DNA of 64,000 nt from Neoroseomonas terrae (GTDB lineage: Bacteria; Pseudomonadota; Alphaproteobacteria; Acetobacterales; Acetobacteraceae): the NCBI RefSeq assembly GCF_018129025.1, contig NZ_JAAEDI010000010.1:1-64000 (forward strand), given 5' to 3'. Position numbers and translations under genes: made by a program. Position 1 is the stretch's first letter; every line of letters starts with the position of its first letter. The notes under the pieces are model-generated. The model searched no databases, was not told the DNA's origin, and saw nothing but the letters and a program-made list of their open reading frames with translations. This document shows, piece after piece, positions 1 to 64,000 of this stretch.

Positions 1-82
1 ACGAATTCATCTGCCGCTCATGGGCCGCAGAGCCGCATAGATTCACAGCAAATCCACACCACGAAATGCCGGGACCAAACAT

Positions 83-763
83 CTACTCCGGCACCGCGAA
101 CCGTCGTTCGGCGTAGCGGACCAGCCGGCTCACGCAGAAGATGACGGTGAAGAAGAACAGCGCCACGACCGTATAGGTCTCGATCGGGCGGAAGGTGTCG
201 GAGGAAACGCGCGACGCCATCTGCACGATCTCCGGATAGGAGACGACGGCGGCGAGCGAGGTCGCCTTGAACAGCTCGGTCAGCCGCGTGAAGAAGACGG
301 GGATCATGCGGCGGATCGCCTGGGGCAGGATGATGTAGCGCAGCGTGGTGCCCAGCCCCATGCCAAGCGCCTTCGCGGCCTGCCACTGGCCTGGTCGGAT
401 CGATTGGATGCCGCCGCGGAACACCTCCGCCATATACGCGCCCGTCTGCAGGCCGAGCGTGAGGGAGACCGCTGTGAAGGTGTCGAAATCCACCCCGACG
501 AGAAGGGGGAAGGCGAAGAAGAACCAGTAAATGAGCACGATCGACGGCGAGGTGCGGAACATGTCCGTATAGACGACCGCGATCCATGAGATGACCGGCA
601 GCCGCGACAGCCGCAGCAACGCGACGAACAGGCCGAGCGGAATGGCAATGACCATCGCCATGCCCGCGAGGCGGAAGGTGCCTTTCGCTCCTTCCAGCAG
701 CAGTTCCCGATGGCGGAAGACGGCCGCGAAGTCCCACTCATAGCCCATGAATGGCGTTACCAC
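83..763 (-). CDS. Polar amino acid ABC transporter permease
   Basis: Inner-membrane permease of the His/Glu/Gln/Arg family, 226 aa, which is normal length. About five hydrophobic segments are visible (around 33-50, 58-66, 73-90, 98-110 and 197-212). The ABC-contacting EAA loop lies around residues 128-155, with the typical G and LPQA elements. The start is GTG at 763, overlapping the receptor stop by 7 bases; an in-frame ATG at 748 is the alternative. It is transcribed with the receptor upstream. No ATPase or second permease is present before the left window edge, so either the operon continues outside or it borrows an ATPase. Family assignment is sure; the substrate is not. Confidence 0.9.
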   Translation of the reverse strand: MVTPFMGYEWDFAAVFRHRELLLEGAKGTFRLAGMAMVIAIPLGLFVALLRLSRLPVISWIAVVYTDMFRTSPSIVLIYWFFFAFPLLVGVDFDTFTAVSLTLGLQTGAYMAEVFRGGIQSIRPGQWQAAKALGMGLGTTLRYIILPQAIRRMIPVFFTRLTELFKATSLAAVVSYPEIVQMASRVSSDTFRPIETYTVVALFFFTVIFCVSRLVRYAERRFAVPE

Positions 764-1632
764 GCCTCGCGCTGGATGGCGGTCGCGCGGCCGGGCTCGA
801 GGCCGCGGAACGTCATGAACTCATCGTAGAAATTCTGCGTCAGGCCGCCGTTGTAGAAGTATCCGATGACGGTGGAGAGGTAGTTGGCCCACCGCGAATC
901 CGCTTCCTTGCGGACACCCGCGCCGGCCGGCACGGCGACAATCGGGCGCGGTATCAGCGTCTTGCCGCTGCGCAGCCGGGCGATCGCGAGGTCGGACCCC
1001 GGCGCGGTCAGGAATGCCGCCTGAATCCGGTTCGACTGCCAGGCGGCGAGCATCTCGCCCGTCTGCTGGTAGCGCTGGATATTGGCACGTGGAGACATGC
1101 GCGTCAGCGTCTGGTCCGTCGAACTGCCGAGCACGACGCCGCAGTTGATGGCGGGATCATTCAGCTGCGTCCACGTCGTCGGCTCGAAATTGTTCTTCGC
1201 CAGCGCGGCGACGGGGTACCAGAGCACCGGGGAAGGCACGAAGTCGATCGCGAGCGCCCGCTCCGGTGTCGGGTCGAGGATGAACATAGTGTCGATTTGG
1301 TTCGCCTGCAGTGCGGCGACGGCGGTTCCCCAAGTGACCTCGACCATCTCGAGCTGGACGTTCATCGCCTTAGCGATGGCGTCGCCGAGACGCGGGCCGA
1401 TGCCGCGCCAGGTGACATCGCCGATGCGGACACCACCCGGCGCTGCGTTGTTGGTGGTGTCCTTGAAATACCAGGGTTCCGTGAGCGCCGCGCCGACGCG
1501 CAGGCGCTTCGTCGTCATGATCTGTTCCCAGGTCGATGTCGGCGCCGTCTGCGCCTGTGCGGTGCGGGCACCAAGCAGTACGCCTGCAGCAGCGAGCCCC
1601 GGCAGGAGCCGACGGGAAAGGGGTGTTTGCAT
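757..1632 (-). CDS. Amino acid ABC transporter substrate-binding protein
   Basis: Periplasmic receptor of the family-3 (polar amino acid) type, 291 aa. Residues 1-27 form a signal peptide ending in AQAQ. The body has the family-like start (ITTKRLRVGAALTEPWYF region), GPRLGDAIAKAMNVQLEMVEV, and a mid-protein region around LNDPAINCGVVLGSS. The ATG at 1632 is preceded by a strong GAGGAGG ribosome site eight bases away. It forms an operon with the permease at 83-763. The ligand cannot be read from sequence. Confidence 0.88.
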   Translation of the reverse strand: MQTPLSRRLLPGLAAAGVLLGARTAQAQTAPTSTWEQIMTTKRLRVGAALTEPWYFKDTTNNAAPGGVRIGDVTWRGIGPRLGDAIAKAMNVQLEMVEVTWGTAVAALQANQIDTMFILDPTPERALAIDFVPSPVLWYPVAALAKNNFEPTTWTQLNDPAINCGVVLGSSTDQTLTRMSPRANIQRYQQTGEMLAAWQSNRIQAAFLTAPGSDLAIARLRSGKTLIPRPIVAVPAGAGVRKEADSRWANYLSTVIGYFYNGGLTQNFYDEFMTFRGLEPGRATAIQREAW

Positions 1633-1955
1633 GATTCAAGCCTCCTCGATCTACGCCGTGCGGCATTTGGCCGCTGCGTCGGTCATCGAGCGGGATCACG
1701 ACGGCGTCCTGATGCCGTCGCACGCCCGCTCCAGTGAAGCCGCGTCGTCTCCCAATGCGAACGGTAAGCGCATCGCAGGTGCGCCGCCTATCCCCTCGAT
1801 GCGATTTTTTTGACTGATGCTCGTGAGGTCGTCGCGCGGCATCCGTATCAGCGTCCATCTCGCCCCAGGAAGAGTCCTGGTCCGCATGGAAGGAAAGGGG
1901 ACCGCGGGTGCAAGGGAAACTCACCGCTATGCGCGGCAGTCATACTTCGCTGCGG
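1633..1955. other. Intergenic region between divergent operons
   Basis: This is about 320 bases between the ABC receptor (minus) and the aminotransferase (plus). It must hold the promoters for both operons. The open frames crossing it show no protein-family resemblance. A short T-run is present near 1805-1811. I recognise no RNA gene. Confidence 0.5.
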
Positions 1956-1970
1956 CAGAACTCAGTTCTG
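1956..1970. promoter_or_regulatory. Candidate operator palindrome
   Basis: Perfect 7-base arms, CAGAACT and AGTTCTG, surround one central base. The site lies 66 bases before the aminotransferase ATG at 2037, in the divergent promoter region, where a regulator could act. The binding protein is unknown, and a chance palindrome is possible. Confidence 0.35.
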
Positions 1971-2036
1971 GCCTAGACGATGCTGCAGGAGGCTGCCCAT
2001 GCGGCAGTGCCCGCATGTCTCCTCGGGAGTTGGTCG

Positions 2037-2987
2037 ATGGTGCAGGATGCGGACTTCGTATGGATGGACGGCGAGGTCGTGCCATGGGCCGCAGCAACAA
2101 TTCACGTCGCATCGGAGGCGATGCTCCGCGGCGCCAGCATCTTCGAGGGTGAGCGCGCCTATTGGAGCGCCGAGCACGACGAGCTGTACCTTTTCCGCCA
2201 CGAGGAGCACTTGCAGAGGCTGCGCCAATCGGCCCGCGTGATGCGCATGTCGATCCCCTTCACCGATGCCGAGATCACGGCCGGCTGCGTCGAGCTAATC
2301 CGACGCCACGGCTGGCGCGACAGCGTGCATCTCAGGCCGGTCGTGTATTTCGGCGAGGGCGACGCGCACGCCTTCCGCCCGCAGGACATCCGCACCGGCG
2401 TCTTCATTCTTGCCTTCCAACGATCCAGCAAGCCGTCGCTGTTCTCCGGCATCAGGAGTTGCGTCAGCACCTGGCGCCGCAATCCCGACGTCGCGGCGCC
2501 CTCCCGCGTCAAATCGGCCGCGAACTACCACAATGCGCGCCTCGCCCAGGTCGAGGCTTCCTTGAACGGCTTCGGCACCCCGGTGATGCTCAACCTGGCG
2601 GGCAAGGTCTCGGAGAGCCCGGGCTCCTGCTTCATGATGGTTCGGAAGGGCACCGTCGTCACGCCGCCGGTCACGGCAGATATCCTGGAGAGCATCACCC
2701 GGGAGACTCTGATCACGCTGCTGCGCGATGAGATGGGCGTGCCGGTCCTGGAGCGGGACATCGACCGGAGTGAGCTCTACGTGTGCGATGAGGCTCTGTT
2801 CTGCGGGAGCGGACAGGAAGTACAGCCCATCGTGTCGATCGATCACTATGAGATCGGTGCCGGCACGCCCGGCCCGATCACCGCCGCGCTCCAGAAGCTC
2901 TACTTCGAGGTCGCGCGCGGCCTCCACGAGCGATACCGGCATTGGCTGACGCCGGTTTACCGGCAGGCGGCGATGGTTGAACAATGA
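2037..2987 (+). CDS. Class IV aminotransferase, branched-chain type
   Basis: PLP-dependent aminotransferase of fold type IV, 316 aa, similar in length to branched-chain aminotransferase (IlvE). The N-terminal motif MLRGASIFEGERAY is followed by RHEEHLQRL. The likely PLP lysine is Lys159 in RVKSAANYHNARLA, then VSESPGSCFMMV and a C-terminal YVCDEALFCGSGQEVQPI block. The ATG at 2037 is chosen over 1980 because CGGGAG lies seven bases before it and the protein then begins where family members do. It is the first gene of a plus-strand set with the dehydrogenase and molybdo-subunit downstream (117-base gap). The amino acid substrate is unknown; a catabolic rather than biosynthetic role is inferred from context. 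Confidence 0.88.
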   Translation: MVQDADFVWMDGEVVPWAAATIHVASEAMLRGASIFEGERAYWSAEHDELYLFRHEEHLQRLRQSARVMRMSIPFTDAEITAGCVELIRRHGWRDSVHLRPVVYFGEGDAHAFRPQDIRTGVFILAFQRSSKPSLFSGIRSCVSTWRRNPDVAAPSRVKSAANYHNARLAQVEASLNGFGTPVMLNLAGKVSESPGSCFMMVRKGTVVTPPVTADILESITRETLITLLRDEMGVPVLERDIDRSELYVCDEALFCGSGQEVQPIVSIDHYEIGAGTPGPITAALQKLYFEVARGLHERYRHWLTPVYRQAAMVEQ

Positions 2988-3104
2988 CAGCAATGCCGCG
3001 GCACGTCTTGCTTACCGCCCGGCGGCCGTCGACAGCGTCAGGGACTGGCGTGAAACCTGCAACGGCACGCCAACTATGCAGCACAACAAGCCGGAGGTAG
3101 TCGG

Positions 3105-4109
3105 GTGATCATCGCTGAGGCGGCGCTAGCCGCCATGATTGGCGCCGCCTTTGAGCGTCATGGAATGAGTGCCCGCAACGCCGCCCTCGTCGCTGCGGTG
3201 GTGGCGGCCGCGGAGCGGGACGGTGCCGCGAGCCATGGCCTGATGCGCATGGACGGCTACATCGCGACGCTGAAGAGCGGGTGGGTCGATGGGGCGGCGG
3301 ACCCGGTGGTCACGCAGCCGGCGCCGGCCATCGTCGCGGTCGACGCACGCAACGGTTTCGCGCAGGTAGCTTTGGCGGCGGTGCGCGACGTGGCGGCGGC
3401 AACGACACGGCAGCAGGGTCTCGCTGCGGTCTGCATTCATGATTCGCACCATTTCGCAGCACTCTGGCCGGATGTTGAGCCCTTTGCCGAGCTCGGCCTG
3501 ATCGCGCTGACCGTGGTGAATGCGCGCAGCCGCGTGGTGGTGTGGGGCGGCCGGAAGAAGACGCTCGGCACCAACCCCATGGCGTTCGCCTGCCCGTGCA
3601 GCGACGGCCCGCCGATCGTGTGGGACCAGGCTTCGAGCCAACGTGCCCAGGGCGAGGTGCTGAAGGCGCGGCTGGCCGGCCGGTCGGTGCCCGAGGGGAT
3701 CGGCATCGATGCGGCCGGCAATCCGAGCACCGACCCGGCGGCCATTCTCGACGGTGGCGCGCTGCTCCCGTTCGGGGGGCACAAGGGCGCTGGCATTGCC
3801 TTCATGGTCGAGGTGCTGGCGGCCGCCATGACCGGTGGGCGCTTCGGCTTCGAGGACGAGTCGGCAAAGTTCCCGGGCGCGCAGACATCGCGCGCGGGCC
3901 AGTTCCTGCTGCTGATCGACCCGGCGCGCGGCCCAGGGGGCGACGTTCCTGGCCGTATCGCATCGCTTGTCGCGATGCTGCGGGACGCCGGCGCAGAGCG
4001 CCTGCCGGGTGATGCGCGCCACCACCGGCGCGTACGCGCCGCGCGTGACGGCATCGAGGTCGAGGACGTGGCCTACGCGAAGCTTCGCGCTTTGGCGGAA
4101 GGGGTATGA
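3105..4109 (+). CDS. Ldh-family NAD(P)-dependent dehydrogenase
   Basis: Member of the malate/L-lactate/ureidoglycolate/delta1-piperideine-2-carboxylate dehydrogenase family (not the Rossmann MDH), 334 aa. The family landmarks are present in order: SHGLMRMDGY, a DSHHFAALW element, TNPMAFACP and FGGHKGAGIAFMVEVLAAAMTGG. The start is GTG at 3105 with GGAGG nine bases upstream. Its TGA overlaps the next gene's ATG by four bases, so the two are probably co-translated. The reaction is probably reversible reduction of a 2-oxo acid to a 2-hydroxy or cyclic imino acid; the substrate is not readable. Confidence 0.88.
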   Translation: MIIAEAALAAMIGAAFERHGMSARNAALVAAVVAAAERDGAASHGLMRMDGYIATLKSGWVDGAADPVVTQPAPAIVAVDARNGFAQVALAAVRDVAAATTRQQGLAAVCIHDSHHFAALWPDVEPFAELGLIALTVVNARSRVVVWGGRKKTLGTNPMAFACPCSDGPPIVWDQASSQRAQGEVLKARLAGRSVPEGIGIDAAGNPSTDPAAILDGGALLPFGGHKGAGIAFMVEVLAAAMTGGRFGFEDESAKFPGAQTSRAGQFLLLIDPARGPGGDVPGRIASLVAMLRDAGAERLPGDARHHRRVRAARDGIEVEDVAYAKLRALAEGV

Positions 4110-6412
4110 CCGCAGAACGCGGCACGTCTCGCCGCCGGCTTGAAGACGATCGCTTCCTTCGAGGGGCCGGGAATTACGTGGACGACATCGCGGTGCCGGG
4201 CGCGCTGCATGGCTATATGGCCCGGTCCCCGCACGCGCACGCGCGCATAGTATCAGTGGATACCGGCGCGGCCGCCGTCATGCCAGGCGTCCACGCCATC
4301 TACACCGTTGAGGATCTGAAGGCGGACGGCCTCGGCCCCCTGCCCTGCGTGGCGAAGGTCGCGACAGTGGGTCCCATGATCGTCCCGCCCCGGCCGGCAC
4401 TCGCGGACGGCGTCGTGCGGCATGTCGGCGATCCGGTGGCCTTCGTCGTTGCCGACAACGCTCATCTGGCGCGCGACGCCGCCGAGGCGGTCTGGGTAGA
4501 GTACCACATGCTGGACCCGGTGGCTGACGGCACCGCTGCGCTCGCAGATGGCGCTCCCCTGATCTGGCCCGAGGCAGCCGGCAACCTCGCCTTCCATTTC
4601 CGCAAGGGCGATGAGCAGGCGGTCGAGGCGGCACTCGCCGGCGCGGCCACGGTGGTTGCGCTGGATCTGGTGAATAATCGCGTCGCCGCCGTGCCCATGG
4701 AGACGCGCACCGCCATCGGCCGGCACGATGCGGATACGGATGCCTTCCTGCTGCAACTCAGCGGCCAGGCCGTGCACGGCATCCGTAGCCAGCTCGCCGA
4801 GCATGTCTTTCGCGTGCCGCCGGAGCGCATCCAGCTTGTCGCACCGGATGTGGGCGGCGGCTTCGGTCCGAAGAACTTCCTGTTTCCCGAGTATGTCCTG
4901 CTGCTGTTTGCGGCACGTCGGCTGGGCCGGCCGGTGCGCTGGGCGTCGGAACGCATGGAGGATTTCTTCGCCACAGTGCATGGCCGTGACAACCGCACGC
5001 ATGCGCGGCTCGGGCTCGATGCGGAGGGGCGGTTCGTCGCACTGCATGCGCGCACGGTCGCCAATATGGGCGCCTATCTCTCCGGCGGCGGGCCGGGCAG
5101 TTCGACGAACGCACCCGGAACGGCCATGGGCGGAATGTACGCGATTCCGTCGATTTTCATGGAAACGCGCGGCGCCTTCACGAACACAGTGCCGATCGAT
5201 GCCTATCGCGGCGCCGGCAAGCCGGAGGCGAACTACATCATTGAGCGGCTCGTGGATCTCGCCGCCCATCGCCTCGGGATCGAGCCGGCGGAGCTGCGGC
5301 GACGCAACGTTATCAGGGCGTTTCCGCACAAGACGGCGATGGGCATGACCGTCGATGGCGGTGCCTTCGGCGAGGGCATCGATCATGCGCTCAAGGTGGC
5401 CGACGTCGCGGGTTTCCCCGCGCGGCGCGTCGAATCCCAAGCGCGGGGCATGCTGCGCGGCCTCGGCATCGGGTGCTTTCTCGAGACCTCGCGCGGCCAG
5501 CCCGGCGAATGGGCGGCGGTGCGGTTCGGTCCTGACGGCATCGTTGACCTGGCAGTCGGCACGCAGTCCAACGGTCAGGGGCACGAAACCAGCTTTCCTC
5601 AGATCGCGGCGGATCTCCTCGGGCTTCCCGTCGAGGCCTTCAGGCTCGTGCAGGCGGACACGCGCGTCGTGGCGCGCGGTCATGGCCATGGCGGTGCCCG
5701 TTCCCTGCATATGGGCGGCGAAGCGCTGGTGCGCGCGATCGACGCGGTGCTCGCGAAAGCGAAGCCGCTTGCCGCGCAACTCCTGCAAGGCGCCGAGCGC
5801 GACCTGACCTTCGCCGATGGCCGCTTCGGTACAGCGGACGGACGTGGTGTCGGCCTGCTCGATGTCGCGGCGGCGGCGCGCGACGCTTACGCGCCCATCG
5901 ACGCCGAGGTGGACAGCGACCTCGACCTCGTCACCTTCCCGAATGGCTGCCAGGTCGCCGAGGTCGAGATCGATCCCGAGACCGGCCTGGTGCGTCTCAT
6001 CCGCTACACGGCAGTCGATGACTATGGGCGCCTGATCAATCCGATGCTGACCATCGGCCAGGTCCAGGGCGGACTGGCGCAGGGCATCGGCCAGGCGTTG
6101 CTCGAAGAGGTCGCCTTCGATCAGGAGACGGCGCAGATCCTGACGGCATCGCTGATGGATTACGGCCTGCCGCGCGCCGAGGATCTTCCAGCGCTCGACG
6201 TCATCTGCCTTGAAGTGCCGACAGCATCGAACAGGTTGGGCGTGAAGGGCTCGGGACAGGCCGGCTGCATCGGCGCACCGCAGACGGTGATGAATGCGGT
6301 GCTCGATGCGCTGGCGCCGGTGGGGATCGAGGCGCTCGACATGCCGGCGACGCCTGCCAGGATCTGGCAGGCGATCCGGGAGGCTCAGACGGCGATCTCG
6401 CCGCGCAGGTAA
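4106..6412 (+). CDS. Xanthine dehydrogenase family molybdopterin subunit
   Basis: Large molybdenum-cofactor subunit of the xanthine dehydrogenase/aldehyde oxidase/CoxL family, 768 aa, normal length. The short a/b-hammerhead domain covers about residues 15-130. The cofactor-binding GGGFGPK is at 250-256, and the AYRGAGKPE loop begins at Ala366, as in aldehyde oxidases and unlike the CoxL Cys loop. Near the C terminus the active-site loop reads GVKGSGQAGCIGAP. The family's catalytic base, normally Glu in KGxGE, is Gln718 here. No FeS or FAD subunit gene adjoins it, so partner subunits would have to be encoded elsewhere. Its 3' end overlaps the convergent PhzF-like gene by 28 bases. Confidence 0.9.
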   Translation: MTAERGTSRRRLEDDRFLRGAGNYVDDIAVPGALHGYMARSPHAHARIVSVDTGAAAVMPGVHAIYTVEDLKADGLGPLPCVAKVATVGPMIVPPRPALADGVVRHVGDPVAFVVADNAHLARDAAEAVWVEYHMLDPVADGTAALADGAPLIWPEAAGNLAFHFRKGDEQAVEAALAGAATVVALDLVNNRVAAVPMETRTAIGRHDADTDAFLLQLSGQAVHGIRSQLAEHVFRVPPERIQLVAPDVGGGFGPKNFLFPEYVLLLFAARRLGRPVRWASERMEDFFATVHGRDNRTHARLGLDAEGRFVALHARTVANMGAYLSGGGPGSSTNAPGTAMGGMYAIPSIFMETRGAFTNTVPIDAYRGAGKPEANYIIERLVDLAAHRLGIEPAELRRRNVIRAFPHKTAMGMTVDGGAFGEGIDHALKVADVAGFPARRVESQARGMLRGLGIGCFLETSRGQPGEWAAVRFGPDGIVDLAVGTQSNGQGHETSFPQIAADLLGLPVEAFRLVQADTRVVARGHGHGGARSLHMGGEALVRAIDAVLAKAKPLAAQLLQGAERDLTFADGRFGTADGRGVGLLDVAAAARDAYAPIDAEVDSDLDLVTFPNGCQVAEVEIDPETGLVRLIRYTAVDDYGRLINPMLTIGQVQGGLAQGIGQALLEEVAFDQETAQILTASLMDYGLPRAEDLPALDVICLEVPTASNRLGVKGSGQAGCIGAPQTVMNAVLDALAPVGIEALDMPATPARIWQAIREAQTAISPRR

Positions 6413-7173
6413 AAGGCGCAACGGCCGGCGAGGCCGACGCGCCCATCCTCGCGCATCGTGCAGCGAAACACGCCGCCGCGCGGCGATGCCTGGCGCGCCT
6501 TCAATACACGCTTGCCGAGGCGCTGCGCCCAGTACGGCGCAACGGTGGCGTGCGCGGCACCGGTCGCATGATCCTCCGCGATGCCATGACCCGGCGCGAA
6601 GAACCGCGACACGCAATCATAGCCGCCATCGCCGGGACCGGTGACGATGATGGCGTGACGGTCCGTTCGCGCCAGCGCTGCGATGTCGGGCGCGAGGCTC
6701 TCCACCTCCGCGGCGCTCTCGCAGATGACGAGATAGTCGCGCCCGGCGAGGACCTCGCGCGACGGCAGGCCGAGCGCCGGCAGCAGGCCGGGGTCGGCCT
6801 CAACCGGCCCGGGTGGGCGCGTCGGGAAGTCCAGCTCGTAGAGACCATCTTGGTCCCTGGTCACGGTCAGCGTGCCGGCAGGCGTCGTGAAGCCGATGGA
6901 ACTTGCGTCAGGGAGCATCTCCCCGAGCACGAGCGCCGCCGTGGCGAGCGTCGCATGGCCGCAGATCGGTTCCTCGATGGTCGGCGTGAACCAGCGCAAG
7001 GCGAAGCCGCCATCCCGCCGACGCAGGAAAGCCGTCGTGGTCTGGTTGTTCTCCGCCGCGATCGCCTGCATCAGCGTATCGGGCAGCCAATCCTCGACCA
7101 ATACTACCGCGGCCGGGTTGCCGCGGAAGGGCCCCTCGGCGAAGGCGTCGATCTGCCAGATCGGAAGGCGCAT
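6385..7173 (-). CDS. PhzF-family isomerase-like protein
   Basis: PhzF/YddE-type protein of the diaminopimelate epimerase fold, 262 aa, full length. The N-terminal block IDAFAEGPFRGNPAAVVLVEDWL, the CGHATLA motif and the C-terminal AEDHATGAAHATVAPYW are all typical. The catalytic glutamate of PhzF (Glu45, in the LSET segment) is missing: the segment here is ENNQTTTAFL, with Thr46 at that position. It may bind a ligand or use other chemistry. It is the last gene of a minus-strand operon; its ATG touches the stop of the flavoenzyme gene (TGATG). Confidence 0.88.
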   Translation of the reverse strand: MRLPIWQIDAFAEGPFRGNPAAVVLVEDWLPDTLMQAIAAENNQTTTAFLRRRDGGFALRWFTPTIEEPICGHATLATAALVLGEMLPDASSIGFTTPAGTLTVTRDQDGLYELDFPTRPPGPVEADPGLLPALGLPSREVLAGRDYLVICESAAEVESLAPDIAALARTDRHAIIVTGPGDGGYDCVSRFFAPGHGIAEDHATGAAHATVAPYWAQRLGKRVLKARQASPRGGVFRCTMREDGRVGLAGRCAFYLRGEIAV

Positions 7174-8486
7174 CAGCCAGCCCCTCCAAGTTCGGCCCGG
7201 TCGCGAAGCCGGTACCAGGACATCAGCGTACCGACGAGCGGCGCGGCGAAGGGTCGAACCACGATGGGACGCAGCGGCGTGACGGGCATCAAAGTCTCGG
7301 CCCGGTCGCCATCGAGCAGCCGCGATGCCATCTCGCGGCCGAGCAGCGTCCCGAAGGCGATGCCGCGCCCGGAGAGCCCGATGATCGCCCAGGCGCTGTC
7401 GGCCAGGCGATGGACGTGCGGATACTGGTCGGCGGTCATATCCACCCAGCCGGTCCAGCTTTCCTCGAAGCCGATATCACCGATTTGCGGGAAGAGCCGG
7501 CGCAAGCGCCGCGCGGCCATATCGGCGTAGGTGGGGCCGCTTCGGCCGAAGCCCGCGCCGTCGACGCTGAGATGCACGCGCCCATCCGGCAGCAACCTGA
7601 TGCCGGAGTATAGCCGCCGCGTATCCGTCAACGACTGCCCGCCCGGCAATATGGACGCGCGCAGATTCGCCGAAAGTGGCGCCGTGACGAGTTGATGGGC
7701 GCGGATCGGGATCACGGATTGCCGAAGCCCAGGCCATAGATCGTCCGCATAGGCACCGGCGCAGACCACGACCTTGCCGGCTAGCACTGAGCCGCCAGAG
7801 GTCCGCAGGCGCCAGCCGCCCTCCTCGGACGCGATCGAAGTCACGCGGCTCCGGCCATGCAGCCGCACACCCACGCGTTCGGCCGCGCGGGCAAGGCCAT
7901 AGGCGTAGGCCAATGGGTTGATGTGCCCACCTCGACGATCGATCATCGCGGTCGTGTAGCGCCGGCTGCCGATCATCGTCTCGCATTGCGCAGCGTCGAG
8001 CATCTCGACCGGCGCCTTGCGCGCGGTCCAGAACGCGACGCGATCACGCAGCCCACCTTCGCCGGTCTTCGCGTGGGCCGCGAAGATCAGGCCGCTGCGC
8101 TGATCATCGCAGGCGATGCCATGTCGGTCGATGAGATCCCAGACCACGGCGGGTCCCTGGCCCAGCGCGTCGATCAGGCGCGTTCCTGCCGCGTCGCCAA
8201 AGTGATGAAGGATGTGCGGCTCGCCATGCTTGGCATAGGGGACGACCTGGCCGAAGGCGCGACCCGTGCCGCCGGTGGCCAGCCCGCGCGCTTCCAGCAG
8301 CACGACCGAGACGCCGCGCTCAGCCAGATGCAGCGCGGCGCTCAGCCCTGAGAAGCCGCCGCCGACGATCGCGACCTCGGCGATGACATCCCCGGCGAGG
8401 GCAGGTACCTCGGGCGGTGTCGCCGCCGCCCGGGCATAGGTGGTGGGAAGGGGCGCGGGGTCGTCGAGAGGAATGAAGCCGCTCAT
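7173..8486 (-). CDS. FAD-dependent oxidoreductase, DAO family
   Basis: Amine or amino acid oxidase/dehydrogenase of the D-amino acid oxidase fold, 437 aa. The dinucleotide-binding VAIVGGGFSGLSAALHLA begins near residue 38 and ends with an acidic LLEA. The C-terminal FAD block reads WAIIGLSGRGIAFGTLLGRE near residue 380. The overall plan resembles gamma-glutamylputrescine oxidase (PuuB-like), but the substrate is not certain. The gene starts inside the stop of the upstream Bug receptor gene (ATGA overlap at 8483-8486), indicating one transcript with the aldolase, Bug receptor and PhzF-like genes. Confidence 0.88.
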   Translation of the reverse strand: MSGFIPLDDPAPLPTTYARAAATPPEVPALAGDVIAEVAIVGGGFSGLSAALHLAERGVSVVLLEARGLATGGTGRAFGQVVPYAKHGEPHILHHFGDAAGTRLIDALGQGPAVVWDLIDRHGIACDDQRSGLIFAAHAKTGEGGLRDRVAFWTARKAPVEMLDAAQCETMIGSRRYTTAMIDRRGGHINPLAYAYGLARAAERVGVRLHGRSRVTSIASEEGGWRLRTSGGSVLAGKVVVCAGAYADDLWPGLRQSVIPIRAHQLVTAPLSANLRASILPGGQSLTDTRRLYSGIRLLPDGRVHLSVDGAGFGRSGPTYADMAARRLRRLFPQIGDIGFEESWTGWVDMTADQYPHVHRLADSAWAIIGLSGRGIAFGTLLGREMASRLLDGDRAETLMPVTPLRPIVVRPFAAPLVGTLMSWYRLRDRAELGGAG

Positions 8487-9457
8487 GCGGGCTGCACGCC
8501 TGCTGCGCGAAGCATCGGCACCCAGCGGTCGAATTCCTGGCGCATGTAGCGCGCGGCGCTCTCCGGCGTGGAGTCATCGATGACGGTCGCGCCGCTGTCT
8601 TCAAGCCGCTGACGGATCGCCGGGACCCGGACCGCGCGATTGGCTTCCGCATTCATGCGCTGCAGGATCGCCTGTGGGGTTCCGGCGGGTGCCCAGATCA
8701 TCTGCCACGTGTATGCCTCCCAGGTCGGAAGGCCGACTTCCACGGCGGATGGCACATTCGGCAGTTGGCGCATGCGGTCGCGCGAGCTCACCGCAAGCCC
8801 GCGCAGCTTGCCGTCGGAGATGAGCGACAGTGCGCTCTGGCCGATCTCCATGACGAAGGCGATGCGTCCGGCAAGCAGGTCGGGAATGGCGGGGGAATTC
8901 CCCCGGTAGTGCACCGCCGGCATCTTCAGCCCTGCCTCGGCCAGGAACAGTTCGGAGGACATGTGCCCCGCGGTTCCCTGCCCACCCGATCCGTAGGGAA
9001 TCTGATCGGGCCGGGCACGGACATAGGCGATGAACTCCTCGACGGTGGTGGCCGGCACGACATCGGGGTTCACGACGAGTACCGTCGGGATCTGCGCGAG
9101 AAGCGCGACCGGGGCGAAGTCCTGCACGGGATCGAATGGTAGCGACCGGAACATCGCCGGCGTCAGCGCCAGGGAAACGGTGCCGTAGAGCATGGTGTAG
9201 CCATCGGGTGGCGCCTTCGCGACGACATCGGCACCGGAGACGACGCCGGCGCCGGTGCGGTTTTCGACCACCACGCGCTGGCCAAGTTGCTGCGACATCT
9301 GGTCGAAGATCACCCGGCCGACGACGTCGGTCGGGCCGCCCGCCGAGAAGGGGATGATCATGCGGATGGGCCGGTTGGGCCAGTTCTGTTGCGCCTGTAC
9401 GGCACCAGGCAGTGCGGAAGCAACGGCGATCGTGCCAAGGCTACGACGTGACAGCAT
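8483..9457 (-). CDS. Bug-family tripartite tricarboxylate receptor (1 of 10)
   Basis: Periplasmic substrate-binding protein of the Bug/TctC family, 324 aa. These normally deliver carboxylates or related small molecules to a TctA-TctB membrane pair, which is absent from this window. The signal peptide runs to about residue 22 (PGAVQA). The family blocks follow: WPNRPIRMIIPFSAGGPTDVVGR, VVVENRTGAG, PPDGYT and VPSAVEVGLPTWEAYTWQM. The ATG at 9457 is chosen because AGGAG lies nine bases upstream. The ligand is unknown; operon neighbours (aldolase, DAO enzyme) suggest it feeds their pathway. Confidence 0.9.
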   Translation of the reverse strand: MLSRRSLGTIAVASALPGAVQAQQNWPNRPIRMIIPFSAGGPTDVVGRVIFDQMSQQLGQRVVVENRTGAGVVSGADVVAKAPPDGYTMLYGTVSLALTPAMFRSLPFDPVQDFAPVALLAQIPTVLVVNPDVVPATTVEEFIAYVRARPDQIPYGSGGQGTAGHMSSELFLAEAGLKMPAVHYRGNSPAIPDLLAGRIAFVMEIGQSALSLISDGKLRGLAVSSRDRMRQLPNVPSAVEVGLPTWEAYTWQMIWAPAGTPQAILQRMNAEANRAVRVPAIRQRLEDSGATVIDDSTPESAARYMRQEFDRWVPMLRAAGVQPA

Positions 9458-9601
9458 GATGTGAAGCTCCTGTCCTGTTGTTGTTGCCGCGACTGTTGGT
9501 CGGGTTCCTGTGGCCGTTCTTTCTTGAGGCCTTGTCGTTGGGCACGTGTGGCGGGTCGTCGGTCGCACGCATGGTCTGCAATTGCGGTGCCGTTCGCGCC
9601 G

Positions 9602-10384
9602 TCACTCCCGCCAGGACGGATCGACGGCATCGATCCGCCGCAGCAGGCCTTCCCATTCGAGCGAACCATAGGTGCGCGACTTGCCCGGCGCGTACATGGC
9701 GCAGGACTTTTCGACCACCTCCGCATTCGGGATCTCCAGCGGCGTGTTGCAGGCCATCGCCTGTAGCTGCGCCTGGCAGGCGCGTTCTAGTCCCCACATG
9801 GCGACGAAGGCTTCCGCCACGGATGCGCCCAGCGTCAGCAGGCCGTGGTTGCGCAGGATGCAATAGTTCATCTCGCCAACCGACCGCGCGAGGGAGTCGC
9901 GCTCCGACGGATCGCGTTCGGGCCCGCGGAAACCATGATAGGCGATGCGCCCATAGAAGCGCGTCGCCGTCTGGGTCAGCGGCAGGAGGCCGCATTTGAG
10001 CGCGCTGACCGCCATGCCCGCGATGGTGTGGGTGTGCATCGCGGCCATCGCATCCGGCCGGGCGCGGTACAGCGCGGAATGGATCGTGAAGCCGGCCGGA
10101 TGCAGGCCGTAGGGAAGGTCGGGACGGTAGAGAACCTCCCCGTCCAGCGTCACCTTGAGCAGCGAGGACGCCGTGATCTCGCCGAACAGCAGGCCGTTCG
10201 GATTGATCAGGAAGTGGTTCGGGCTTTCCGGCAGCCGGGCGCTGATATGGGTGTAGATCATGTCCGACATGCCGAACTGCTCGCACAACCGGTAGCAGGC
10301 GGCGAGGTCGAGCCTGGCCCGCCATTCGGCATCGCTGACCGACCCGCGCAGGGGAGCGATGGCGATACGGCTTGCGTGAGTCAT
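9602..10384 (-). CDS. Class II aldolase/adducin-family protein
   Basis: Zinc-dependent aldolase-fold protein, 260 aa. The metal-binding HTHT lies in AAMHTHTIAG, with MIYTHISARLPE and the later NYCILRNHGLLTLG block typical of the fuculose-aldolase/adducin family. The ATG at 10384 is chosen because family similarity starts there; CAGGA lies about ten bases upstream, and the upstream frame extension is not protein-like. It is the first gene of the minus-strand operon and lies divergent from a LysR regulator 83 bases away, which probably controls it. It could be an aldolase, a decarboxylase or an uncharacterised lyase. Confidence 0.85.
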   Translation of the reverse strand: MTHASRIAIAPLRGSVSDAEWRARLDLAACYRLCEQFGMSDMIYTHISARLPESPNHFLINPNGLLFGEITASSLLKVTLDGEVLYRPDLPYGLHPAGFTIHSALYRARPDAMAAMHTHTIAGMAVSALKCGLLPLTQTATRFYGRIAYHGFRGPERDPSERDSLARSVGEMNYCILRNHGLLTLGASVAEAFVAMWGLERACQAQLQAMACNTPLEIPNAEVVEKSCAMYAPGKSRTYGSLEWEGLLRRIDAVDPSWRE

Positions 10385-10467
10385 CCCGAAGCATCCTGTC
10401 CCGACGTTGAGACCCAGCGTCGGGCTGACTTGGCACGGCCAGAATAGTCGCTGTAGGCTCGCTCGGT

Positions 10468-11394
10468 ATGAACGGGGATCATACCTGGCCGCTCCGGACC
10501 CTGCCGCTCGGAGCGCTGGCGGTGTTCGATGCCGCGGCACGCCATCGGAACATGGTGCGCGCCGCTACGGAACTAGGCATGACCCAAAGCGCGGTCAGTC
10601 GCCGCATCAGGGCGCTGGAGGAGCAGCTGCACGAGCAGCTATTCAAACGCGGTCCGCGTGGCCTCATGCTCACGGAAGCGGGCGACCTGCTTGCGGACTA
10701 TGTCAACCGCGGCCTTGGTGAGCTGGCGACCGGGCTCCATCGGCTCGGCCAGCCGAAGAAGCGGACGACGATCGCGGTCACCGCGTCGCGAACCTTCGCG
10801 TTGCGTGTGCTGGCACCGCAGATCAGCAGCTTCGTCCGGCGGCACCCCTGGGTCAGCCTGCGGATCGACAGCCACCGCTATACAACGAGCCTCGAACGCT
10901 CGGATGTTGATGTGGCGATCCGCCTGGGCACCGGGAACTGGACGGACGGCGTCGTCCTGCCGCTCAGCCGCGAGCGCCTGGTTCCCGTCTGCACCCCGTC
11001 GATTGCCATGGCCGCACAGAGCATGAACCTCGGGGACTTCCTGCGCGGGCAGATCCTCCTGCACTATGCGGAGAGGCCGCATTGGGTGGATTGGCTCAGG
11101 ACGGCCGGCATCGACCCGTCGCTGGCTGAGCACGGGCCGCGGTTCGGTGAGACGGCACTCGCCCTGGCCGCTGCCGAAGCCGGCCAAGGCATTGCGATCG
11201 CCCGCAGCATCCATGTGCGGCAGGCGCTGGCGGACGGCAAGCTGGCGGTCCCGGCGCCCATCAGCATCGAAGACGGGCTTGCCTACTACATGGTCGCGAC
11301 CGAGGCAGCCCTGCGCCGTACGACGGTGCAGGCCTTCGTTGCGTGGTGCCAGAGCGAATTCGCCGATGGATCGTCGCTGCCGGCGGAAGCCTGA
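10468..11394 (+). CDS. LysR-family regulator, GcvA-like
   Basis: LysR-type transcription factor, 308 aa. The winged helix-turn-helix is at about residues 14-72 (AVFDAAARHRNMVRAATELGMTQSAVSRRIRALEEQ), followed by the periplasmic-binding-like effector domain. The PLGALAVFDAAARH start and RLG(T)GNW segment resemble the GcvA subgroup. It is divergent from the aldolase operon and is the obvious candidate to regulate it. A second LysR gene follows after 22 bases. Confidence 0.9.
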   Translation: MNGDHTWPLRTLPLGALAVFDAAARHRNMVRAATELGMTQSAVSRRIRALEEQLHEQLFKRGPRGLMLTEAGDLLADYVNRGLGELATGLHRLGQPKKRTTIAVTASRTFALRVLAPQISSFVRRHPWVSLRIDSHRYTTSLERSDVDVAIRLGTGNWTDGVVLPLSRERLVPVCTPSIAMAAQSMNLGDFLRGQILLHYAERPHWVDWLRTAGIDPSLAEHGPRFGETALALAAAEAGQGIAIARSIHVRQALADGKLAVPAPISIEDGLAYYMVATEAALRRTTVQAFVAWCQSEFADGSSLPAEA

Positions 11395-11416
11395 CGGCGG
11401 CGCGGAGAGCGAGGCG

Positions 11417-12322
11417 ATGTCGATCCATCTCGACATGACGACGGCGCGGCTGTTCGTCTCGGTCATGGAGGAGGGCAGCATCTCGCGCGCGGCGCGGCGG
11501 GAGGCGATCGCGCCCTCCGCCATCAGCAAGCGCATCAGCGACCTGGAGCTTCGGCTCGGCCATGTCCTGCTCATTCGCCACGCGGGCGGCGTCGAACTGA
11601 CGACCGCCGGCGCGGCCGTGCTGCGCCGCGCACGGAACCTGGTGCATGAGGCCGGGCAGCTCGAAGCCGAGTTGCGCCTGCTCGGCAGCGGCGTCACCGG
11701 TCTCGTCCGCATCGCTGCGGGCGAGACCACGCTGATCAGCCCCCTGCCAGAGTTGCTCGGCACCTTCCTGCAGAGCAACCCGGGCATCCGCGTGGAACTG
11801 GACGAGCGCCTTCATGCGGAGGTGCTGCGGGCCGTGCAGGAACAGGCGGCCGACATCGGCGTGCTGCCGGCCGAGAGCATTCCGCCCGATCTCTGGGCGC
11901 GGCCCTGGCATCGCGACCAGCTCGTCGCCGTCATGCGGCCGGATCACCCGCTGGCCGATTATCCGGGCGTGACCATGGCGGAGATGCTGGACCATGACCT
12001 GATCGGACAGGACCGCCGGGCGGCGCTCGGCGCCCTGCTGGGCCGGCAATCGGCGGCGCTGGGGCGGTCCATCCGTAGCCGGGCCAGCGCTGACGGCTAT
12101 GACGTCGTCTGCCGGCTCGCCCAGCATGGGCTCGGCATCGGCATCGTCGCGGAGAGTTCGGCGCGCCTGTTCATCGAAGAGATGGGCCTGGTCGCGCTGC
12201 CGGTGCTCGACGCCTGGGCGCGGCGGCAGCATCGGCTCTGCACGCGCGATCCGGAACGGCTATCCCCTGCGGCGCGGCTTCTTCTGGATGCACTTCTCGC
12301 TTCGGCAGGGCACGAGGACTGA
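11417..12322 (+). CDS. LysR-family regulator
   Basis: LysR-type regulator, 301 aa. The N-terminal helix-turn-helix is MTTARLFVSVMEEGSISRAARREAIAPSAISKRISDLE, followed by an effector domain. The ATG at 11417 is preceded by GAGG; the longer upstream frame overlaps the first LysR gene and is not protein-like. It sits between the first LysR gene and a class III aminotransferase, so either neighbour may be its target. A 15-base palindrome lies just after its stop. Confidence 0.9.
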   Translation: MSIHLDMTTARLFVSVMEEGSISRAARREAIAPSAISKRISDLELRLGHVLLIRHAGGVELTTAGAAVLRRARNLVHEAGQLEAELRLLGSGVTGLVRIAAGETTLISPLPELLGTFLQSNPGIRVELDERLHAEVLRAVQEQAADIGVLPAESIPPDLWARPWHRDQLVAVMRPDHPLADYPGVTMAEMLDHDLIGQDRRAALGALLGRQSAALGRSIRSRASADGYDVVCRLAQHGLGIGIVAESSARLFIEEMGLVALPVLDAWARRQHRLCTRDPERLSPAARLLLDALLASAGHED

Positions 12323-12325
12323 CCT

Positions 12326-12340
12326 TTCTCGATTCGAGAA
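12326..12340. promoter_or_regulatory. Palindrome between LysR gene and aminotransferase
   Basis: TTCTCGA and TCGAGAA flank a single T, three bases after the LysR stop codon and about 80 bases before the aminotransferase ATG. No T-tract follows, so an operator is as likely as a terminator. Confidence 0.35.
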
Positions 12341-12420
12341 GGCCCCTTGCCGAATGACCATTTCCGAGGTCGGCCGAGTGCGTTTCACGATCCTGTCGCA
12401 TCTCGGCAGCAGGATCTTCC

Positions 12421-13797
12421 ATGACGCATTTTTCGGCCAACAGCCCGCACGCCCGTGACATCGCGTCGGTGCTGCACCCGCAAACCCATGCGGGCCGCCA
12501 CCAGGAGCTCGGGCCGACGATCATGACCGGCGCCGACGGCATCTTTGTCCGCGACGATGCCGGCAACGTCTTCCTCGATGCCGGGGCGGGCCTGTGGTGC
12601 GCCTCGCTCGGCTACAACAGCGAGCGTCTCGCCAAGGTCGCCTACGATGCGATGCGGACCCTCGGCTATTACCAGATCTTCCGACATGCCTCGCACGGCC
12701 CGGCGATCGACCTGTCTGAGAAGCTGCTCGAACTTGCTCCCGTGCCGATGTCGAAGGTGCTGCTCCAGTGTTCCGGCTCCGAGGCCAATGACACGGCGGT
12801 TAAGCTCGTCTGGTACTATTGGCATGCGCAGGGCAAGCCGGAGAAGCGCAAGATCTTCTCGCGCCGCGGCAGCTACCACGGCTCGACCTGCGTCACGATC
12901 AGCCTGACCGCCAAGCCGGACTATCATGCGGGCTTCGGCCTGCCATTCGACGGCTTCCTCCATACGGATTGCCCGAACTACTACCGCGACGCGCTGCCCG
13001 GCGAGACCGAGGAGGCGTTCTCGCAGCGCCTCGCCGACACGCTCGAGGCACAGATCATGGCCGAGGACCCCGAGACAGTCGCCGCCTTCTGGTGCGACCC
13101 GGTGCAGGGCGGCGCCGGCGCGCTGCCGCCGCCGCGCGGCTACTTCCAGAAGATCCAGGCCGTGCTGAAGAAGTACGACGTGCTGATGGTGGCCGACGAA
13201 GTCATCTGTGGCTTCGGTCGCACGGGCGCCATGTGGGGCTGCGAGACCTACGGCATGCAGCCCGACATGATCAGCTGCGCCAAGGCGCTGTCCGCCGCCA
13301 TGCAGCCCGTCTCGGCCGTGCTGCTGAATGAGCGCATCTACCAGGCGGTGGTCCGGCAATCCGACAAGTACGGCGCGTTCATCCACGGCTACACCTATGC
13401 CGGGCACCCGGTCTGCACCTCGGTCGCGCTGGAGACGTTGCGTATCTATGAGGAGATGGACCTGATCGACCACATCAAGTCGGTCGAGCCAGTCTTCCTG
13501 CGCGAACTCGGCGCGCTGACGGACCATCCGCTCGTTGGCGACTTCAGCGGTGTCGGGCTGATCGGCGGCCTGGAACTCGTGCGCGACAAGGCGACGAAGG
13601 AGAACTGGCCGGGCGAGGTCGGGCTCGGCGCACGCATCGACCAACATGCGCGGGCGAACGGCCTGATCCTGCGCATCGTCGGCAATCGCATCGCCTTCTC
13701 GCCGCCACTCATCATCACGGCGGAAGAGGTCCGGGAACTGGCGCGCCGGATGCGTGCCACGCTGGATGCCGTGTACGCCGAGGTGAGCGCGCTCTGA
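12421..13797 (+). CDS. Class III aminotransferase (omega-amine type)
   Basis: PLP-dependent class III aminotransferase, 458 aa, full length. It shows GIFVRDDAGNVFLDAGAGLWCASLGY at the N terminus, LLQCSGSEANDTAVKL, VADEVICGFGRTG and the PLP lysine in ISCAKALSAAMQPVSAV. This pattern fits omega-amine/putrescine- or beta-alanine-pyruvate transaminases. It lies upstream of a polyamine-type ABC importer and an aldehyde dehydrogenase remnant, which suggests amine catabolism: transaminate to an aldehyde, then oxidise. The exact amine is inferred, not shown. Confidence 0.9.
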   Translation: MTHFSANSPHARDIASVLHPQTHAGRHQELGPTIMTGADGIFVRDDAGNVFLDAGAGLWCASLGYNSERLAKVAYDAMRTLGYYQIFRHASHGPAIDLSEKLLELAPVPMSKVLLQCSGSEANDTAVKLVWYYWHAQGKPEKRKIFSRRGSYHGSTCVTISLTAKPDYHAGFGLPFDGFLHTDCPNYYRDALPGETEEAFSQRLADTLEAQIMAEDPETVAAFWCDPVQGGAGALPPPRGYFQKIQAVLKKYDVLMVADEVICGFGRTGAMWGCETYGMQPDMISCAKALSAAMQPVSAVLLNERIYQAVVRQSDKYGAFIHGYTYAGHPVCTSVALETLRIYEEMDLIDHIKSVEPVFLRELGALTDHPLVGDFSGVGLIGGLELVRDKATKENWPGEVGLGARIDQHARANGLILRIVGNRIAFSPPLIITAEEVRELARRMRATLDAVYAEVSAL

Positions 13798-13848
13798 CCG
13801 GGCGGCGGACGGCATGGTCACGCCCTGGGATCGACGGACCGCCGCGAT

Positions 13849-13865
13849 GAAGACCTCGGGTCTTC
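13849..13865 (+). terminator. Hairpin after aminotransferase gene
   Basis: Perfect 7-base arms, GAAGACC and GGTCTTC, with a TCG loop, 51 bases downstream of the aminotransferase stop. No T-run follows, so it would be a Rho-assisted or weak terminator, or a 3' end stabiliser. Confidence 0.4.
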
Positions 13866-14025
13866 TCGTGGCGCGCCGTGACCCACCCACCTCGGCGCTG
13901 CGCCGCTGTCGCCGGGCGACGCCATGGCTGCGGCAGCCCGCCACACAACAACGCCGACAAGGCGGTGCCCCGCCCCCGCGCGAGGTCGTGACGCGCCTCG
14001 CCAACACGCCCGCAGGAGGGGACCG

Positions 14026-14073
14026 ATGAGGATGCCAGCACGGATGCTTCACCCTGTGCCGGAGATCGACTGA
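14026..14073 (+). CDS. Possible 15-codon leader peptide
   Basis: A short frame, MRMPARMLHPVPEID, sits behind a very strong ribosome site (AGGAGGGG, five bases before its ATG). Its TGA ends one base before the ATG of the following Bug receptor gene and is out of frame with it. The receptor has only a weak GGAG of its own, so translation may be coupled through this leader. It is too short to identify by similarity. Confidence 0.45.
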   Translation: MRMPARMLHPVPEID

Positions 14074-14074
14074 C

Positions 14075-15079
14075 ATGGCGACAACACTTCGAACAACGCG
14101 GCGCGCCGCACTCTTCCTCGGGGCGGCGGCGGCAGTGCCGCGTCCTGCGTTGGCGCAGGCGTATCCAAATCGCGTCGTCAGCATAGTGACCGGCTATGCC
14201 CCCGGTGGGGGCACCGACGTCGCCGCGCGCATCGTCGCCGAGGCGATGCCGCGGCATCTGGGCGCCGACGCACGGGTCATCGTCGAGAATCGGCCCGGCA
14301 GCGCCGGCACGATGGCGACCGAATGGCTGACGCGCCAGCCCGCCGATGGTCACGTCATGATGCTGACCGAGGGCGGCGCCGCGATCACCGCGCCGGCGGT
14401 GGTGGTTGGCGGAACGCGCTACGACCCGATCGAGGACTTCACGCATCTCGGCTTCATCAGTCGTCCGCCGGCCGTGCTGGTGGTGTCGCCGAGCCTGGCC
14501 GCCGACACGGCGCAAGCCACGCTGAAACGGCTCCGTGATGCGCCGCGCGGATCCCTCACCTACGCGAGCTCCGGCTTCGGCGGCACGATCCACATCTGGG
14601 GCGAGATGGTCTCCCGCGAGCTCGGCCTCGATGCGGTCCACGTGCCCTATCGCAGCGGCGGCCAGATGGTGCAGTCGATCATGATCGGCGAGACGCAGTT
14701 CGGCGTGTCCTCCATGGCATCGGCCGTTCCGCTGCTCCGCGAGGGCCGGATCAAAGCCGTCGCGCTGGTGGGCAGTGCGCGCTTCGCCTCCATGCCCGAC
14801 GTCCCGACCTTCGGCGACCTCGGGATTGTCGGCTTCGAGATGGGCAGCAACTTCATGATGGTCGGTCCGCCCCGCATGGCCGACGCCGCGGCCACGACGA
14901 TCAATGGCGCACTGATCGCCACGCTGGCCGAACCTATCGTAAGGGAACGGCTTGCCGCCGCGGGCTTGCCGGCGGCCGAACCGCCGAACGGCATCGCCGA
15001 GGCGCGCGCCGAGATGCAGCGTAACGTTGCCAGGATGCGCGCGATGGTCGCGCAGACCGGCATTCGCGTGCAGCCGTGA
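14075..15079 (+). CDS. Bug-family receptor ahead of ABC operon
   Basis: Bug/TctC-type periplasmic receptor, 334 aa. The signal peptide runs to about residue 27 (PRPALA), then YPNRVVSIVTGYAPGGGTDVAARIVAE, VIVENRPGSAG and VPYRSGGQMVQSIM. It differs from the others in having ADGHVMM in place of the usual PDGYTL. The ATP-binding gene of a polyamine-like ABC importer starts ten bases downstream, an unusual pairing of two transporter classes in one operon. Start choice is discussed under the leader peptide. Confidence 0.88.
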   Translation: MATTLRTTRRAALFLGAAAAVPRPALAQAYPNRVVSIVTGYAPGGGTDVAARIVAEAMPRHLGADARVIVENRPGSAGTMATEWLTRQPADGHVMMLTEGGAAITAPAVVVGGTRYDPIEDFTHLGFISRPPAVLVVSPSLAADTAQATLKRLRDAPRGSLTYASSGFGGTIHIWGEMVSRELGLDAVHVPYRSGGQMVQSIMIGETQFGVSSMASAVPLLREGRIKAVALVGSARFASMPDVPTFGDLGIVGFEMGSNFMMVGPPRMADAAATTINGALIATLAEPIVRERLAAAGLPAAEPPNGIAEARAEMQRNVARMRAMVAQTGIRVQP

Positions 15080-15089
15080 TGCATCGGGC

Positions 15090-16181
15090 ATGACCGAGCG
15101 CTTCGTCGCCTTCGATGGCGTGACCAAGACTTTCGCCGGCGGGGTGCACGCCGTCCGGGACTTGAATCTCGACATCGCCCGCGGGGAGTTCGTGACCTTC
15201 CTGGGACCATCCGGCTCGGGGAAGACTACGTCGCTGATGATGCTTGCCGGGTTCGAGACGCCGACCGCAGGCAGCATCCTGCTGGACGGCCGCTCGCTCG
15301 ATCGGCTGCCGCCCTACCACCGGGGCATCGGCATGGTGTTCCAGAGCTATGCCCTGTTCCCCCACATGACGGTGGCGGAGAACATCGCCTTCCCGCTCAC
15401 CGTCCGCCGGCGCCCGCGGGCGGAGATCGAGGATGCCGTGCGGCAGGCGCTCGACCTCGTGCAACTCACCGCCATGGGCGGGCGGCGGCCGGCCCAGCTG
15501 TCCGGCGGGCAGCAGCAGCGCGTCGCCCTGGCGCGCGCGCTGGTGTTCAAGCCGCCGCTCGTCCTGATGGACGAACCGCTCGGCGCGCTGGACCGCCAGC
15601 TTCGCGAACATATGCAGATCGAGATCAAGCACATCCACGCACGGCTCGGCGTGACGCTGGTCTATGTCACGCACGACCAGGGCGAAGCGCTGACCATGTC
15701 GGACCGCATCGCGATCTTCCGTGACGGGTCGCTCCAGCAGGTCGGTTTACCTGGCGAGGTCTATGAGCGCCCTCTCACGAGCTTCGTCGCGCAGTTCGTC
15801 GGGGAGAGCAACCAGTTCGCCGGAACGCTCCGGGATGTCACCGGCTTGGTGGAGCTCGACGGCGGATGGCGCATGCCGGCAACCATCGTCCACCCCCTCG
15901 CCATCGGCGCCCGAACGACCGTCTCCGTGCGGCCGGAGCGCATTCGCCTCAGCCGCGACGACGGTGCAGCGGGGGCGGTGCAGGAGCTGATCTACCACGG
16001 CGACCACCTGCGCGTCGTCGTCCGCACCGACCACGGCCATGCCGTCTTCGCCAAGCTTCTGGCGGGAGCGGTGCCGGCATGGGTTCGCGATGGCGCTGCG
16101 ATCCGGGTGTCGTGGGACGCCGCGGATGCCCGGGCCCTCGATGCCCTGCCCAACCATACGACAGAGGAGAAGCTTCAATGA
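15090..16181 (+). CDS. ABC transporter ATP-binding protein, PotA-like
   Basis: Cytoplasmic ATPase of a spermidine/putrescine-type importer, 363 aa. Walker A GPSGSGKTT is near residue 40, followed by the Q-loop MVFQSYALFPH, the signature LSGGQQQRVALARAL, Walker B VLMDEPLGALD and the switch histidine in VTHDQGEA. A C-terminal TOBE-type region follows (SVRPERIRL). The ATG at 15090 is chosen because the longer frame overlaps the Bug gene. Its TGA overlaps the next ATG by four bases. Confidence 0.92.
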   Translation: MTERFVAFDGVTKTFAGGVHAVRDLNLDIARGEFVTFLGPSGSGKTTSLMMLAGFETPTAGSILLDGRSLDRLPPYHRGIGMVFQSYALFPHMTVAENIAFPLTVRRRPRAEIEDAVRQALDLVQLTAMGGRRPAQLSGGQQQRVALARALVFKPPLVLMDEPLGALDRQLREHMQIEIKHIHARLGVTLVYVTHDQGEALTMSDRIAIFRDGSLQQVGLPGEVYERPLTSFVAQFVGESNQFAGTLRDVTGLVELDGGWRMPATIVHPLAIGARTTVSVRPERIRLSRDDGAAGAVQELIYHGDHLRVVVRTDHGHAVFAKLLAGAVPAWVRDGAAIRVSWDAADARALDALPNHTTEEKLQ

Positions 16182-17227
16182 TCTGGTCCCTGGCGAAGCG
16201 CGCGCTGACCGTGCTGGCGCTCGGCGCGCTCCTGGCTCCCGGCGATGCCGCCGCCCGCGATCTCACCGTGGTGGGATGGGGCGGGTCGAGCCAGGCCGCC
16301 CAGCGGCGGGTCTATTACGAGCCGTTCACCGCGCAGACGCGCGTGCCGATCCAGGAGGATTCGTGGTCCGGCGGCCTCGGCGTCCTGCGGACCCGCGTGC
16401 AGGCCGGCAATGTCACCTGGGACGTGGTGCAGGTCGAAGCGGATGAGCTGCAGATCGGCTGCGACGAAGGGCTGTACGAGCGCATCGACTGGGCGGCGAT
16501 GGGTGGCCGCGATTCCTTCATGCGGGAAGCTGTGAGCGACTGCGGCGTCGGCGCCGTCGCGTGGTCCGTCGGCCTCGCCTATGACGGCGCAAGGCTGCGG
16601 GAAGGCCCGACATCCTGGGCGGATTTCTGGAACTTGCAGCGCTTCCCGGGCCAGCGGACGCTCCGCCGCGGCCCGAAGTACACGCTTGAGATCGCCCTGA
16701 TGTCGGACGGCGTTCCGGCGTCGGAGGTCTACAACCTGCTGCGGACGCCCGCGGGCGTGGACCGCGCGTTTCGCCGCCTCGATCAGATCAAGCCGAACAT
16801 CGTCTGGTGGACGGCCGGCGCGCAGCCGGGCCAGCTTCTCGCCTCCGGCGAGGTCGTCATGGCGGCCGCCTATACGAGCCGGATGTTTGCCGCCCGGCGG
16901 GATGACAACCGCGACCTGCGCGTGGTCTGGAACGGCAGCATCTTCGCCGTCGATCACTGGGTCGTGCTGCGCGGGTCGTCCAACCGCGACAACGCGATGC
17001 GCTTTATCCAGTTCGCGACCCGCCCGGAGAACCAGAGCCGGTTCCCCGCACTGTCCTTCCAGGGCGTGACGAACCTGCAGGCGGCGCTGCCGTCGGATGC
17101 TGGCGTCGCGGCCAGCCTGCCGACGCAGCCGGACAACCTGCGCGTCGCCATGCCGCTCGATGTCGAGTTCTGGGTGGACAACATCGAGGAGCTGACCCAG
17201 CGGTTCAACGCCTGGGCCGCGCGGTAA
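16178..17227 (+). CDS. ABC receptor, spermidine/putrescine-like (PotD-like)
   Basis: Periplasmic binding protein of the family-1/PotD-like type, 349 aa. The signal peptide covers residues 1-26, then DLTVVGWGGSSQAAQRRVYYEPFT and WDVVQVEADEL. The start at 16178 overlaps the ATPase stop and has AGGAGA about eight bases upstream. The four-gene order ATPase, receptor, permease, permease is complete and tightly packed. Polyamine or a related amine is the likely ligand, in keeping with the upstream aminotransferase. Confidence 0.9.
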   Translation: MIWSLAKRALTVLALGALLAPGDAAARDLTVVGWGGSSQAAQRRVYYEPFTAQTRVPIQEDSWSGGLGVLRTRVQAGNVTWDVVQVEADELQIGCDEGLYERIDWAAMGGRDSFMREAVSDCGVGAVAWSVGLAYDGARLREGPTSWADFWNLQRFPGQRTLRRGPKYTLEIALMSDGVPASEVYNLLRTPAGVDRAFRRLDQIKPNIVWWTAGAQPGQLLASGEVVMAAAYTSRMFAARRDDNRDLRVVWNGSIFAVDHWVVLRGSSNRDNAMRFIQFATRPENQSRFPALSFQGVTNLQAALPSDAGVAASLPTQPDNLRVAMPLDVEFWVDNIEELTQRFNAWAAR

Positions 17228-17234
17228 GGGAACG

Positions 17235-18431
17235 ATGCGGCAGCCCATGTCACGCTTCCTGCGACCGCGATTCTCGGCGTGGCTGCTGGTGCTGCCGCTG
17301 TTCCTGTTCAGCGCGGCGACCTTCGTCGTACCGATCGTCATGATGCTGGCCCGCAGCGTGCAGGACCCCGAGCTGTCGCGGGCGTTCCCGCAGACCGCTG
17401 CGGCGCTGGCGTTGTGGGATGGAAGGGATCTGCCGCCCGCATCGTCGATTGACACATTCATCGCCGAGCTGCGTGACGCCCGGGGCACGGAAGGCCTGAG
17501 CTTCGCGGCAAACCGCTTGAACAGCGAGATCAGCGGGTTTCGCTCGATGCTCCTGCGCACGGCGCGGAGCCTGCCTCGCGACCGGCAGGACGACCCTGTC
17601 GCGGCGTTGGCGCGCATCGACGCCCGGTGGGGCGAGCGATCGACCTGGGCGGCGATGCGCCGCGCCAGCGGTCCGTTCACCGACGGTTTCCTGCTCGCCG
17701 CGCTCGACCGCCAGCGCAATGACGATGGCGCGGTCGTCCGTGTTGCCGAGGAACGGGCCGTGTTCGTCACCGTCCTGCTCCGCACGCTGTGGATCTCGAC
17801 GCTGGTGACGGTGTTCTGCCTCCTGCTGGGCTATCCGGTCGCCTATCTCCTCGCAAGCATGCCGGGCAGGATCGCGAACCCGCTCCTGGTGCTCGTGCTG
17901 ATTCCGTTCTGGACCTCCGTCCTGGTGCGAACGACGGCCTGGGTCGTGCTGTTGCAGCGCGACGGCATGGTGAACGGGCTGCTGCAGCGGCTGGGGCTGA
18001 TCGAGCAGCCGCTGACGCTCATCTACAACCGGACCGGCGTGCTCATCGCGATGGTGCATGTGCTGCTGCCGTTGATGGTGCTGCCGCTCTACAGCGTGAT
18101 GAAGGGGATCGGCCGAGCCCCGATGCTCGCCGCCATGTCGCTCGGCGCACGGCCGTTCGAGGCCTTCCTGCGCGTCTATCTTCCGCAGTCGGTCGCCGGG
18201 ATCGGCGCCGGCTGCCTGCTCGTCTTCATCTCCGCGCTCGGCTACTACGTCACGCCGGAGCTGGCCGGCGGTGGCGGCGATCAGATGATCAGCTACTTCA
18301 TCGCCTTCTACACGAACCGCACGACCAACTGGGGCCTCGCCGGCGCCCTGTCGCTGATCCTGCTCGTCGTGACCGGGCTGCTCTACGTCGCCTATGCGCG
18401 GCTGTCGCGCGGCCCGAGGGCGCCAGCATGA
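17235..18431 (+). CDS. ABC permease, PotB-like, with long periplasmic loop
   Basis: Inner-membrane permease, 398 aa, about 100 residues longer than classic PotB. Membrane segment 1 is around residues 14-40. A polar stretch of about 130 residues (43-175) precedes segment 2 (LLRTLWISTLVTVFCLLLGYPVAYLL). The EAA-type loop is around AAMSLGARPFEAFLRVYLPQSVAG. The loop is probably periplasmic and faces the receptor; similar long forms occur in some alphaproteobacterial polyamine systems. It overlaps the next gene by four bases. Confidence 0.9.
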   Translation: MRQPMSRFLRPRFSAWLLVLPLFLFSAATFVVPIVMMLARSVQDPELSRAFPQTAAALALWDGRDLPPASSIDTFIAELRDARGTEGLSFAANRLNSEISGFRSMLLRTARSLPRDRQDDPVAALARIDARWGERSTWAAMRRASGPFTDGFLLAALDRQRNDDGAVVRVAEERAVFVTVLLRTLWISTLVTVFCLLLGYPVAYLLASMPGRIANPLLVLVLIPFWTSVLVRTTAWVVLLQRDGMVNGLLQRLGLIEQPLTLIYNRTGVLIAMVHVLLPLMVLPLYSVMKGIGRAPMLAAMSLGARPFEAFLRVYLPQSVAGIGAGCLLVFISALGYYVTPELAGGGGDQMISYFIAFYTNRTTNWGLAGALSLILLVVTGLLYVAYARLSRGPRAPA

Positions 18432-19255
18432 AGATGCCTCTCGCGCCCGTCGATCGCGTGCTGCGCTGGGCCCTCGTCGGGCTTTGCGTGCTCGTCTTCA
18501 TCTTCCTGCTGGTGCCCGTGCTGGCGGTGATCCCGCTCTCTTTCAACGCGGGCTCCTTCCTGACCTATCCGATGACGGGCTTCTCGACCCGGTGGTACAC
18601 GGATTTCTTCACATCGCCGCGCTGGCTGCCATCCCTGTGGAACAGCCTTTTCATCGGCTCGATCGCGACGGCGATCGCGACCATCCTCGGCACCGCCGCG
18701 GCCCTCGGTCTCGACCGTTTGGGCGGGGTCGCGAAGCAGGCGTTGAACGCCCTCTTCCTGATGCCGGTGGTCGTACCGGTCGTCGTGATCGGCAGCAGCC
18801 TGTATGCGTCGTTCGCGGCGCTCGGCCTGACGGCGAGCTATCCCGGCCTGATCCTGGCGCACGCCTTGCTGGGCGCGCCATTCGTGGTGATCACCGTGGC
18901 CGCCACGCTCTCCGGCTTCGATCGGCGGCTACTCAGCGCCGCCATGAGCCTCGGCGCGACACCCTGGCAGGCGTTCCGGCGCGTGACGTTGCCGTTGATC
19001 CTTCCGGGCGTGGTGTCGGGCGGCGTTTTTGCGTTCGCGACCTCCTTCGATGAGATCGTGGTGACGCTCTTTCTTGCCGGGCCGCAGCAGCGAACATTGC
19101 CGCTGCAGATGTTCGACGGCGTACGCGAGCAGATCAGCCCCACCATCACGGCGGCGGCGACGCTGCTGTTCCTCGTGTCCCTCCTGCTCGTTGCCGTCAT
19201 CGAATGGCTGCGGCGCCGTGGCGAGCGGCTGCAGGCTTCTGCGCCGGCCGAGTAG
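18428..19255 (+). CDS. ABC permease, PotC-like
   Basis: Second permease of the importer, 275 aa, normal length. It has about six membrane segments starting at LRWALVGLCVLVFIFLLVPVLAVIPLSF, and an EAA loop at AAMSLGATPWQAFRRVTLPLILPGVV. The ATG at 18428 lies inside the stop of the first permease; the longer upstream frame is an artefact. It is the last intact gene of the operon. Confidence 0.92.
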   Translation: MKMPLAPVDRVLRWALVGLCVLVFIFLLVPVLAVIPLSFNAGSFLTYPMTGFSTRWYTDFFTSPRWLPSLWNSLFIGSIATAIATILGTAAALGLDRLGGVAKQALNALFLMPVVVPVVVIGSSLYASFAALGLTASYPGLILAHALLGAPFVVITVAATLSGFDRRLLSAAMSLGATPWQAFRRVTLPLILPGVVSGGVFAFATSFDEIVVTLFLAGPQQRTLPLQMFDGVREQISPTITAAATLLFLVSLLLVAVIEWLRRRGERLQASAPAE

Positions 19256-19293
19256 AGCGGCGGCGGCCGTTCTCGATTCCGATCACGATCCCC

Positions 19294-19452
19294 GTGAAAG
19301 TGCATACGCTGCCGACCTACCCGACCCTGAAGCTGCATATCGCGGGTGAATGGCGAAGCCGTCCCGGTTCCCCGGTGTACGGCCCGTTGGACGACAGCTT
19401 GATCGGCGATGTGACGCACGCGAGGAAGGCGGATCTCGATGACGCGCTCGTG
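19294..19452 (+). pseudogene. Aldehyde dehydrogenase N-terminal remnant
   Basis: From a GTG at 19294 the frame encodes about 52 residues that match the extreme N terminus of NAD-dependent aldehyde dehydrogenases: LKLHIAGEWRSRPGSPVY, SLIGDVTHARKADLDDAL. After that, similarity stops abruptly and the catalytic domain is absent; the next gene is an opposite-strand regulator. An aldehyde dehydrogenase here would complete the aminotransferase/importer pathway, so this looks like a deletion remnant. The rest of 19256-19573 shows nothing recognisable. Confidence 0.6.
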
Positions 19453-19573
19453 CTCCCAGGCTTGTCGAATTGCGCGCTCCCTCGTCCCATCGATCCTACA
19501 AGCGTCAGGCGTCAGGCACCGCCGATCCTCAGTGCGCCCAAGATTCCTGAACAGTGCCAGGTATCGTCGCGTG

Positions 19574-20428
19574 CTAGGCGTCGCCTATCGCGTTCGCCGC
19601 CTCCATCAGCGCAGGCGCCAATCGCCGCCGCGCCGTCTCTTCATCCACATCCGCCAGTCGGGCCGTGATGTGAACCGCCGCCATCGGGCCGCCGTCCGGC
19701 TGAACGATCGGAGCGGCAAGGGCGATGATGCCGATCTGCAGTTCCTGGCTCAGAAGCGCGTAGCCCAGGCGTCGGGTCTCGGCGATGCGCTCACGGATGC
19801 GGACCGGATCGGTGAGCGTGAAGGGCGTCGCTGCCACCAGCTGCGATCTTGCCAGGACGTCATCAACGCGCTTCTCCGGCAGCCGTGACAGCACCGCGAT
19901 GCCGCCGGACGAGCACCAGGCCGGGATGCGGCGCCCGCCAAGCCCCGCGCGGAACGTCTCCCGCCGGCTTTCCAGACGCCAGACGTAGAGCATCGTGAGA
20001 TCGTCGAGCAGCGCGAGGTCCACGCGCTCCCCGATCGCGCGCTGCAAGTCGATCAGCACCGGTATCGCGCGCTCTAGCATCGGCTCCGATCGCTGGTAGT
20101 CGAAGGACCGATCGAGCAGCTTTCGCCCCGGCGCATGGCCGCCGCGCGGCCGCACCTCCATGTAGCCGAGCCGGACCAGCGTATGGACGACGCGCTGGAC
20201 GGCACTCTTCGGCAGGCCGGATGCGGCGGCGAGTTCGCCCAATGAGCGCGGCTGTGCGCCGGTGGAGAATACCTCGAGCACCCGGAATGCACGCGCGATG
20301 GCCTCGACGTGGAGCGGATCGCCCGCCTCCTGGGCAGAACCGGATGCGCCCGCTTCTTTTTCGCCCGTCCGGCCAACAATACCCCTTTGACCGGGCGTCG
20401 CCCGATGGCCTAGCTTTCCATTATTCAT
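19574..20428 (-). CDS. IclR-family regulator
   Basis: IclR-type transcription factor, 284 aa from the ATG at 20428. A variable N-terminal tail of about 40 residues precedes the helix-turn-helix at about 62-92 (LGELAAASGLPKSAVQRVVHTLVRLGYM). The effector domain includes AWCSSGGIAVLSRLP and IIALAAPIVQPDG. The upstream frame has no credible start. No Shine-Dalgarno precedes the ATG, which lies inside a palindromic operator candidate, suggesting autoregulation. It is divergent from the amidohydrolase cluster and is its likely regulator. Confidence 0.87.
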   Translation of the reverse strand: MNNGKLGHRATPGQRGIVGRTGEKEAGASGSAQEAGDPLHVEAIARAFRVLEVFSTGAQPRSLGELAAASGLPKSAVQRVVHTLVRLGYMEVRPRGGHAPGRKLLDRSFDYQRSEPMLERAIPVLIDLQRAIGERVDLALLDDLTMLYVWRLESRRETFRAGLGGRRIPAWCSSGGIAVLSRLPEKRVDDVLARSQLVAATPFTLTDPVRIRERIAETRRLGYALLSQELQIGIIALAAPIVQPDGGPMAAVHITARLADVDEETARRRLAPALMEAANAIGDA

Positions 20429-20454
20429 ACGATCGTATCGCACTTCGATACGAT
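20427..20454. promoter_or_regulatory. Three-half-site operator candidate for IclR
   Basis: The 12-base palindrome ATACGATCGTAT (20427-20438) is followed by a further ATACGAT half-site at 20448-20454. Seen another way, ATCGTATCG and CGATACGAT form 9-base perfect arms around CACTT (20432-20454). A palindrome plus one direct repeat resembles the operator plan described for the IclR-family regulators PcaU/PobR. The site covers the iclR start codon and lies 41 bases before the amidohydrolase ATG. Confidence 0.6.
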
Positions 20455-20494
20455 AAGAGCAAGCCCATAGCGTCGGCACGGTGCCGCGCTCGGG

Positions 20495-22060
20495 ATGGCG
20501 TCGGGGGCCGGGCCTATGGAGACGCTGATCGAGAGGGCACCCGCGGAGCACGGCTGGACGAGGATCGTCGGCGGGCTGGTGCTGGCACGGGCCGATGCGG
20601 AACCGCGGCGCTGCGACATCCTCGTGCAGGACGGCCGGATCGTCGCCCTGCCCGACCCGGATGAACCGAGGCCGGAGGACAAGGTCGCGATCCGGTTCGA
20701 CGCACGGGACTGCATCCTGATCCCCGGCCTCGTGAACACCCACGTCCACAGTTCCGGCAATCTGGTCCGCAGCCCGTCGGATCGCTGGAACCTCGAGCTT
20801 CAGCTGCATATCGGCGGCGCGTTCCGCGGCCGGCCGACCCCGCGTCAGAAATACGTCTCGGTCCTACTCGGGGCGATCGAGATGATCAGCCGCGGCTGCA
20901 CGGCCTGCTACGACATCTTCTTCGAAGCGCCCCTGCCGACGGCGGAAGGCTTTGCCGAGGTGGCGCGCGCCTATCGCGACATCGGCATGCGGGCGGTGAT
21001 CGCCCCCCAGCTCTCCGACATCCCCTTCCAACGCGTGATTCCGGGCCTGATGGACGCTCTGCCCGCCGAGACGCGCGCCCGACTCGCGGCCAATCCACCA
21101 AAGGCCGGCGCCGAGATCATGAGGGCGCTCGATTCAGTGTTGAGCGCTTGGCCGACAGGGCAGGACCTGGTCCGCTTCGCCGTCGCGCCCACCATTCCCA
21201 TGCACTGCACCGATGGCTTCCTGCGCGACTGCGCCGCCTTCGCGCGGCAGCACGGCATCGGCCTGCACACGCATCTCGCGGAATCCAAGGTGCAGGCGGT
21301 GGTCGGCCGCGAGCAATATGGCGCGACCATCGTCGGTCACCTGCTCGATCTCGGCATCCTGTCCGAGGCGTTCACGGCCGCTCACGCCGTATGGATCGAT
21401 GACGACGAGGCCAGGATGCTTGGCGACCACGGCTGTTCGGTGGCGCATGCACCCGGCGCCAATATGCGGCTCGGCGTCGGCGTGGCACGGACGCGCGCGA
21501 TGCTGGATGCGGGGGTCACGCTCGGCCTAGCCACGGATTCGCGCGTCTGCAACGACAACCTGAACATGTTCGAGGCGATGCGCCTCGCGAGCTACGCCTC
21601 CCGCATCCAGGGCTATGACCGCGGCCATTGGCTGTCCACACGCGAGGTCCTGCATGCTGCCACGCAGGGCGGCGCGCGCGTGCTGGGGCTTGGCGATTCC
21701 ATCGGCCAGCTCGCGCCGGGATTCGCGGCGGACATCGTGTTCCTCGACCGGCGCAGCACGAACTACGTCCCGCTGGTCGATCTCGTCCATCAACTCGTCC
21801 ATGCCGAGGATGCGACCGCGGTGCGCCATGTGATGATCGGCGGCCGCCTGGTCTATCGCGATCGCGACTTCCCCGACCTCGACATTCCCGCGCTGCTGGA
21901 GGAGGCCGAGACTGCCTCCGTCGCGATCCGTGCCGAGACCGCCCCCGCCATCGCGCGCGAGGAGGCGCTGGACGAGCCCGTGCTGTCCATCTGCGGCTGC
22001 TTCGCCCGACGCCCGCTCGGCTTCAGCCGCTTCGTCGGCGGCGAGTTCTCCTGCGCATGA
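20495..22060 (+). CDS. Amidohydrolase, TRZ/ATZ-chlorohydrolase type (A)
   Basis: Metal-dependent amidohydrolase of the SAH-deaminase/atrazine-chlorohydrolase superfamily, 521 aa. Metal ligands are visible: LVNTHVHSSGN near residue 88, THLAES, AAHAVWIDDDEA and LATDSRVCNDN. The start is ATG at 20495; an ATG seven codons later (20516) is as plausible. It is a clear paralog of the amidohydrolase at 24002. Deamination or hydrolysis of a ring C-N bond is the expected chemistry; the substrate is unknown. It is the first gene of the plus-strand cluster. Confidence 0.88.
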   Translation: MASGAGPMETLIERAPAEHGWTRIVGGLVLARADAEPRRCDILVQDGRIVALPDPDEPRPEDKVAIRFDARDCILIPGLVNTHVHSSGNLVRSPSDRWNLELQLHIGGAFRGRPTPRQKYVSVLLGAIEMISRGCTACYDIFFEAPLPTAEGFAEVARAYRDIGMRAVIAPQLSDIPFQRVIPGLMDALPAETRARLAANPPKAGAEIMRALDSVLSAWPTGQDLVRFAVAPTIPMHCTDGFLRDCAAFARQHGIGLHTHLAESKVQAVVGREQYGATIVGHLLDLGILSEAFTAAHAVWIDDDEARMLGDHGCSVAHAPGANMRLGVGVARTRAMLDAGVTLGLATDSRVCNDNLNMFEAMRLASYASRIQGYDRGHWLSTREVLHAATQGGARVLGLGDSIGQLAPGFAADIVFLDRRSTNYVPLVDLVHQLVHAEDATAVRHVMIGGRLVYRDRDFPDLDIPALLEEAETASVAIRAETAPAIAREEALDEPVLSICGCFARRPLGFSRFVGGEFSCA

Positions 22061-22095
22061 CCACCATCCCCTGCCACCTGAGACGGAACCATTCC

Positions 22096-23064
22096 ATGCG
22101 GATCTCCCGACGCAGCCTGCTGGCGGCCGCCGCCACGACCGCCATGGCCGCGCCGGCCATCGCCCAACCGGCATTCCCGACCCGGCCAATCCGCATGGTC
22201 GTGCCCTTCGCGCCGGGCGGCGCGACCGACCTCATCACCCGCCTTCTGGCCGAGGAGATGGCGCGGCCCCTGGGCCAAAACGTTGTCGTCGAGAACCGCA
22301 GCGGCGCGTCCGGCACAATCGCCGGCAACTTCGTCGCGCGCGGCCCGGCCGATGGCTACACGCTGTTCATGGGCACGACCGGCACGAACATCCTCGCGCC
22401 CTTCTTCGTGCTCGATGCGCCCTATGAGACGGAGCGCGACTTCCGTGGCGTCGCGATGGTTGCGGGCATCGCCAACCTGCTGGTCGTCGGCCCGGCCATC
22501 CCGGCGACAACGGTGCAGGAATTCATCGCCTACGCCCGCGCCAATCCGGGCCGGGTCAACTATGCGGCCACCGGCAGCGGATCGCAGATGGCCATGGAGC
22601 TGTTCCTGCAGCGCGCCGGCATCACCGCCACGGCGGTGAACTATCGCGGCAGCGGGCCGGCACTGCAGGACATGATCCGCGGCGACGTCCACGCCACGAT
22701 GGACCTGATCTCCTCCACCCTGCCGACCGTGCAGGACGGCCAGCTCCGTGCGCTGGGCGTGAGCACCACGGCGCGCAACCCGCGCGCGCCGGCGGTGCCG
22801 ACCCTGCAGGAGGCCGGCGTGCCGGGCTACGAATTCCTGTCCTGGCAGGGCGTCTTCGCCCCGCGCGCCACGCCCGACGCGATCGTCGAAAAACTCTCGC
22901 AGGCGATCAACGACGCGCTGGCCAACCCGGAGCTGCGTCGCCGCATCGAGGCCATGGCGGCCGACCCCATGGGCGGCACGCCGGCCGAGATGGACCGCTA
23001 CATCGCGCGCGAAGTGGCGACCCTGTCCGCCGTCGCCCGCGCCGCCGGCATCCGCCCGCAATAA
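22096..23064 (+). CDS. Bug-family receptor of amidohydrolase cluster
   Basis: Bug/TctC-type receptor, 322 aa. The signal peptide MRISRRSLLAAAATTAMAAP has a Tat-like SRRSLL core. It is followed by FPTRPIRMVVPFAPGGATDLITRLL, VVVENRSGASGT, PADGYTLFMG and VNYRGSGPALQDM. The ATG at 22096 starts the signal peptide; the much longer upstream frame lies in the amidohydrolase gene. Lying between two amidohydrolases, it probably imports their substrate. Confidence 0.9.
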   Translation: MRISRRSLLAAAATTAMAAPAIAQPAFPTRPIRMVVPFAPGGATDLITRLLAEEMARPLGQNVVVENRSGASGTIAGNFVARGPADGYTLFMGTTGTNILAPFFVLDAPYETERDFRGVAMVAGIANLLVVGPAIPATTVQEFIAYARANPGRVNYAATGSGSQMAMELFLQRAGITATAVNYRGSGPALQDMIRGDVHATMDLISSTLPTVQDGQLRALGVSTTARNPRAPAVPTLQEAGVPGYEFLSWQGVFAPRATPDAIVEKLSQAINDALANPELRRRIEAMAADPMGGTPAEMDRYIAREVATLSAVARAAGIRPQ

Positions 23065-23099
23065 CCGGCCCAAACGAGCAACAACCGAGGATATGCCGC

Positions 23100-24005
23100 A
23101 TGCTGCTGCCCCAACCGCCGCGCTACGACTACTCGGCCATCGTCGATCGCCCGACCTATGACTGGCCCGGCGGTGCGCGGATGGCCTTCTACCTCGCGCT
23201 GAACGTCGAGCAGTTCGCCTGGGGGCGCGGCACCGGCCACGCGCCGCACAACTGGAACAACGGCGCCGATCCGCGCATCTTCGCCTGGCGCGACTACGGG
23301 CTGCGCGTCGGCTTCTGGAACATCCTCGACATTCTGGACGAGCTCAGGCTGCCCTGCTGCCATCTCGTGAACTCGGCCGTCTGCGACAACTTCCCGACGG
23401 TCGTGGAGCGGATCAACGCCCGCGGCGAGGAAGTGGTCTCGCATGGCCGCACCAATGCCGAGCGCCCCGGCGACTATTTCGAGGCGGATGAGCGCCGCCT
23501 GATCCAGGAAGTCACGACGACCATCGAGCGGCGCCACGGCCAGCGCCCATTCGGCTGGATGGGCCCCTGGATCTCCGAGAGCCCGGTGACCACTGACCTC
23601 CTGAAGGAGGAAGGCTACCGCTACATCATGCACTGGCCCTGCGACGACCAGCCGGTCTTCCTCAAGACCCGCGCCGGCCCGCTGCTGAACGTGCCTTACC
23701 CGATCGAGCTGAACGACGCGCCGGCGATCCTCAACCGCGGGCATTCCGCCGAGGAATTCGGCCGGATGATGACGGACCAGTTCGACATGATGCTCGCCCT
23801 GTCGGCGAAGCGCCCGCTGGTTTGCGCTATCTCGCTGCACACCTTCGTCTTCGGCTCCCCCTTCCGCCTGGCGCAGCTGCGCCAGGCGCTGGAGCACATC
23901 GCGAAGTTCCGCGACGACCCGCGGGTCTGGTTCGCGACCCCGGGCGCCATCGCCGATCATGTGCTGGCACTGCCGCCGGGAACGGTGCCGGGCAGCGAGC
24001 CGTGA
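23100..24005 (+). CDS. Polysaccharide-deacetylase-family hydrolase, PuuE-like
   Basis: NodB-fold hydrolase, 301 aa, resembling cofactor-free allantoinase PuuE more than true polysaccharide deacetylases. There is no signal peptide. The N-terminal WPGGARMAFYLALNVEQFAWG takes the place of the TFDDG motif, followed by EVVSHGRTN and FGWMGPWISESPVTTDLLKEEGYRY. Placed between two amidohydrolases, it could open a cyclic amide or ureide. GTGA coupling links it to the next gene (start 24002). Confidence 0.82.
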   Translation: MLLPQPPRYDYSAIVDRPTYDWPGGARMAFYLALNVEQFAWGRGTGHAPHNWNNGADPRIFAWRDYGLRVGFWNILDILDELRLPCCHLVNSAVCDNFPTVVERINARGEEVVSHGRTNAERPGDYFEADERRLIQEVTTTIERRHGQRPFGWMGPWISESPVTTDLLKEEGYRYIMHWPCDDQPVFLKTRAGPLLNVPYPIELNDAPAILNRGHSAEEFGRMMTDQFDMMLALSAKRPLVCAISLHTFVFGSPFRLAQLRQALEHIAKFRDDPRVWFATPGAIADHVLALPPGTVPGSEP

Positions 24006-25507
24006 CCGAGCGAAGCGCGATCATCCGTGGCGGATGCCTGCTGGACGCGGCGGGTCGCTCCGCCACGCCCGCCGACATCCTGGTGCAGGATGGGGCGATC
24101 GCGCAGATCGGTGACCCCGGCCTAGCGGCGCCGGAAGGCGTCGCCGTGTTCGACGCCTCCGACCGCCTGCTGATGCCGGGCATGATCAACGCCCATGCGC
24201 ATAGCGGCGGCAACCTCGCCCGCAGCATCCATGACAAGTGGACGCTGGAGCTGCTGCTGAACGGTACCGTCGCCAATGTCGGCGGCCAGACGCTGGAGGA
24301 GAAGTACATCTCCACCCTGCTCGGCGCGCTCGAGATGCTGAGCAAGGGCTGCACCGGCTGCTACGACCTGTTCTACGAGTTCCCGCTGCCATCCGAGGAC
24401 GGCATCAAGGCAGCGGCCCAGGCCTATGCCGATGCCGGCATGCGCGCCGTCATCGCGCCGATGCTCGCGGATCGCAGTTTCTATCGCGCCATCCCCGGCC
24501 TGCTTGAGGCCCTGCCGGATCCATATCGCGAGCAGTTCGCGACGGCGCAGGCATTGCCCTGGCAGGCACAGCTCGACATCATCGCCCAGGTCATGCGCGG
24601 CTGGGCCTTCGACCGCGACCGGATCACGCTGGCTATCGCGCCGTCCATCCCGATGCACTGCACCGATGAGTTCCTCGCCGGCGCGGCCGCCTTCACTCGC
24701 GACCACGGCATCGGCTTCCATACGCATCTCGCGGAATCCCGCGTACAGGCGGTCTACGGTCGCCAGCGATATGGCCGGTCGCCGACGGCGCAGCTGCGCT
24801 GCCTCGGCGTGCTCGGGCCGAACTTCACCGCGGCGCACGCGGTCTGGGTGGATGACGACGACATCGCGATGCTCGCCGATGCCGGCGCGTCGGTGGCGCA
24901 CAACCCCGGCAGCAACATGCGCCTCGGTTCCGGCATGGCGGCGACGCGGCGGATGCTGGATCGCGGGCTGAATGTCGGGCTGGGCACGGATTCCCGAGTC
25001 TGCTCCGACAATCTGAACATGTTCGAGGCGATGCGCTTCGCCTCCTATGCCTCCCGCGTGCAGGGGCCGGACCATGAGCGCTGGCTCTCCACGCCGGAGG
25101 TCTTCGCCATGGCCACGGAGGGCAGTGCCAAGGCGCTGGGCTTCGGCGACCGGCTGGGGCGCCTCGCGCCCGGGTATCGCGCCGACATCGTCTTCCTGGA
25201 TCTCGGCAACCTGAACTGGGTGCCCCTCAACGACACGACGAACCAGCTCGTCTTCGCCGAGGACGGGACGGCGGTGGACAGCGTGATGGTGGATGGGCGG
25301 CTCGTTTATCATCAGCGCCGCTTTCCCGGCATCGACATGGCGTCGCTGCGTCGCAAGGCACAGTCCGCAGCCGATCGCCTGCGCGGTGCGAATGCGGAGA
25401 TGCGTGCCGTCGCCGCCGCTCTCGAACCCGTCGTCGCCTGCTTCTGCGGCGCCCTGGCGCGAGAGCCGCACCACATCCATCGCTTCACGGGCGGAGAAAT
25501 CGCGTGA
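24002..25507 (+). CDS. Amidohydrolase, TRZ/ATZ-chlorohydrolase type (B)
   Basis: Metal-dependent amidohydrolase, 501 aa, GTG start overlapping the previous stop. Ligand motifs are MINAHAHSGGN, THLAESRVQAV, AAHAVWVDDDD and LGTDSRVCSDNLNMFEAMRFASYASR. These and long intervening stretches match the protein at 20495, so the pair arose by duplication. Sequential steps on one compound, or two related substrates, are possible. It overlaps the MmgE/PrpD gene by four bases (GTGA). Confidence 0.88.
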   Translation: MTERSAIIRGGCLLDAAGRSATPADILVQDGAIAQIGDPGLAAPEGVAVFDASDRLLMPGMINAHAHSGGNLARSIHDKWTLELLLNGTVANVGGQTLEEKYISTLLGALEMLSKGCTGCYDLFYEFPLPSEDGIKAAAQAYADAGMRAVIAPMLADRSFYRAIPGLLEALPDPYREQFATAQALPWQAQLDIIAQVMRGWAFDRDRITLAIAPSIPMHCTDEFLAGAAAFTRDHGIGFHTHLAESRVQAVYGRQRYGRSPTAQLRCLGVLGPNFTAAHAVWVDDDDIAMLADAGASVAHNPGSNMRLGSGMAATRRMLDRGLNVGLGTDSRVCSDNLNMFEAMRFASYASRVQGPDHERWLSTPEVFAMATEGSAKALGFGDRLGRLAPGYRADIVFLDLGNLNWVPLNDTTNQLVFAEDGTAVDSVMVDGRLVYHQRRFPGIDMASLRRKAQSAADRLRGANAEMRAVAAALEPVVACFCGALAREPHHIHRFTGGEIA

Positions 25508-26898
25508 CTGGCACTCCGACCGTCAGCGAGCGGCTGGCCACCTTCATGCTGGACACGCCGGGCACGGCGATTCCGCCTGACGTCCTCGCGCAGACCAAGC
25601 TGCAGATCCTCGATTCGATCGGCCTGATGCTCGTCGTCTCCGGCCAGGAGTATGGCAGATCGGTGTGCCGTGCGGTGCAGGAGATGGGGCGCAGCGACGA
25701 CGCCACCGTCATCGGCACAGGCGAGCGCAACACGGCGATGAATGCCGTGCTCGCCAACGGCGCGATGGCTGACGCGCTCGACTATGACGACACCCACAAC
25801 GAGACACATCTGCATCCCGGCGCGCATATCGTTCCGCTGACGCTCGCCGCCGGAGAGGCTCGCCGCAGTACCGGGTTGGAAGCCCTGACCATCGCCGCGC
25901 TGGGCTTCGAGATCGGCTGCCGGCTGGCAGTGGCGGCACCAGGGCAGTTCGGCCGCCGCGGCTTCCATACCAGTGCGATCTGCGGCGCCGTCAGCACCTC
26001 GCTCATGGCCAGCCGCTTCTACGGCCTGTCCCACCAGCAGGCGGTCTGGTCCGTCGGGACATCGGCGAGCCAGGCCGCCGGCATCCTGCAATGCTACACT
26101 GACGGCACCTGGACGCAGGGCCTGCATCCCGGCTGGATCGCGCATGCTGCCATTGCCGCGGCGTTGCTCGGCCGTGCCGGCTTCACCGGCCCGCCGACGG
26201 CGATCGAGGGCCGGATGGGCCTGTTCCGCACCCATGTGCAGGACCCCGACTACAACTTCGACTTTGACCGCACGCTGCGCGGCCTCGGCACGGTGTGGGA
26301 GGGACGGACCATGTCCGTGAAGCCCTATCCGACCGGCTGCGTGATCCATCCCTATCTCGACGCCATCCTGGCGCTGCACCGCGCCGGCCTGCGCGCCGAG
26401 CAAGTGAAGCGGCTGCGCCTGCCGATGTCGCACCACTGGGTCGGCATCGTCTGCGAGCCGGTCGCCGAGAAGCGCCGCCCGGCCACCGAGATCGCCGGCC
26501 GCATCAGCCTGCAATATGCGGTGGCCGAGGCGCTGACGCGCGGCCGCTTCGGCCTCGACAGCGTGACGGAGGCGGATCTGCGCGATCCTGCCATCCTCGA
26601 TCTCGTTGACCGCACCGACTACGAACTCGACCCCGAGCCGCCTGCACGCCGCGCCTTCAAGGGATGGGTCATCGCCGAGTTGCATGACGGCCGCGTGCTG
26701 GAACGCATCGAACACCCCTGGACGAGGGGCAACCTCGACGATCCCGGCACGCCGGCCCTGGTGCGCGACAAGTTCCGCGAGAACGCCGGCCGTCGCCTGC
26801 CCTCCGCGCAGGTCGAGGAGATCGTCGCTGCGGTCGATGCCTTCGAGACGCTCGCCGATGTCGGCGAGCTTGCGCGGCTTTGCGCCATCCGCGGCTGA
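25504..26898 (+). CDS. MmgE/PrpD-family protein (A)
   Basis: Member of the 2-methylcitrate dehydratase/cis-aconitate decarboxylase/iminodisuccinate epimerase superfamily, 464 aa, GTG start coupled to the amidohydrolase. Family features include DSIGLMLVVSGQEYG near the N terminus, ADALDYDDTHNETHLHPGAHIVPLTLA and KPYPTGCVIHPYLDA. In catabolic operons such proteins often act on polycarboxylates formed after ring cleavage. A second, divergent copy lies at 29395. Confidence 0.88.
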   Translation: MTGTPTVSERLATFMLDTPGTAIPPDVLAQTKLQILDSIGLMLVVSGQEYGRSVCRAVQEMGRSDDATVIGTGERNTAMNAVLANGAMADALDYDDTHNETHLHPGAHIVPLTLAAGEARRSTGLEALTIAALGFEIGCRLAVAAPGQFGRRGFHTSAICGAVSTSLMASRFYGLSHQQAVWSVGTSASQAAGILQCYTDGTWTQGLHPGWIAHAAIAAALLGRAGFTGPPTAIEGRMGLFRTHVQDPDYNFDFDRTLRGLGTVWEGRTMSVKPYPTGCVIHPYLDAILALHRAGLRAEQVKRLRLPMSHHWVGIVCEPVAEKRRPATEIAGRISLQYAVAEALTRGRFGLDSVTEADLRDPAILDLVDRTDYELDPEPPARRAFKGWVIAELHDGRVLERIEHPWTRGNLDDPGTPALVRDKFRENAGRRLPSAQVEEIVAAVDAFETLADVGELARLCAIRG

Positions 26899-26934
26899 CG
26901 GCGTGCACAATCATTCACAAGAGGAGAGGGTGAA

Positions 26935-28545
26935 GTGACTCAGCGCATGACCGGCTTCATCGGCCGCCGAGGCCTCGGCGCCGCCGGCGCGTCCCTGGCG
27001 CTGGCCGCATCCACCTCGCCCACGCGGGCGCAGGCGCGCACGGAACTGCGGATCGGGTCGCAGGTGGAACCGACATCCATCGATCCGCATTTCGCGAATG
27101 TCGACACCAACAACGCCATGGCGCTGCACTTCTTCACGCCACTGGTCATCCGCAGCGAGACCCTGCAGCCGCAGCCTGGCCTCGCGACGTCCTGGCGCAT
27201 GGTGGACGAGACCACCTGGGAGTTCAAACTCCGCGAAGGCGTGCGCTTCCACGACGGCAGCGAGCTGACCGCGGAGGATGTCGCGTTCAGCATCCGCCGC
27301 GCACCCGCGGTGCCGGGCTCGCCGGCCTCTCTCTCGGTCTATCTGCGCCAGATCACCGGCATCGAGGTGGTGGACCGGCATACGATCCGGCTCCGCACGG
27401 CGGAGATCTTCCCGCTGATGCCGATCTTCATGGGGACCTTCGTCATCCTCTCCCGTCGCGCCGCGGAAGGCGTGACGACTGAGGAATTCAACGCCGGCCG
27501 CGGCATGGTCGGCACCGGCCCCTACCGCTTCACCGGCTGGCAGCGCGGCGAACGCCTGACCATGGAGCGGTTCGCCGACTACTGGGGGCCGGCGCCGGAG
27601 ATGGAGCGGGTGACCTTCCGCTTCATCCCCAATCCGGCAGCGCGGCTATCGGCCCTGCTCGCCGGCGATGTAGACATGATCGACTTCGTCCCGATCACCA
27701 GCATGGACGCAGTCGCGCGCCGCAATGACCTACGGCTGTCGCGCGGGGTGACGAACCGACTGATCTACCTGCATGTGGAGCACGAGCGGGCGGACGCGCC
27801 CTTCGTGACGGACCGCGCCGGCCGGCCCTTCGCCGGGCGCGGTCCCTTGCAGGATGCGCGGGTGCGGCGCGCCCTCTCGATGGCGATCGACCGGCGCGCC
27901 ATCGCCGCCCGCATCATGGAAGGCGCAAGCGAACCGACGAGCCAGATCATGCCCGCCGGGGCAATCGGGCATGTCCCGGACCTGCCGGTGGCACCCTATG
28001 ATCCCGTGGGTGCACGGCGCCTTCTGGCTGAGGCCGGCTATGCCGATGGTTTCGCCATCACCATGCAGGTGCCGCGCAACCGCTACGTCAACGACGTACG
28101 CGCCATGGAGGCGATCGCGCAGATGCTGACGCGGATCGGGCTCGAGGTGCGGCTCGAGACCGTGCCGGTCCAGACCTTCTTCGATCGCGCCTCGCGCCGT
28201 GAGTTCTCGTTGTTCATGATCGGCTTCGGCGTCGTGACGGGCGAGCCATCCTCCTTCATGTCGCTGGTCATGCAGACTTTCGACGCGCAGGCGCGGGTCG
28301 GCGCCGGCAATCGCGGCCGCTACTCGAACACCGAGTTCGACCGGCTGCTCGTCCAGGCGCTGCGCACGCCCGACGATGCCGCGCGGGAGGAGCTGCTGCG
28401 TCAGGCGACGCGCATCGCCATGGCGGACCAGGCCATCATTCCGCTGCACCACCAGGTGCATCTCTGGGCGATGCGCTCCGATCTCGATCATGTCGCGCGG
28501 ACGGATGAGTACACCCTGGCGCAGGATGTGCGCCGGCGCGGATGA
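26935..28545 (+). CDS. Orphan peptide/opine-type ABC receptor (SBP family 5)
   Basis: Periplasmic binding protein of the dipeptide/nickel/opine family, 536 aa. The signal peptide covers about residues 1-33. It is followed by LRIGSQVEPTSIDPHFANVDTNN, LREGVRFHDGSELTAEDVAFSIRRA and GTGPYRFTGWQRGERLTMERF. The start is GTG at 26935 with GAGGAG upstream. No permease or ATPase genes of this transporter class occur anywhere in the window, so it must share a membrane complex encoded elsewhere. Confidence 0.88.
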   Translation: MTQRMTGFIGRRGLGAAGASLALAASTSPTRAQARTELRIGSQVEPTSIDPHFANVDTNNAMALHFFTPLVIRSETLQPQPGLATSWRMVDETTWEFKLREGVRFHDGSELTAEDVAFSIRRAPAVPGSPASLSVYLRQITGIEVVDRHTIRLRTAEIFPLMPIFMGTFVILSRRAAEGVTTEEFNAGRGMVGTGPYRFTGWQRGERLTMERFADYWGPAPEMERVTFRFIPNPAARLSALLAGDVDMIDFVPITSMDAVARRNDLRLSRGVTNRLIYLHVEHERADAPFVTDRAGRPFAGRGPLQDARVRRALSMAIDRRAIAARIMEGASEPTSQIMPAGAIGHVPDLPVAPYDPVGARRLLAEAGYADGFAITMQVPRNRYVNDVRAMEAIAQMLTRIGLEVRLETVPVQTFFDRASRREFSLFMIGFGVVTGEPSSFMSLVMQTFDAQARVGAGNRGRYSNTEFDRLLVQALRTPDDAAREELLRQATRIAMADQAIIPLHHQVHLWAMRSDLDHVARTDEYTLAQDVRRRG

Positions 28546-28601
28546 TGCGGTACGGCTTGGTTGGGCGACGATACGCCGCCATTGCCGCAGGAGGATCGAC
28601 C

Positions 28602-29345
28602 ATGAACGACACAGAGATCGCAGGCGCCGCCGCATCGCTCGCGGCGGCGAGAAGCGGGCCGGCCATTCCGGCCCCCTCGCCCGGCCCGACGACGATGGCG
28701 GAGGCCGAGGCGATCCAGCTTGCGACCTTCGCGGCGCTGGGCCTGCGCCGTGGCGGCTGGAAGGTCGGCCGTGCGGACGGGCAGCTGTTCAGCGCGCCGA
28801 TGGTGGTGGGGCCGTTGAATGAGACGGAGCCGGTGCTGACCCTGCCGGTGGCGACCCGCATCGAGCTTGAGATCGCACTGCGCTTCCGCGAGGTGCCGCC
28901 GTCGACGGTGCTGGAGCTGGAGGCGCTGCCGGCGCTCGCCGACCTCGTCGTCCTGATAGAGTTCGTGCGGACGCGCTTCACGGGGCCGGTGACGGCGTTC
29001 GACCGTATCGCGGACTGCGTCTCCAATGAGCGCGTGGTCGCCGTCACGGCGCCCGGGCCGTGGTCGCCGGCGATCCTCGGTTCACTGCCGCTGGTCCAGC
29101 TCTTCCAGGACGGTGCCGAGATCGCCCGTCACGAAGGCGCTCACCCGGCCGCGCCGCTCGTCCCGCTCCTCGCCGCCTGGCAGGCGCGCTGTGCGGCGGA
29201 TGGCGTGGCCGTCGGTGCCGGCGAGATCGTCACACTCGGCAGCCTCACCGGCGTGCTGCCGGTGCCGCCAGCGGGCGCGCATTTCCGCGGCATCATCACT
29301 GGCTTGCCGCCGGTTCAATGTCGCGTCCTGCCGCTGGCGGCGTGA
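28602..29345 (+). CDS. 2-keto-4-pentenoate hydratase-family protein
   Basis: MhpD/fumarylacetoacetate-hydrolase-like protein, 247 aa. It has GWKVGRADGQLFSAPMVVGPL, the metal-site region ELEIALRFREVPP and the C-terminal TLGSLTGVLPVPPAGAHFRG, typical of 2-oxopent-4-enoate hydratase or oxaloacetate decarboxylase relatives. The ATG at 28602 has GGAGG nine bases upstream; an upstream ATG at 28542 is rejected as lacking one. Hydration of an unsaturated oxo acid fits a ring-cleavage pathway. Confidence 0.83.
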   Translation: MNDTEIAGAAASLAAARSGPAIPAPSPGPTTMAEAEAIQLATFAALGLRRGGWKVGRADGQLFSAPMVVGPLNETEPVLTLPVATRIELEIALRFREVPPSTVLELEALPALADLVVLIEFVRTRFTGPVTAFDRIADCVSNERVVAVTAPGPWSPAILGSLPLVQLFQDGAEIARHEGAHPAAPLVPLLAAWQARCAADGVAVGAGEIVTLGSLTGVLPVPPAGAHFRGIITGLPPVQCRVLPLAA

Positions 29346-29394
29346 CACGGCGCGCCGGCACGGCCGCCGAAAACATCTGAGTTGGAGTGCGGTG

Positions 29395-30744
29395 ATGGGA
29401 CGTTCAGTCGAGGCCCTGGCCCAGCTGGTGGTTGACACGCAGTGGGATGACGTACCGGAAGCGGTGCGTCGTCACGCGAAGCTCGTCCTGCTCGATACGG
29501 TCGGGGTGATTCTTGCCGGTAGCGAGCAGCCCGAACTGCATGGCCTGCGCGCGGAAGTCGCCCGAGGGGCGGGAAGCGGCGCGACGATTCTCGCGCGCGG
29601 CTTCCCGAGTGCCTCGCCGGCGATGTCGGCTTTCTTGAATGGTACGGCGGGCAGGTCGATCGAACTCTGCGAGAGCCACCGCTTCGTATCCTGCCAAGCC
29701 GCGGTCCAGGTGCTGCCCGGTGTGCTCGCCGCAGCGGAGGTCTACGGAAGCAGCGGACGTGACCTGCTGCTCGCCTTCATCCTGGGCTACGACGTCGCCA
29801 TCCGCCTGGGGGCAGGCACCACGCAGCGCCCCCTGGCGCACCAGAACGGCCAGACGGCCATGATCGGCGCCATCGCCGGCGCTGCGCGCCTGCGGGGCAT
29901 GGACGCCGCCGGCGTCAGCCGGGCGATGCGGATCGGCGCGACCTTCGTCCTCGTGCCAAGCTACACCAACGCGGTGAACGGCGCGACGACCCTCAATGCT
30001 GCGGGTGGGATGAGCGGTCTCATCGCGTCCGTCGCGACGGACCTCACGGGCGCCGGGTTCCTGGCGCAGGACGATGCCATCGAGGAGGCATTGGCACACC
30101 TCGTCGCGGACCGCTTCGACCCGGGGCCGGTCACCGAAGCCCTCGGCAAGCGCTGGGAGATCACGCGCAACGCCTTTCGTCTGCGCGCCTGCTGCATACC
30201 GACATACGCATCGCTGGACGCAATCGAAGCAGCGCTGGCGGAACTTGGCGCAACGCCGGAGGACATCGAGCGCATTGACGTCGAGACCTATCGTTTTGCC
30301 GCCGCCATGCGCGACCAGCAGCCACGCAACGGCTTCGCCGCGCGCTACTCGCTGCCGCACGCGGCGGCAGCCATCATCCTGCGGGGCGATACGGACCTTG
30401 ATGCCTTCTCAGAGGCAACCGTTGCGGATACCTCCTTCGTGGCCATGCGTGCGCGCGTGCATGTGAGCGAGGATGCTGCGCTGACCGCCATGTTTCCCGC
30501 GGCAAAGCCGGGCCGGGCAACGGTGACGCTGCGCGATGGCCGCGGCGCGACCCGTCAGGTGAACAGCGCACGGGGCGACTTCCAGAACCCCTACGCCGAA
30601 GGCGAGGTTCGGGCAAAGTTCCGTGCGCTGGCCGGCCGCGCCCTAAGCGACCGGGGCGTCAGTCGGCTTGAGGCAGCGATTGATGGCGTGGAAGGGACTG
30701 CCGGCCTCGCCGCGATTCTGATGAGTTTGCGCGAGGGCGTATGA
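29395..30744 (+). CDS. MmgE/PrpD-family protein (B)
   Basis: Second MmgE/PrpD protein, 449 aa, divergent from the copy at 25504. It shows LVLLDTVGVILAGSEQPE, FLNGTAGRSIELCESHRFVSCQA in place of the usual DYDD segment, and RLRACCIPTYASLDAI. The start is ATG at 29395 with GGAG nine bases upstream. It is the last gene of the plus-strand cluster; the next gene is convergent after 250 bases without recognisable content. Confidence 0.86.
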   Translation: MGRSVEALAQLVVDTQWDDVPEAVRRHAKLVLLDTVGVILAGSEQPELHGLRAEVARGAGSGATILARGFPSASPAMSAFLNGTAGRSIELCESHRFVSCQAAVQVLPGVLAAAEVYGSSGRDLLLAFILGYDVAIRLGAGTTQRPLAHQNGQTAMIGAIAGAARLRGMDAAGVSRAMRIGATFVLVPSYTNAVNGATTLNAAGGMSGLIASVATDLTGAGFLAQDDAIEEALAHLVADRFDPGPVTEALGKRWEITRNAFRLRACCIPTYASLDAIEAALAELGATPEDIERIDVETYRFAAAMRDQQPRNGFAARYSLPHAAAAIILRGDTDLDAFSEATVADTSFVAMRARVHVSEDAALTAMFPAAKPGRATVTLRDGRGATRQVNSARGDFQNPYAEGEVRAKFRALAGRALSDRGVSRLEAAIDGVEGTAGLAAILMSLREGV

Positions 30745-30994
30745 ACTACGCTGGCCGTCCAACCTGAGCTCGACAGCGCTGAGGCGTCCCTGGCCCACTC
30801 TCCCACAACCCACGACGCAGGTTGATTGCGGCAGTAGCGGCGCAGCCGTGATGCAAGGCATCTTACGGCCTGGTTGAACCGAGCGGCGAGGCGGCTGCAC
30901 AGGTACCGTCCCTTCTGGCTCCGCGTTCAACGATCGCTGCCGGCTATGCGGATCCCGCGATCGGCCTGAGCTAACGTAGCACGGCCGGACACCA

Positions 30995-31993
30995 TCACTC
31001 GACCCGAGCGCCCGAGCTGGCTACCACCTCGCGGTACATTGGCGCAGTGTCGCGCAGATAGGTCGCGAAGGCCTCGGGCGTGCTCAGCACGACCTCCGAA
31101 CCCATGTCGATCAGCTTCTGGCTCACGTCCGAACCCTCGACCGCCGTGCGGATCGCGGCATTGAGACGACGCAGGATCGGCTCGGGCAAGCCCGCCGGAG
31201 CGAAGATCCCCTGATACCCCTGGATGCGGAAATCGGGCATCAGGCGCTCGGTGATCGTCGGCACGTCGGGGAGCAGTGGTGAGCGCTGATCGCCCCCCAC
31301 CAGCAGCAATGGCCTGAGGTTGCCCGCCTGGATCTGCGGGACCATGGCCGTGATCTGGTCGAGCACCATGGGAATTTGGCCGGCGATCGCGTCCGCCTGC
31401 GCCTGGTTGCCACCGCGATATGGCACATGCACCAAGCCCAGCCCGAAGGTGCGGCTCAGCACTTCCCCGGTCAGGTGGTTGGAACTGCCCACGCCGCTGG
31501 TGCCATAGGCCGTGCCGGGATGCGCCTTCAGCCACGCAATCAACTCATCCATCGTGCGTGCCGGCACGGAGGGGTTCACCGCCAGTACGGTTGGGTAGTA
31601 CGCAAGGTTGGTGATCGGGGTAAAATCCCGCAGCGGGTCCCAGCTGAGGTTGCTCTGCATATAGGGGATGATCGAGTGCGTCGCGATCGACCCGAAGCAC
31701 AGCGTGTAGCCGTCCGGGGCCGCGCGCGCGCAGGCCTCCGTCCCGATGGCGCCGCCAGCGCCGGCGCGATTCTCGACGACGACCGGCTGGCCTAGCGCCC
31801 GCGCCAGCGGCTCGGCGACCAGCCTCGCCATGATGTCCGCGCCGCCGCCGGGTGCGTAGGAAACGATCACGCGCACCGGCCGCGACGGCCACGCAGGTTG
31901 TGCCGAAGCCGGCGTGCCACCCAGCGGCAGCAGCGCCGGCGCGACCAGCGTCAGGCCAAGAATCGTGCGGCGAACGGCATATGCGACAGTCAT
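30995..31993 (-). CDS. Bug-family receptor
   Basis: Bug/TctC-type receptor, 332 aa from the ATG at 31993 (GGAGA about nine bases upstream; an ATG ten codons earlier lacks this). The signal peptide ends near PASAQ. It is followed by WPSRPVRVIVSYAPGGGADIMARLV, PDGYTLCFGSIATHSIIPY and VPYRGGNQAQADAI. It is divergent from the flavin monooxygenase at 32103 across 109 bases, so the two may share regulation and substrate. Confidence 0.9.
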   Translation of the reverse strand: MTVAYAVRRTILGLTLVAPALLPLGGTPASAQPAWPSRPVRVIVSYAPGGGADIMARLVAEPLARALGQPVVVENRAGAGGAIGTEACARAAPDGYTLCFGSIATHSIIPYMQSNLSWDPLRDFTPITNLAYYPTVLAVNPSVPARTMDELIAWLKAHPGTAYGTSGVGSSNHLTGEVLSRTFGLGLVHVPYRGGNQAQADAIAGQIPMVLDQITAMVPQIQAGNLRPLLLVGGDQRSPLLPDVPTITERLMPDFRIQGYQGIFAPAGLPEPILRRLNAAIRTAVEGSDVSQKLIDMGSEVVLSTPEAFATYLRDTAPMYREVVASSGARVE

Positions 31994-32102
31994 GCGTGCG
32001 TGTCTCCAACGGCCCATAAACACCCTGTCCCGGAACGCCGCAACGGGTTCTTCGGATCAGCAATCGGACCTAGGTTGCGGCCGTCACGCATGGAGGCACG
32101 AC

Positions 32103-33443
32103 ATGGCGCGCAGGAAGGACAAGATTCGGCTGGGGCTGTTCGCGCACGTCACCGGCAATCATATGGCCGCGTGGCGCCATCCGCGCGCAGACCGTTTCGC
32201 CGGCACAAGTTTCCGCCACTATGCGGAGGTCGCTGCGCTGGCCGAGCGCGGCCTGTTCGACATGCTCTTCCTTGCGGACACCAACGCCTTGTGGAAGGGC
32301 GATACCGAAACGCTGAGCCGCGATCCGAAGACGGCTCAATTCGAACCGCTGACCTTGCTCTCCGCGCTGTCGGTCGTGACGGAGCATATCGGCCTCGTCG
32401 CGACGGCGACCACCACCTACAACGAGCCCTATCATGTCGCGCGCAAGTTCGCCTCGCTTGATCAACTGAGCGGCGGGCGGGCCGGCTGGAACCTCGTCAC
32501 CTCCGCCAACGAGCAAGAGGCACTGAACTTCAGCCGCACCAACCATGTGCCGCACGATCAGCGCTATGATCGCGCCCGTGAGTTCGCCGCGGTGGTAAAG
32601 GGGCTGTGGGAGAGCTGGGAGGACGACGCCTTCCTTCGCGACCCTGAATCCGGGCGATTCTTCGCTCCGGAGAAGCTGCGCGTCCTGAACCATCAGGGTA
32701 CGCATTTCGCGGTGCGCGGGCCGCTGAACGTGGCGCGCTCACCGCAGGGTCATCCGTTGATCGTGCAGGCGGGGTCCTCCGAGATCGGGCGGGATCTCGC
32801 CGCCGACACCGCCGAGGTCGTGTTCACGGCGCAGGACCAACTGCCTGCGGCGCAGGCCTTCTATGCCGACCTGAAAGGTCGCCTCATCGCACGCGGCCGG
32901 GATCCGGAGTCACTGAAGATCATGCCCGGCCTCATGCCGATCGTGGGCCGTACCGCCGAGGAGGCAGAGGCAAAGGAACGAGAGCTGCAGGAACTGATCC
33001 ATCCCTCTGTCGGTCTGCAGACTCTCTCCTTCATGCTCGGTGGTGCCGATTTGTCCGGACACGACCTGGACGGCCCGCTTCCCGACTTGCCCAACACCAA
33101 TTCTGGTAAGAGCCGGATGGCGCTGGTGATCGAACTGGCGCGCAGAGAGAAACTGACCATCCGCCAGCTGTATCAGCGCGTCACCGGGGCCCGAGGGCAC
33201 TTCATCGTCCGCGGAACCGCCGCCACCATCGCTGACACGATGGAAGAGTGGTTCGAGCGTCGCGGCGCGGATGGCTTCAACATCATGCCACCGACTCTGC
33301 CTGGCGACCTCGGCGACTTCGTGACGGACGTTGTGCCGGAGTTGCAAAGGCGTGGATTGCTCCGCACTGCCTATGAGGGGCGAACACTACGGGAGAACCT
33401 CGGCCTGCCATTCCCACAGCACACGGCCACGTTACGGCGGTAA
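32103..33443 (+). CDS. LLM-class flavin monooxygenase, NtaA/DszA-like
   Basis: FMNH2-dependent monooxygenase of the nitrilotriacetate/dibenzothiophene-sulfone type, 446 aa, full length. Features are HVTGNHMAAWRHPRAD, ALAERGLFDMLFLADT, YNEPYHVARKFASLDQLSGGRAGWNLVTS and the long insertions of this branch. It needs a separate flavin reductase, none of which is adjacent. The ATG at 32103 has TGGAGG before it; the upstream extension overlaps the divergent gene. The substrate, possibly a C-N or C-S compound, is unknown. The 252 bases after it hold nothing I recognise. Confidence 0.9.
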   Translation: MARRKDKIRLGLFAHVTGNHMAAWRHPRADRFAGTSFRHYAEVAALAERGLFDMLFLADTNALWKGDTETLSRDPKTAQFEPLTLLSALSVVTEHIGLVATATTTYNEPYHVARKFASLDQLSGGRAGWNLVTSANEQEALNFSRTNHVPHDQRYDRAREFAAVVKGLWESWEDDAFLRDPESGRFFAPEKLRVLNHQGTHFAVRGPLNVARSPQGHPLIVQAGSSEIGRDLAADTAEVVFTAQDQLPAAQAFYADLKGRLIARGRDPESLKIMPGLMPIVGRTAEEAEAKERELQELIHPSVGLQTLSFMLGGADLSGHDLDGPLPDLPNTNSGKSRMALVIELARREKLTIRQLYQRVTGARGHFIVRGTAATIADTMEEWFERRGADGFNIMPPTLPGDLGDFVTDVVPELQRRGLLRTAYEGRTLRENLGLPFPQHTATLRR

Positions 33444-33695
33444 ATAGGATCGCCGGAGCCACGACGCGTGATGGGGTAGCTGGGATTGCTCGGTGCGGCG
33501 CGCGGCCCAATGGTCAATCGGGCGCGAGGAGAGTTGTCCAGTCAGTTCTGGGAACGTCACCGCGCAACCGACGTCGACACGACGACGCAGGACAGGTTGC
33601 GCTCGCACGGGTAGCCGCAGCCTCGCATTTCCTTTCGAGCTCACTAACGCTGTCTCCGCAACCGGAAAACAAAGCGGTTAATCTTGTGGGGCCGC

Positions 33696-34676
33696 CTACG
33701 AAGCTCCCGACAAGAGGCCCTCCTTGCCCAGTATCTCCAGGCACGCCGCGAACTCTGCCGGTTCGCACGGCGCGATGCCGGGTCGAACGTCCCCGGTCTT
33801 CATGCCGAGCACCCCGGCCAGGCGCTTGAACAGCGCCACGTGGTGAAAGCCTCGGGCGAAGTAGCGGCTCTGAAGAAGTTCAGCGATCCGCATGATGACG
33901 CGCGCATGGCTCGCCGCCGCTCCGAAGTCGCCCTTCTCGACGGCCGCGACGAAGTGGCCGCAATGCGGCAATGCCGCGCTCTGGCAGAAGACCGGGCGTG
34001 ACGATCCGATCAGAAAGTGCGGCGCCCGGTCGGGGAACGTCATCCGTCCATGCAGATGATACTCTTCGAGCGAGGTCGCGACGGCGATCCGGTCCCCGAC
34101 TCGCTCAAGCATGGCACCGTATTGTGCGAGATTCAGTGTGGTGTTCTGTACCGCGCAGACGTTCGGCAGGCCCAGCAGCGCCTCCACCTGCTCTGGTGCG
34201 AGATAGAATCCGAGTTCCGACAGTGTCGTGCTGTAGACGATCAGGCCGATGTCGATGCGCGGTGCGATGTATTCATAGTAGGCCTTCACCCCTGCTGCGG
34301 ACCGCGGCCCGTAGAACGGCGGCCAGATCATCACGAGATCCGCGCCGGCCGCCGTCGCATGCTGCGCAAACGCCACAGCCCGGGCCGCCGACGGATCCGT
34401 GCAGCCGATCACGACGGGCGCCGCGCCGCGCACCGTATCCAGCACGATCTCGACCAGCCGCCGGCGCTCGTCGTCAGTGAGCGTCCAGAACTCCTGATGC
34501 AGCGTATTGATCGACAGGCCGCCGACGCCTGGCAGCGCGAGCGTCGCGCGCACATTGTGGCGCAGCCCTTCCTCGTCGAGCCCTCCAGCCTCGTCGAATG
34601 GCGTGTAGACGGCGCACATGTAGCCGCGCAGCGACTCGCGGACCCATTCTCGTTCTTCTCCTCGCGCGTACTTCAC
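33696..34676 (-). CDS. DapA-like TIM-barrel protein lacking the Schiff-base lysine
   Basis: Dihydrodipicolinate synthase/N-acetylneuraminate lyase family protein, 326 aa. The order MCAVYTPFDEAGGLDEEGLRHNVR, GGLSINTLHQEFWTLT, PVVIGCTDPS, ADLVMIWPPFYGP and GLIVYSTTLSELGFYLAP follows the family. Where the family has the Schiff-base Lys (V-K-D/E-S), this protein reads CAVQNTTLNLAQ, with Gln177. The GTTGE signature is also altered. It therefore cannot use the standard mechanism. The start is GTG at 34676 with GGGAG six bases before it. It is divergent from the PanE-like gene. Confidence 0.85.
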   Translation of the reverse strand: MKYARGEEREWVRESLRGYMCAVYTPFDEAGGLDEEGLRHNVRATLALPGVGGLSINTLHQEFWTLTDDERRRLVEIVLDTVRGAAPVVIGCTDPSAARAVAFAQHATAAGADLVMIWPPFYGPRSAAGVKAYYEYIAPRIDIGLIVYSTTLSELGFYLAPEQVEALLGLPNVCAVQNTTLNLAQYGAMLERVGDRIAVATSLEEYHLHGRMTFPDRAPHFLIGSSRPVFCQSAALPHCGHFVAAVEKGDFGAAASHARVIMRIAELLQSRYFARGFHHVALFKRLAGVLGMKTGDVRPGIAPCEPAEFAACLEILGKEGLLSGAS

Positions 34677-34738
34677 GCCATGCTCCCATGGCAGGCGATA
34701 GGGATAGCGAACTGTACGATGATCATGGGATCTCCTCG

Positions 34739-35755
34739 ATGAACGAATCCGCGCGAACGGACACCGCACCGCTGCTCATCATTGGTGGTGGCGCGGTTGG
34801 CGGGTACATAGCCGCGCATCTGACGCGACTTGGCGAGACAGTTGTCTTGTGGGAGCCTTGGGCACCGAATCGCGAGGCGATTGCCGCGAGCGGCTTTGCG
34901 GTCAGCGAGCCTTCGGGCGACTTCGTCGCGCATCCCGGGTTGATCGCGGCGGCGGCGGAGGTCCCGGCGCTGGCGCCTCGACTGACTATCCTGTGCAGCA
35001 AGCTCGCCGACGCGCCGGCCATCGTCGCGGAGGTCGAGCGCCACTGGCGTGGGACATGGCTGGTCACGCTCAATGCGCTCGCCGATATCGCCATGGCGGA
35101 GGAATTGGGCGCTGAGCGCGTGCTGGGATGCATCGTTACCGGCTTCTTCGCCAATCTGACACGGCCCGGCGCGATGCAGCGGCACCGCGCTCGAGGGGAC
35201 GGCGGTCCTGCGCTGTTCCGCGTGGGCGAGACCGCCGGCCCTGCGACACCACGTGTTCATGCCATCGTCGATCTCCTCGGAGGCATCGACAAGGCCGAGG
35301 CGGTCGACGACATGACCGCGGCGCGCTGGACGAAACTGGCCTTCAACTGCATGACATCCGCACTCTCGGCACTGAACCGCCGTCCGATCCGCGATCTCTT
35401 TCTCGAACCCACGCTTCGGCAAGAGATGCTGGCTGTGGCTCTGGAAGTCGTATCGGTGGCGGCGGTTGGCGCGGTTCGCCTCGACCCTGTCTGTGGCATT
35501 GCTGGCGATACTTGGAAAGCGGCCGCCACGGGAAACGCTGTCAAGCGGGCTGAAGTGGAAGCAGGCTTGATCCGCTACGGCGCCCATATGAACGCCACGG
35601 CCATCAGCGGCATGGCGCAGGATCTCAGCCGCGGGCGGCGGACCGAAGTCTCGCTCATCAACGGCGTCGTTGTTGACCATGCGCGGCGTCACGGGGTGCC
35701 GGTCCCGGCCAACGACGCGTTGATCGCTCGGCTCGAGGCGCTCACCCCGACCTGA
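34739..35755 (+). CDS. Ketopantoate reductase-family dehydrogenase
   Basis: 2-dehydropantoate 2-reductase (PanE/ApbA) family, 338 aa. The NADP-binding LLIIGGGAVGGYIAAHL is near the N terminus. The catalytic lysine lies in AARWTKLAFNCMTSALSAL, where the family's second Asn (Lys+8) is Ser. ISGMAQDLSRGRRTEVSLINGVVV is C-terminal. The start is ATG at 34739; an in-frame ATG 17 codons earlier is possible. Given its divergence from the DapA-like gene, a catabolic 2-oxo acid reductase is more likely than pantothenate synthesis. Confidence 0.85.
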   Translation: MNESARTDTAPLLIIGGGAVGGYIAAHLTRLGETVVLWEPWAPNREAIAASGFAVSEPSGDFVAHPGLIAAAAEVPALAPRLTILCSKLADAPAIVAEVERHWRGTWLVTLNALADIAMAEELGAERVLGCIVTGFFANLTRPGAMQRHRARGDGGPALFRVGETAGPATPRVHAIVDLLGGIDKAEAVDDMTAARWTKLAFNCMTSALSALNRRPIRDLFLEPTLRQEMLAVALEVVSVAAVGAVRLDPVCGIAGDTWKAAATGNAVKRAEVEAGLIRYGAHMNATAISGMAQDLSRGRRTEVSLINGVVVDHARRHGVPVPANDALIARLEALTPT

Positions 35756-35774
35756 CGCAAAAGTCTCTCGCCAA

Positions 35775-35799
35775 CGGCATCGGTCTGGGGCCGATGCCG
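35775..35799 (+). terminator. Hairpin after PanE-like gene
   Basis: CGGCATCGG and CCGATGCCG form 9-base perfect arms around a 7-base loop, 19 bases after the stop at 35755 and before a convergent gene. No T-tract follows. It probably acts as a terminator or 3' barrier. Confidence 0.5.
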
Positions 35800-35918
35800 A
35801 GGCGACCGATGCGGCCCGCCGATCGTCCAGCGGCAGCGATGCAAACCGGCGGTTTCCACCTAGCGTCGGAGGGCACGAAAGTACCGACATCAACGCTCCC
35901 GAACGGGGTTCTTCGGTA

Positions 35919-36893
35919 TTAGTCCTGTGGTGCGATGCCAGCATCCCGGACAATCCGGTCGAACCTCGTTCGATCGTCTCGGATCAGTTGCGTGAAGGCT
36001 TCGGTGCCGAGCTTGCCCGGCACGACGCCGATCGCGGCGTAGCGTTCAGCGAAGGCAGGGGCGTCCAGGATCGGGCGCATCGCCGCGGCGACGCGCTGCA
36101 CAATCGGGGCCGGCAGGCCGGCCGGCCCGCAAATGCCCCACCAGGCATCCATCGCGAAGCCCGGATAGCCGGACTCTGCCACGGTCGGTACGTCGGGCAG
36201 TATCGACAACCGCTCGGTTCCCGATACCGCCAGCACGCGAATGCTGCCGGCGGCAATGTGCGGGAGCGCCGGCGCCACCGACAGGAAGGCACAAGGCACC
36301 CGGCCGGTCGTGAGATCGATCAGCGCATCCGCATCACCGCGATACGGAATGTGGTCCAGCGCGATGCCCGTGACGTGCATGAACAGGCTGGTGGTCAAAT
36401 GTGGGCCGGCTCCGACACCGGAGGAGGCGTAGCTGATCGATCCGGTCGGCCGCGACTTCACATAGGCCACGAACTCCGCGACATTCTGTGCCGGGAAATC
36501 CTTGTGGACCATCAGGAAGTAGGGCGACCGGGCGCCGAGCGCGATGGGCGCGAAGTCCCGCACCGGATCCCAGTTCAGCGTGCGGCGGACGCTGGGCGCC
36601 AGGACATGGGCACTGGATATCGAGAACAGCGTGTAGCCGTCCGGTGCCGCGCGCGCAGCGGCCTCCGCAGCGATGCCACCGGCGGCACCGGCCCTGTTCT
36701 CGACCAGCACCGGCTGTCCCAAAGCGTCCCCGAGCGGCGCCGCGATGCCGCGCATGACAAGATCGTTTGCACCGCCGGCAGGATAGCCCACCAGCAGACG
36801 GATGCTGCGCGTGGGCCATGAATCCTGTGCCAGGACCGGTGTGGCAAGGGTGGCGCCGAAGCCGGTCAGCCAGGCGCGTCGCGACACGATCAT
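35919..36893 (-). CDS. Bug-family receptor, module A (YPAGGAND type)
   Basis: Bug/TctC-type receptor, 324 aa from the ATG at 36893 (GAGGAGA upstream). The signal peptide has a VSRRAWLTG Tat-like core. Distinctive blocks are LLVGYPAGGANDLVMRGIAAPL, GGIAAEAAARAAPDGYTL, PTVAESGYPGFAMDAWWG and FTQLIRDDRTRFDRIV. Almost every one recurs in the receptor at 50130, its paralog in module B. It is the last gene of the minus-strand module, 35 bases after another Bug gene. Confidence 0.92.
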   Translation of the reverse strand: MIVSRRAWLTGFGATLATPVLAQDSWPTRSIRLLVGYPAGGANDLVMRGIAAPLGDALGQPVLVENRAGAAGGIAAEAAARAAPDGYTLFSISSAHVLAPSVRRTLNWDPVRDFAPIALGARSPYFLMVHKDFPAQNVAEFVAYVKSRPTGSISYASSGVGAGPHLTTSLFMHVTGIALDHIPYRGDADALIDLTTGRVPCAFLSVAPALPHIAAGSIRVLAVSGTERLSILPDVPTVAESGYPGFAMDAWWGICGPAGLPAPIVQRVAAAMRPILDAPAFAERYAAIGVVPGKLGTEAFTQLIRDDRTRFDRIVRDAGIAPQD

Positions 36894-36928
36894 GGAAGCT
36901 CTCCTCGGTTTCGGTGCCAATCCTCGCG

Positions 36929-37903
36929 TCAGTCGAGTTGCAGATTCAGTGGCTCGATGATGCCGCGCCAGACTTCGACCTGTCGCGCCAGTGAATCCGA
37001 CATCTCCTGCACCGAACTGCTGCGGGCGTTCTGTACTTGGCTCGCGGCATGCTCGCGGAAGGACGGGCTGTCGACCGCGGCGACGAGCGCCCGGTTCAGC
37101 ACCTCCATGATCGGTGCTGGCGTCGCAGCGGGCGCAAACAGGGCCAGCCAGGCATCCACCGCGAGGTCCGGATAGCCAATGTCCTTGAAGATCGGGACAT
37201 CGGGAAGCGGCGGCGCGCGTTCAGGGCTCGCCAGAGCCAGCAGCTTGATCGTGCCGTCGCGGTGATAGGGGACGATGTTGTGGATGCCCTCGAACGTCAT
37301 GTCGAGCTGACCGCCGAGAATGTCCGTCACCGTCTGCTGGAAGCCGCGATAAGGGACGGACACCATCCGTGTGCCGGTGGCGACCATGAGCTTCTCACCC
37401 AGAAGATGGCCGACGCCCCCGGTCCCTGTGTGGCCGAAGGACACGCCATCTGGCCTTGCGCGCGCCTTCTCGACGAGTGCCGGGATGTCACCGGCCACGC
37501 GCGGCGGTACGCCAAGCCCGAAATACTGGTCGAGCACCAGACCGACGGGGGTAAAATCGGACAGCTTGTAGGACAGGTTGCGCGTGACGAGCGGTGCGAC
37601 CAGCATGGTGGACCCGCTGGTGAACAGCAGCGTGTAGCCGTCGGGTCGCGACCGCGCCACGTACTCGGCCCCGATCGCGGTGTTGGCGCCGCTGCGATTC
37701 TCGATCACCACCGGCTGGCCCAGCGTCTCAGACATGCGGCGGCCGATTTCCCGCGCCGCGATATCGGTCCCGCCGCCGGCGGAGAAGGGCACGACGATAC
37801 GGACAGGACGATCCGGGAAAGCCTGCGCGAAGGCCGGGCGGGCGAGCGTTCCGGCCAGTGCCGATCCGAGCGCGGCGCGGCGTGAGATCTTGCTCTCTGT
37901 CAT
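36929..37903 (-). CDS. Bug-family receptor, module A (second)
   Basis: Bug/TctC-type receptor, 324 aa. The start is ATG at 37903 with GAGGA upstream and the signal sequence SKISRRAALGSALAGTLARPAFA. It is followed by FPDRPVRIVVPFSAGGGTDIAAREI, VVIENRSGANTAIG, RPDGYTLLFTSGS and VPYRGFQQTVTDILGGQLDMTFEG. It follows the SDR gene by ten bases and precedes another Bug gene. It has no close partner in module B. Confidence 0.9.
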   Translation of the reverse strand: MTESKISRRAALGSALAGTLARPAFAQAFPDRPVRIVVPFSAGGGTDIAAREIGRRMSETLGQPVVIENRSGANTAIGAEYVARSRPDGYTLLFTSGSTMLVAPLVTRNLSYKLSDFTPVGLVLDQYFGLGVPPRVAGDIPALVEKARARPDGVSFGHTGTGGVGHLLGEKLMVATGTRMVSVPYRGFQQTVTDILGGQLDMTFEGIHNIVPYHRDGTIKLLALASPERAPPLPDVPIFKDIGYPDLAVDAWLALFAPAATPAPIMEVLNRALVAAVDSPSFREHAASQVQNARSSSVQEMSDSLARQVEVWRGIIEPLNLQLD

Positions 37904-37913
37904 CGAAAGGTCC

Positions 37914-38669
37914 TCAGTTGATGTTCGCGCCGCCATCCACGTCGATGACTTCTCCGGTCATGTACATGGGCGTTGCGGTCGCCAGGAACGTGACGACGAC
38001 GGCGATGTCCTCCGCCGTGCCGAGGCGAGCGAGCGGTGTTTCCTTGATGACATGGTCAAGATGCGTGCCGAGATTCGTGCGCGTCCGTTCCGTCTCGATT
38101 GCGCCGGGGCAGACGGCATTGACCAGGATCGTTGGCGCCAGTTCCCGAGCCAACGCGCGTGTCATGCCGAGAATGCCGGCCTTGGCGGTGCTGTAGGCGA
38201 AGCGGCTGACGGAGAAGACGCGCGGCCCGGTATGGGCGGATACGGAGGAGATGTTGACCATCCGCCCTCCGCCGGCAGCGAGCATCACCGGTGCGACCGC
38301 CTGGCTCCAGTTGAAGTAGCCCTTCAAGTTCACCGCCATGCCGGAATCCCATTCGGCTTCGGTGATCTCCAGGATACGCTTGGGCTGTGGCACGGCGGCG
38401 TTGTTCACCAACACGTCGATCCGACCCCAGCGTGCGGCAATGTCCGCCACATGTTGCCGCGCACCCTCGTAGCTGGAGGTGTCCGCGACGATCGGCATCG
38501 CCTCGACGCCGAGCGCGGCGACCTCTTTCGCGGTCTGGGCAAGATCCTCCTCTCGCAGATCCACCAGGGCAATCGCGTGGCCCTGACGGGCCAGGGACAG
38601 CGCGATGGCGCGACCGATGCCGCGGGCGGCGCCGGTGACGATCGCGGTGCGCGCGGGCGCCGCGCTCAT
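37914..38669 (-). CDS. SDR-family oxidoreductase, FabG-like
   Basis: Short-chain dehydrogenase, 251 aa. The cofactor motif is TGAARGIGRAIA near residue 12, with VADTSS, VLVNNAAVP, and the catalytic Ser and Tyr-x-x-x-Lys in NISSV and YSTAKAG. It ends VIDVDGGANIN. Start and stop interlock with the hydrolase gene upstream (38666-38669, ATGA). It oxidises or reduces a hydroxy/oxo intermediate of the module pathway; the substrate is unknown. Confidence 0.9.
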   Translation of the reverse strand: MSAAPARTAIVTGAARGIGRAIALSLARQGHAIALVDLREEDLAQTAKEVAALGVEAMPIVADTSSYEGARQHVADIAARWGRIDVLVNNAAVPQPKRILEITEAEWDSGMAVNLKGYFNWSQAVAPVMLAAGGGRMVNISSVSAHTGPRVFSVSRFAYSTAKAGILGMTRALARELAPTILVNAVCPGAIETERTRTNLGTHLDHVIKETPLARLGTAEDIAVVVTFLATATPMYMTGEVIDVDGGANIN

Positions 38670-39502
38670 GCCCCACGCTCCTCGATGAAGCGAAGCGCCT
38701 CATGGGCGGAGCGCTCCGGCGCCGCGTCGCCGATGTTGTGCGGCATGCCCTCGAAGACGACGAGTTCTGAATCCGGAATCGCTGCCGCCATCTCCTCGTA
38801 GTGGTTGCTGCTGCCGATCGGTTCGTGGCCCGGGGCGACGATCAGCGTCGGGCAGGTGATGCGGGGCAGGTCCTCGGACCAGTCGCGGCTCGCCATATGA
38901 GTGACGAAACGGCCGAGATAGGCGGGATCATTGCTGCTGGTCTGCCGGCAGAACCAATCCACGAGGGCCGGGTCCGCGTCCGGGCCGAAGCGGTCTGTGG
39001 CAGTGGAGCGCATGAAGGCTTCGAGCCCCATTGCGCCGATGCGTTCGGGCCAGCCTGCCGCCTGCGTACCGCGCAGACCCGGCGTTGAGGCGAAGAGGCT
39101 GAGCGTCGCGACGCGCTGCGGGTCCTCGATCGCCAGGCGCTGCCCGACATAACCACCGGCCGACAAACCAACGACGTGCGCGCGCGCGACGCCGAGATGG
39201 TCCAGCAGTTCCCGCGCGTCCTGCACCAGCCGCTCTAGGCTGAACGGCAGCGACGCCGGGGGAATCTCCGACCCGCCATGGCCGCGCAGCTCCAGGCTGA
39301 TCACCGGAAAGCGACGCGCGATGATCGGCAGCCAGGCATACCAGCGGCGATAGGCACCCATGGCCGCGTGCAGCATCAGTATGGGCATGGCGTTCTCACG
39401 CCAGGGATCGCTGAAATCGTCCACGCGGTACGCGAGGCGGATGCCGTCGCTGCTGGTCAGGTGAGCCATGGTCGGCGTGAGCATGAGGACGGGCTCCGTC
39501 AA
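38666..39502 (-). CDS. Alpha/beta hydrolase, module A
   Basis: Alpha/beta-fold hydrolase, 278 aa, resembling 3-oxoadipate enol-lactonase-type enzymes. The oxyanion region is MLHAAMGAYRRWYAW, the nucleophile elbow GLSAGGYVGQRLAI, and the histidine lies in EGMPHNIGD. The usual acid-loop Asp is not obvious in LIVAPGHEPIGSSNHY. It is paralogous to the hydrolase at 51144, sharing YxxDDFxDPWR, RGHGGS, SAGGYV, STPGL and MPHNI. ATG codons at residues 7 and 12 are alternative starts. Confidence 0.88.
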   Translation of the reverse strand: MTEPVLMLTPTMAHLTSSDGIRLAYRVDDFSDPWRENAMPILMLHAAMGAYRRWYAWLPIIARRFPVISLELRGHGGSEIPPASLPFSLERLVQDARELLDHLGVARAHVVGLSAGGYVGQRLAIEDPQRVATLSLFASTPGLRGTQAAGWPERIGAMGLEAFMRSTATDRFGPDADPALVDWFCRQTSSNDPAYLGRFVTHMASRDWSEDLPRITCPTLIVAPGHEPIGSSNHYEEMAAAIPDSELVVFEGMPHNIGDAAPERSAHEALRFIEERGA

Positions 39503-39513
39503 TCAGTTGGAAG

Positions 39514-40737
39514 TCAGTCGCTGGTGGGTGCCGGCGCAACGGTGGCCGATCGCAGCAACGGGGCCGCAACTGCCCCGGCGACGATGACGAGTTGCCCCGC
39601 GATCACGGCGAAGGAGCCGCCCCAGCTGCCAGTGGCGCCGATCAGCAAGGCGAAGGCCGATGGGCCGACGAGGTAGCCGAGGAAGATCAGCAGGGCGCAT
39701 CCGGCCGTCGCATCGCCGACCCGGCCGCGCGGCACCAGGCGGGCCACTTCGGCCATGACGATGCCATTCCAGCTCGCAGCCAGGGAGCCCGTCGCACCGG
39801 CGAGGATGACCAGGAGCCAGAGCCCGGCGGGCAACAGTGTCAACAGCAGCGTGCATGCCGCCGCGGCAATGGCCTGGATCAACAGGTTGCGCCCCGGACG
39901 GCCGGTGCGGTCGGCCAGCCAGCCGAGCACGATGCGCGCGAGCACCCCCGCGGCCTGCATCGCGGCAAAGACGCCGCCGGCCTCGACCAGCGACAGGCCT
40001 CGGTCCGTCACCAACCAAGTGACGACGAAGGTGAACAGGCAGCCCTGGACGACCGAAAAGGACATCGCCAGCGCAATCAGCGGCGGCAACCGCGCATCGA
40101 GCCGCAAGGCGGCAATGGGTGCCGCCAACATCTGCGCAAGCCCCTTGGCCGCGCCGGTCGGGCGGGGCTCTTCCGGTCGATCGATCGGCCGGCGCTGCGG
40201 CTGGATGATGCAGCCGGTAGCGATGGCGACCGCGGCCCCGAGCAGCAGCGCAGCCTGCCAGCCCAGCCAGGCCGCGACCGGCGCGCAGATCAGCCCGGCG
40301 AAGGCGCCGCCGAGTGGAGCCCCCGCCTGCTTCACCGAGAAGATCAGCGTGCGGTGCTCGGCCGGCGCGCTATCCTGCAGGATCTGGCTCCCGGCGGGCG
40401 CCGCCGGCGCATAGCCGATGCCGAGCAGCAGCGAGGCGAATACCAGCGCCGGCACGCTGCCGCTTGCCGCGATCAGCATGCCCAGCGCCAGTACGGCCGC
40501 GCCGATCTGCAAGGTTCGCACCGGTCCGAACCGCGCCAGGACGCCATTCCCCGCGAGCAGGAACAGTACGGTGCCGAGCGCGATGACGGAGGCGAGATTG
40601 CCGATTACTTCCGGCCGCAGCCCGGCATCCGCCGTCATCAACGGCGCGATGGCGGGCAGGCTCTGCGTCAGGAAGGACGCGACCGTCTGCACGAGCAGCG
40701 TCACCCACAGCGCGGCGATCCAGGATGGACGCGCCAT
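39514..40737 (-). CDS. MFS transporter
   Basis: Major facilitator superfamily permease, 407 aa, with about twelve hydrophobic segments in two halves split by the polar loop around QPQRRPIDRPEEPRPTG. It shows a MFS-like LIFSVKQAGAPLGGAFAGL and GWLADRTGRPGRN between segments 8 and 9. It lies three bases downstream of a Bug gene. It offers an import or export route independent of the Bug receptors; module B has no counterpart. Confidence 0.88.
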   Translation of the reverse strand: MARPSWIAALWVTLLVQTVASFLTQSLPAIAPLMTADAGLRPEVIGNLASVIALGTVLFLLAGNGVLARFGPVRTLQIGAAVLALGMLIAASGSVPALVFASLLLGIGYAPAAPAGSQILQDSAPAEHRTLIFSVKQAGAPLGGAFAGLICAPVAAWLGWQAALLLGAAVAIATGCIIQPQRRPIDRPEEPRPTGAAKGLAQMLAAPIAALRLDARLPPLIALAMSFSVVQGCLFTFVVTWLVTDRGLSLVEAGGVFAAMQAAGVLARIVLGWLADRTGRPGRNLLIQAIAAAACTLLLTLLPAGLWLLVILAGATGSLAASWNGIVMAEVARLVPRGRVGDATAGCALLIFLGYLVGPSAFALLIGATGSWGGSFAVIAGQLVIVAGAVAAPLLRSATVAPAPTSD

Positions 40738-40740
40738 CGC

Positions 40741-41715
40741 TCAGTCCGGACGGATGCTGCCGGCGCGAATCACCTCCGTGAAGCGCGCCGTGTCGCGCCG
40801 GATCGCCTCGCCATAAGTGGCGGGGCCGCCGCCCGCGGGAACGAAGCCAAGATCGTCGAGGCGCTGGCGCAGATCAGGGCGCAGCACCGCCTCGTCGAAG
40901 GCGGTGGCAAGCTTCTGAATGATCGCGCCGGGCGTGCCGGCGCGCACCAGCACGCCCCAGTGCGTGTACATGTCCACACCTTGCACGCCGGCCTCGGCGA
41001 AGGTCGGGACGTCGGGGAAGGCGCTGGCGCGCCGGTCGCCTGTCACGGCCAGAGCGCGCACGCGACCATCGGCGATATGCGGGCGTGACGCGCTCAGCCC
41101 ATTGACCGCAAGGGGCACGTGCCCGGCGATGACGTCATTCATCGCCGGGCCCGTGCCGCGATAGGGCAAGTGGGTGATATCCACCCCGGCGGCGGTCTTG
41201 AACATCTCCCCGCCCAAATGCGTGGGCGCACCGTTGCCGCCCGAGGCATAGGCGAGCGCGCCCGGTCGCGCCTTCGCCAGCGCGATCAGCTCCTGCAGCG
41301 TCCGCGCCGGTACCGACGGGTGGGCCAGCAGCACGATCGGCGCATTGGCCAGAAGCGCAACGGGTGCGAAGTCGCGCGCCGCGTCGTAGGGCAGCGACGG
41401 GAACAGCCCCTGATTGATGCAGAAGGTGGAATCGACGGCAAGCAGCGTGTAGCCGTCCGGTTCCGACCGCGCGACCGCCTCGGTGCCGACGATGCTGCCG
41501 GCGCCCGGCCGGTTCTCGATCACCAGAGGTTGGCCGAGGCTGCGTGACACATAGGGATCGAGGATACGGATCAGGATGTCCGTGCCGCCGCCCGGCCCGA
41601 ACGGCACGATGACGCGGATCGGCCGCGACGGGTAAGCAGCCTGGGCCGACGCGCGTCCCGGCAGCGCCAACGCGGCGGATGCTCCGGTCAGGGCGTGGCG
41701 GCGGGCGATGCGCAT
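40741..41715 (-). CDS. Bug-family receptor, module A (GGNGAPTH type)
   Basis: Bug/TctC-type receptor, 324 aa. The signal peptide ends PGRASAQ. It is followed by YPSRPIRVIVPFGPGGGTDILIRIL, VIENRPGAGSIVG, EPDGYTLLAVDSTFCINQ and YASGGNGAPTHLGGEM. The last block and the following HxPYxGTGP stretch are matched by the receptor at 48282, its module B paralog. Its stop is three bases before the MFS gene. Confidence 0.91.
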   Translation of the reverse strand: MRIARRHALTGASAALALPGRASAQAAYPSRPIRVIVPFGPGGGTDILIRILDPYVSRSLGQPLVIENRPGAGSIVGTEAVARSEPDGYTLLAVDSTFCINQGLFPSLPYDAARDFAPVALLANAPIVLLAHPSVPARTLQELIALAKARPGALAYASGGNGAPTHLGGEMFKTAAGVDITHLPYRGTGPAMNDVIAGHVPLAVNGLSASRPHIADGRVRALAVTGDRRASAFPDVPTFAEAGVQGVDMYTHWGVLVRAGTPGAIIQKLATAFDEAVLRPDLRQRLDDLGFVPAGGGPATYGEAIRRDTARFTEVIRAGSIRPD

Positions 41716-41743
41716 TGGTTTCTTTCCTCTGGTCGACGGATGG

Positions 41744-42310
41744 TCAGGCTTGGTCGCGTGCGGCGCCGTGAAAGGATACGGCGTCGCTGATCGTATCGGT
41801 CGGATCCGGCTGGACTTCCATGCCGATCATGCTCGCCGCGACCATCAGGTAGTAGCCGGCAATGATGTTGACGTCGGTGACCTGCCGCGGAGTGAAATGC
41901 TGCAGCAGGTGGTCGAAGACGCCCTGCGGCACACCTTTCAGCGCACCATAGGCGAGCACGTAGTCGGCAAGCGTCGTCTCGGCCGCCGGCAGCCCGGACG
42001 GCGTCCTGCCCGCCTGGATCGCCTCGAGCTGCGCATCGCTCAACCCCGCCTTGCGGCCGAGCGGCGCGTGGTGGCGCCACGCATAGTCGATGCCGCGGCC
42101 GGTCAGAAGGATGACGATCTCCTTCTGCAACTCGGTCAGCGCCGTGCCGTAGCGACAATAGCCGCCCAGCTCGACGATCGCGCGCAGCCCGGCCGGCGCA
42201 TGCGCGAAGGACTTCATGACGTTCGACACGATGCCCCGGGTGCGGCGGAACTCGTCGAAGGCCGCCGCAAGCTCCGGAGACTGCGCGGGATCGGCATCGG
42301 GAAGGCGCAT
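41744..42310 (-). CDS. Carboxymuconolactone decarboxylase-like protein, module A
   Basis: CMD/AhpD-superfamily protein, 188 aa. The helix YCRYGTALTELQKEIVILLTGRGIDYAWRHHAPLG carries the HH pair. The CxxC pair of peroxidase-active AhpD proteins is absent, and Ala replaces the Glu often found before WRHH. The tail includes HFTPRQVTDVNIIAGYYLMVA. It is paralogous to the protein at 46774. A decarboxylase or lactone-related role is plausible in a module that also has a lactonase-like hydrolase. Confidence 0.86.
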   Translation of the reverse strand: MRLPDADPAQSPELAAAFDEFRRTRGIVSNVMKSFAHAPAGLRAIVELGGYCRYGTALTELQKEIVILLTGRGIDYAWRHHAPLGRKAGLSDAQLEAIQAGRTPSGLPAAETTLADYVLAYGALKGVPQGVFDHLLQHFTPRQVTDVNIIAGYYLMVAASMIGMEVQPDPTDTISDAVSFHGAARDQA

Positions 42311-42313
42311 GTC

Positions 42314-43285
42314 TCAGTCCTCAACTCGGATGTTGGCGATGCGCACGGCCTCGTTGATCAGGCGCGTGGAATCGACGATCGCCCGCTCCATGACGGGCAA
42401 GGCGGGGTCGGCCGGGTCGGCGCCACCGCGTTCCAGCGTCGTGCGCACTTCCTCGACCGCCATGATGCGCGTCATCATGTCGTTGAGCTGGAGGATGATG
42501 TCGCGTGGCGTGCCGCGAGGCGCGAGCAGGCCGAACCAGCCGGACACGTTGTATCCGGGTAGCCCTGCTTCCTCCATGGTCGGTACGTCCGGCGCCGAGC
42601 CCGCCCGCGTCGGGCCGGTGACGGCGAGCGCCCGGATCCGGCCCGCTTCCCGATGCGGGAGGGCGGGTGCGACCGAACCGAAATACATCTGCACGCGGCC
42701 GGCGATGATATCCACCAGCGCCGGCGTATCGCCGCCATAGGGGACATGCGTCATGGTGAGCCCGGCCATGGCGTTGAACAGTTCGGCGGCGAGGTGCGGG
42801 GGGTTGCCCACGCCGGAGGACGCAAAGGCAAGCTGGCCCGGCCGCGCCTTCGCGTAGTCGATGAAGCTGCGCACATCCGTCACCGGAAGTGCGGCCGGCA
42901 CCACCATCATCTGCTGCGTTCGGGCCATGAGCGAGATCGGCGTCAGGTCACCCACCGGGTCGTATCCGAGGTTGGGATACAGCGCCTTGGCCAACGCAAT
43001 GGCTGACGAGCCGAGCAGCAGCGAATAGCCATCCGGCGCCGAGCGCACGACGTTCTCGAGGCCGATGCGGCCGGCCGCGCCGGCACGATTCTCGACGACG
43101 AAGGGCTTGCCCGTCATCTCGCTCATCCGCTGCGCGCAGATGCGCGCATAGATGTCGCTGGCGCCGCCGGCCGGTGCCGGCGCGACGATGCGCACGGGAC
43201 GGGCCGGCCAGCTCTGGGCAAGGGCCGGGGTCGCGAGGCCGACGGTGCCAAGGACGACGGCTGCGCGGCGCGTGATCGATGCCAT
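42314..43285 (-). CDS. Bug-family receptor, module A (third)
   Basis: Bug/TctC-type receptor, 323 aa from the ATG at 43285. The signal peptide ends near GLATPALAQ. It is followed by WPARPVRIVAPAPAGGASDIYARIC, VVENRAGAAGRIGLENV, PDGYSLLLGSSAIAL and VPYGGDTPALVDII. The start lies one base after the SDR stop and the end three bases before the CMD-like gene. The longer upstream frame is inside the SDR gene and rejected. Confidence 0.9.
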   Translation of the reverse strand: MASITRRAAVVLGTVGLATPALAQSWPARPVRIVAPAPAGGASDIYARICAQRMSEMTGKPFVVENRAGAAGRIGLENVVRSAPDGYSLLLGSSAIALAKALYPNLGYDPVGDLTPISLMARTQQMMVVPAALPVTDVRSFIDYAKARPGQLAFASSGVGNPPHLAAELFNAMAGLTMTHVPYGGDTPALVDIIAGRVQMYFGSVAPALPHREAGRIRALAVTGPTRAGSAPDVPTMEEAGLPGYNVSGWFGLLAPRGTPRDIILQLNDMMTRIMAVEEVRTTLERGGADPADPALPVMERAIVDSTRLINEAVRIANIRVED

Positions 43286-43286
43286 C

Positions 43287-44075
43287 TCAGTAGGCCGAAC
43301 GCCCGCCATCGGCGGGAATGGTGGCACCTGTGACCATCTTCGACTCCTCTGATGCGAGAAAGAGCGCGATGCTGGCAATGTCCTCCGGACCGCCGACCCA
43401 GAAAGGATAATCCTTCAGGCGGCCGGCAGCGTCCTGCCGATCGGGGACGGACCCGGCCTGGCCCGGCGCGCCGATGCTTTCCAGGATTCGCTTGCTGAGA
43501 ATGCGGCCGGCGGCAATGGCGTTCACGCGCACATGGTCCTTGGCATAGGTGCCGGCCAAAGCGCGGGTCAGCGAGATGATCGCACCCTTTGCCGCGGTGT
43601 AGACATGCGCCGGGCTCGCGCCACGCAACGCGGCGCCGGAGGACATGTTCACGACGGAGCCCCCGCCTGACTTGATGATCTCCGGGATGGCATAGCGGCA
43701 GGCCAGCATGGTGCCGAGCAGATCGAGCCGCATCGTATGATCGAACACGGTGAGGTCGACGTCAGCGATGAAATCGTCCTCCGGGATCGAGCCGCCGGCA
43801 GAGCACATCAGCACGTGCAGTGCGCCGAACTTGGCTACTGTGCTCTCGATGGCGGCGCGAACCTGGTCGTCACTCGATACGTCGGCCCGGACGAAGAAAG
43901 CTTCACCGCCGGCGGCGCTGATCTCCGCGACGGTCGCTTCGCCGCGTTCGGGCAGGATGTCGCACACCGCGACGCGCGCACCCTCCTTCGCGAAGGCCAG
44001 GGCGGAAGCCGCACCGATGCCACCGATCCCGGCACCAGTAATGAAAGCGACCTTATCGTTCAGGCGAGGCGACAT
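43287..44075 (-). CDS. SDR-family oxidoreductase, module A
   Basis: Short-chain dehydrogenase, 262 aa from the ATG at 44075 (AGGA eight bases upstream). The cofactor loop reads ITGAGIGGIGAASALAF, with one more residue than canonical TGxxxGIG. The catalytic Ser and Tyr-Lys are in NMSSGAALRGASPAHVYTAAKGA, and the protein ends IPADGGRSAY. Equal length and shared blocks identify the SDR at 49249 as its paralog. It is the first gene of module A and lies divergent from an IclR regulator. Confidence 0.9.
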   Translation of the reverse strand: MSPRLNDKVAFITGAGIGGIGAASALAFAKEGARVAVCDILPERGEATVAEISAAGGEAFFVRADVSSDDQVRAAIESTVAKFGALHVLMCSAGGSIPEDDFIADVDLTVFDHTMRLDLLGTMLACRYAIPEIIKSGGGSVVNMSSGAALRGASPAHVYTAAKGAIISLTRALAGTYAKDHVRVNAIAAGRILSKRILESIGAPGQAGSVPDRQDAAGRLKDYPFWVGGPEDIASIALFLASEESKMVTGATIPADGGRSAY

Positions 44076-44335
44076 GTCTGGTTCCTGTGCAGTCAGCTTC
44101 TGCCGGCGGCCATGCGCATCGCGACGGCGCAGCGGCATTGCGCTACGTTCCGACGAACATCGTCAGCCAGGCATGAGGTCGAGGCGGGGCGCGATCGCTC
44201 CGGTTCCACAGCGGTATCCATTCGACGCGCTCCTGCCATCCGAGCGTCCTTCGTCGCGGATCAGCGAACTCCCTGGTCCGCGAGTATGTTCCCGGCCGGG
44301 AAGCGATCAAGACGGGACTGCAGCCGAGCGGCACA
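44076..44335. other. Divergent promoter region of module A and IclR
   Basis: With the palindrome that follows, this makes a 308-base non-coding stretch between the SDR gene and the IclR gene. It should contain both promoters. Apart from the palindrome at 44336 I recognise nothing in it; the open frames across it have no family features. Confidence 0.5.
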
Positions 44336-44351
44336 CATCACATATGTGATG
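44336..44351. promoter_or_regulatory. 16-base perfect palindrome, operator candidate
   Basis: CATCACATATGTGATG is a perfect palindrome ending 32 bases before the IclR ATG at 44384. It stands out as AT-rich in GC-rich surroundings. Position and symmetry suit autoregulation by the adjacent IclR protein and control of the divergent module A. Confidence 0.6.
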
Positions 44352-44383
44352 CATCCATTCCCTAACGTAATATACTCCGGGGC

Positions 44384-45154
44384 ATGTCAGACGACCGCGT
44401 CATCAAGTCCGTCGGCCGGACGCTCGACCTGCTGGAGTATTTCGACGAGGTACGGCGCCCGGTCAGCGTCACGGAGGTCGCGCGGGCGCTGGGCATGCCG
44501 CAGTCGAGCAGTTCCGCCCTGCTTCGCAGCATGGTCGCACGCGGCTACTGCGAGGCGGATATGACGGCGCGCCGTTACAGCCCGACATCCCGCGTCACCC
44601 TCCTCGGATCCTGGATCGAGGCGCCGCTGTTCGAGGATGGCGCCGTGCTGCGCGTCCTCAACGAAGTGCATGACGCGACGGGCGAACTGGTGTTGCTCGG
44701 CGCACTCAGCGGGCTCAAGGTCCGCCACATCTACTCTCTCGCCGCGCGGCAACCTGGACGGCCGAAGACGAGGCGGGGCACGATTCGCCCCCTGGGGCGG
44801 TCGGGAATGGGGAACCTGTTCCTCGCGACCTTCCCCGATCGCCAGATCGCCCGGCTGGTTCACCGCATCAATGCGGAGGAACGCAGCATCGCCTATCACA
44901 TCCATCTGCAGACATTGATGGAGGAGATCGCCGCCATCAGACGGCAAGGCTACGCCGTCGCCCTGGACAAGATGGAAGCCGGCATCGGCGGCGTGAATGT
45001 CCTGTTGCCGTCTCTGGGGCGCATGGGCGCCACGGCCGTGGCGGTGTCGACGCTGTCGGAGATCGTCGCGGAGCGCCACGCCGCGCTCTTTGCCCTGATC
45101 CGGGCCGCGGTACGTCGCAATCTTCAACAGGACCTGCCGCGCATCGGCCCGTAG
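44384..45154 (+). CDS. IclR-family regulator of the paired modules
   Basis: IclR-type regulator, 256 aa. The helix-turn-helix is at about residues 27-56 (VSVTEVARALGMPQSSSSALLRSMVARGYCE), followed by an effector domain with RPLGRSGMGNLFLATFPD and VSTLSEIVAERH. It lies between modules A and B, divergent from A. Its end is 18 bases from the convergent racemase-family gene. Confidence 0.9.
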   Translation: MSDDRVIKSVGRTLDLLEYFDEVRRPVSVTEVARALGMPQSSSSALLRSMVARGYCEADMTARRYSPTSRVTLLGSWIEAPLFEDGAVLRVLNEVHDATGELVLLGALSGLKVRHIYSLAARQPGRPKTRRGTIRPLGRSGMGNLFLATFPDRQIARLVHRINAEERSIAYHIHLQTLMEEIAAIRRQGYAVALDKMEAGIGGVNVLLPSLGRMGATAVAVSTLSEIVAERHAALFALIRAAVRRNLQQDLPRIGP

Positions 45155-45172
45155 CGTCGCCGGCCGCGGCGC

Positions 45173-46021
45173 CTACACCACCCTGCGCGGCCGCCAGCGG
45201 CGCGGCGGATCGCTCGGGAAAGCCAGGCCGCTGGCATCCCGGCCGAGGCGAAGCAGCATGCGTGCCATCTCGATGGCGCAGCTGTAGCCCTCCAGCACCG
45301 GCACATCCCATCCGGCCTCACGCAGGCGCGCCTCGATGAGCGGCCGCATCCAGTAGGCCGCCGAGCAGCCAAGGATCAGGGTCTCGGCACCATCCTCGAG
45401 GATCGCGGACTCGCCTGCCGCGACGGCAGCGTCCAGCATTGCAGATGGCTCACCGCGCAGGGCGCGCGCCTTCTCCTCGGCAATGGACTGCGGGCCATCA
45501 TGAGTCGGGCGCGGTAGCGGATGGTTGATGTTGCGGACAGCGACGCAATGCTCGGTGAACCGGTACTGCACGACGAGCTGGGCCATTTGCGTGTTGTGCT
45601 GCTCCGATATGTCGATGACGCCGAAGCGATGGCCGAGCATCGTGGCGAGATGCATCTGCGCATGCGCGCAGCTCGTCACGGGAATGCCGTGCCGCCGGCC
45701 GATGTCGCGGCATTCGAGAAATCCCGGATCGCCGCCGCCCAGCAGCACGATCGCGTCGTATTGCTTGCTCTCGCACGCCTCACGGACGATCCGGACGCGA
45801 TTGGCGCCGACGATCAGGAACTCCTCGCGGGTCTCGACCGGCCAGTCCCCATGTGTCGCGCGCGCGCCCGGATGTGCCGTCCATTCCGTATCGGCGAGCA
45901 AGTGCGCGACATTCGCATAGTCCATGACCAGCGCCTCACGCGGGCCGTCATGGGGGCGCAGCGCGTAGGCGCCCTCGGACAGCTGGAAGGCGTTCACGAG
46001 CAGGAGGCGGGGCGGCTTCAT
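45173..46021 (-). CDS. Asp/Glu/hydantoin racemase-family protein
   Basis: Member of the Asp/Glu/hydantoin racemase superfamily, 282 aa. LLGGGDPGFLECRDIGRRHGIPVTSCAHAQMHLATMLGHRFGVID covers the first half, with Cys in SCAHAQ rather than at the usual first-site position. The second-site Cys is in LILGCSAAYWM. The ATG at 46021 begins at the MKPPRLLLVNAF strand; the longer upstream frame lies in the GntR gene. Racemase, maleate isomerase or decarboxylase activity are all possible in this fold. Confidence 0.82.
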   Translation of the reverse strand: MKPPRLLLVNAFQLSEGAYALRPHDGPREALVMDYANVAHLLADTEWTAHPGARATHGDWPVETREEFLIVGANRVRIVREACESKQYDAIVLLGGGDPGFLECRDIGRRHGIPVTSCAHAQMHLATMLGHRFGVIDISEQHNTQMAQLVVQYRFTEHCVAVRNINHPLPRPTHDGPQSIAEEKARALRGEPSAMLDAAVAAGESAILEDGAETLILGCSAAYWMRPLIEARLREAGWDVPVLEGYSCAIEMARMLLRLGRDASGLAFPSDPPRRWRPRRVV

Positions 46022-46040
46022 CAGGGGTATCCTTGCACGT

Positions 46041-46742
46041 CTAGGTTCCGGGCTCATGGCTCGCCATCGCGTCCACCGTCGCCTGGAGATGGGCGATGAT
46101 GATGGCTTCGGCGCTCGCCGCATCGCGCGCCTCGATGGCCTGGAGCAGCGCCCAATGCTGCTCCCGCTGCCGCTCGATGCCGAGTTCCCGCGCGTGGGCG
46201 CGGACGTAGCGGTCCACATTGGTCCGCAACTCGCGGATCTGCTCGATGAGTCGTGGCCAGCGTGACGCCGCGTGGATGCCATCATGGAAGCTTGCATTCA
46301 GTGCCATCCAGGCCGCGTCGCGCCGGCGGAGCCGGTCGATGCGCTGCAGGATGCGACGCAGGCCCAGGATCTCGTGCTCCGTGATGTTCGATACGCATCT
46401 GGCGACGCAGAGGCGTTCGAGCGCGATCCGGATCCCGAACAGCTCCTCGACATCCGCGGCCGTCAGCCTGGTCACCTCGACACCGCGATACGGCAGGACG
46501 GACACCAGCCCCTCGCCTTCGAGTTGCTTCAGCGCATCGCGCACGGGTGTACGGCTGACGCCATGCGCGGTGGCAATTTCATCGATGTCCAGCCGGCTTC
46601 CCGCGCCAAGCTCACCGCGAAGAATGCGGTCGCGCAGCACTCGCGCCACTAGCTCCTGCCGGCTCGGAAAGGCTGAGGCACTCTCGATAGGCGCTGCGGT
46701 TCGGCGGCGAGAGGGCTTGCGGGTACGATCGGTGTCAGTCAT
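46041..46742 (-). CDS. GntR-family regulator, FCD type
   Basis: GntR/FadR-type transcription factor, 233 aa. The winged helix is at about 25-92 (LVARVLRDRILRGELGAGSRLDIDEIATAHGVSRTPVRDALKQLEGEGLV), followed by an all-helical FCD effector domain. The only credible start is ATG at 46742, which has no ribosome site of its own. A strong site 25 bases upstream serves a start-stop codon pair instead. It is divergent from module B with just 31 bases between start codons. Confidence 0.9.
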   Translation of the reverse strand: MTDTDRTRKPSRRRTAAPIESASAFPSRQELVARVLRDRILRGELGAGSRLDIDEIATAHGVSRTPVRDALKQLEGEGLVSVLPYRGVEVTRLTAADVEELFGIRIALERLCVARCVSNITEHEILGLRRILQRIDRLRRRDAAWMALNASFHDGIHAASRWPRLIEQIRELRTNVDRYVRAHARELGIERQREQHWALLQAIEARDAASAEAIIIAHLQATVDAMASHEPGT

Positions 46743-46755
46743 GCTGACTAATATA

Positions 46756-46761
46756 TTACAT
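46756..46761 (-). promoter_or_regulatory. Start-stop minimal uORF before the GntR gene
   Basis: On the minus strand GGAGGA (46772-46767) is followed after five bases by ATG directly joined to TAA. The GntR ATG lies 13 bases further on with no ribosome site. Ribosomes recruited here would terminate at once and could reinitiate at the GntR start. The overlapping TAATATATTA (46749-46758) is a 10-base palindrome and could also be a promoter or operator element. Confidence 0.45.
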
Positions 46762-46773
46762 ATCTTTCCTCCG

Positions 46774-47358
46774 ATGGAGAGCCCCCTGCCTTTTCTGCCT
46801 GACCCCGACCTTGCCGCGGACCCTGCCCTGGCCGCGACCTTCAGCCGCGTCGAACAAAGCCGTGGCTGGGTCTCCAACGCGATGCGGGCCTTCGCTCATG
46901 CGCCGGAGGGATTGAGTGCCTTCTCGGCAGTCGGTCACTATGGCCGCTACGGCACGGCGCTGACGGAGGTGCAGCGTGAGCTGACGATCCTCATCGTCGG
47001 CCGTTCGGTGCCGTATGCCTGGACGCATCATGTCCCGCTGGGCCTGCAGGCCGGCATCAGCCAGCAGCAGATCGACACCATCGCGCGCGGCGAGGTGCCC
47101 AGCGACCTTCCCAAGGCGGACCGCACTCTGTGCGCCTATGTCTTTGCCTTCCTGGCGGGCAAGGGCACATCGCCCGCGATGGCAGACGCGCTGGGTGCGT
47201 CGTTCACGCCGCGCCAGGTCACGGACATCACCCTGCTTGCCGGCTACTACCTCGCGCTCGGCATGAGTATCCTCTCGCTCGGCGTGGAGGTAGAGCCGCC
47301 CGAGATCCTGGCCATTGAGCTCGAGTGGCAGCGCAAGCAGGCCAGCAGGAGGGATTGA
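46774..47358 (+). CDS. Carboxymuconolactone decarboxylase-like protein, module B
   Basis: CMD/AhpD-superfamily protein, 194 aa, no CxxC pair. It shares with the protein at 41744 the blocks GRYGTALTEVQREL, YAWTHHVPLG, SFTPRQVTDITLLAGYYLALGMS and the SRGWVSNAMRAFAHAPEGL start. The ATG at 46774 has no Shine-Dalgarno sequence. With an AT-rich element 20 bases upstream, the transcript may be nearly leaderless. It is the first gene of module B. Confidence 0.85.
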   Translation: MESPLPFLPDPDLAADPALAATFSRVEQSRGWVSNAMRAFAHAPEGLSAFSAVGHYGRYGTALTEVQRELTILIVGRSVPYAWTHHVPLGLQAGISQQQIDTIARGEVPSDLPKADRTLCAYVFAFLAGKGTSPAMADALGASFTPRQVTDITLLAGYYLALGMSILSLGVEVEPPEILAIELEWQRKQASRRD

Positions 47359-47361
47359 TCC

Positions 47362-48195
47362 ATGTCACGTCACATCGCCTGCCTTTCCTTCGATTTCGAT
47401 ACCTGGTCCGGCTTCGTGGCGCGCGGCATGTCGACCCCGACGCCGGTGTCGCGTGGCGAGTTCGGCGTGATCGGCGCGGGGCGGATTCTCGATCTGCTCG
47501 GCAGCCGCGGAATCAAGTCGAGCTGGTATGTGCCCGGCGTCGTCATCAAGACCTATCCGGCCGCCGTAGAGCGCGTGGTCAAGGAAGGCCACGAGATCGG
47601 CCACCACGGCTGGAGCCACGTGCCGCCCGCCTGGCTGCCCGCCGATCGCGAGGCCGAGGAGTTCGAACGGGCCGTCGAGACAATCCGTGAACTGACGGGC
47701 AAGGGTCCCGTTGGCTATCGGTCACCGTCATGGGACATCAGCGACCGCACGATCGATCTCGTGTTGAAGCATGGCTGCCGCTACGACAGCAGCATGATGG
47801 GGCATGATTGCTCGCCCTATTTCGCCCGCCGCGGCGACAAGGTCGCCGCCGACGCGCCAATGGAATTCGGTCCGTTGACGGACCTCGTCGAGATCCCGAT
47901 CAGCTGGTCGCTCGACGACCATCCGCATTTCGAGTTCATCCGCAGCAAGGACGAGGTCCTGCCCGGGCTCTCCAACGCGAACGCCGTGCTCGAGAACTGG
48001 ATCGCGGATTTCGAGTATATGCGCCGCACCACGGAGTGGGGGATGCTGGCCTATACCTTCCATCCCTACGTGATCGGCCGCGGCCACCGCATGCTGATCC
48101 TCGAGAAGCTGATCGATGAGTTGACCCGCATGGGCGCCGTCTTCCTCACGCTCGACGAGGTCCAGCAGGAATTTCGGGCGCGGTCCGCCGCCTAG
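47362..48195 (+). CDS. Polysaccharide deacetylase-family protein, module B
   Basis: NodB-fold hydrolase, 277 aa. It has the metal-type motifs LSFDFDTW at the N terminus and HEIGHHGWSH near residue 77, then VGYRSPSWDIS and a C-terminal YTFHPYVIGRGHR. There is no signal peptide, so it probably acts in the cytoplasm on a small amide, as PuuE-like members do. It follows the CMD-like gene by three bases. Module A has no counterpart, but the cluster at 20495-30744 has a distant relative (23100). Confidence 0.88.
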   Translation: MSRHIACLSFDFDTWSGFVARGMSTPTPVSRGEFGVIGAGRILDLLGSRGIKSSWYVPGVVIKTYPAAVERVVKEGHEIGHHGWSHVPPAWLPADREAEEFERAVETIRELTGKGPVGYRSPSWDISDRTIDLVLKHGCRYDSSMMGHDCSPYFARRGDKVAADAPMEFGPLTDLVEIPISWSLDDHPHFEFIRSKDEVLPGLSNANAVLENWIADFEYMRRTTEWGMLAYTFHPYVIGRGHRMLILEKLIDELTRMGAVFLTLDEVQQEFRARSAA

Positions 48196-48281
48196 GCCGC
48201 GCACTGACTCGGGGGCAACGGCCTGCAAGAGCCGCGACACGACCAGCAACGGCTTACGAACCCTTGCTTGCGAGAGACACC

Positions 48282-49247
48282 ATGCGTCGACGCGATGTCG
48301 TCCTTCCGTTGCTCCTGTCATTGGCCGCGCCGTCGATCGCGCGCGCTCAGGCATGGCCGGCGCGCCCTATCCGCATCGTGGTGCCCGTGCCGCCCGGTGG
48401 CGGCACCGACATCATCAGCCGTCTGCTCCAGCCGCATCTGCAGGAGCGCCTCGGCCAGAGCGTCGTCATCGAGAATCGCCCCGGTGGTGGCAGCACGATC
48501 GGCACGACGAACATCGCTCAATCCCCGGGCGACGGCTACTCGCTGCTGATGATCGACAGCGCCATCGCGGTGAATCCGTTCCTCTATGCGCGGCTGTCCT
48601 ACGATGCCAACCGCGACCTGCAGCCGGTGTCGCTGGTTGCGACGGCGCCCGTCATCCTCGTCACGCATCCATCCTTCCCGCCCCGTAGCGTGCAGGAACT
48701 GATCGCCTATGCCCGCGCCAATCCGGGCCGGGTGAACTTCGCGTCCGGCGGCAACGGGGCCTCGACGCATCTCTCCGGCGAGATGCTGCGCTCCGTCGCC
48801 AGCATCGACATCGTCCACATTCCCTATCCCGGCACGGGACCCGGCGTCGCCGCGCTGCTCGGCGGCCAGGTGCAGATGATGTTCGCCGGGATCAGCTCGA
48901 CGCGACAGCATATCGAAGGCGGCGCGCTGCGCGCCCTTGCCGTGACCGGCGCCGATCGCTCACCGGCGGTACCCACCGTCCCGACCTTCTCCGAAGCCGG
49001 CCTACCGGCCATGAGCGCGGAGACGATCTGGGGGCTCTGGGCGCCGGCCGCGATGTCACCCGAGATCGGCGAGCGGCTCGCGCGCGAGATCTCGGCGATC
49101 CTCGCCATGCCGGAGGTGCAGCGCCGCGCCGTCGAACTTGGCTTCGTGACCGTCGGATCGAGCCCCGCGCAGTTCCGCGAACGCTACGCGCGTGAACTCG
49201 CCACATGGGGTCCCATCGTCCGGCAATCAGGTGCTAGGGCCGACTGA
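48282..49247 (+). CDS. Bug-family receptor, module B (GGNGASTH type)
   Basis: Bug/TctC-type receptor, 321 aa from the ATG at 48282 (GAGAG upstream; the TTG six codons earlier is less likely). The signal peptide ends PSIARAQ. It is followed by WPARPIRIVVPVPPGGGTDIISRLL, VVIENRPGGGSTIG, FASGGNGASTHLSGEM and HIPYPGTGPGVAALLGGQ. It pairs with the receptor at 40741. The SDR gene starts one base after its stop. Confidence 0.91.
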   Translation: MRRRDVVLPLLLSLAAPSIARAQAWPARPIRIVVPVPPGGGTDIISRLLQPHLQERLGQSVVIENRPGGGSTIGTTNIAQSPGDGYSLLMIDSAIAVNPFLYARLSYDANRDLQPVSLVATAPVILVTHPSFPPRSVQELIAYARANPGRVNFASGGNGASTHLSGEMLRSVASIDIVHIPYPGTGPGVAALLGGQVQMMFAGISSTRQHIEGGALRALAVTGADRSPAVPTVPTFSEAGLPAMSAETIWGLWAPAAMSPEIGERLAREISAILAMPEVQRRAVELGFVTVGSSPAQFRERYARELATWGPIVRQSGARAD

Positions 49248-49248
49248 C

Positions 49249-50037
49249 ATGACTGCAGCCTCTTCCCTACCCGCCAAGGTGGTCCTGATATCGGGCGGCG
49301 GGGGCGGCATCGGCAGCGCCGCGGCGCGTGCGTTCGGCGCCGCCGGCTATGGCGTCGCCATCGCGGATCATCGGTTGGACAGGGCCGAGGCGGCCGCCGC
49401 CAGCGTGGTCGCTGCCGGTGGCATGGCCCTGGCAATCGAGACCGACGTCACGGACGACGCCAGTGTCGCCGCAGCCGTGGCTGCGACGCTCGATCGGTTC
49501 GGTCGACTCGATGCGCTCTACAACTGCGCGGGCGGCACCGATCCGGCGGACGGCCCCGTGACAGATGTTCCGCTGGACGCCTTCGATCGCACCATCAACC
49601 TCGATCTGCGAGGTACCTTCCTTTGCTGCCGGCACGCGATCCCCGCGATCATCCGCGCCGGGGGCGGTGCGGTGATCAACATGTCCTCGGGGGCGGCGCT
49701 GCGCGGCGCCAGCCCGTATCACTGCTACAGCGCCGCGAAGGGTGCCATCCTGTCGCTGACGCGGGCGCTGGCCGGCCATTACGCGAAGCAGGGCGTGCGC
49801 GTGAACTGCATCGCCTCGGGCCGTGTCATGACGGAACGGGTGATCGGTATCTGGGGCACGCTGGAGGAATCCGTCGGCCGTGATCCGCAGGATCCGGTCG
49901 GCCGCCAGCGCGACTATCCCTTCTGGATCGGCGAACCCGAGCACATCGCAGCCACCGCCGTGTTCCTCGCCTCCGACGGTGCCCGCATGATCACGGGCGC
50001 GACCGTCCCGGCTGATGGGGGGCGCTCGGCATACTGA
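49249..50037 (+). CDS. SDR-family oxidoreductase, module B
   Basis: Short-chain dehydrogenase, 262 aa. The cofactor loop is ISGGGGGIGSAAARAF, then YNCAGG, the catalytic NMSSGAALRGASPYHCYSAAKGA, and the end VPADGGRSAY. Those last two blocks and the DYPFWIGEPEHIAATAVFLAS region match the SDR at 43287. The ATG at 49249 follows the Bug stop by one base, so the two are probably translated together. Confidence 0.9.
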   Translation: MTAASSLPAKVVLISGGGGGIGSAAARAFGAAGYGVAIADHRLDRAEAAAASVVAAGGMALAIETDVTDDASVAAAVAATLDRFGRLDALYNCAGGTDPADGPVTDVPLDAFDRTINLDLRGTFLCCRHAIPAIIRAGGGAVINMSSGAALRGASPYHCYSAAKGAILSLTRALAGHYAKQGVRVNCIASGRVMTERVIGIWGTLEESVGRDPQDPVGRQRDYPFWIGEPEHIAATAVFLASDGARMITGATVPADGGRSAY

Positions 50038-50129
50038 CTGACGGACCGCCCGTCGCGGCGGCCGCAACGAACAATATCAAGCACAACGAGGGCAACGCAG
50101 CGGCATCTCAAGCCGGAGAGTCTAGTACC

Positions 50130-51113
50130 ATGAGTGAATTCCCGCTCTCGCGCCGTCGCTGGCTGGGCGGCGTCGCGACATCGTTCCTGGCCACGCCCGC
50201 GCTGTCGCAACCGAGTTGGCCGGATCGCAGCATTCGCGTCCTGGTCGGCTACCCTGCCGGCGGCGCCAACGACCTGGTCGCCCGCGCCATCGCGGCCCCG
50301 CTTTCCGATGCGCTCGGACAGCCTGTCGTGGTGGAGAACCGCACCGGCGCGGCAGGCGGCATCGCAGCGGAGGCAGCCGCCCGCGCGACGCCTGACGGCT
50401 ACACGCTCTACATGATCTCGAGCGCGCAGGTCCTCGCGCCCAGCATCCGGCGCAGCGTGCCGTTCGACCCTGTGCGTGACTTCACCTACATCTCGCTGGG
50501 TGCCCGCGCGCCGTACTTCCTGGCGGTGCACCCGTCGCTCGGCGTCAACACCGTCGGCGAGCTGGTGGCTCTGGCGAAGGCGCGGCCTGGGGCGATCAGC
50601 TTCGCCTCGTCCGGCGTCGGCGCGGGCCCGCATCTGACGATGAGCTACTTCATGAGCGTCGCGGGCATCGAACTCGACCATGTCCCCTATCGCGGCGACG
50701 CCGATGCCATGATCGATCTCGTCGCGGGCCGCGTCCCCGTGTCGTTCATTTCCGTGGCGCCGACCGTGCCGCACGTCCAGGCCGGCCGCCTCAAGGCCCT
50801 CGCGGTGTCGGGTGCCGAGCGGGTCTCGGTCGCGCCTGAAGTGCCCACAGTGGCCGAGAGCGGCTACCCGGGATTCGCGATGGACGCCTGGTGGGGCCTC
50901 GCCGGACCCGCCGGGCTCCCGGCATCGGTCGTGAACCGCATCGCGCGGGAGGTTCGCCCGATCCTCGATGCCCCGTCGTTCGCCGAACGCTTCGCGGCCT
51001 CGGGTGTTGTCCCGAGCAAGGTTGGCCCCGCGGAGTTCACCCAACTCGTTCGCGATGATCGCGTGCGATTCGACCGGATCGTTGAAACAGCACGGATCCC
51101 CGTGCAGGACTGA
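50130..51113 (+). CDS. Bug-family receptor, module B (YPAGGAND type)
   Basis: Bug/TctC-type receptor, 327 aa. The signal peptide runs SRRRWLGGVATSFLATPALSQ, with a Tat-like core. The blocks VLVGYPAGGANDLVARAIAAPL, GGIAAEAAARATPDGYTL, SSGVGAGPHLTMSYFM and ESGYPGFAMDAWWGLAGPAGLPA are near copies of those in the receptor at 35919. This is the closest-looking of the five module pairs. The hydrolase gene follows after 30 bases. Confidence 0.92.
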   Translation: MSEFPLSRRRWLGGVATSFLATPALSQPSWPDRSIRVLVGYPAGGANDLVARAIAAPLSDALGQPVVVENRTGAAGGIAAEAAARATPDGYTLYMISSAQVLAPSIRRSVPFDPVRDFTYISLGARAPYFLAVHPSLGVNTVGELVALAKARPGAISFASSGVGAGPHLTMSYFMSVAGIELDHVPYRGDADAMIDLVAGRVPVSFISVAPTVPHVQAGRLKALAVSGAERVSVAPEVPTVAESGYPGFAMDAWWGLAGPAGLPASVVNRIAREVRPILDAPSFAERFAASGVVPSKVGPAEFTQLVRDDRVRFDRIVETARIPVQD

Positions 51114-51143
51114 CCAGACCGACCCAAGGGAGCGTAGCCGAGC

Positions 51144-51965
51144 ATGACCGAAGCATCGACGTTCACCGCCAGTGATGGCGAGACCATTGCCTACTACATC
51201 GACGATTTCACCGATCCCTGGCGCGATGCGCCGGTCATGTTCCTGCTGCACTCGGCGATGGGGAACTCCCAACGCTTCTACTCGTGGGTTCCGGGACTGG
51301 CCCGGCATTTCCGGCTGATCCGCATGGACACCCGCGGCCATGGCGGTTCCAGCGTCCCGGCGCCGTCGGTTCCGCTGACGATGGACCGGATGGTGGATGA
51401 CGTGGAGGAGCTGATGGGCCGGCTCGGGATCGAGAAGGCCCATCTGACCGCCAATTCCGCCGGCGGCTACGTTGCGCAGAATTTGGCCATCCGCTCCCCC
51501 GGCAAGGTGCAGAGCCTCGTCGTCGTCGGGTCGACCCCGGGGCTCAGCCCCGATGCGCTCCAGTGGCTGCCGCGCATCAAGGCCGAGGGCCTGACGCCCT
51601 TCCTTCGCGACACCATTCATATGCGCTTCGACCTCGCGAGTACGGACCCTGGCATGGTGGAGTGGTTCCTGGAGCAGACTGCCGAGAATGACGAAGACTT
51701 CGTGACCCGGTTCATCGGGTACTGGGCGACCCAGGAATGGTCGGGCGAGCTCCATCGCATCGCCTGTCCGACGTTGGTCATCCTGCCCGGCGCGGAGACT
51801 GTAGGAACGGCCGCCAGCTACGATGCGATGAAAGAGCGAATCCCGGACGCGAAACTGCTGGCCTATGAGCACATGCCGCATAACATTGCCGACATGATGG
51901 CGGATCGCTGTGTCGCCGACATTCTCGCCTTCCACCGCGAGAAGTTCAGCTATCCCAAGCCATGA
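51144..51965 (+). CDS. Alpha/beta hydrolase, module B
   Basis: Alpha/beta-fold hydrolase, 273 aa, ATG at 51144 with GGGAG upstream. It has MFLLHSAMGNSQRFYSWVPG, RGHGGSSVP, the nucleophile elbow TANSAGGYVAQNLAI and the histidine in EHMPHNIAD. It is paralogous to the enzyme at 38666. As there, the acid residue is not in the usual DxxP setting (LVILPGAETVGTAASY). It is the last gene of module B. Confidence 0.88.
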   Translation: MTEASTFTASDGETIAYYIDDFTDPWRDAPVMFLLHSAMGNSQRFYSWVPGLARHFRLIRMDTRGHGGSSVPAPSVPLTMDRMVDDVEELMGRLGIEKAHLTANSAGGYVAQNLAIRSPGKVQSLVVVGSTPGLSPDALQWLPRIKAEGLTPFLRDTIHMRFDLASTDPGMVEWFLEQTAENDEDFVTRFIGYWATQEWSGELHRIACPTLVILPGAETVGTAASYDAMKERIPDAKLLAYEHMPHNIADMMADRCVADILAFHREKFSYPKP

Positions 51966-52032
51966 GGCGATGACGCTCGTCCGATGCAATGACGGAGGCA
52001 TCGGATGAAGCCAGCTGAGGTTCGCCAACCAT

Positions 52033-52059
52033 CCTTGCGGCCCACGCTGGGCCGCAAGG
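52033..52059 (+). terminator. Strong hairpin after module B
   Basis: CCTTGCGGCCCA and TGGGCCGCAAGG are 12-base perfect arms around CGC, 67 bases past the module B stop at 51965. No T-tract follows. It adjoins the end of the aminotransferase remnant, so it may be a terminator or a junction mark of the decay event. Confidence 0.55.
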
Positions 52060-52063
52060 CGGC

Positions 52064-52241
52064 GAAGTGCGTTGCTGCGCGGACATACAGACGGTCGAGA
52101 TGCCGATCCAAGAAGCATAGCCGGCCTTTCTGCAGCCGCAGCCCTTCCCACACGCCGTCGCCCGGTACGCAGTCGGCATCGAAGACGGAGACACGCGCTT
52201 CGTCGCGCGGAACCAGCGCCTAAGACGTAAACCTGACTGAT
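52064..52241 (-). pseudogene. Class IV aminotransferase N-terminal remnant
   Basis: On the minus strand the frame reads LVPRDEARVSVFDADCVPGD, then GVWEGLRLQKGRLCFLDRHLDRLYVRAAT. This is the N-terminal signature of D-alanine/branched-chain class IV aminotransferases. The first residues (QVYVLGA) lie in another frame, so there is a one-base shift near 52218. An ATC stands where the start codon would be. Similarity ends at about 52064 beside a 12-base-arm hairpin, and the catalytic lysine domain is gone. Confidence 0.7.
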
Positions 52242-52291
52242 GCGTTGCGCGGGTCGGCTGCGAAGTCCTGGCTGCCTTTCATTGGGGGCTT

Positions 52292-52733
52292 CTATGCCGA
52301 GGCGAGTCCTGAAAGGCGCGTGGCGCGAAACGGCGTGATGTCGACATTGCTTGGCGTGCCGGTGGCGAGGTCCGCAATCAGCCGACCGGTCGTTGCCGCG
52401 AAGGACATGCCCATATGGCCATGCCCGAAGGCGTCGATGACGTTGTGCACAGTCGTCGCACGATCAATGATAGGCAGGGAGTCCGGCAGGCCCGGCCGGT
52501 GACCCATCCATAACTTTGCGCCTTCGATGTTCAGGCCGAGGAAGAGCGCGCGCGCCCCGTCAAGGATGCGGCGCGCGCTATCCCACTCGGCGGCGCGTCG
52601 ATGCTGGCGAGTTCCGCCGTACCAGCCAGGCGAAACCGTTCTCCAATCGGAAGAACGACGAAGCCGCGCTCAGTGTGGGACATGGCGTGTCGCGGCATGA
52701 CGCTGGGGTTGGGGTTGATGGATGAGACGGCTA
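52292..52733 (-). pseudogene. DadA-like FAD amino acid dehydrogenase, C-terminal remnant
   Basis: The minus strand encodes MSHTERGFVVLPIGERF, RLAGTAELASIDAPP, then after a one-base shift near 52588 EWDSARRILDGARALF, WMGHRPGLPDSLPIIDR, AFGHGHMGMSFAATTGRLIADL and FRATRLSGLASA. This is the C-terminal third of D-amino-acid dehydrogenase-type flavoproteins. The N-terminal FAD domain is missing; the remnant abuts the nadC stop. It and the aminotransferase remnant form one decayed minus-strand pair. Confidence 0.75.
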
Positions 52734-53585
52734 TCAGCCGTGCTGATCCAGCGCGATGTCCATCACTTTCGCGCTGTGCGTCAGCCAGCCGATGGAGATT
52801 AGGTCCACGCCGCTGGCCGCCACGTCCGGCGCCGTCTGCGGCGTGATGCGACCCGATGCCTCGGTCAGAATGCGGCCGCCGACCATCGCTACGGCCTCGT
52901 GCAGCAGTGGCGGGGCCATGTTGTCGAGCAGCACCGCATCCACATCGAGCGTCAGTGCCTCCTCCAACTGTGCGAGAGTGTCCACTTCGAGCTCGACCTT
53001 CACCATGTGACCCGCTCGCGAACGGATGCGTTCGACCGCAGCCCGGATGCCGCCAGCGATGGCGACATGGTTATCCTTGATCAGCACCGCGTCATCCAGG
53101 CCGAAGCGGTGGTTGGAGCCGCCACCGACCCGGACCGCGTATTTCTGTACCGCACGCAGTCCAGGCAAGGTCTTGCGCGTACAGCAGATGCTCGCCTTGG
53201 TACCGCGGACGGCGTCGACCACAGAAGCGGTGGCAGTGGCGACGCCGCTCAAGTGGCAGAGGAAGTTGAGCGCTGTGCGCTCCGCCGTCAGCAGGCCACG
53301 CCCCGGACCGGCGAGCGTCGCGATCACGTCACCCGACGCGAGCCGGCTGCCGTCAGGCCGCTCCACCGTCACCTCGATGCGCGGCTCGATCAACCGGAAC
53401 GCCATCAGCGCCAGGTCGAGTCCGGCGACCACGCCTGCCTCCCGGGCAATCAGCCCGACCCGCGCCGTTTCCGTGGCCGTCACGATGGCGTCGGTGGTGA
53501 CGTCGCCTGCGCGGCCGAGATCTTCGAGCAGGGCGGCGCGCACAAGCGGCTCGAGCATCACCTGCGGCAACGGGCATATGGTCAT
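52734..53585 (-). CDS. nadC: Nicotinate-nucleotide pyrophosphorylase (carboxylating)
   Basis: Quinolinate phosphoribosyltransferase, 283 aa. It converts quinolinate and PRPP to nicotinate mononucleotide in de novo NAD synthesis. Signature blocks are LLEDLGRAGDVTTDA, ALNFLCHLSGVAT, CCTRKTLPGLRAVQKYAVRVGGGSNHRFGLDDAVLIKDNH, VEVDT-like ELEVDTL, and EASGRITPQT. The ATG at 53585 has AGGGA upstream. It is 157 bases downstream of nadA; that gap, where nadB is often found in other bacteria, contains no recognisable nadB. Confidence 0.95.
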   Translation of the reverse strand: MTICPLPQVMLEPLVRAALLEDLGRAGDVTTDAIVTATETARVGLIAREAGVVAGLDLALMAFRLIEPRIEVTVERPDGSRLASGDVIATLAGPGRGLLTAERTALNFLCHLSGVATATASVVDAVRGTKASICCTRKTLPGLRAVQKYAVRVGGGSNHRFGLDDAVLIKDNHVAIAGGIRAAVERIRSRAGHMVKVELEVDTLAQLEEALTLDVDAVLLDNMAPPLLHEAVAMVGGRILTEASGRITPQTAPDVAASGVDLISIGWLTHSAKVMDIALDQHG

Positions 53586-53742
53586 GAGGCAGTCCCTTCG
53601 GACGAAGAGTTCCAATGCGATGGCGGCCAAGCGCGCTGCAATCGTGCGCATGGGCGCGAGGCGTGCTGGGCGAGGCTGGTGCCGGCTACGGTGACGGTGA
53701 GCCAAGGCAGCCCAGCAGTTTGGCCGAGGGTATCCGCCGGAC

Positions 53743-54723
53743 TCATATCGCCAGCATCCGCTCGACCGCCCGGCGGGCGCGAGCGGCAACTTCCGGGACG
53801 ATCGTCACCTCGTGCCGCATCCCCTCGAGCGCCGAACGGATCTTCGGCAGGGTGATGCGCTTCATGTGCGGGCACAGATTGCAGGGCCGTACGAAGGCAA
53901 CCTCCGGATGCTGCGCGGCAACATTGTCGCTCATCGAGCATTCGGTGATCAGCACCACGCGTGCCGGCTTCCGCTGACCGACGAAGCCATTCATCGTCGC
54001 CGTCGAACCGGTGAAGTCCGCCTCCGCCACCACCTCCGGTGGGCATTCCGGATGGGCGAGCACCACGATGCCAGGGTACTCCCGCCGCAACTGCCGGATC
54101 TCGGCGGCCGTGAATCGCTCGTGCACTTCGCAATGGCCAGTCCAGGTGATGATCTCGACGCCGGTTTCCCGAGCGACGTTCTGCGCCAGGTACTCGTCCG
54201 GCAGCAGGATGACACGCGGACTGCCGAGCGATTCCACCACCTTCTTCACGTTACCCGAGGTGCAGCAGACATCGGATTCGGCCTTCACTGCGGCGGAGGT
54301 GTTCACGTAGGTCACCACCGGCACGCCCGGGTAGCGATCGCGCATGAGGCGGATGTCGGCGGGCGTGATGCTCTCAGCCAGCGAGCAGCCGGCCGCGAGG
54401 TCTGGGATCAGAACGGTCTTGTCCGGGTTGAGAAGCTTCGCCGTCTCCGCCATGAAATGCACGCCGGCGAGGACGATGACCTCCGCCTCCACCCTCGTCG
54501 CCTCGCGTGCCAGTGCCAGGCTGTCACCGACGATGTCCGCGATGCAGTGGAAGATCTCCGGCGTCTGGTAGTTGTGCGCCAGGACCACCGCATTGCGGTG
54601 ACGCTTCAAGTCCAGGATGGCGTCGATATCCTCGGCGAAGATGGGCCATTCGATGGGCGGGATGACGCGCCGGACGCGCTCATACAGCGGGGCGGTGCGC
54701 TCCAGGGCGGAAGTTGCGGACAT
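53743..54723 (-). CDS. nadA: Quinolinate synthase A
   Basis: 4Fe-4S quinolinate synthase, 326 aa. It condenses iminoaspartate with dihydroxyacetone phosphate. The three conserved cluster-cysteine contexts are present: [21 protein letters not shown] and [40 protein letters not shown] and [20 protein letters not shown] are also typical. It starts at 54723, beside two operator-like palindromes and divergent from nadQ, and is followed by nadC. Confidence 0.96.
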
Positions 54724-54732
54724 AAGCTCCCC

Positions 54733-54753
54733 TTATGCTCTGTTAGAGCAAAT
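54733..54753. promoter_or_regulatory. NAD-regulator operator candidate 1
   Basis: TTATGCT-N7-AGCA, with mirrored bases extending into the spacer (TGCTCT/AGAGCA around GTT). It starts ten bases upstream of the nadA start codon. The same 21-base layout recurs at 54788, which supports both being sites for one dimeric regulator, most simply NadQ. Confidence 0.6.
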
Positions 54754-54787
54754 GTGAACCACGAAGCTTCCTCGATGAGCTTCCGCA

Positions 54788-54808
54788 TTATGCTGATCAT
54801 GAGCATAA
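54788..54808. promoter_or_regulatory. NAD-regulator operator candidate 2
   Basis: TTATGCT-N7-AGCATAA is a perfect 7-base inverted repeat with the same spacing as site 1. The centres are 55 bases apart. It lies in the nadA promoter region, between nadA and the 3' end of nadQ (54858), suggesting cooperative repression of nadA when NAD is ample. Confidence 0.62.
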
Positions 54809-54857
54809 CTGGGTGTCAAGCGATCGCCCGACTGCGCACAGCGGAATCGTGCCGTTG

Positions 54858-55799
54858 TCAGTCGGGACGGGCGACGGGCAGCTTGCTTCCGGCGACGGCG
54901 CGTTCCAGCAGCACCTGCGGACGGAAGCGGAACAGCTTCGCCGGGCGACCACCGGTCTCTGTCGTCACGTCACCGGTCTCCTCCACCAAGGCCTGGCTGT
55001 CGATCAGCCGGCGGAAATTCTGCTTGTGCAGCCGTTGACCGGCCAACGCCTCCACGGCCCGCTGCAACTGCAGCAGTGTGAAGCTCGCCGGCATCAGTTC
55101 GAACACCACCGGCCGGTACTTGATTTTGGCCCGCAACCGGGCGATGCCGGTCGCCAGGATGCGGCGATGGTCGTGCGGCATGGGCTCGCCGGGCAGCATC
55201 CCGGTCTCATCGCCGTTGCTGCGGCGGATCGCCTCCGGCACCAGGCCTGCCTCGAACAGCAACTCGTAGCGTTGCAGCACCAGTTCCTCGTTCCACGGCA
55301 GACCGCGGAGGCCGAAGGCGATCTGTACGCGCTGCTGGCGTTCACGGCGGCGTGGAGGCTCCACAGTCGCCGACGTCCAGGCCCGTAGGCGCGGCACGAT
55401 GGCCTTGGCGATCATCGGCGGCGCGCCGTCGCGCCAGTCCTCCCAAGGGAAATAGCGGTACCAGCTCCGCCAGGCGGTATCGTGCCCGCAGCCACTGGCG
55501 CCGGCCTGGCGCGTTAGGCCGAGGTAACTGATCGAGATGAACCTCCTCGCGGCGTCTTCGGTCGAGCGGTCACGATCAGCGAAGGTGTAGAGTTGCTCCG
55601 TATAGCCCAGCGGATGGCCGGTCTGCTGCTCAACCCAGGCTCGCAGGCTTGCCTGGAGGGACCGATGAGTTGTCTCGAACGGGCCGGAGGGCAGCAGCGA
55701 CCCGTCCCGAATCGTCAGGACACGCGGCTCATTGTCCGTGACGGCAACGAGGAGCGCGATCAGTTCGGCTTCGATGGTGTCGACGGAGACGGCGGGCAC
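54858..55799 (-). CDS. nadQ: NadQ-type regulator of NAD biosynthesis
   Basis: Alphaproteobacterial NAD regulator (COG4111 type), 313 aa. The N-terminal Nudix-like domain includes LIALLVAVTDNEPRVLTIRDG, GPFETTHRSLQASLRAWVEQQTG, YTEQLYTFADRDR and WYRYFPWEDWR. The C-terminal winged helix is at about 245-300 (FTLLQLQRAVEALAGQRLHKQNFRRLIDSQALVEETG). It lies upstream of nadA on the same strand. The start is taken as GTG at 55799, the first start codon in an open frame that has no ATG; a ribosome site is not evident. Naming rests on recognition of the family and the nadA neighbour. Confidence 0.85.
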   Translation of the reverse strand: MPAVSVDTIEAELIALLVAVTDNEPRVLTIRDGSLLPSGPFETTHRSLQASLRAWVEQQTGHPLGYTEQLYTFADRDRSTEDAARRFISISYLGLTRQAGASGCGHDTAWRSWYRYFPWEDWRDGAPPMIAKAIVPRLRAWTSATVEPPRRRERQQRVQIAFGLRGLPWNEELVLQRYELLFEAGLVPEAIRRSNGDETGMLPGEPMPHDHRRILATGIARLRAKIKYRPVVFELMPASFTLLQLQRAVEALAGQRLHKQNFRRLIDSQALVEETGDVTTETGGRPAKLFRFRPQVLLERAVAGSKLPVARPD

Positions 55800-55917
55800 G
55801 GTTGGCTGCTGCTGGCTTTCTGCTGGATCGGCCGCGGCTCCGTGCGGCCGAATCGTTACGGCATTCCTCGGTGTTGGCGCATGACTAGATCATTTCCGGC
55901 ATGCAGAGAATGAAGCG

Positions 55918-56022
55918 GTGGTTGAATTCGTCCTCGAGGCCGCCGTCGGTACTCGGCGTGAGACGATGCTGGAGATCGCCGATGTGATTTACCACGTCAT
56001 CGTTCTATGGGTCGAAGCGTAG
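55918..56022 (+). pseudogene. HisE/MazG-like pyrophosphohydrolase remnant
   Basis: A plus-strand stretch of 34 codons ending in TAG reads VVEFVLEAAVGTRRETMLEI, then ADVIYHVIVLWVEA. It aligns residue for residue with the phosphoribosyl-ATP pyrophosphatase core (AVEAVIAA..GDRE...ESADVLYHLLVL). No start codon precedes it in frame, and both ends of the enzyme are missing. Apart from this piece, 55800-56248 holds nothing I recognise. Confidence 0.55.
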
Positions 56023-56248
56023 CGAATGCGCCGCCGCCTCGCGGATCGAGCACAGTGGAGGGAGTGCGGCCAGATTCGCACCGCCTCCGCGCACTGACCT
56101 ACCGGACACAGGCAGCGTTGCGCCGGGTCTGGCTCGAAACATGCTCTTGAAGCATGCCGATGAACGGCGAGGTGTTGGGGGAGTCAGCCGAACCCAATGT
56201 CGGATCATCTGGTTGCACCACCCCCCAAGCCGTGACGAGCTTTCCGAG

Positions 56249-57577
56249 CTATCGCCAGGGGAATTCGGGCCTTTTCCACTCGGCAAGCTGTTCGATGAGG
56301 CGGGCAGTCTTGAAGACAACTTGCTCAGCGCCGAACGGCCCCACCACCTGTACTCCCAGCGGCCGCCCATCGGCATGCGGTCGGGCGGGAAAACTCAATC
56401 CGGGGTAACCGACCGCATTGACCCAGGTCGCGAAGATATTCTGCGCCATCGGGTGGCCAGCGCGCTCCCCAACCATCGCGGGATACTCATCACCCTGCAG
56501 GGCCCAGGCCGGCGAAGCAGCGCTCGGGCAAAGGAGGACATCCATGTCGTCCCAGGCGTCCGCCACGCCGGCGCGGATCGCCGCCAGCCCGTCCAGGGCT
56601 CGGACGTAGTCAACGGCGGAGAGCTGCAATCCTCGCTCGCTGGCGGCAACGATCGCTGCACTGGCTTCGTTCCTCCAACGTTCCGGATGCATCTCTGCCG
56701 TTCGGGCCGCGCCGGCTGCGCTCAGGGTTCCCCACACGCGACGGACGAGGTTCAGGTCGAACGGAGCCTCGCGCTCGATGACCTCGCAACCAGCCTCGCC
56801 CAGCACGGCAGCACACTCCATGACAGCGGCAGCCACTTCGGGATCGACACCTTCCCCGGCGATAGAGGCACACCACCCCACCTTGAGCGGGCGGTCCGGG
56901 GCAACGGTATCCGGCACACGGGTGGAGGACGGGTCCCGCGGATCCGGACCAGCGACGGCGCCCAATAGCAGCGCGAGGTCATCGAGGTCGCGGGCGATCA
57001 CCCCGACGGCTTGGAAATCGAGCGCCATGGGCGGAAAGCCGTGACGTCGGGCAATGCGGCCGTTGCTTGGCCGAAGGCCGTATAGGCCAGTGTAGCTGGC
57101 GGGCAGTCGTGTGGATCCGCCGGCATCCGTCGCCAGAGTGAGCGGCACCAGGCCGGCCGCTACAGCGCCCACCGAACCGTCGCTCGATCCGCCAGGCGTC
57201 AATTCCGTGTTCCACGGATTTCTGGCGGGCCCATGCAAGGGGCTGTCCGTGCGGCCCGAAAGCGCAAACTCCGGCGTGTTGGTCTTGCCGACTATTACCG
57301 CGCCCGCCCGACGAAGCCGCTCAACGGGAATGTCGTCGACCGGCGGAGCGAACTCTGCCCACATGCGGCTTCCCCAGTGGGCGGGCATGCCGGCAACCCA
57401 CAGGTTATCCTTCACGGCAAGCGGGACGCCATCGAGCGGACTCAGACGCTTGCCCTCGCGGCGCCGGGCGTCGGCTTCACCCGCGGCCCGGTTGGCACCA
57501 TCCTCATCGACATAGACGAAGGCTCCGAGCTCCGAGTTCGCCCGCCGTATGCGGGTTAGGCTGTCAGCCACCAACAC
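56249..57577 (-). CDS. Amidase signature family protein
   Basis: Amidase-signature hydrolase, 442 aa. The Ser-cisSer-Lys triad is visible: Lys56 in PLAVKDN, Ser132 in TPGGSSDGSVGAVAAG and Ser155 in DAGGSTRLPA. The usual GGSSGG reads GGSSDG, with Asp133. The start is GTG at 57577 with no ribosome site. The codons just before it still look like amidase (GTLTSS), but two stops follow within ten codons upstream, so the N terminus may be clipped by about 20-30 residues. The substrate is unknown. Confidence 0.85.
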   Translation of the reverse strand: MLVADSLTRIRRANSELGAFVYVDEDGANRAAGEADARRREGKRLSPLDGVPLAVKDNLWVAGMPAHWGSRMWAEFAPPVDDIPVERLRRAGAVIVGKTNTPEFALSGRTDSPLHGPARNPWNTELTPGGSSDGSVGAVAAGLVPLTLATDAGGSTRLPASYTGLYGLRPSNGRIARRHGFPPMALDFQAVGVIARDLDDLALLLGAVAGPDPRDPSSTRVPDTVAPDRPLKVGWCASIAGEGVDPEVAAAVMECAAVLGEAGCEVIEREAPFDLNLVRRVWGTLSAAGAARTAEMHPERWRNEASAAIVAASERGLQLSAVDYVRALDGLAAIRAGVADAWDDMDVLLCPSAASPAWALQGDEYPAMVGERAGHPMAQNIFATWVNAVGYPGLSFPARPHADGRPLGVQVVGPFGAEQVVFKTARLIEQLAEWKRPEFPWR

Positions 57578-57668
57578 GCTGGAGGTGAGAGTGCCGTTCT
57601 CCGGTCATCAGTTCACGACAGTCAGAAACTGCAGGCTTGTCGTCTTCGAGGCGAGCGAAGACGCCACC

Positions 57669-57824
57669 CTTGTCGCCCGAGCCAAACGTGTTGATCGGCT
57701 TACTACTGCCGATCTTGAACACACAGATCAGCTCATGCTGGCTGCGGTAGGCGCTTCCTTGCCCAGGCCTGGTCTTGTTCCACACGGCAATGTTCTTCAG
57801 CTCGCCAACCACCTCGCGACCCAC
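57669..57824 (-). pseudogene. DNA methyltransferase (N4/N6 type) remnant
   Basis: About 52 minus-strand residues read VVGELKNIAVWNKTRPGQG, SAYRSQHELICVFKIGSSKP and INTFGSGDKGG. This is the characteristic middle segment of ParB-linked or phage-type DNA adenine/cytosine-N4 methylases (ELKNLCVW.K...GMGSLYRSQHELVFVFK.G). The SAM-binding and DPPY parts are absent. The frame continues into unrelated sequence up to the amidase gene. Confidence 0.65.
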
Positions 57825-58027
57825 CCGATCGGCCGGCGCCGGCCATCGCCCAAGTGCCGGTTCTGTCTCTCCTGGCCATTTCGGCAGGTACCGATGGGGT
57901 CAGATGCCCCTCCCCGCGGAAGGAGTAGGGTCGCGAATCCTGTCCGGTTCCAGCGGGTTGGGGTGCGCTGGCGGGAACATAGGGCACGCCGGCCCTGCGC
58001 GCGCATCGACCCGCTGTTTGGTCCCCG
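57825..58027. other. Unassigned stretch next to the methylase remnant
   Basis: With the remnant this forms a 450-base gap between the amidase and SDR genes. It contains no frame with family features, no convincing inverted repeats at its ends and no integrase or transposase trace. It may be the rest of a decayed insert. Confidence 0.4.
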
Positions 58028-58717
58028 TCAGAGCGAGCTGCCGCCGCAGACCAGGATCTGCTGGCCGGTGATCGCGCCCGCTTCGGGACCGAGCAGGAAC
58101 GCGGTCAGCGCTGCGACTTCCTCCGGGAGGATGTAGCGTCCGATCGGAGGCAACTTGGTCGGCACGCCGCTGCGCCCGGGGTCGCGCAGCATCGGCGTGT
58201 CGGTGGCGGCCGGTGCGACGACATTGGCGGTGATGCCGCGCGGCGCAAGTTCGATCGCCCAGGACCGCACCATGGCGACCAGCGCGGCCTTGCTCGCCCC
58301 ATACTGGCTGCGCCCGAAGCCGCCCGCCGAGGCGCGGCTGCCCACCAACACGATACGCCCACCATCCGGCATCCGTGGCACCAAGCGGTCTGCCAGCAGC
58401 GAAGCGGCTTCGACATGCAGGCGCCATAACGTCCGCCCCGCCTCCACATCCAGCGAACCCACCACGCCGCCGCGCATCAGCCCCGCGGCATGAACCAGGG
58501 CGGTCGGCTGCAGATCGGCGATGGCGGCCTCCAGCGCGACAGCGTCCAGCAGATCGACGGCACGATGCGTGAATTGGGGGTCGGCCACGTCCGGGGCGGT
58601 GCGGCTCAGCCCGGTAACCTGCCAACCCTCCCGCAGGAGCCGCGCGGCGATGGCGGCACCGATGCCTGAGCTAACGCCGGTCACGATGGCATGCCCAGCA
58701 GCGGTCTCGATGGTCAT
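58028..58717 (-). CDS. SDR-family oxidoreductase
   Basis: Short-chain dehydrogenase, 229 aa. It has AIVTGVSSGIGAAIAARLL, ALVHAAGLMRGG, the catalytic VGSRASAGGFGRSQYGASKAALVAM and the end GQQILVCGGSSL. The ATG at 58717 has GGGAGA eight bases upstream. It is divergent from the IclR gene of the sugar-acid cluster, with 118 bases between, and so is probably co-regulated with it. Confidence 0.9.
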   Translation of the reverse strand: MTIETAAGHAIVTGVSSGIGAAIAARLLREGWQVTGLSRTAPDVADPQFTHRAVDLLDAVALEAAIADLQPTALVHAAGLMRGGVVGSLDVEAGRTLWRLHVEAASLLADRLVPRMPDGGRIVLVGSRASAGGFGRSQYGASKAALVAMVRSWAIELAPRGITANVVAPAATDTPMLRDPGRSGVPTKLPPIGRYILPEEVAALTAFLLGPEAGAITGQQILVCGGSSL

Positions 58718-58745
58718 CAGTCGTCTCCCTGGCGTTCCAAGCCGC

Positions 58746-58775
58746 TTGACAATGCGGGTGGCCGACGGATAGCAA
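58746..58775 (+). promoter_or_regulatory. Possible sigma-70 promoter of sugar-acid operon
   Basis: A perfect TTGACA (58746-58751) is followed 18 bases later by a weak TAGCAA (58770-58775), upstream of the IclR start. The -35 match is good and the -10 poor, so confidence is limited. Confidence 0.35.
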
Positions 58776-58787
58776 GCAAGAACAAAT

Positions 58788-58801
58788 CGAACAAGTGTTC
58801 G
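58788..58801. promoter_or_regulatory. Operator candidate for sugar-acid IclR
   Basis: CGAACA and TGTTCG mirror each other around two bases, 34 bases before the IclR start and just downstream of the candidate promoter. Binding there would block transcription, consistent with autorepression. Confidence 0.45.
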
Positions 58802-58835
58802 CATTCCGATCACCAACAAAGACAGGGAGGTGGAG

Positions 58836-59654
58836 TTGGACGGAACGCGCGGTCGCGCCGAGAACCCGAAGAACCTCGTCCAGTCCGTCGCCAAGGCCTT
58901 CGCTGTGCTCAGGGCCTTCGGGGCGGACCTGCCCGAGTTGACGGTGGCGGAGGTCGCGGCGCGCACCGGCCATGACCGCGGTACCGCCTTTCGCCTGATT
59001 CACACCCTGGTCGACCTCGGCTACCTGCGCGCGGTACCGGAAGGGCGACGCTTCCGGCTGACGCTGAAATGCCTGGAACTCGGCTATGCCGCGCTCTCGG
59101 CCGGGGACCTCCCCGCCCATGCGCGCCCCCTGCTGCGCGAATTGGTGCCCGACATCGCCGATGCCGGCTCCCTCGGCGTGCTGGAAAAAGGTGAGGTCAT
59201 CTACCTCGCCCGGGTCGAAACCGGGCTCGAACGCCTCGGTGTTGTGCGCCGTCCCGGCACGCGCATCGGCGCCTATGCCACCGCGCTCGGCCAAGCGATC
59301 CTCGCCTGGCTGCCGCGGGAGCAGCAGGTCGCGCAGCTCGGCTGTGTCGAGCGCGTCAAACTCTCCGATCACACGCTAACCGATCTCGACGCGCTGCTGG
59401 CGCGGCTCGTGGAGGTGCGGGCGCGTGGCTACGCGGTGTCGGATGGCGAGAACGCCTATGGGCTGCGCACTGTCGCCGCACCGGTGCTCGATGCGCGCGG
59501 GGCGCCGGTCGCCGGCGTCAGCCTGACGGTGGGCGGCGGCCGACTGGCGATGCCGGACTTCATCGCCCTGACCGAGCCGCGCGTCCGTACCCTGGCGGAG
59601 GAACTGGGCAGCGCGGTCCGCCTGTCACTCGGCACGATCGGCGCGCCGCGATGA
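58836..59654 (+). CDS. IclR-family regulator of sugar-acid cluster
   Basis: IclR-type regulator, 272 aa. The helix-turn-helix is around LTVAEVAARTGHDRGTAFRLIHTLVDLGYL. The effector domain has SLGVLEKGEVIYLARVE, GTRIGAYATALGQAILAWLP and a late VAAPVLDARGAPVAGVSLTV. Two starts compete: GTG at 58830 lies within the GGGAGG ribosome site, while TTG at 58836 is five bases beyond it and is preferred. The stop overlaps the kinase ATG by four bases, so regulator and enzymes are one operon. Confidence 0.88.
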   Translation: MDGTRGRAENPKNLVQSVAKAFAVLRAFGADLPELTVAEVAARTGHDRGTAFRLIHTLVDLGYLRAVPEGRRFRLTLKCLELGYAALSAGDLPAHARPLLRELVPDIADAGSLGVLEKGEVIYLARVETGLERLGVVRRPGTRIGAYATALGQAILAWLPREQQVAQLGCVERVKLSDHTLTDLDALLARLVEVRARGYAVSDGENAYGLRTVAAPVLDARGAPVAGVSLTVGGGRLAMPDFIALTEPRVRTLAEELGSAVRLSLGTIGAPR

Positions 59655-60742
59655 CGGTGCTGCGCCTGATCGCCGACGACCTGACCGGCGCGCTGGATAC
59701 CGCCGCCGAGCTGACCGGGCTGTGCGGCGCAGTGCCGGTCGGCTGGCACGGCGCCGGCGACGCTACCGGCAGCCTGGCACTCGATTCCGGCACACGCGAG
59801 GCCACGCGCGAGGTAGCCATCGCCCGAGTGCGCCGCATGGCGCCCGCGCTGCGCGGCGCTGCGATCGCGTTCAAGAAGATCGACAGCCTGCTGCGCGGGC
59901 ATGTCGGGGCAGAACTCGCCGCCTGCCTCGACGCCGGCGGCTGGGCGCACGCCGTCATGGCCCCGGCCTTCCCCGTGCAGGGGCGCGTCACGCGCGGCGG
60001 CGAGGCTCTGCTGCACGATGGCGCCGTCATCGCCAGCCTGCCCGCGTTGCTGGCAGAGGCCGGGCTGCGGCCGGAGCGGGGCGACCCCGGTGCGCCGCTG
60101 CCCCTCGGCCTGTCGGTGTTCGACGCCGAGACCGATGATGACCTCGCGCGCATCGTCGACTGCGGCCGCGCGGCCGCCGGGCCGGTGCTGTGGTGCGGCA
60201 GCGGCGGCTTGGCGCGCGCGCTCGCCAGTGGCACCCTCGCGCGGACGGACGGGACGCTGCGCGGCCCGGTCCTGGGACTGTTCGGGTCGGACCAGGATGC
60301 GACGGCGCGGCAGCTCGCCTGCTGCGCGCCTTGCCGTGTTTCGATCGCGGCGGGGGACGCGGCGGAGGCGGCGCGCGTCGCGGCGATGCTGGATGCCGCC
60401 GGCGTCGCGATGGCCGATGTCGCGCTGCCCGCCGGTCTCGATCGCGCCGAGGCGTCGCGCCGCATCGCGGCCGCCATGGCCGCCTTGACACGCCGCCTGA
60501 ACCCGCCCGGCACGCTGATCGCCGCCGGCGGGGAAACGCTGCGGGCGATCTGCGACGCGCTCGGCGCCCAGCGGCTGGAGGCAACGTCCATCGTCGCGCC
60601 CGGCGTGCCGCGTTCCATCATGCGCGGCGGCGCTTGGGACGGCGTCCCCGTCATCTCGAAATCCGGCGCCTTCGGCGGTGAAGCGCTGTGGCGCGACCTT
60701 CTGGCCGACAACGGCTTGCCTTCCGGGAGTTCCTTCGCATGA
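59651..60742 (+). CDS. Four-carbon acid sugar kinase-family protein (DUF1537)
   Basis: Kinase of the OtnK/DtnK type, 363 aa, expected to phosphorylate a four-carbon sugar acid such as threonate or erythronate at the terminal hydroxyl. The N terminus LRLIADDLTGALDTAAELTG and FKKIDSLLRGHVGAEL, then WCGSGGLARAL and the C-terminal nucleotide-site region LIAAGGETLRAICDALGA and SKSGAFGGEAL fit the family. The AADDLTGALD variant of the usual DDxTGA is intact. It is coupled by ATGA overlaps to the genes on both sides. Confidence 0.9.
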   Translation: MTVLRLIADDLTGALDTAAELTGLCGAVPVGWHGAGDATGSLALDSGTREATREVAIARVRRMAPALRGAAIAFKKIDSLLRGHVGAELAACLDAGGWAHAVMAPAFPVQGRVTRGGEALLHDGAVIASLPALLAEAGLRPERGDPGAPLPLGLSVFDAETDDDLARIVDCGRAAAGPVLWCGSGGLARALASGTLARTDGTLRGPVLGLFGSDQDATARQLACCAPCRVSIAAGDAAEAARVAAMLDAAGVAMADVALPAGLDRAEASRRIAAAMAALTRRLNPPGTLIAAGGETLRAICDALGAQRLEATSIVAPGVPRSIMRGGAWDGVPVISKSGAFGGEALWRDLLADNGLPSGSSFA

Positions 60743-61770
60743 CGCCGCGTCACCTCGCGATCACCATGGGCGACCCGGCGGGCATCGGTCCCGAGATCAT
60801 CGTCAAGGCGTGCCGAGCGCTCGGCGATCGCATCGCGTCGGGTGCCCTGCGGCTACTGCTGATCGGCAGCGGCGCCGCGCTCGACCGCGCGCGCACCGCG
60901 CTGGCGCCGGAACTCGCGATCCCCGAGGTCTCGGCCGGGCAGGCCGACTGGCCGGCGTTGTGCTTTCTCCAGGCCGGGCCGGAAGGCGCCCCGATCGAGC
61001 CCGGCGTGCTGACCGCCGATGGCGGCCGCTTCGCCTATCTCGCCGTCGAGCACGGCGTGCGCCTCGCACAGTCGGAAAAGGTCGGTGCGATCGTCACCGC
61101 GCCGCTCAACAAGGAGGCGCTGAACAAGGCCGGTTACCACTATGCCGGCCATACCGAGATGCTCGCCGAGCTCACTGGTGTGAAGGGCAGCGTCATGCTG
61201 CTGGCCCACGGCAACATGCGCGTCAGCCACGTCACGACGCATTGCGCGCTCGAGGACGTGCCGAAGCGCGTCACGCCACAGCGCATCCGGCTGGTGCTCG
61301 ACCTGACGCAGCAGGCTCTGCGCGGTCTCGGCATCGAGCGCCCGCATATTGCCGTCGCGGCGCTGAACCCGCATGCCGGCGAAGGCGGGCTGTTCGGCCG
61401 GCAGGATATCGACGTCGTCGCTCCCACCATCGCGCAGGCGGTCGCGGATGGCCTGCGCGTCACCGGCCCGGTGCCGGGCGACACCGTCTTCGTGAAGCTG
61501 CGCGCCGGCCAGTTCGACGCCGTGGTCGCAATGTATCACGACCAGGGGCACATCCCGGTGAAGCTGCTCGGCTTCCACGTCGATCCGTCAACGGGGAAAT
61601 GGGATGCGCTGTCGGGCGTCAACATCACGCTCGGCCTGCCGGTGATCCGCACCTCGGTCGATCACGGCACAGCCTTCGACATCGCCGGTAAGGGGATCGC
61701 CAGCGAGCGCAGCCTGATCGAAGCCATCGAATACGCGGAGCTGCTGGCCGCGCATCGCGCCGCTGCCTGA
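60739..61770 (+). CDS. pdxA2: PdxA2-type 4-phospho-sugar-acid dehydrogenase
   Basis: 4-hydroxythreonine-4-phosphate dehydrogenase family, 343 aa. It has MGDPAGIGPEIIVKA, TAPLNKEALNKAGYHYAGHTEML, the metal histidines in GHTEM, SHVTTHCALEDVP and MYHDQGHIPVKLLGF. Next to a DUF1537 kinase it is expected to be PdxA2, which oxidatively decarboxylates 4-phospho-D-threonate to DHAP, rather than the vitamin B6 enzyme. The ATG at 60739 overlaps the kinase stop; the longer frame is rejected. Confidence 0.9.
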   Translation: MTPRHLAITMGDPAGIGPEIIVKACRALGDRIASGALRLLLIGSGAALDRARTALAPELAIPEVSAGQADWPALCFLQAGPEGAPIEPGVLTADGGRFAYLAVEHGVRLAQSEKVGAIVTAPLNKEALNKAGYHYAGHTEMLAELTGVKGSVMLLAHGNMRVSHVTTHCALEDVPKRVTPQRIRLVLDLTQQALRGLGIERPHIAVAALNPHAGEGGLFGRQDIDVVAPTIAQAVADGLRVTGPVPGDTVFVKLRAGQFDAVVAMYHDQGHIPVKLLGFHVDPSTGKWDALSGVNITLGLPVIRTSVDHGTAFDIAGKGIASERSLIEAIEYAELLAAHRAAA

Positions 61771-61779
61771 GGACATGCC

Positions 61780-62901
61780 ATGACCGACCTGCTCCACCCC
61801 ATCGAGATCGACCGCCCCACGCGCATCGCCTTCGGCCCCGGCCTGGTCGGTACCGTGGGCAAGTGGGCAACCGAAAAAGGCATCACGCGCAGCCTCGTGG
61901 TGGCGGACGCCTTCAACGCGGCGCGCATAGACCTGCTCGATCTGCCCGGCGACGTGACCGTGTTCGGCGAGGTCAAACCGGAGCCCGACATCCCGAACCT
62001 GGATGCCGCGCTGGCGCTGGCAGCACGTGTGCAGCCGCAACTCGTCATCGGCTTCGGCGGCGGCAGCGCGATGGATCTCGCGAAGCTCGTCGCCGTGCTG
62101 CCGGGCAGTGGGCAGTCGCTGCACGAGGTGGTGGGCCCGGAGAAGATCGCCGGTCGGCGCGTCGCACTGGCTCAGGTGGCAACGACCTCAGGCACCGGCA
62201 GCGAGGCAGGATCACGCGCGCTCGTCACTGATCCGGCGACGCAGAACAAGCTCGCGGTGCAATCGCGGCACATGATCGCCGACCTCGCCGTGGTCGATCC
62301 CGACCTGACGCTGACCGTGCCGCGCGCGGTGACCGCGGCAACCGGCGTCGATGCGCTGGCCCATTGCGCCGAGGCCTTCACCAGCCGCAAGGCGCACCCG
62401 CTGATCGACCTTTATGCGATCGAGGGTATCCGCCTGGTCGGGCGCTTCCTCGCCCGCGCCGTCGCCGATGGCAGCGACCGCGAGGCACGCGCCGGATTGG
62501 CACTGGCATCGCTGTATGGCGGCTTCTGCCTGGGCCCGGTGAACACCACGGCGGGGCACGCGGTGGCCTATCCGCTCGGCACGCGGCACCACATCGCGCA
62601 TGGGCTCGCCTGCGCGGTGATCTTCCCGCACACGCTGGCCTTCAACGCGCCCGCCGCGCCGGAGAAGACGGCGCTGATCCTCGATGCGCTCGGCCTCGGC
62701 GGTGCGCCGGACGTGCTGGCGGCGAGCCACGGCTACTGCGCCGGGCTCGGCATCGAGATGCGGCTCTCCGGCCTCGGCGTATCGCAAAGCGACCTCGCCG
62801 CCATGGCTGAGGAGGCGCACGCCATCCGCCGGCTGCTCGACAACAACCCGCGCGAGATGAGCCGCGAGCGGATCCTCGCGATCTATCGCGCGGCGCTGTG
62901 A
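61780..62901 (+). CDS. Iron-containing alcohol dehydrogenase
   Basis: Group III metal-dependent alcohol dehydrogenase, 373 aa. It has VIGFGGGSAMDLAKLVA for NAD binding, TTSGTGSEAGSRALV, and metal ligands in GVDALAHCAEAF, TTAGHAVAYPLG and HHIAHGLACAV. It resembles maleylacetate-reductase/1,3-propanediol-dehydrogenase branches. It lies ten bases after pdxA2. It may oxidise a sugar alcohol or reduce an aldehyde linked to the sugar-acid pathway; the exact role is open. Confidence 0.9.
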   Translation: MTDLLHPIEIDRPTRIAFGPGLVGTVGKWATEKGITRSLVVADAFNAARIDLLDLPGDVTVFGEVKPEPDIPNLDAALALAARVQPQLVIGFGGGSAMDLAKLVAVLPGSGQSLHEVVGPEKIAGRRVALAQVATTSGTGSEAGSRALVTDPATQNKLAVQSRHMIADLAVVDPDLTLTVPRAVTAATGVDALAHCAEAFTSRKAHPLIDLYAIEGIRLVGRFLARAVADGSDREARAGLALASLYGGFCLGPVNTTAGHAVAYPLGTRHHIAHGLACAVIFPHTLAFNAPAAPEKTALILDALGLGGAPDVLAASHGYCAGLGIEMRLSGLGVSQSDLAAMAEEAHAIRRLLDNNPREMSRERILAIYRAAL

Positions 62902-62911
62902 GGAGATGCCC

Positions 62912-64000
62912 ATGTCCGACGTGATAGATCGCCCTGAAGTACTGGCCCCGGCGCCCGCCGATCCGGCCCGCATCGAGGCCTTCATCCCGACGCCGTGCGT
63001 GCAGAACCACGCTTCCTTCCTGCTGCCGCTGCCAGGCGGTGATCTGGGCTGCGTGTGGTTCGGCGGCACGCAGGAAGGAGTGCCGGATATCTCGGTGCAT
63101 TTCTCGCGCCTGGCTGCGGGCGCGGATCGCTGGTCGCCGGCGACGAAGTTGTCGGACGACCCAACGCGTTCCGAGCAGAACCCGCTGCTGTTCACGGCGC
63201 CGAATGGGCAGCTGTGGCTGCTGTGGACGGCGCAGGTCTCGGGCAACCAGGACACTGCCATCATCCGTCGTCGCATCTCGCCCGATGGTGGCCGGAGCTG
63301 GGGCCCGATCGAGACGCTGTTCGGCGAGCAGCCCGGCTTCGGCACGTTCATCCGCAGCCCGATTGTCGTGCTGGACAATGGCGACTGGCTGCTGCCGATC
63401 TGGCGCTGCACCAAGCCGCCGGCGGGTGCGTGGACGGGCGACCTCGACACCAGCTCGGTGATGATCTCCGCCGATGCCGGCGCAACATGGACGGAACATG
63501 CGGTGCCCGGCAGCACGGGCTGCGTGCATATGAGTATCGTCGATCTGCGTGATGGCACGCTGGCGGCATTCTATCGCAGCCGCTGGGCGGATTCGATCTA
63601 TGTGTCCCGTTCTTCGGATGGCGGGCGGAACTGGTCGGTGCCGGCGCCGACGGAACTGCCGAACAACAATTCCTCCGTGATGGCGACGCGGCTCGCGGAT
63701 GGGCGCCTCGCCATGGTTTACAATGATTCCAGTGCGGCCGATGCGACCGGGCGGCGCGTGTCGCTCTACGACGACATCGGCGGCGAGGACCTTGCCCCCG
63801 CCGCGCCGTCCGCGGACCGCAGCGCCTTCTGGGGTGCGCCGCGCGCGCCGATGACGCTCGCGCTGTCCGCCGACCAAGGCCGGACCTGGCCGGTGCGGCG
63901 CAACCTCGAGACCGGCGACGGCTACTGCCTGACCAACAATTCGAAGGACAGGCTGAACCGGGAGTTCTCCTACCCGTCGCTATGCCAGACGCCGGATGGG
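62912..64000 (+). CDS. BNR/sialidase-fold protein (partial, runs off window)
   Basis: The first 363 codons of a beta-propeller protein, still open at the window edge. Asp-box-type repeats are visible: SPDGGRSWGPIE, SADAGATWTEH, SSDGGRNWSVP and SADQGRTWPVR. It begins with ASFLLPLPGGDLGCVWFGGTQEG and SEQNPLLFTAPNGQLWLLWT, as in bacterial BNR_2 exo-sialidase-like proteins. No signal peptide is seen. It is ten bases after the alcohol dehydrogenase with GAGGAG upstream. Sialidase, lyase or non-catalytic roles cannot be separated. Confidence 0.85.
   Translation, partial: MSDVIDRPEVLAPAPADPARIEAFIPTPCVQNHASFLLPLPGGDLGCVWFGGTQEGVPDISVHFSRLAAGADRWSPATKLSDDPTRSEQNPLLFTAPNGQLWLLWTAQVSGNQDTAIIRRRISPDGGRSWGPIETLFGEQPGFGTFIRSPIVVLDNGDWLLPIWRCTKPPAGAWTGDLDTSSVMISADAGATWTEHAVPGSTGCVHMSIVDLRDGTLAAFYRSRWADSIYVSRSSDGGRNWSVPAPTELPNNNSSVMATRLADGRLAMVYNDSSAADATGRRVSLYDDIGGEDLAPAAPSADRSAFWGAPRAPMTLALSADQGRTWPVRRNLETGDGYCLTNNSKDRLNREFSYPSLCQTPDG

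Follow-up and report, generated by a model that had tools for sequence, protein, structure and literature searches.

Which compound, and is it a single one, does the eight-gene operon at positions 20495-30744 of the window serve, the window being the whole 64,000-nucleotide stretch of Neoroseomonas terrae DNA analyzed here? The genes are co-directional and all intact (Table 1). Families were assigned by comparing Pfam scores with the curated cut-offs and NCBIfam scores with the named-family cut-offs. The preliminary description of an eight-gene set with a divergent IclR regulator holds: all eight genes and the regulator are unbroken ORFs with coding-like GC3, and the domain matches exceed the Pfam cut-offs. 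The tight spacing and overlap that it claimed are likewise confirmed, with neighbour gaps of -4 to 43 bp (35, 35, -4, -4, 36, -4 and 43 bp in gene order), three of them 4-bp overlaps. Some gene starts are revised: that of the IclR gene most likely to 20428, of the Bug receptor to 22096, of AH2 to 24002, and of PrpD2 to about 29389-29395 instead of 29026. The best explanation of the locus as a whole is a catabolic operon under IclR control that serves a single small N-ring compound, probably a non-aromatic one, a reading to which we give an even chance.

Table 1. Features of the operon and of its divergent regulator, in window coordinates
Feature	Position	Strand	Evidence or remark
IclR-family regulator, 284 aa	19574..20428	-	most likely span; IclR_C 97.4, HTH_IclR 54.5 bits (Pfam, above cut-offs)
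Operator-like perfect inverted repeat, 9-bp arms, 5-bp spacer	20432..20454		
AH1 amidohydrolase, subtype III / COG0402-like	20495..22060	+	alternative start 20516
Bug/TctC periplasmic receptor, 322 aa	22096..23064	+	PF03401 220.2 bits, above cut-off
PuuE-like protein, polysaccharide-deacetylase fold, putative ring-opening amidase	23100..24005	+	PF01522 (Polysacc_deac_1) 25.3 bits, cut-off 23.1
AH2 amidohydrolase, AH1 paralogue (53-54%)	24002..25507	+	Amidohydro_1
PrpD1, MmgE/PrpD family	25504..26898	+	PF03972 184, PF19305 93.4 bits
Family-5 periplasmic receptor (SBP_bac_5)	26935..28545	+	PF00496 287.5 bits, above cut-off
MhpD/NahK superfamily, remote member	28542..29345	+	profile search only
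PrpD2, divergent MmgE/PrpD-family protein	29389..30744	+	PF03972 110.6, PF19305 111.8 bits

The regulator is nearest to the named family pcaR_pcaU, under its NCBIfam cut-off (164.9 against 284.75 bits), and is probably dedicated to the operon. The gap between its gene and AH1 carries the inverted repeat, a putative operator, which is overlapped by a 12-bp palindrome at 20427-20438. The repeat is matched once in the window against 0.02 matches expected, for a pattern derived from the site itself, and is the sole copy within two mismatches across the 5.77-Mb genome. This uniqueness suggests, as far as sequence can indicate, one dedicated regulon under one putative operator. Terminator-like sites show no excess in the operon. 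Separate regulation of the two halves, which the preliminary description named as evidence against a single route, is not seen, since the search found no second operator in the 64-kb window and no promoter-like site inside the operon.

To survey the gene neighbourhoods, we collected AH relatives in one scan of 84,980 species genomes, which gave 450 stretches at E 1e-3; the best 80 of the 450, with 43-51% identity to AH1, were kept. Neighbours were counted at E 1e-20 in 104 distinct mapped loci, many of them on short contigs. The full eight-gene cluster is present in none of these 104 loci, and the complete gene set has been seen once. Conserved co-occurrence, whose absence the preliminary description had named as refuting its proposal, fails for the set, and the mapped loci show only recurring pairs: AH-PrpD, AH-PuuE, PuuE-PrpD and AH-SBP5. 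Close orthologues of AH1, AH2 and the PuuE-like gene, the only genes searched there, are absent from 34 congeners, where no AH match exceeds 46% identity to AH1. The missing gene order and orthologues favour the alternative that at least two functionally unrelated short modules were joined in a receptor-rich, rearranging region and are co-transcribed through adjacency alone. So does the C-terminal pair, which is poor in relatives: at E 1e-15 the MhpD-like protein has relatives (35-36% identity) in only 2 others of 385 class genomes, and the best relatives of PrpD2 (34-37%) lie in other gene contexts. Such a composite is rather doubtful, as the overlaps and the gaps of at most 43 bp extend over all eight genes, a single operator-like site accompanies a single regulator, and the recurring pairs span the supposed modules.

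Both amidohydrolases exceed the Amidohydro_1 cut-off (174.8 and 188 bits) and carry the subtype III signature (HxH, third and fourth His, Asp and catalytic Glu). Residues H83, H85, H260, E263, H297 and D348 (AH1 numbering), which we take to be the metal ligands and the catalytic Glu, are invariant in an 11-sequence alignment that includes AH1 and AH2. Metal ligands and catalytic Glu are common to the named subtype III enzymes (GuaD, 8-oxoguanine deaminase, AtzA/AtzB, MTA/SAH deaminase), whereas the AH group stands apart as a subgroup of proteins about 500 aa long; 9/10 complete alignment rows show a Cys in the C-terminal tail. No characterised member of this subgroup was found in the libraries searched. 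Were AH1 and AH2 ordinary GuaD/8-oxoguanine-type deaminases, and did the PuuE-like protein act like an allantoinase within a ureide route, the operon would degrade an aromatic N-heterocycle (purine, pteridine or triazine-like). The best NCBIfam match of both is indeed 5'-deoxyadenosine deaminase, with 8-oxoguanine deaminase coming next for AH1 and ranking third for AH2. Among the solved relatives are 8-oxoguanine deaminase/AtzB and AtzA, and the closest own-genome paralogue of the PuuE-like protein (53%) sits at a distance of one gene from a nucleoside hydrolase. However, the scores (236.1 bits for AH1, 249.9 for AH2) are far under the cut-off of 522, and no cut-off of a named COG0402 equivalog is reached among the NCBIfam matches listed (best 25 of 40 and best 25 of 56). 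GuaD-cluster enzymes are reported to have a glutamine after beta-strand 1 (PMC12828455); as read from the alignment, this is the Gln of 7ww2, and it is Gly in both AH2 and AH1. With no uricase, xanthine-dehydrogenase, HIU-hydrolase or other urate-pathway gene among the eight, aromatic degradation appears quite unlikely.

A non-aromatic N-ring substrate, the reading that we prefer, finds support in the neighbourhoods of the AH family. D-hydantoinase-like genes lie near AH in 22/104 loci, CN-hydrolase-like genes in 17/104 and hydantoin-racemase-like genes in 14/104, at least two of these types being present in 18/104. Any of the three occurs in 22/104 AH loci against 0/41 control loci, a comparison tilted toward the AH loci because the hydantoinase and racemase queries were taken from one of them, and one in which the controls are unmatched for taxon. 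Two hydantoinase-like representatives score 574 and 543.5 bits, above the 393 that NCBIfam sets for D-hydantoinase; the CN-hydrolase neighbours score far under the cut-off of every named family among the NCBIfam matches listed, so that the label "carbamoylase" would be a guess. In two of the three nearest relatives of AH2 (L108 and L110, 59-60%), AH, D-hydantoinase-like, CN-hydrolase and DAO-type oxidase genes share one stretch. A Rokubacteria locus (L111) has hydantoinase-like (34%), PrpD2-like and AH genes consecutively on one strand. The stretch read holds no hydantoin-type neighbour in 82/104 loci, including that of Stella (L109), the nearest relative of AH2 (61%), where AH adjoins a family-5 receptor gene (50%). 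The commonest partner across the 104 loci is an NMT1-type ABC transporter, which is compatible with many substrates and counts against a hydantoin-type reading. PrpD-like genes are near AH in only 2/104 loci and PuuE-like genes in 5/104, three of these at 27-30% identity; in L112 and L168, AH adjoins a PuuE-like or polysaccharide-deacetylase-fold gene. If this reading of the neighbourhoods is right, they suggest that part of the AH subgroup feeds hydantoin-type ring opening.

The cluster is not categorically new. Several of its components are found again next to genes of established ring-opening routes. With hydantoin utilisation clusters (D-hydantoinase, hydantoin racemase, N-carbamoyl amino acid hydrolase) it would share the opening of a cyclic ureide ring, but Pfam and NCBIfam detect no hydantoinase, CN-hydrolase or racemase among the eight genes; the position of the ring opener is taken by a PuuE-like gene, and the operon has PrpD and MhpD-type genes in addition. 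The best solved relative of the PuuE-like protein is the PuuE allantoinase 3cl6 (E 1.8e-23), of the same fold family, and the score against the allantoinase equivalog TIGR03212 (107.5 bits) falls short of the cut-off of 424.6. Cyclic ureide opening, the chemistry of PuuE, is putative here. The PuuE-fold relative HpPgdA is reported to be inactive on allantoin (PMC3084791), so relatives of this fold are not all cyclic amidases. Among 22 PuuE loci none of the neighbour families turns up in more than four, and PrpD lies within 2 kb in only two (L266, L268); for more distant PuuE-like versions, L213 and L214 also have PrpD within 2 kb. Of the five annotated settings, two clearly have no relation to it: L251 has tRNA synthetases and L254 an AMP-binding ligase.

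Both PrpD proteins have the N- and C-terminal MmgE_PrpD domains above the Pfam cut-off of 32.1. PrpD1 shares the D-D-T motif and the catalytic His with IDS-epimerase, cis-aconitate decarboxylase and 2-methylcitrate dehydratase, but has Gln for the active-site Lys, which is kept in 17/17 PrpD1-type rows. In PrpD2 the catalytic His (H99 of IDS-epimerase and H103 of IRG1; PMC7347537) is Gln, a conserved Asp is Cys and a conserved Lys is Arg. This His is kept in 13/13 distinct PrpD2-type relatives. Without the His and the Asp, PrpD2 may lie outside the usual run of MmgE/PrpD enzymes, and the earlier statement that PrpD-fold proteins act on poly-carboxylates becomes doubtful for it. That the substrate is an aminopolycarboxylate or branched dicarboxylate, with PrpD1 as an epimerase or decarboxylase and the AH and PuuE-like proteins cutting a side-chain amide without ring opening, is very unlikely: the closest solved relatives of PrpD1 (IDS-epimerase and cis-aconitate decarboxylase), the grouping of PuuE-like, PrpD-like and adenylosuccinate-lyase-type genes in L266, and the carboxylates that are frequent ligands of Bug receptors fit this account, but the PrpD1 match is distant (E about 1e-23), two subtype III amidohydrolases would imply a ring amidine or amide N, and a C-N lyase is absent among the eight genes.

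The MhpD-like protein was previously labelled 2-oxopentenoate-hydratase-like. As a single sequence it has no Pfam, NCBIfam or PDB match; superfamily membership stands through a 3-sequence profile, which finds 2-keto-4-pentenoate hydratase 2wqt (E 1.7e-13) and the 4-oxalocrotonate decarboxylase NahK (E 1.6e-12). E-x-E and the third Glu are kept, E108, E110 and E140, presumably metal ligands, being invariant in the three sequences.

Under the preferred reading of a non-aromatic N-ring, the substrate would be a cyclic amidine or guanidine, or a ureide or imide derived from such a compound. The Bug and family-5 receptors would bind and deliver this compound or a relative via permeases encoded elsewhere, no cognate permease gene for the family-5 receptor being found among the eight. 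AH1 and AH2 would strip the exocyclic amino group, deimination leaving a hydantoin- or imide-like ring, which the PuuE-like protein would open in the place held by D-hydantoinase beside some AH relatives. PrpD1 might then isomerise, dehydrate or decarboxylate the released acid, the MhpD-like protein might hydrate or decarboxylate a further intermediate, and PrpD2 could be a non-catalytic partner or a carrier of new chemistry. The preliminary proposal of import, deamination, ring opening and processing of an N-heterocycle survives in part: the hydantoin-type AH neighbourhoods and the PuuE allantoinase relationship speak for it, the unconserved set and the missing hydantoinase, CN-hydrolase and racemase against it. 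A more specific version, speculative and rather unlikely in its full detail, has the twin deaminases and a PuuE-type amidase (metal-free, if like PuuE) replacing the metal D-hydantoinase on a cyclic guanidine-derived ureide, the acid passing to a heteromeric MmgE/PrpD complex of catalytic PrpD1 and a His-less but retained PrpD2. We know of no such complex with one His-less subunit in the superfamily.

If the general reading is true, the operon offers the first lead on what a widespread AH subgroup does and, after PuuE allantoinase, another natural case of the polysaccharide-deacetylase fold replacing a cyclic amidase; the odd PrpD2 also becomes testable. For the window alone, it adds one further orphan catabolic operon. 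AH1 evolves fast, with a branch of 1.36 against 0.36 for AH2, and deviates at 11/110 conserved columns; its long branch and the lost residues of PrpD2 could represent decay.

Gene calling and family scans confirm the eight co-directional genes and the divergent IclR regulator gene of the preliminary description (table below). They encode two paralogous subtype III amidohydrolases (AH1 and AH2), a TctC-type periplasmic (Bug) receptor, a polysaccharide-deacetylase-fold (PuuE-like) protein, two MmgE/PrpD-family proteins (PrpD1 and PrpD2), an SBP_bac_5 (family-5) receptor and a remote MhpD/NahK-superfamily (MhpD-like) protein. The intergenic gaps from AH1 to PrpD2 are 35, 35, -4, -4, 36, -4 and 43 bp. 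The DHDPS gene at 33696-34769 was considered as part of the operon, because DHDPS genes flank amidohydrolases elsewhere, and was rejected, since at the search thresholds applied it does not match the DHDPS group in question.

Genes of the operon and its borders
Feature	Position	Strand	Basis
IclR gene	20428-19574 (best placement)	divergent (-)	start refinement
AH1	20495-22060	+	gene calling, family scan
Bug receptor	22096-23064	+	refined start, family scan
PuuE-like	23100-24005	+	family scan
AH2	24002-25507	+	refined start
PrpD1	25504-26898	+	family scan
Family-5 receptor	26935-28545	+	family scan
MhpD-like	28542-29345	+	gene calling
PrpD2	about 29389-30744	+	refined start
Bug gene downstream of operon	30995-32023	opposite to operon	Pfam

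The 66-bp gap between the IclR gene and AH1 contains a perfect inverted repeat, ATCGTATCG-CACTT-CGATACGAT, at 20432-20454, overlapped by a 12-bp palindrome at 20427-20438. The palindrome extends to the IclR start codon and 40 bp separate the end of the repeat from the AH1 start codon downstream, the arrangement that an operator shared by the two genes would have; the repeat is thus a putative operator. A 23-base search pattern derived from this site itself has one match in the window when up to 3 mismatches are allowed, versus 0.02 expected; genome-wide, the site is the only one with fewer than 3 mismatches, and four others have exactly 3. Between 19000 and 32200 no sigma-70-like promoter is predicted, and the five terminator-like sites are at chance level (3.5 +/- 2.3 expected). 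Nothing in the sequence suggests that the two halves of the operon are regulated apart; such separate regulation is what the preliminary description had named as evidence against its proposed route.

Searches with the amidohydrolase, PuuE-like, PrpD1, PrpD2 and MhpD-like proteins, together with neighbourhood maps, did not recover the complete eight-gene cluster. The scan of 84,980 species genomes yielded 450 confirmed amidohydrolase relatives (E 1e-3), and the analysis uses the best 80 of the 450, among which AH1 shows best-segment identities of 43-51%; class-level searches sampled 385 (or 230) genomes. These 80 loci and 29 others fetched make 109, or 104 after removal of 5 duplicates (1,706 kb in all). 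The whole set is absent from all 104 loci mapped, many of which are short contigs that limit the reach of the neighbourhoods. Within the genus, AH1 at E 1e-110 has matches in 20 of 34 other genomes, at 43-46% identity, about the level of its paralogue C7 in the source genome (43%). None of the matches in the 34 congeners is as close as a counterpart of AH1 or AH2 would be, and their PuuE-like matches reach at most 55% identity; 28 of the 35 genomes including the source have a completeness of 90% or more and a contamination of 5% or less, and 7 fall outside these bounds. Among the genomes examined, therefore, the cluster does not form a conserved pathway, and the conserved co-occurrence anticipated earlier fails for the set as a whole. 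Plasmid origin is not supported: AH1 finds 35 plasmid records, all below 60% identity (33-38% for the 20 listed), and the MhpD-like protein has no match among plasmid records. Tandem duplication of a sibling locus is likewise not supported, as the PuuE paralogues inspected (C9, C36 and C32) and the amidohydrolase paralogue C7 of the same genome have other neighbours. No description of this gene set was found among the listed titles and abstract beginnings of openly licensed papers.

Pairs of the operon genes do recur. An amidohydrolase accompanies a family-5 receptor in 7 of the 104 loci, most closely in Stella sp. ATCC 35155 (61% to AH2 and 50% to the receptor, in divergent orientation), then in Variovorax ginsengisoli (39%), with 27-32% in the remaining loci. 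Two loci combine amidohydrolase and PrpD genes: L111 from Rokubacteria carries hydantoinase-like (34%), PrpD2-like (34%) and amidohydrolase (56%) genes consecutively on one strand, and L081 has a PrpD1-like gene (33%) about 6 kb from the amidohydrolase. PuuE-like genes are present in five loci, in three of them at 27-30% identity; in L112 the gene (41%) is the convergent neighbour of the amidohydrolase and in L168 (52%) it lies about 6 kb away. A PuuE-like gene lies within 2 kb of a PrpD gene in 2 of 22 PuuE loci mapped (20 picked from the match list, with some near-duplicates and contig-edge matches omitted, plus L017 and L018), a raw count over the loci fetched. One of the two, L266, also has an adenylosuccinate-lyase-type gene, and the other, L268, an isochorismatase-type gene. 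More distant PuuE-like and PrpD genes overlap by 10 bases in L213 and L214, and in L282 and L283 the PrpD2 relatives come as a pair of PrpD genes that flank a racemase-family gene.

Genes of hydantoin type also recur as neighbours of the amidohydrolases. At E 1e-20, D-hydantoinase-like genes occur in 22 of the 104 loci, CN-hydrolase-like genes in 17 and hydantoin-racemase-like genes in 14, at least two of the three in 18. The 41 control loci (centred on PuuE, PrpD or MhpD genes, or stretches of the source genome) have none at this threshold, a contrast that is only indicative because the queries came from the amidohydrolase loci and the controls were not taxon-matched; the control locus L282 has a racemase-family gene (27%) under the threshold. 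Five of the 22 hydantoinase matches share just 26-29% identity with the query and may represent cyclic amidohydrolases of another kind. Two D-hydantoinase-like representatives score 574 and 543.5 bits versus an NCBIfam cut-off of 393, and the CN-hydrolases tested from these loci fit no named NCBIfam family. The commonest partner is an NMT1-type ABC transporter (ATPase in 40, receptor in 28 and permease in 27 of the 104 loci). Of the three relatives nearest to AH2, two (L108 and L110) are accompanied by D-hydantoinase-like, CN-hydrolase and DAO-family oxidase genes, with an N-formylglutamate-amidohydrolase-like gene added in L108; the stretch read from Stella, the nearest of the three, has no hydantoin-type gene.

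In alignments, the residues that serve subtype III deaminases as metal ligands and as catalytic Glu are kept in both AH1 and AH2. The glutamine reported for guanine-deaminase-cluster enzymes (PMC12828455) appears to be missing from both; AH2 has Gly at the column where 7ww2 has Gln. A quick tree of 106 rows, from which 3 of the 104 loci were left out beforehand for internal stops or short length (as for the column counts), pairs AH1 with AH2 (SH-aLRT 88) and places them next to L108/L110 (86) and Stella (98), and the C7 copy groups with Neoroseomonas (100), by which the source is probably a Roseomonas-like member of the Acetobacteraceae/Roseomonadaceae. The position of AH1 is unsure because of its branch length of 1.36, versus 0.36 for AH2. 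Among 110 columns with 95% or more conservation across 101 relatives, AH1 deviates at 11 and AH2 at 6, compared with a leave-one-out median of 1; a value of 11 is reached by 2 of the 101 relatives. These columns mark AH1 as the strongly diverged twin of AH2.

PrpD1 retains the D-D-T and catalytic His motifs, with Gln replacing the Lys of all 17 PrpD1-type rows. In PrpD2, Gln and Cys replace a His and an Asp conserved in all 13 distinct PrpD2-type relatives, the missing His being the one to which PMC7347537 assigns a catalytic role (H99 of IDS-epimerase, H103 of IRG1); a His is still present in the second motif. Arg also replaces the Lys of 12 of the 13, and since the thirteenth (L276) shares this Arg, the Lys is not counted as lost, unlike the His and Asp. 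A three-sequence profile of the MhpD-like protein matches 2-keto-4-pentenoate hydratase (E 1.7e-13) and NahK (E 1.6e-12), and three Glu are kept; its structure predicted from the single sequence was useless (mean pLDDT 34.7). The PuuE-like protein aligns with the PuuE allantoinase 3cl6 across most of its length (E 1.8e-23) and scores far under the allantoinase cut-off.

The proposal of a cyclic-amide degradation route is partly supported as to the class of chemistry, and not as to a whole-set pathway conserved among the amidohydrolase loci. Creatinine degradation runs through N-methylhydantoin and sarcosine, and the partner set of L108 and L110 resembles that route; on this likeness, cyclic guanidines would be the first candidate substrates of the operon. 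The Bug and family-5 receptors would serve import with permeases encoded elsewhere, AH1 and AH2 would carry out deimination, the PuuE-like protein might open the ring, and PrpD1 and the MhpD-like enzyme could perform the carbon-skeleton steps. PrpD2 has no assigned step and is left unexplained. New here are the gene combination, the diverged twins AH1 and PrpD2 and a possible role of the PuuE fold, rather than a new kind of system.

Several stretches of other genomes stand out in their own right. L213 and L214 (genomes G231 and G116, one genus) share an operon-like candidate for ring degradation, with PhyH- and TauD-type dioxygenases, molybdenum hydroxylase, 2OG-Fe(II) oxygenase, PrpD, PuuE-like, D-2-hydroxyacid dehydrogenase, ABC transporter, class II aldolase and amidase-like genes (Pfam on L213 only; the amidase-like call and the L214 order by eye). 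The twin PrpD2-like stretches span L282:6979-13907 and L283:7491-12825, and L282 also has PEP-mutase/isocitrate-lyase-like, tautomerase-like and FAD_binding_2 protein genes. The 3.4-Mb genome G087 has 33 MmgE/PrpD_N matches, four PrpD-like genes lying close together in its locus L212; few activities are known for this family, which is greatly expanded here.

Within the window, 4106-6412 (+) encodes a large molybdenum-hydroxylase-type subunit (42% to L213:5833-8223, MoCoBD domains), with relatives just upstream of the amidohydrolase in the Rokubacteria loci L134, L125, L133 and L115 (46-47%) and within a few kb of it in L104 (43%) and L098 (34%); this subunit and the operon might be parts of one catabolic network. 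A second small group at 44384-48195 comprises IclR-like and racemase-like genes, both called by eye, and a gene of the polysaccharide-deacetylase fold (47362-48195, Pfam), a 51% relative of which lies directly upstream of the amidohydrolase in L168; the racemase-like gene is just 21% identical to that of L282 over 150 aa. Just upstream of the IclR gene, 14075-19255 (+) encodes a Bug receptor and, after it, a polyamine-type ABC transporter (ATPase with TOBE, SBP_bac_8, two permeases), a candidate import system at which the operator-like repeat does not occur again. Bug/TctC receptors are dense across 8483-51113, with seven confirmed by Pfam (at 14075, 22096, 30995, 35919, 36929, 40741 and 42314) and three more (8483, 48264 and 50130) recognized by similarity to Bug-like neighbours.
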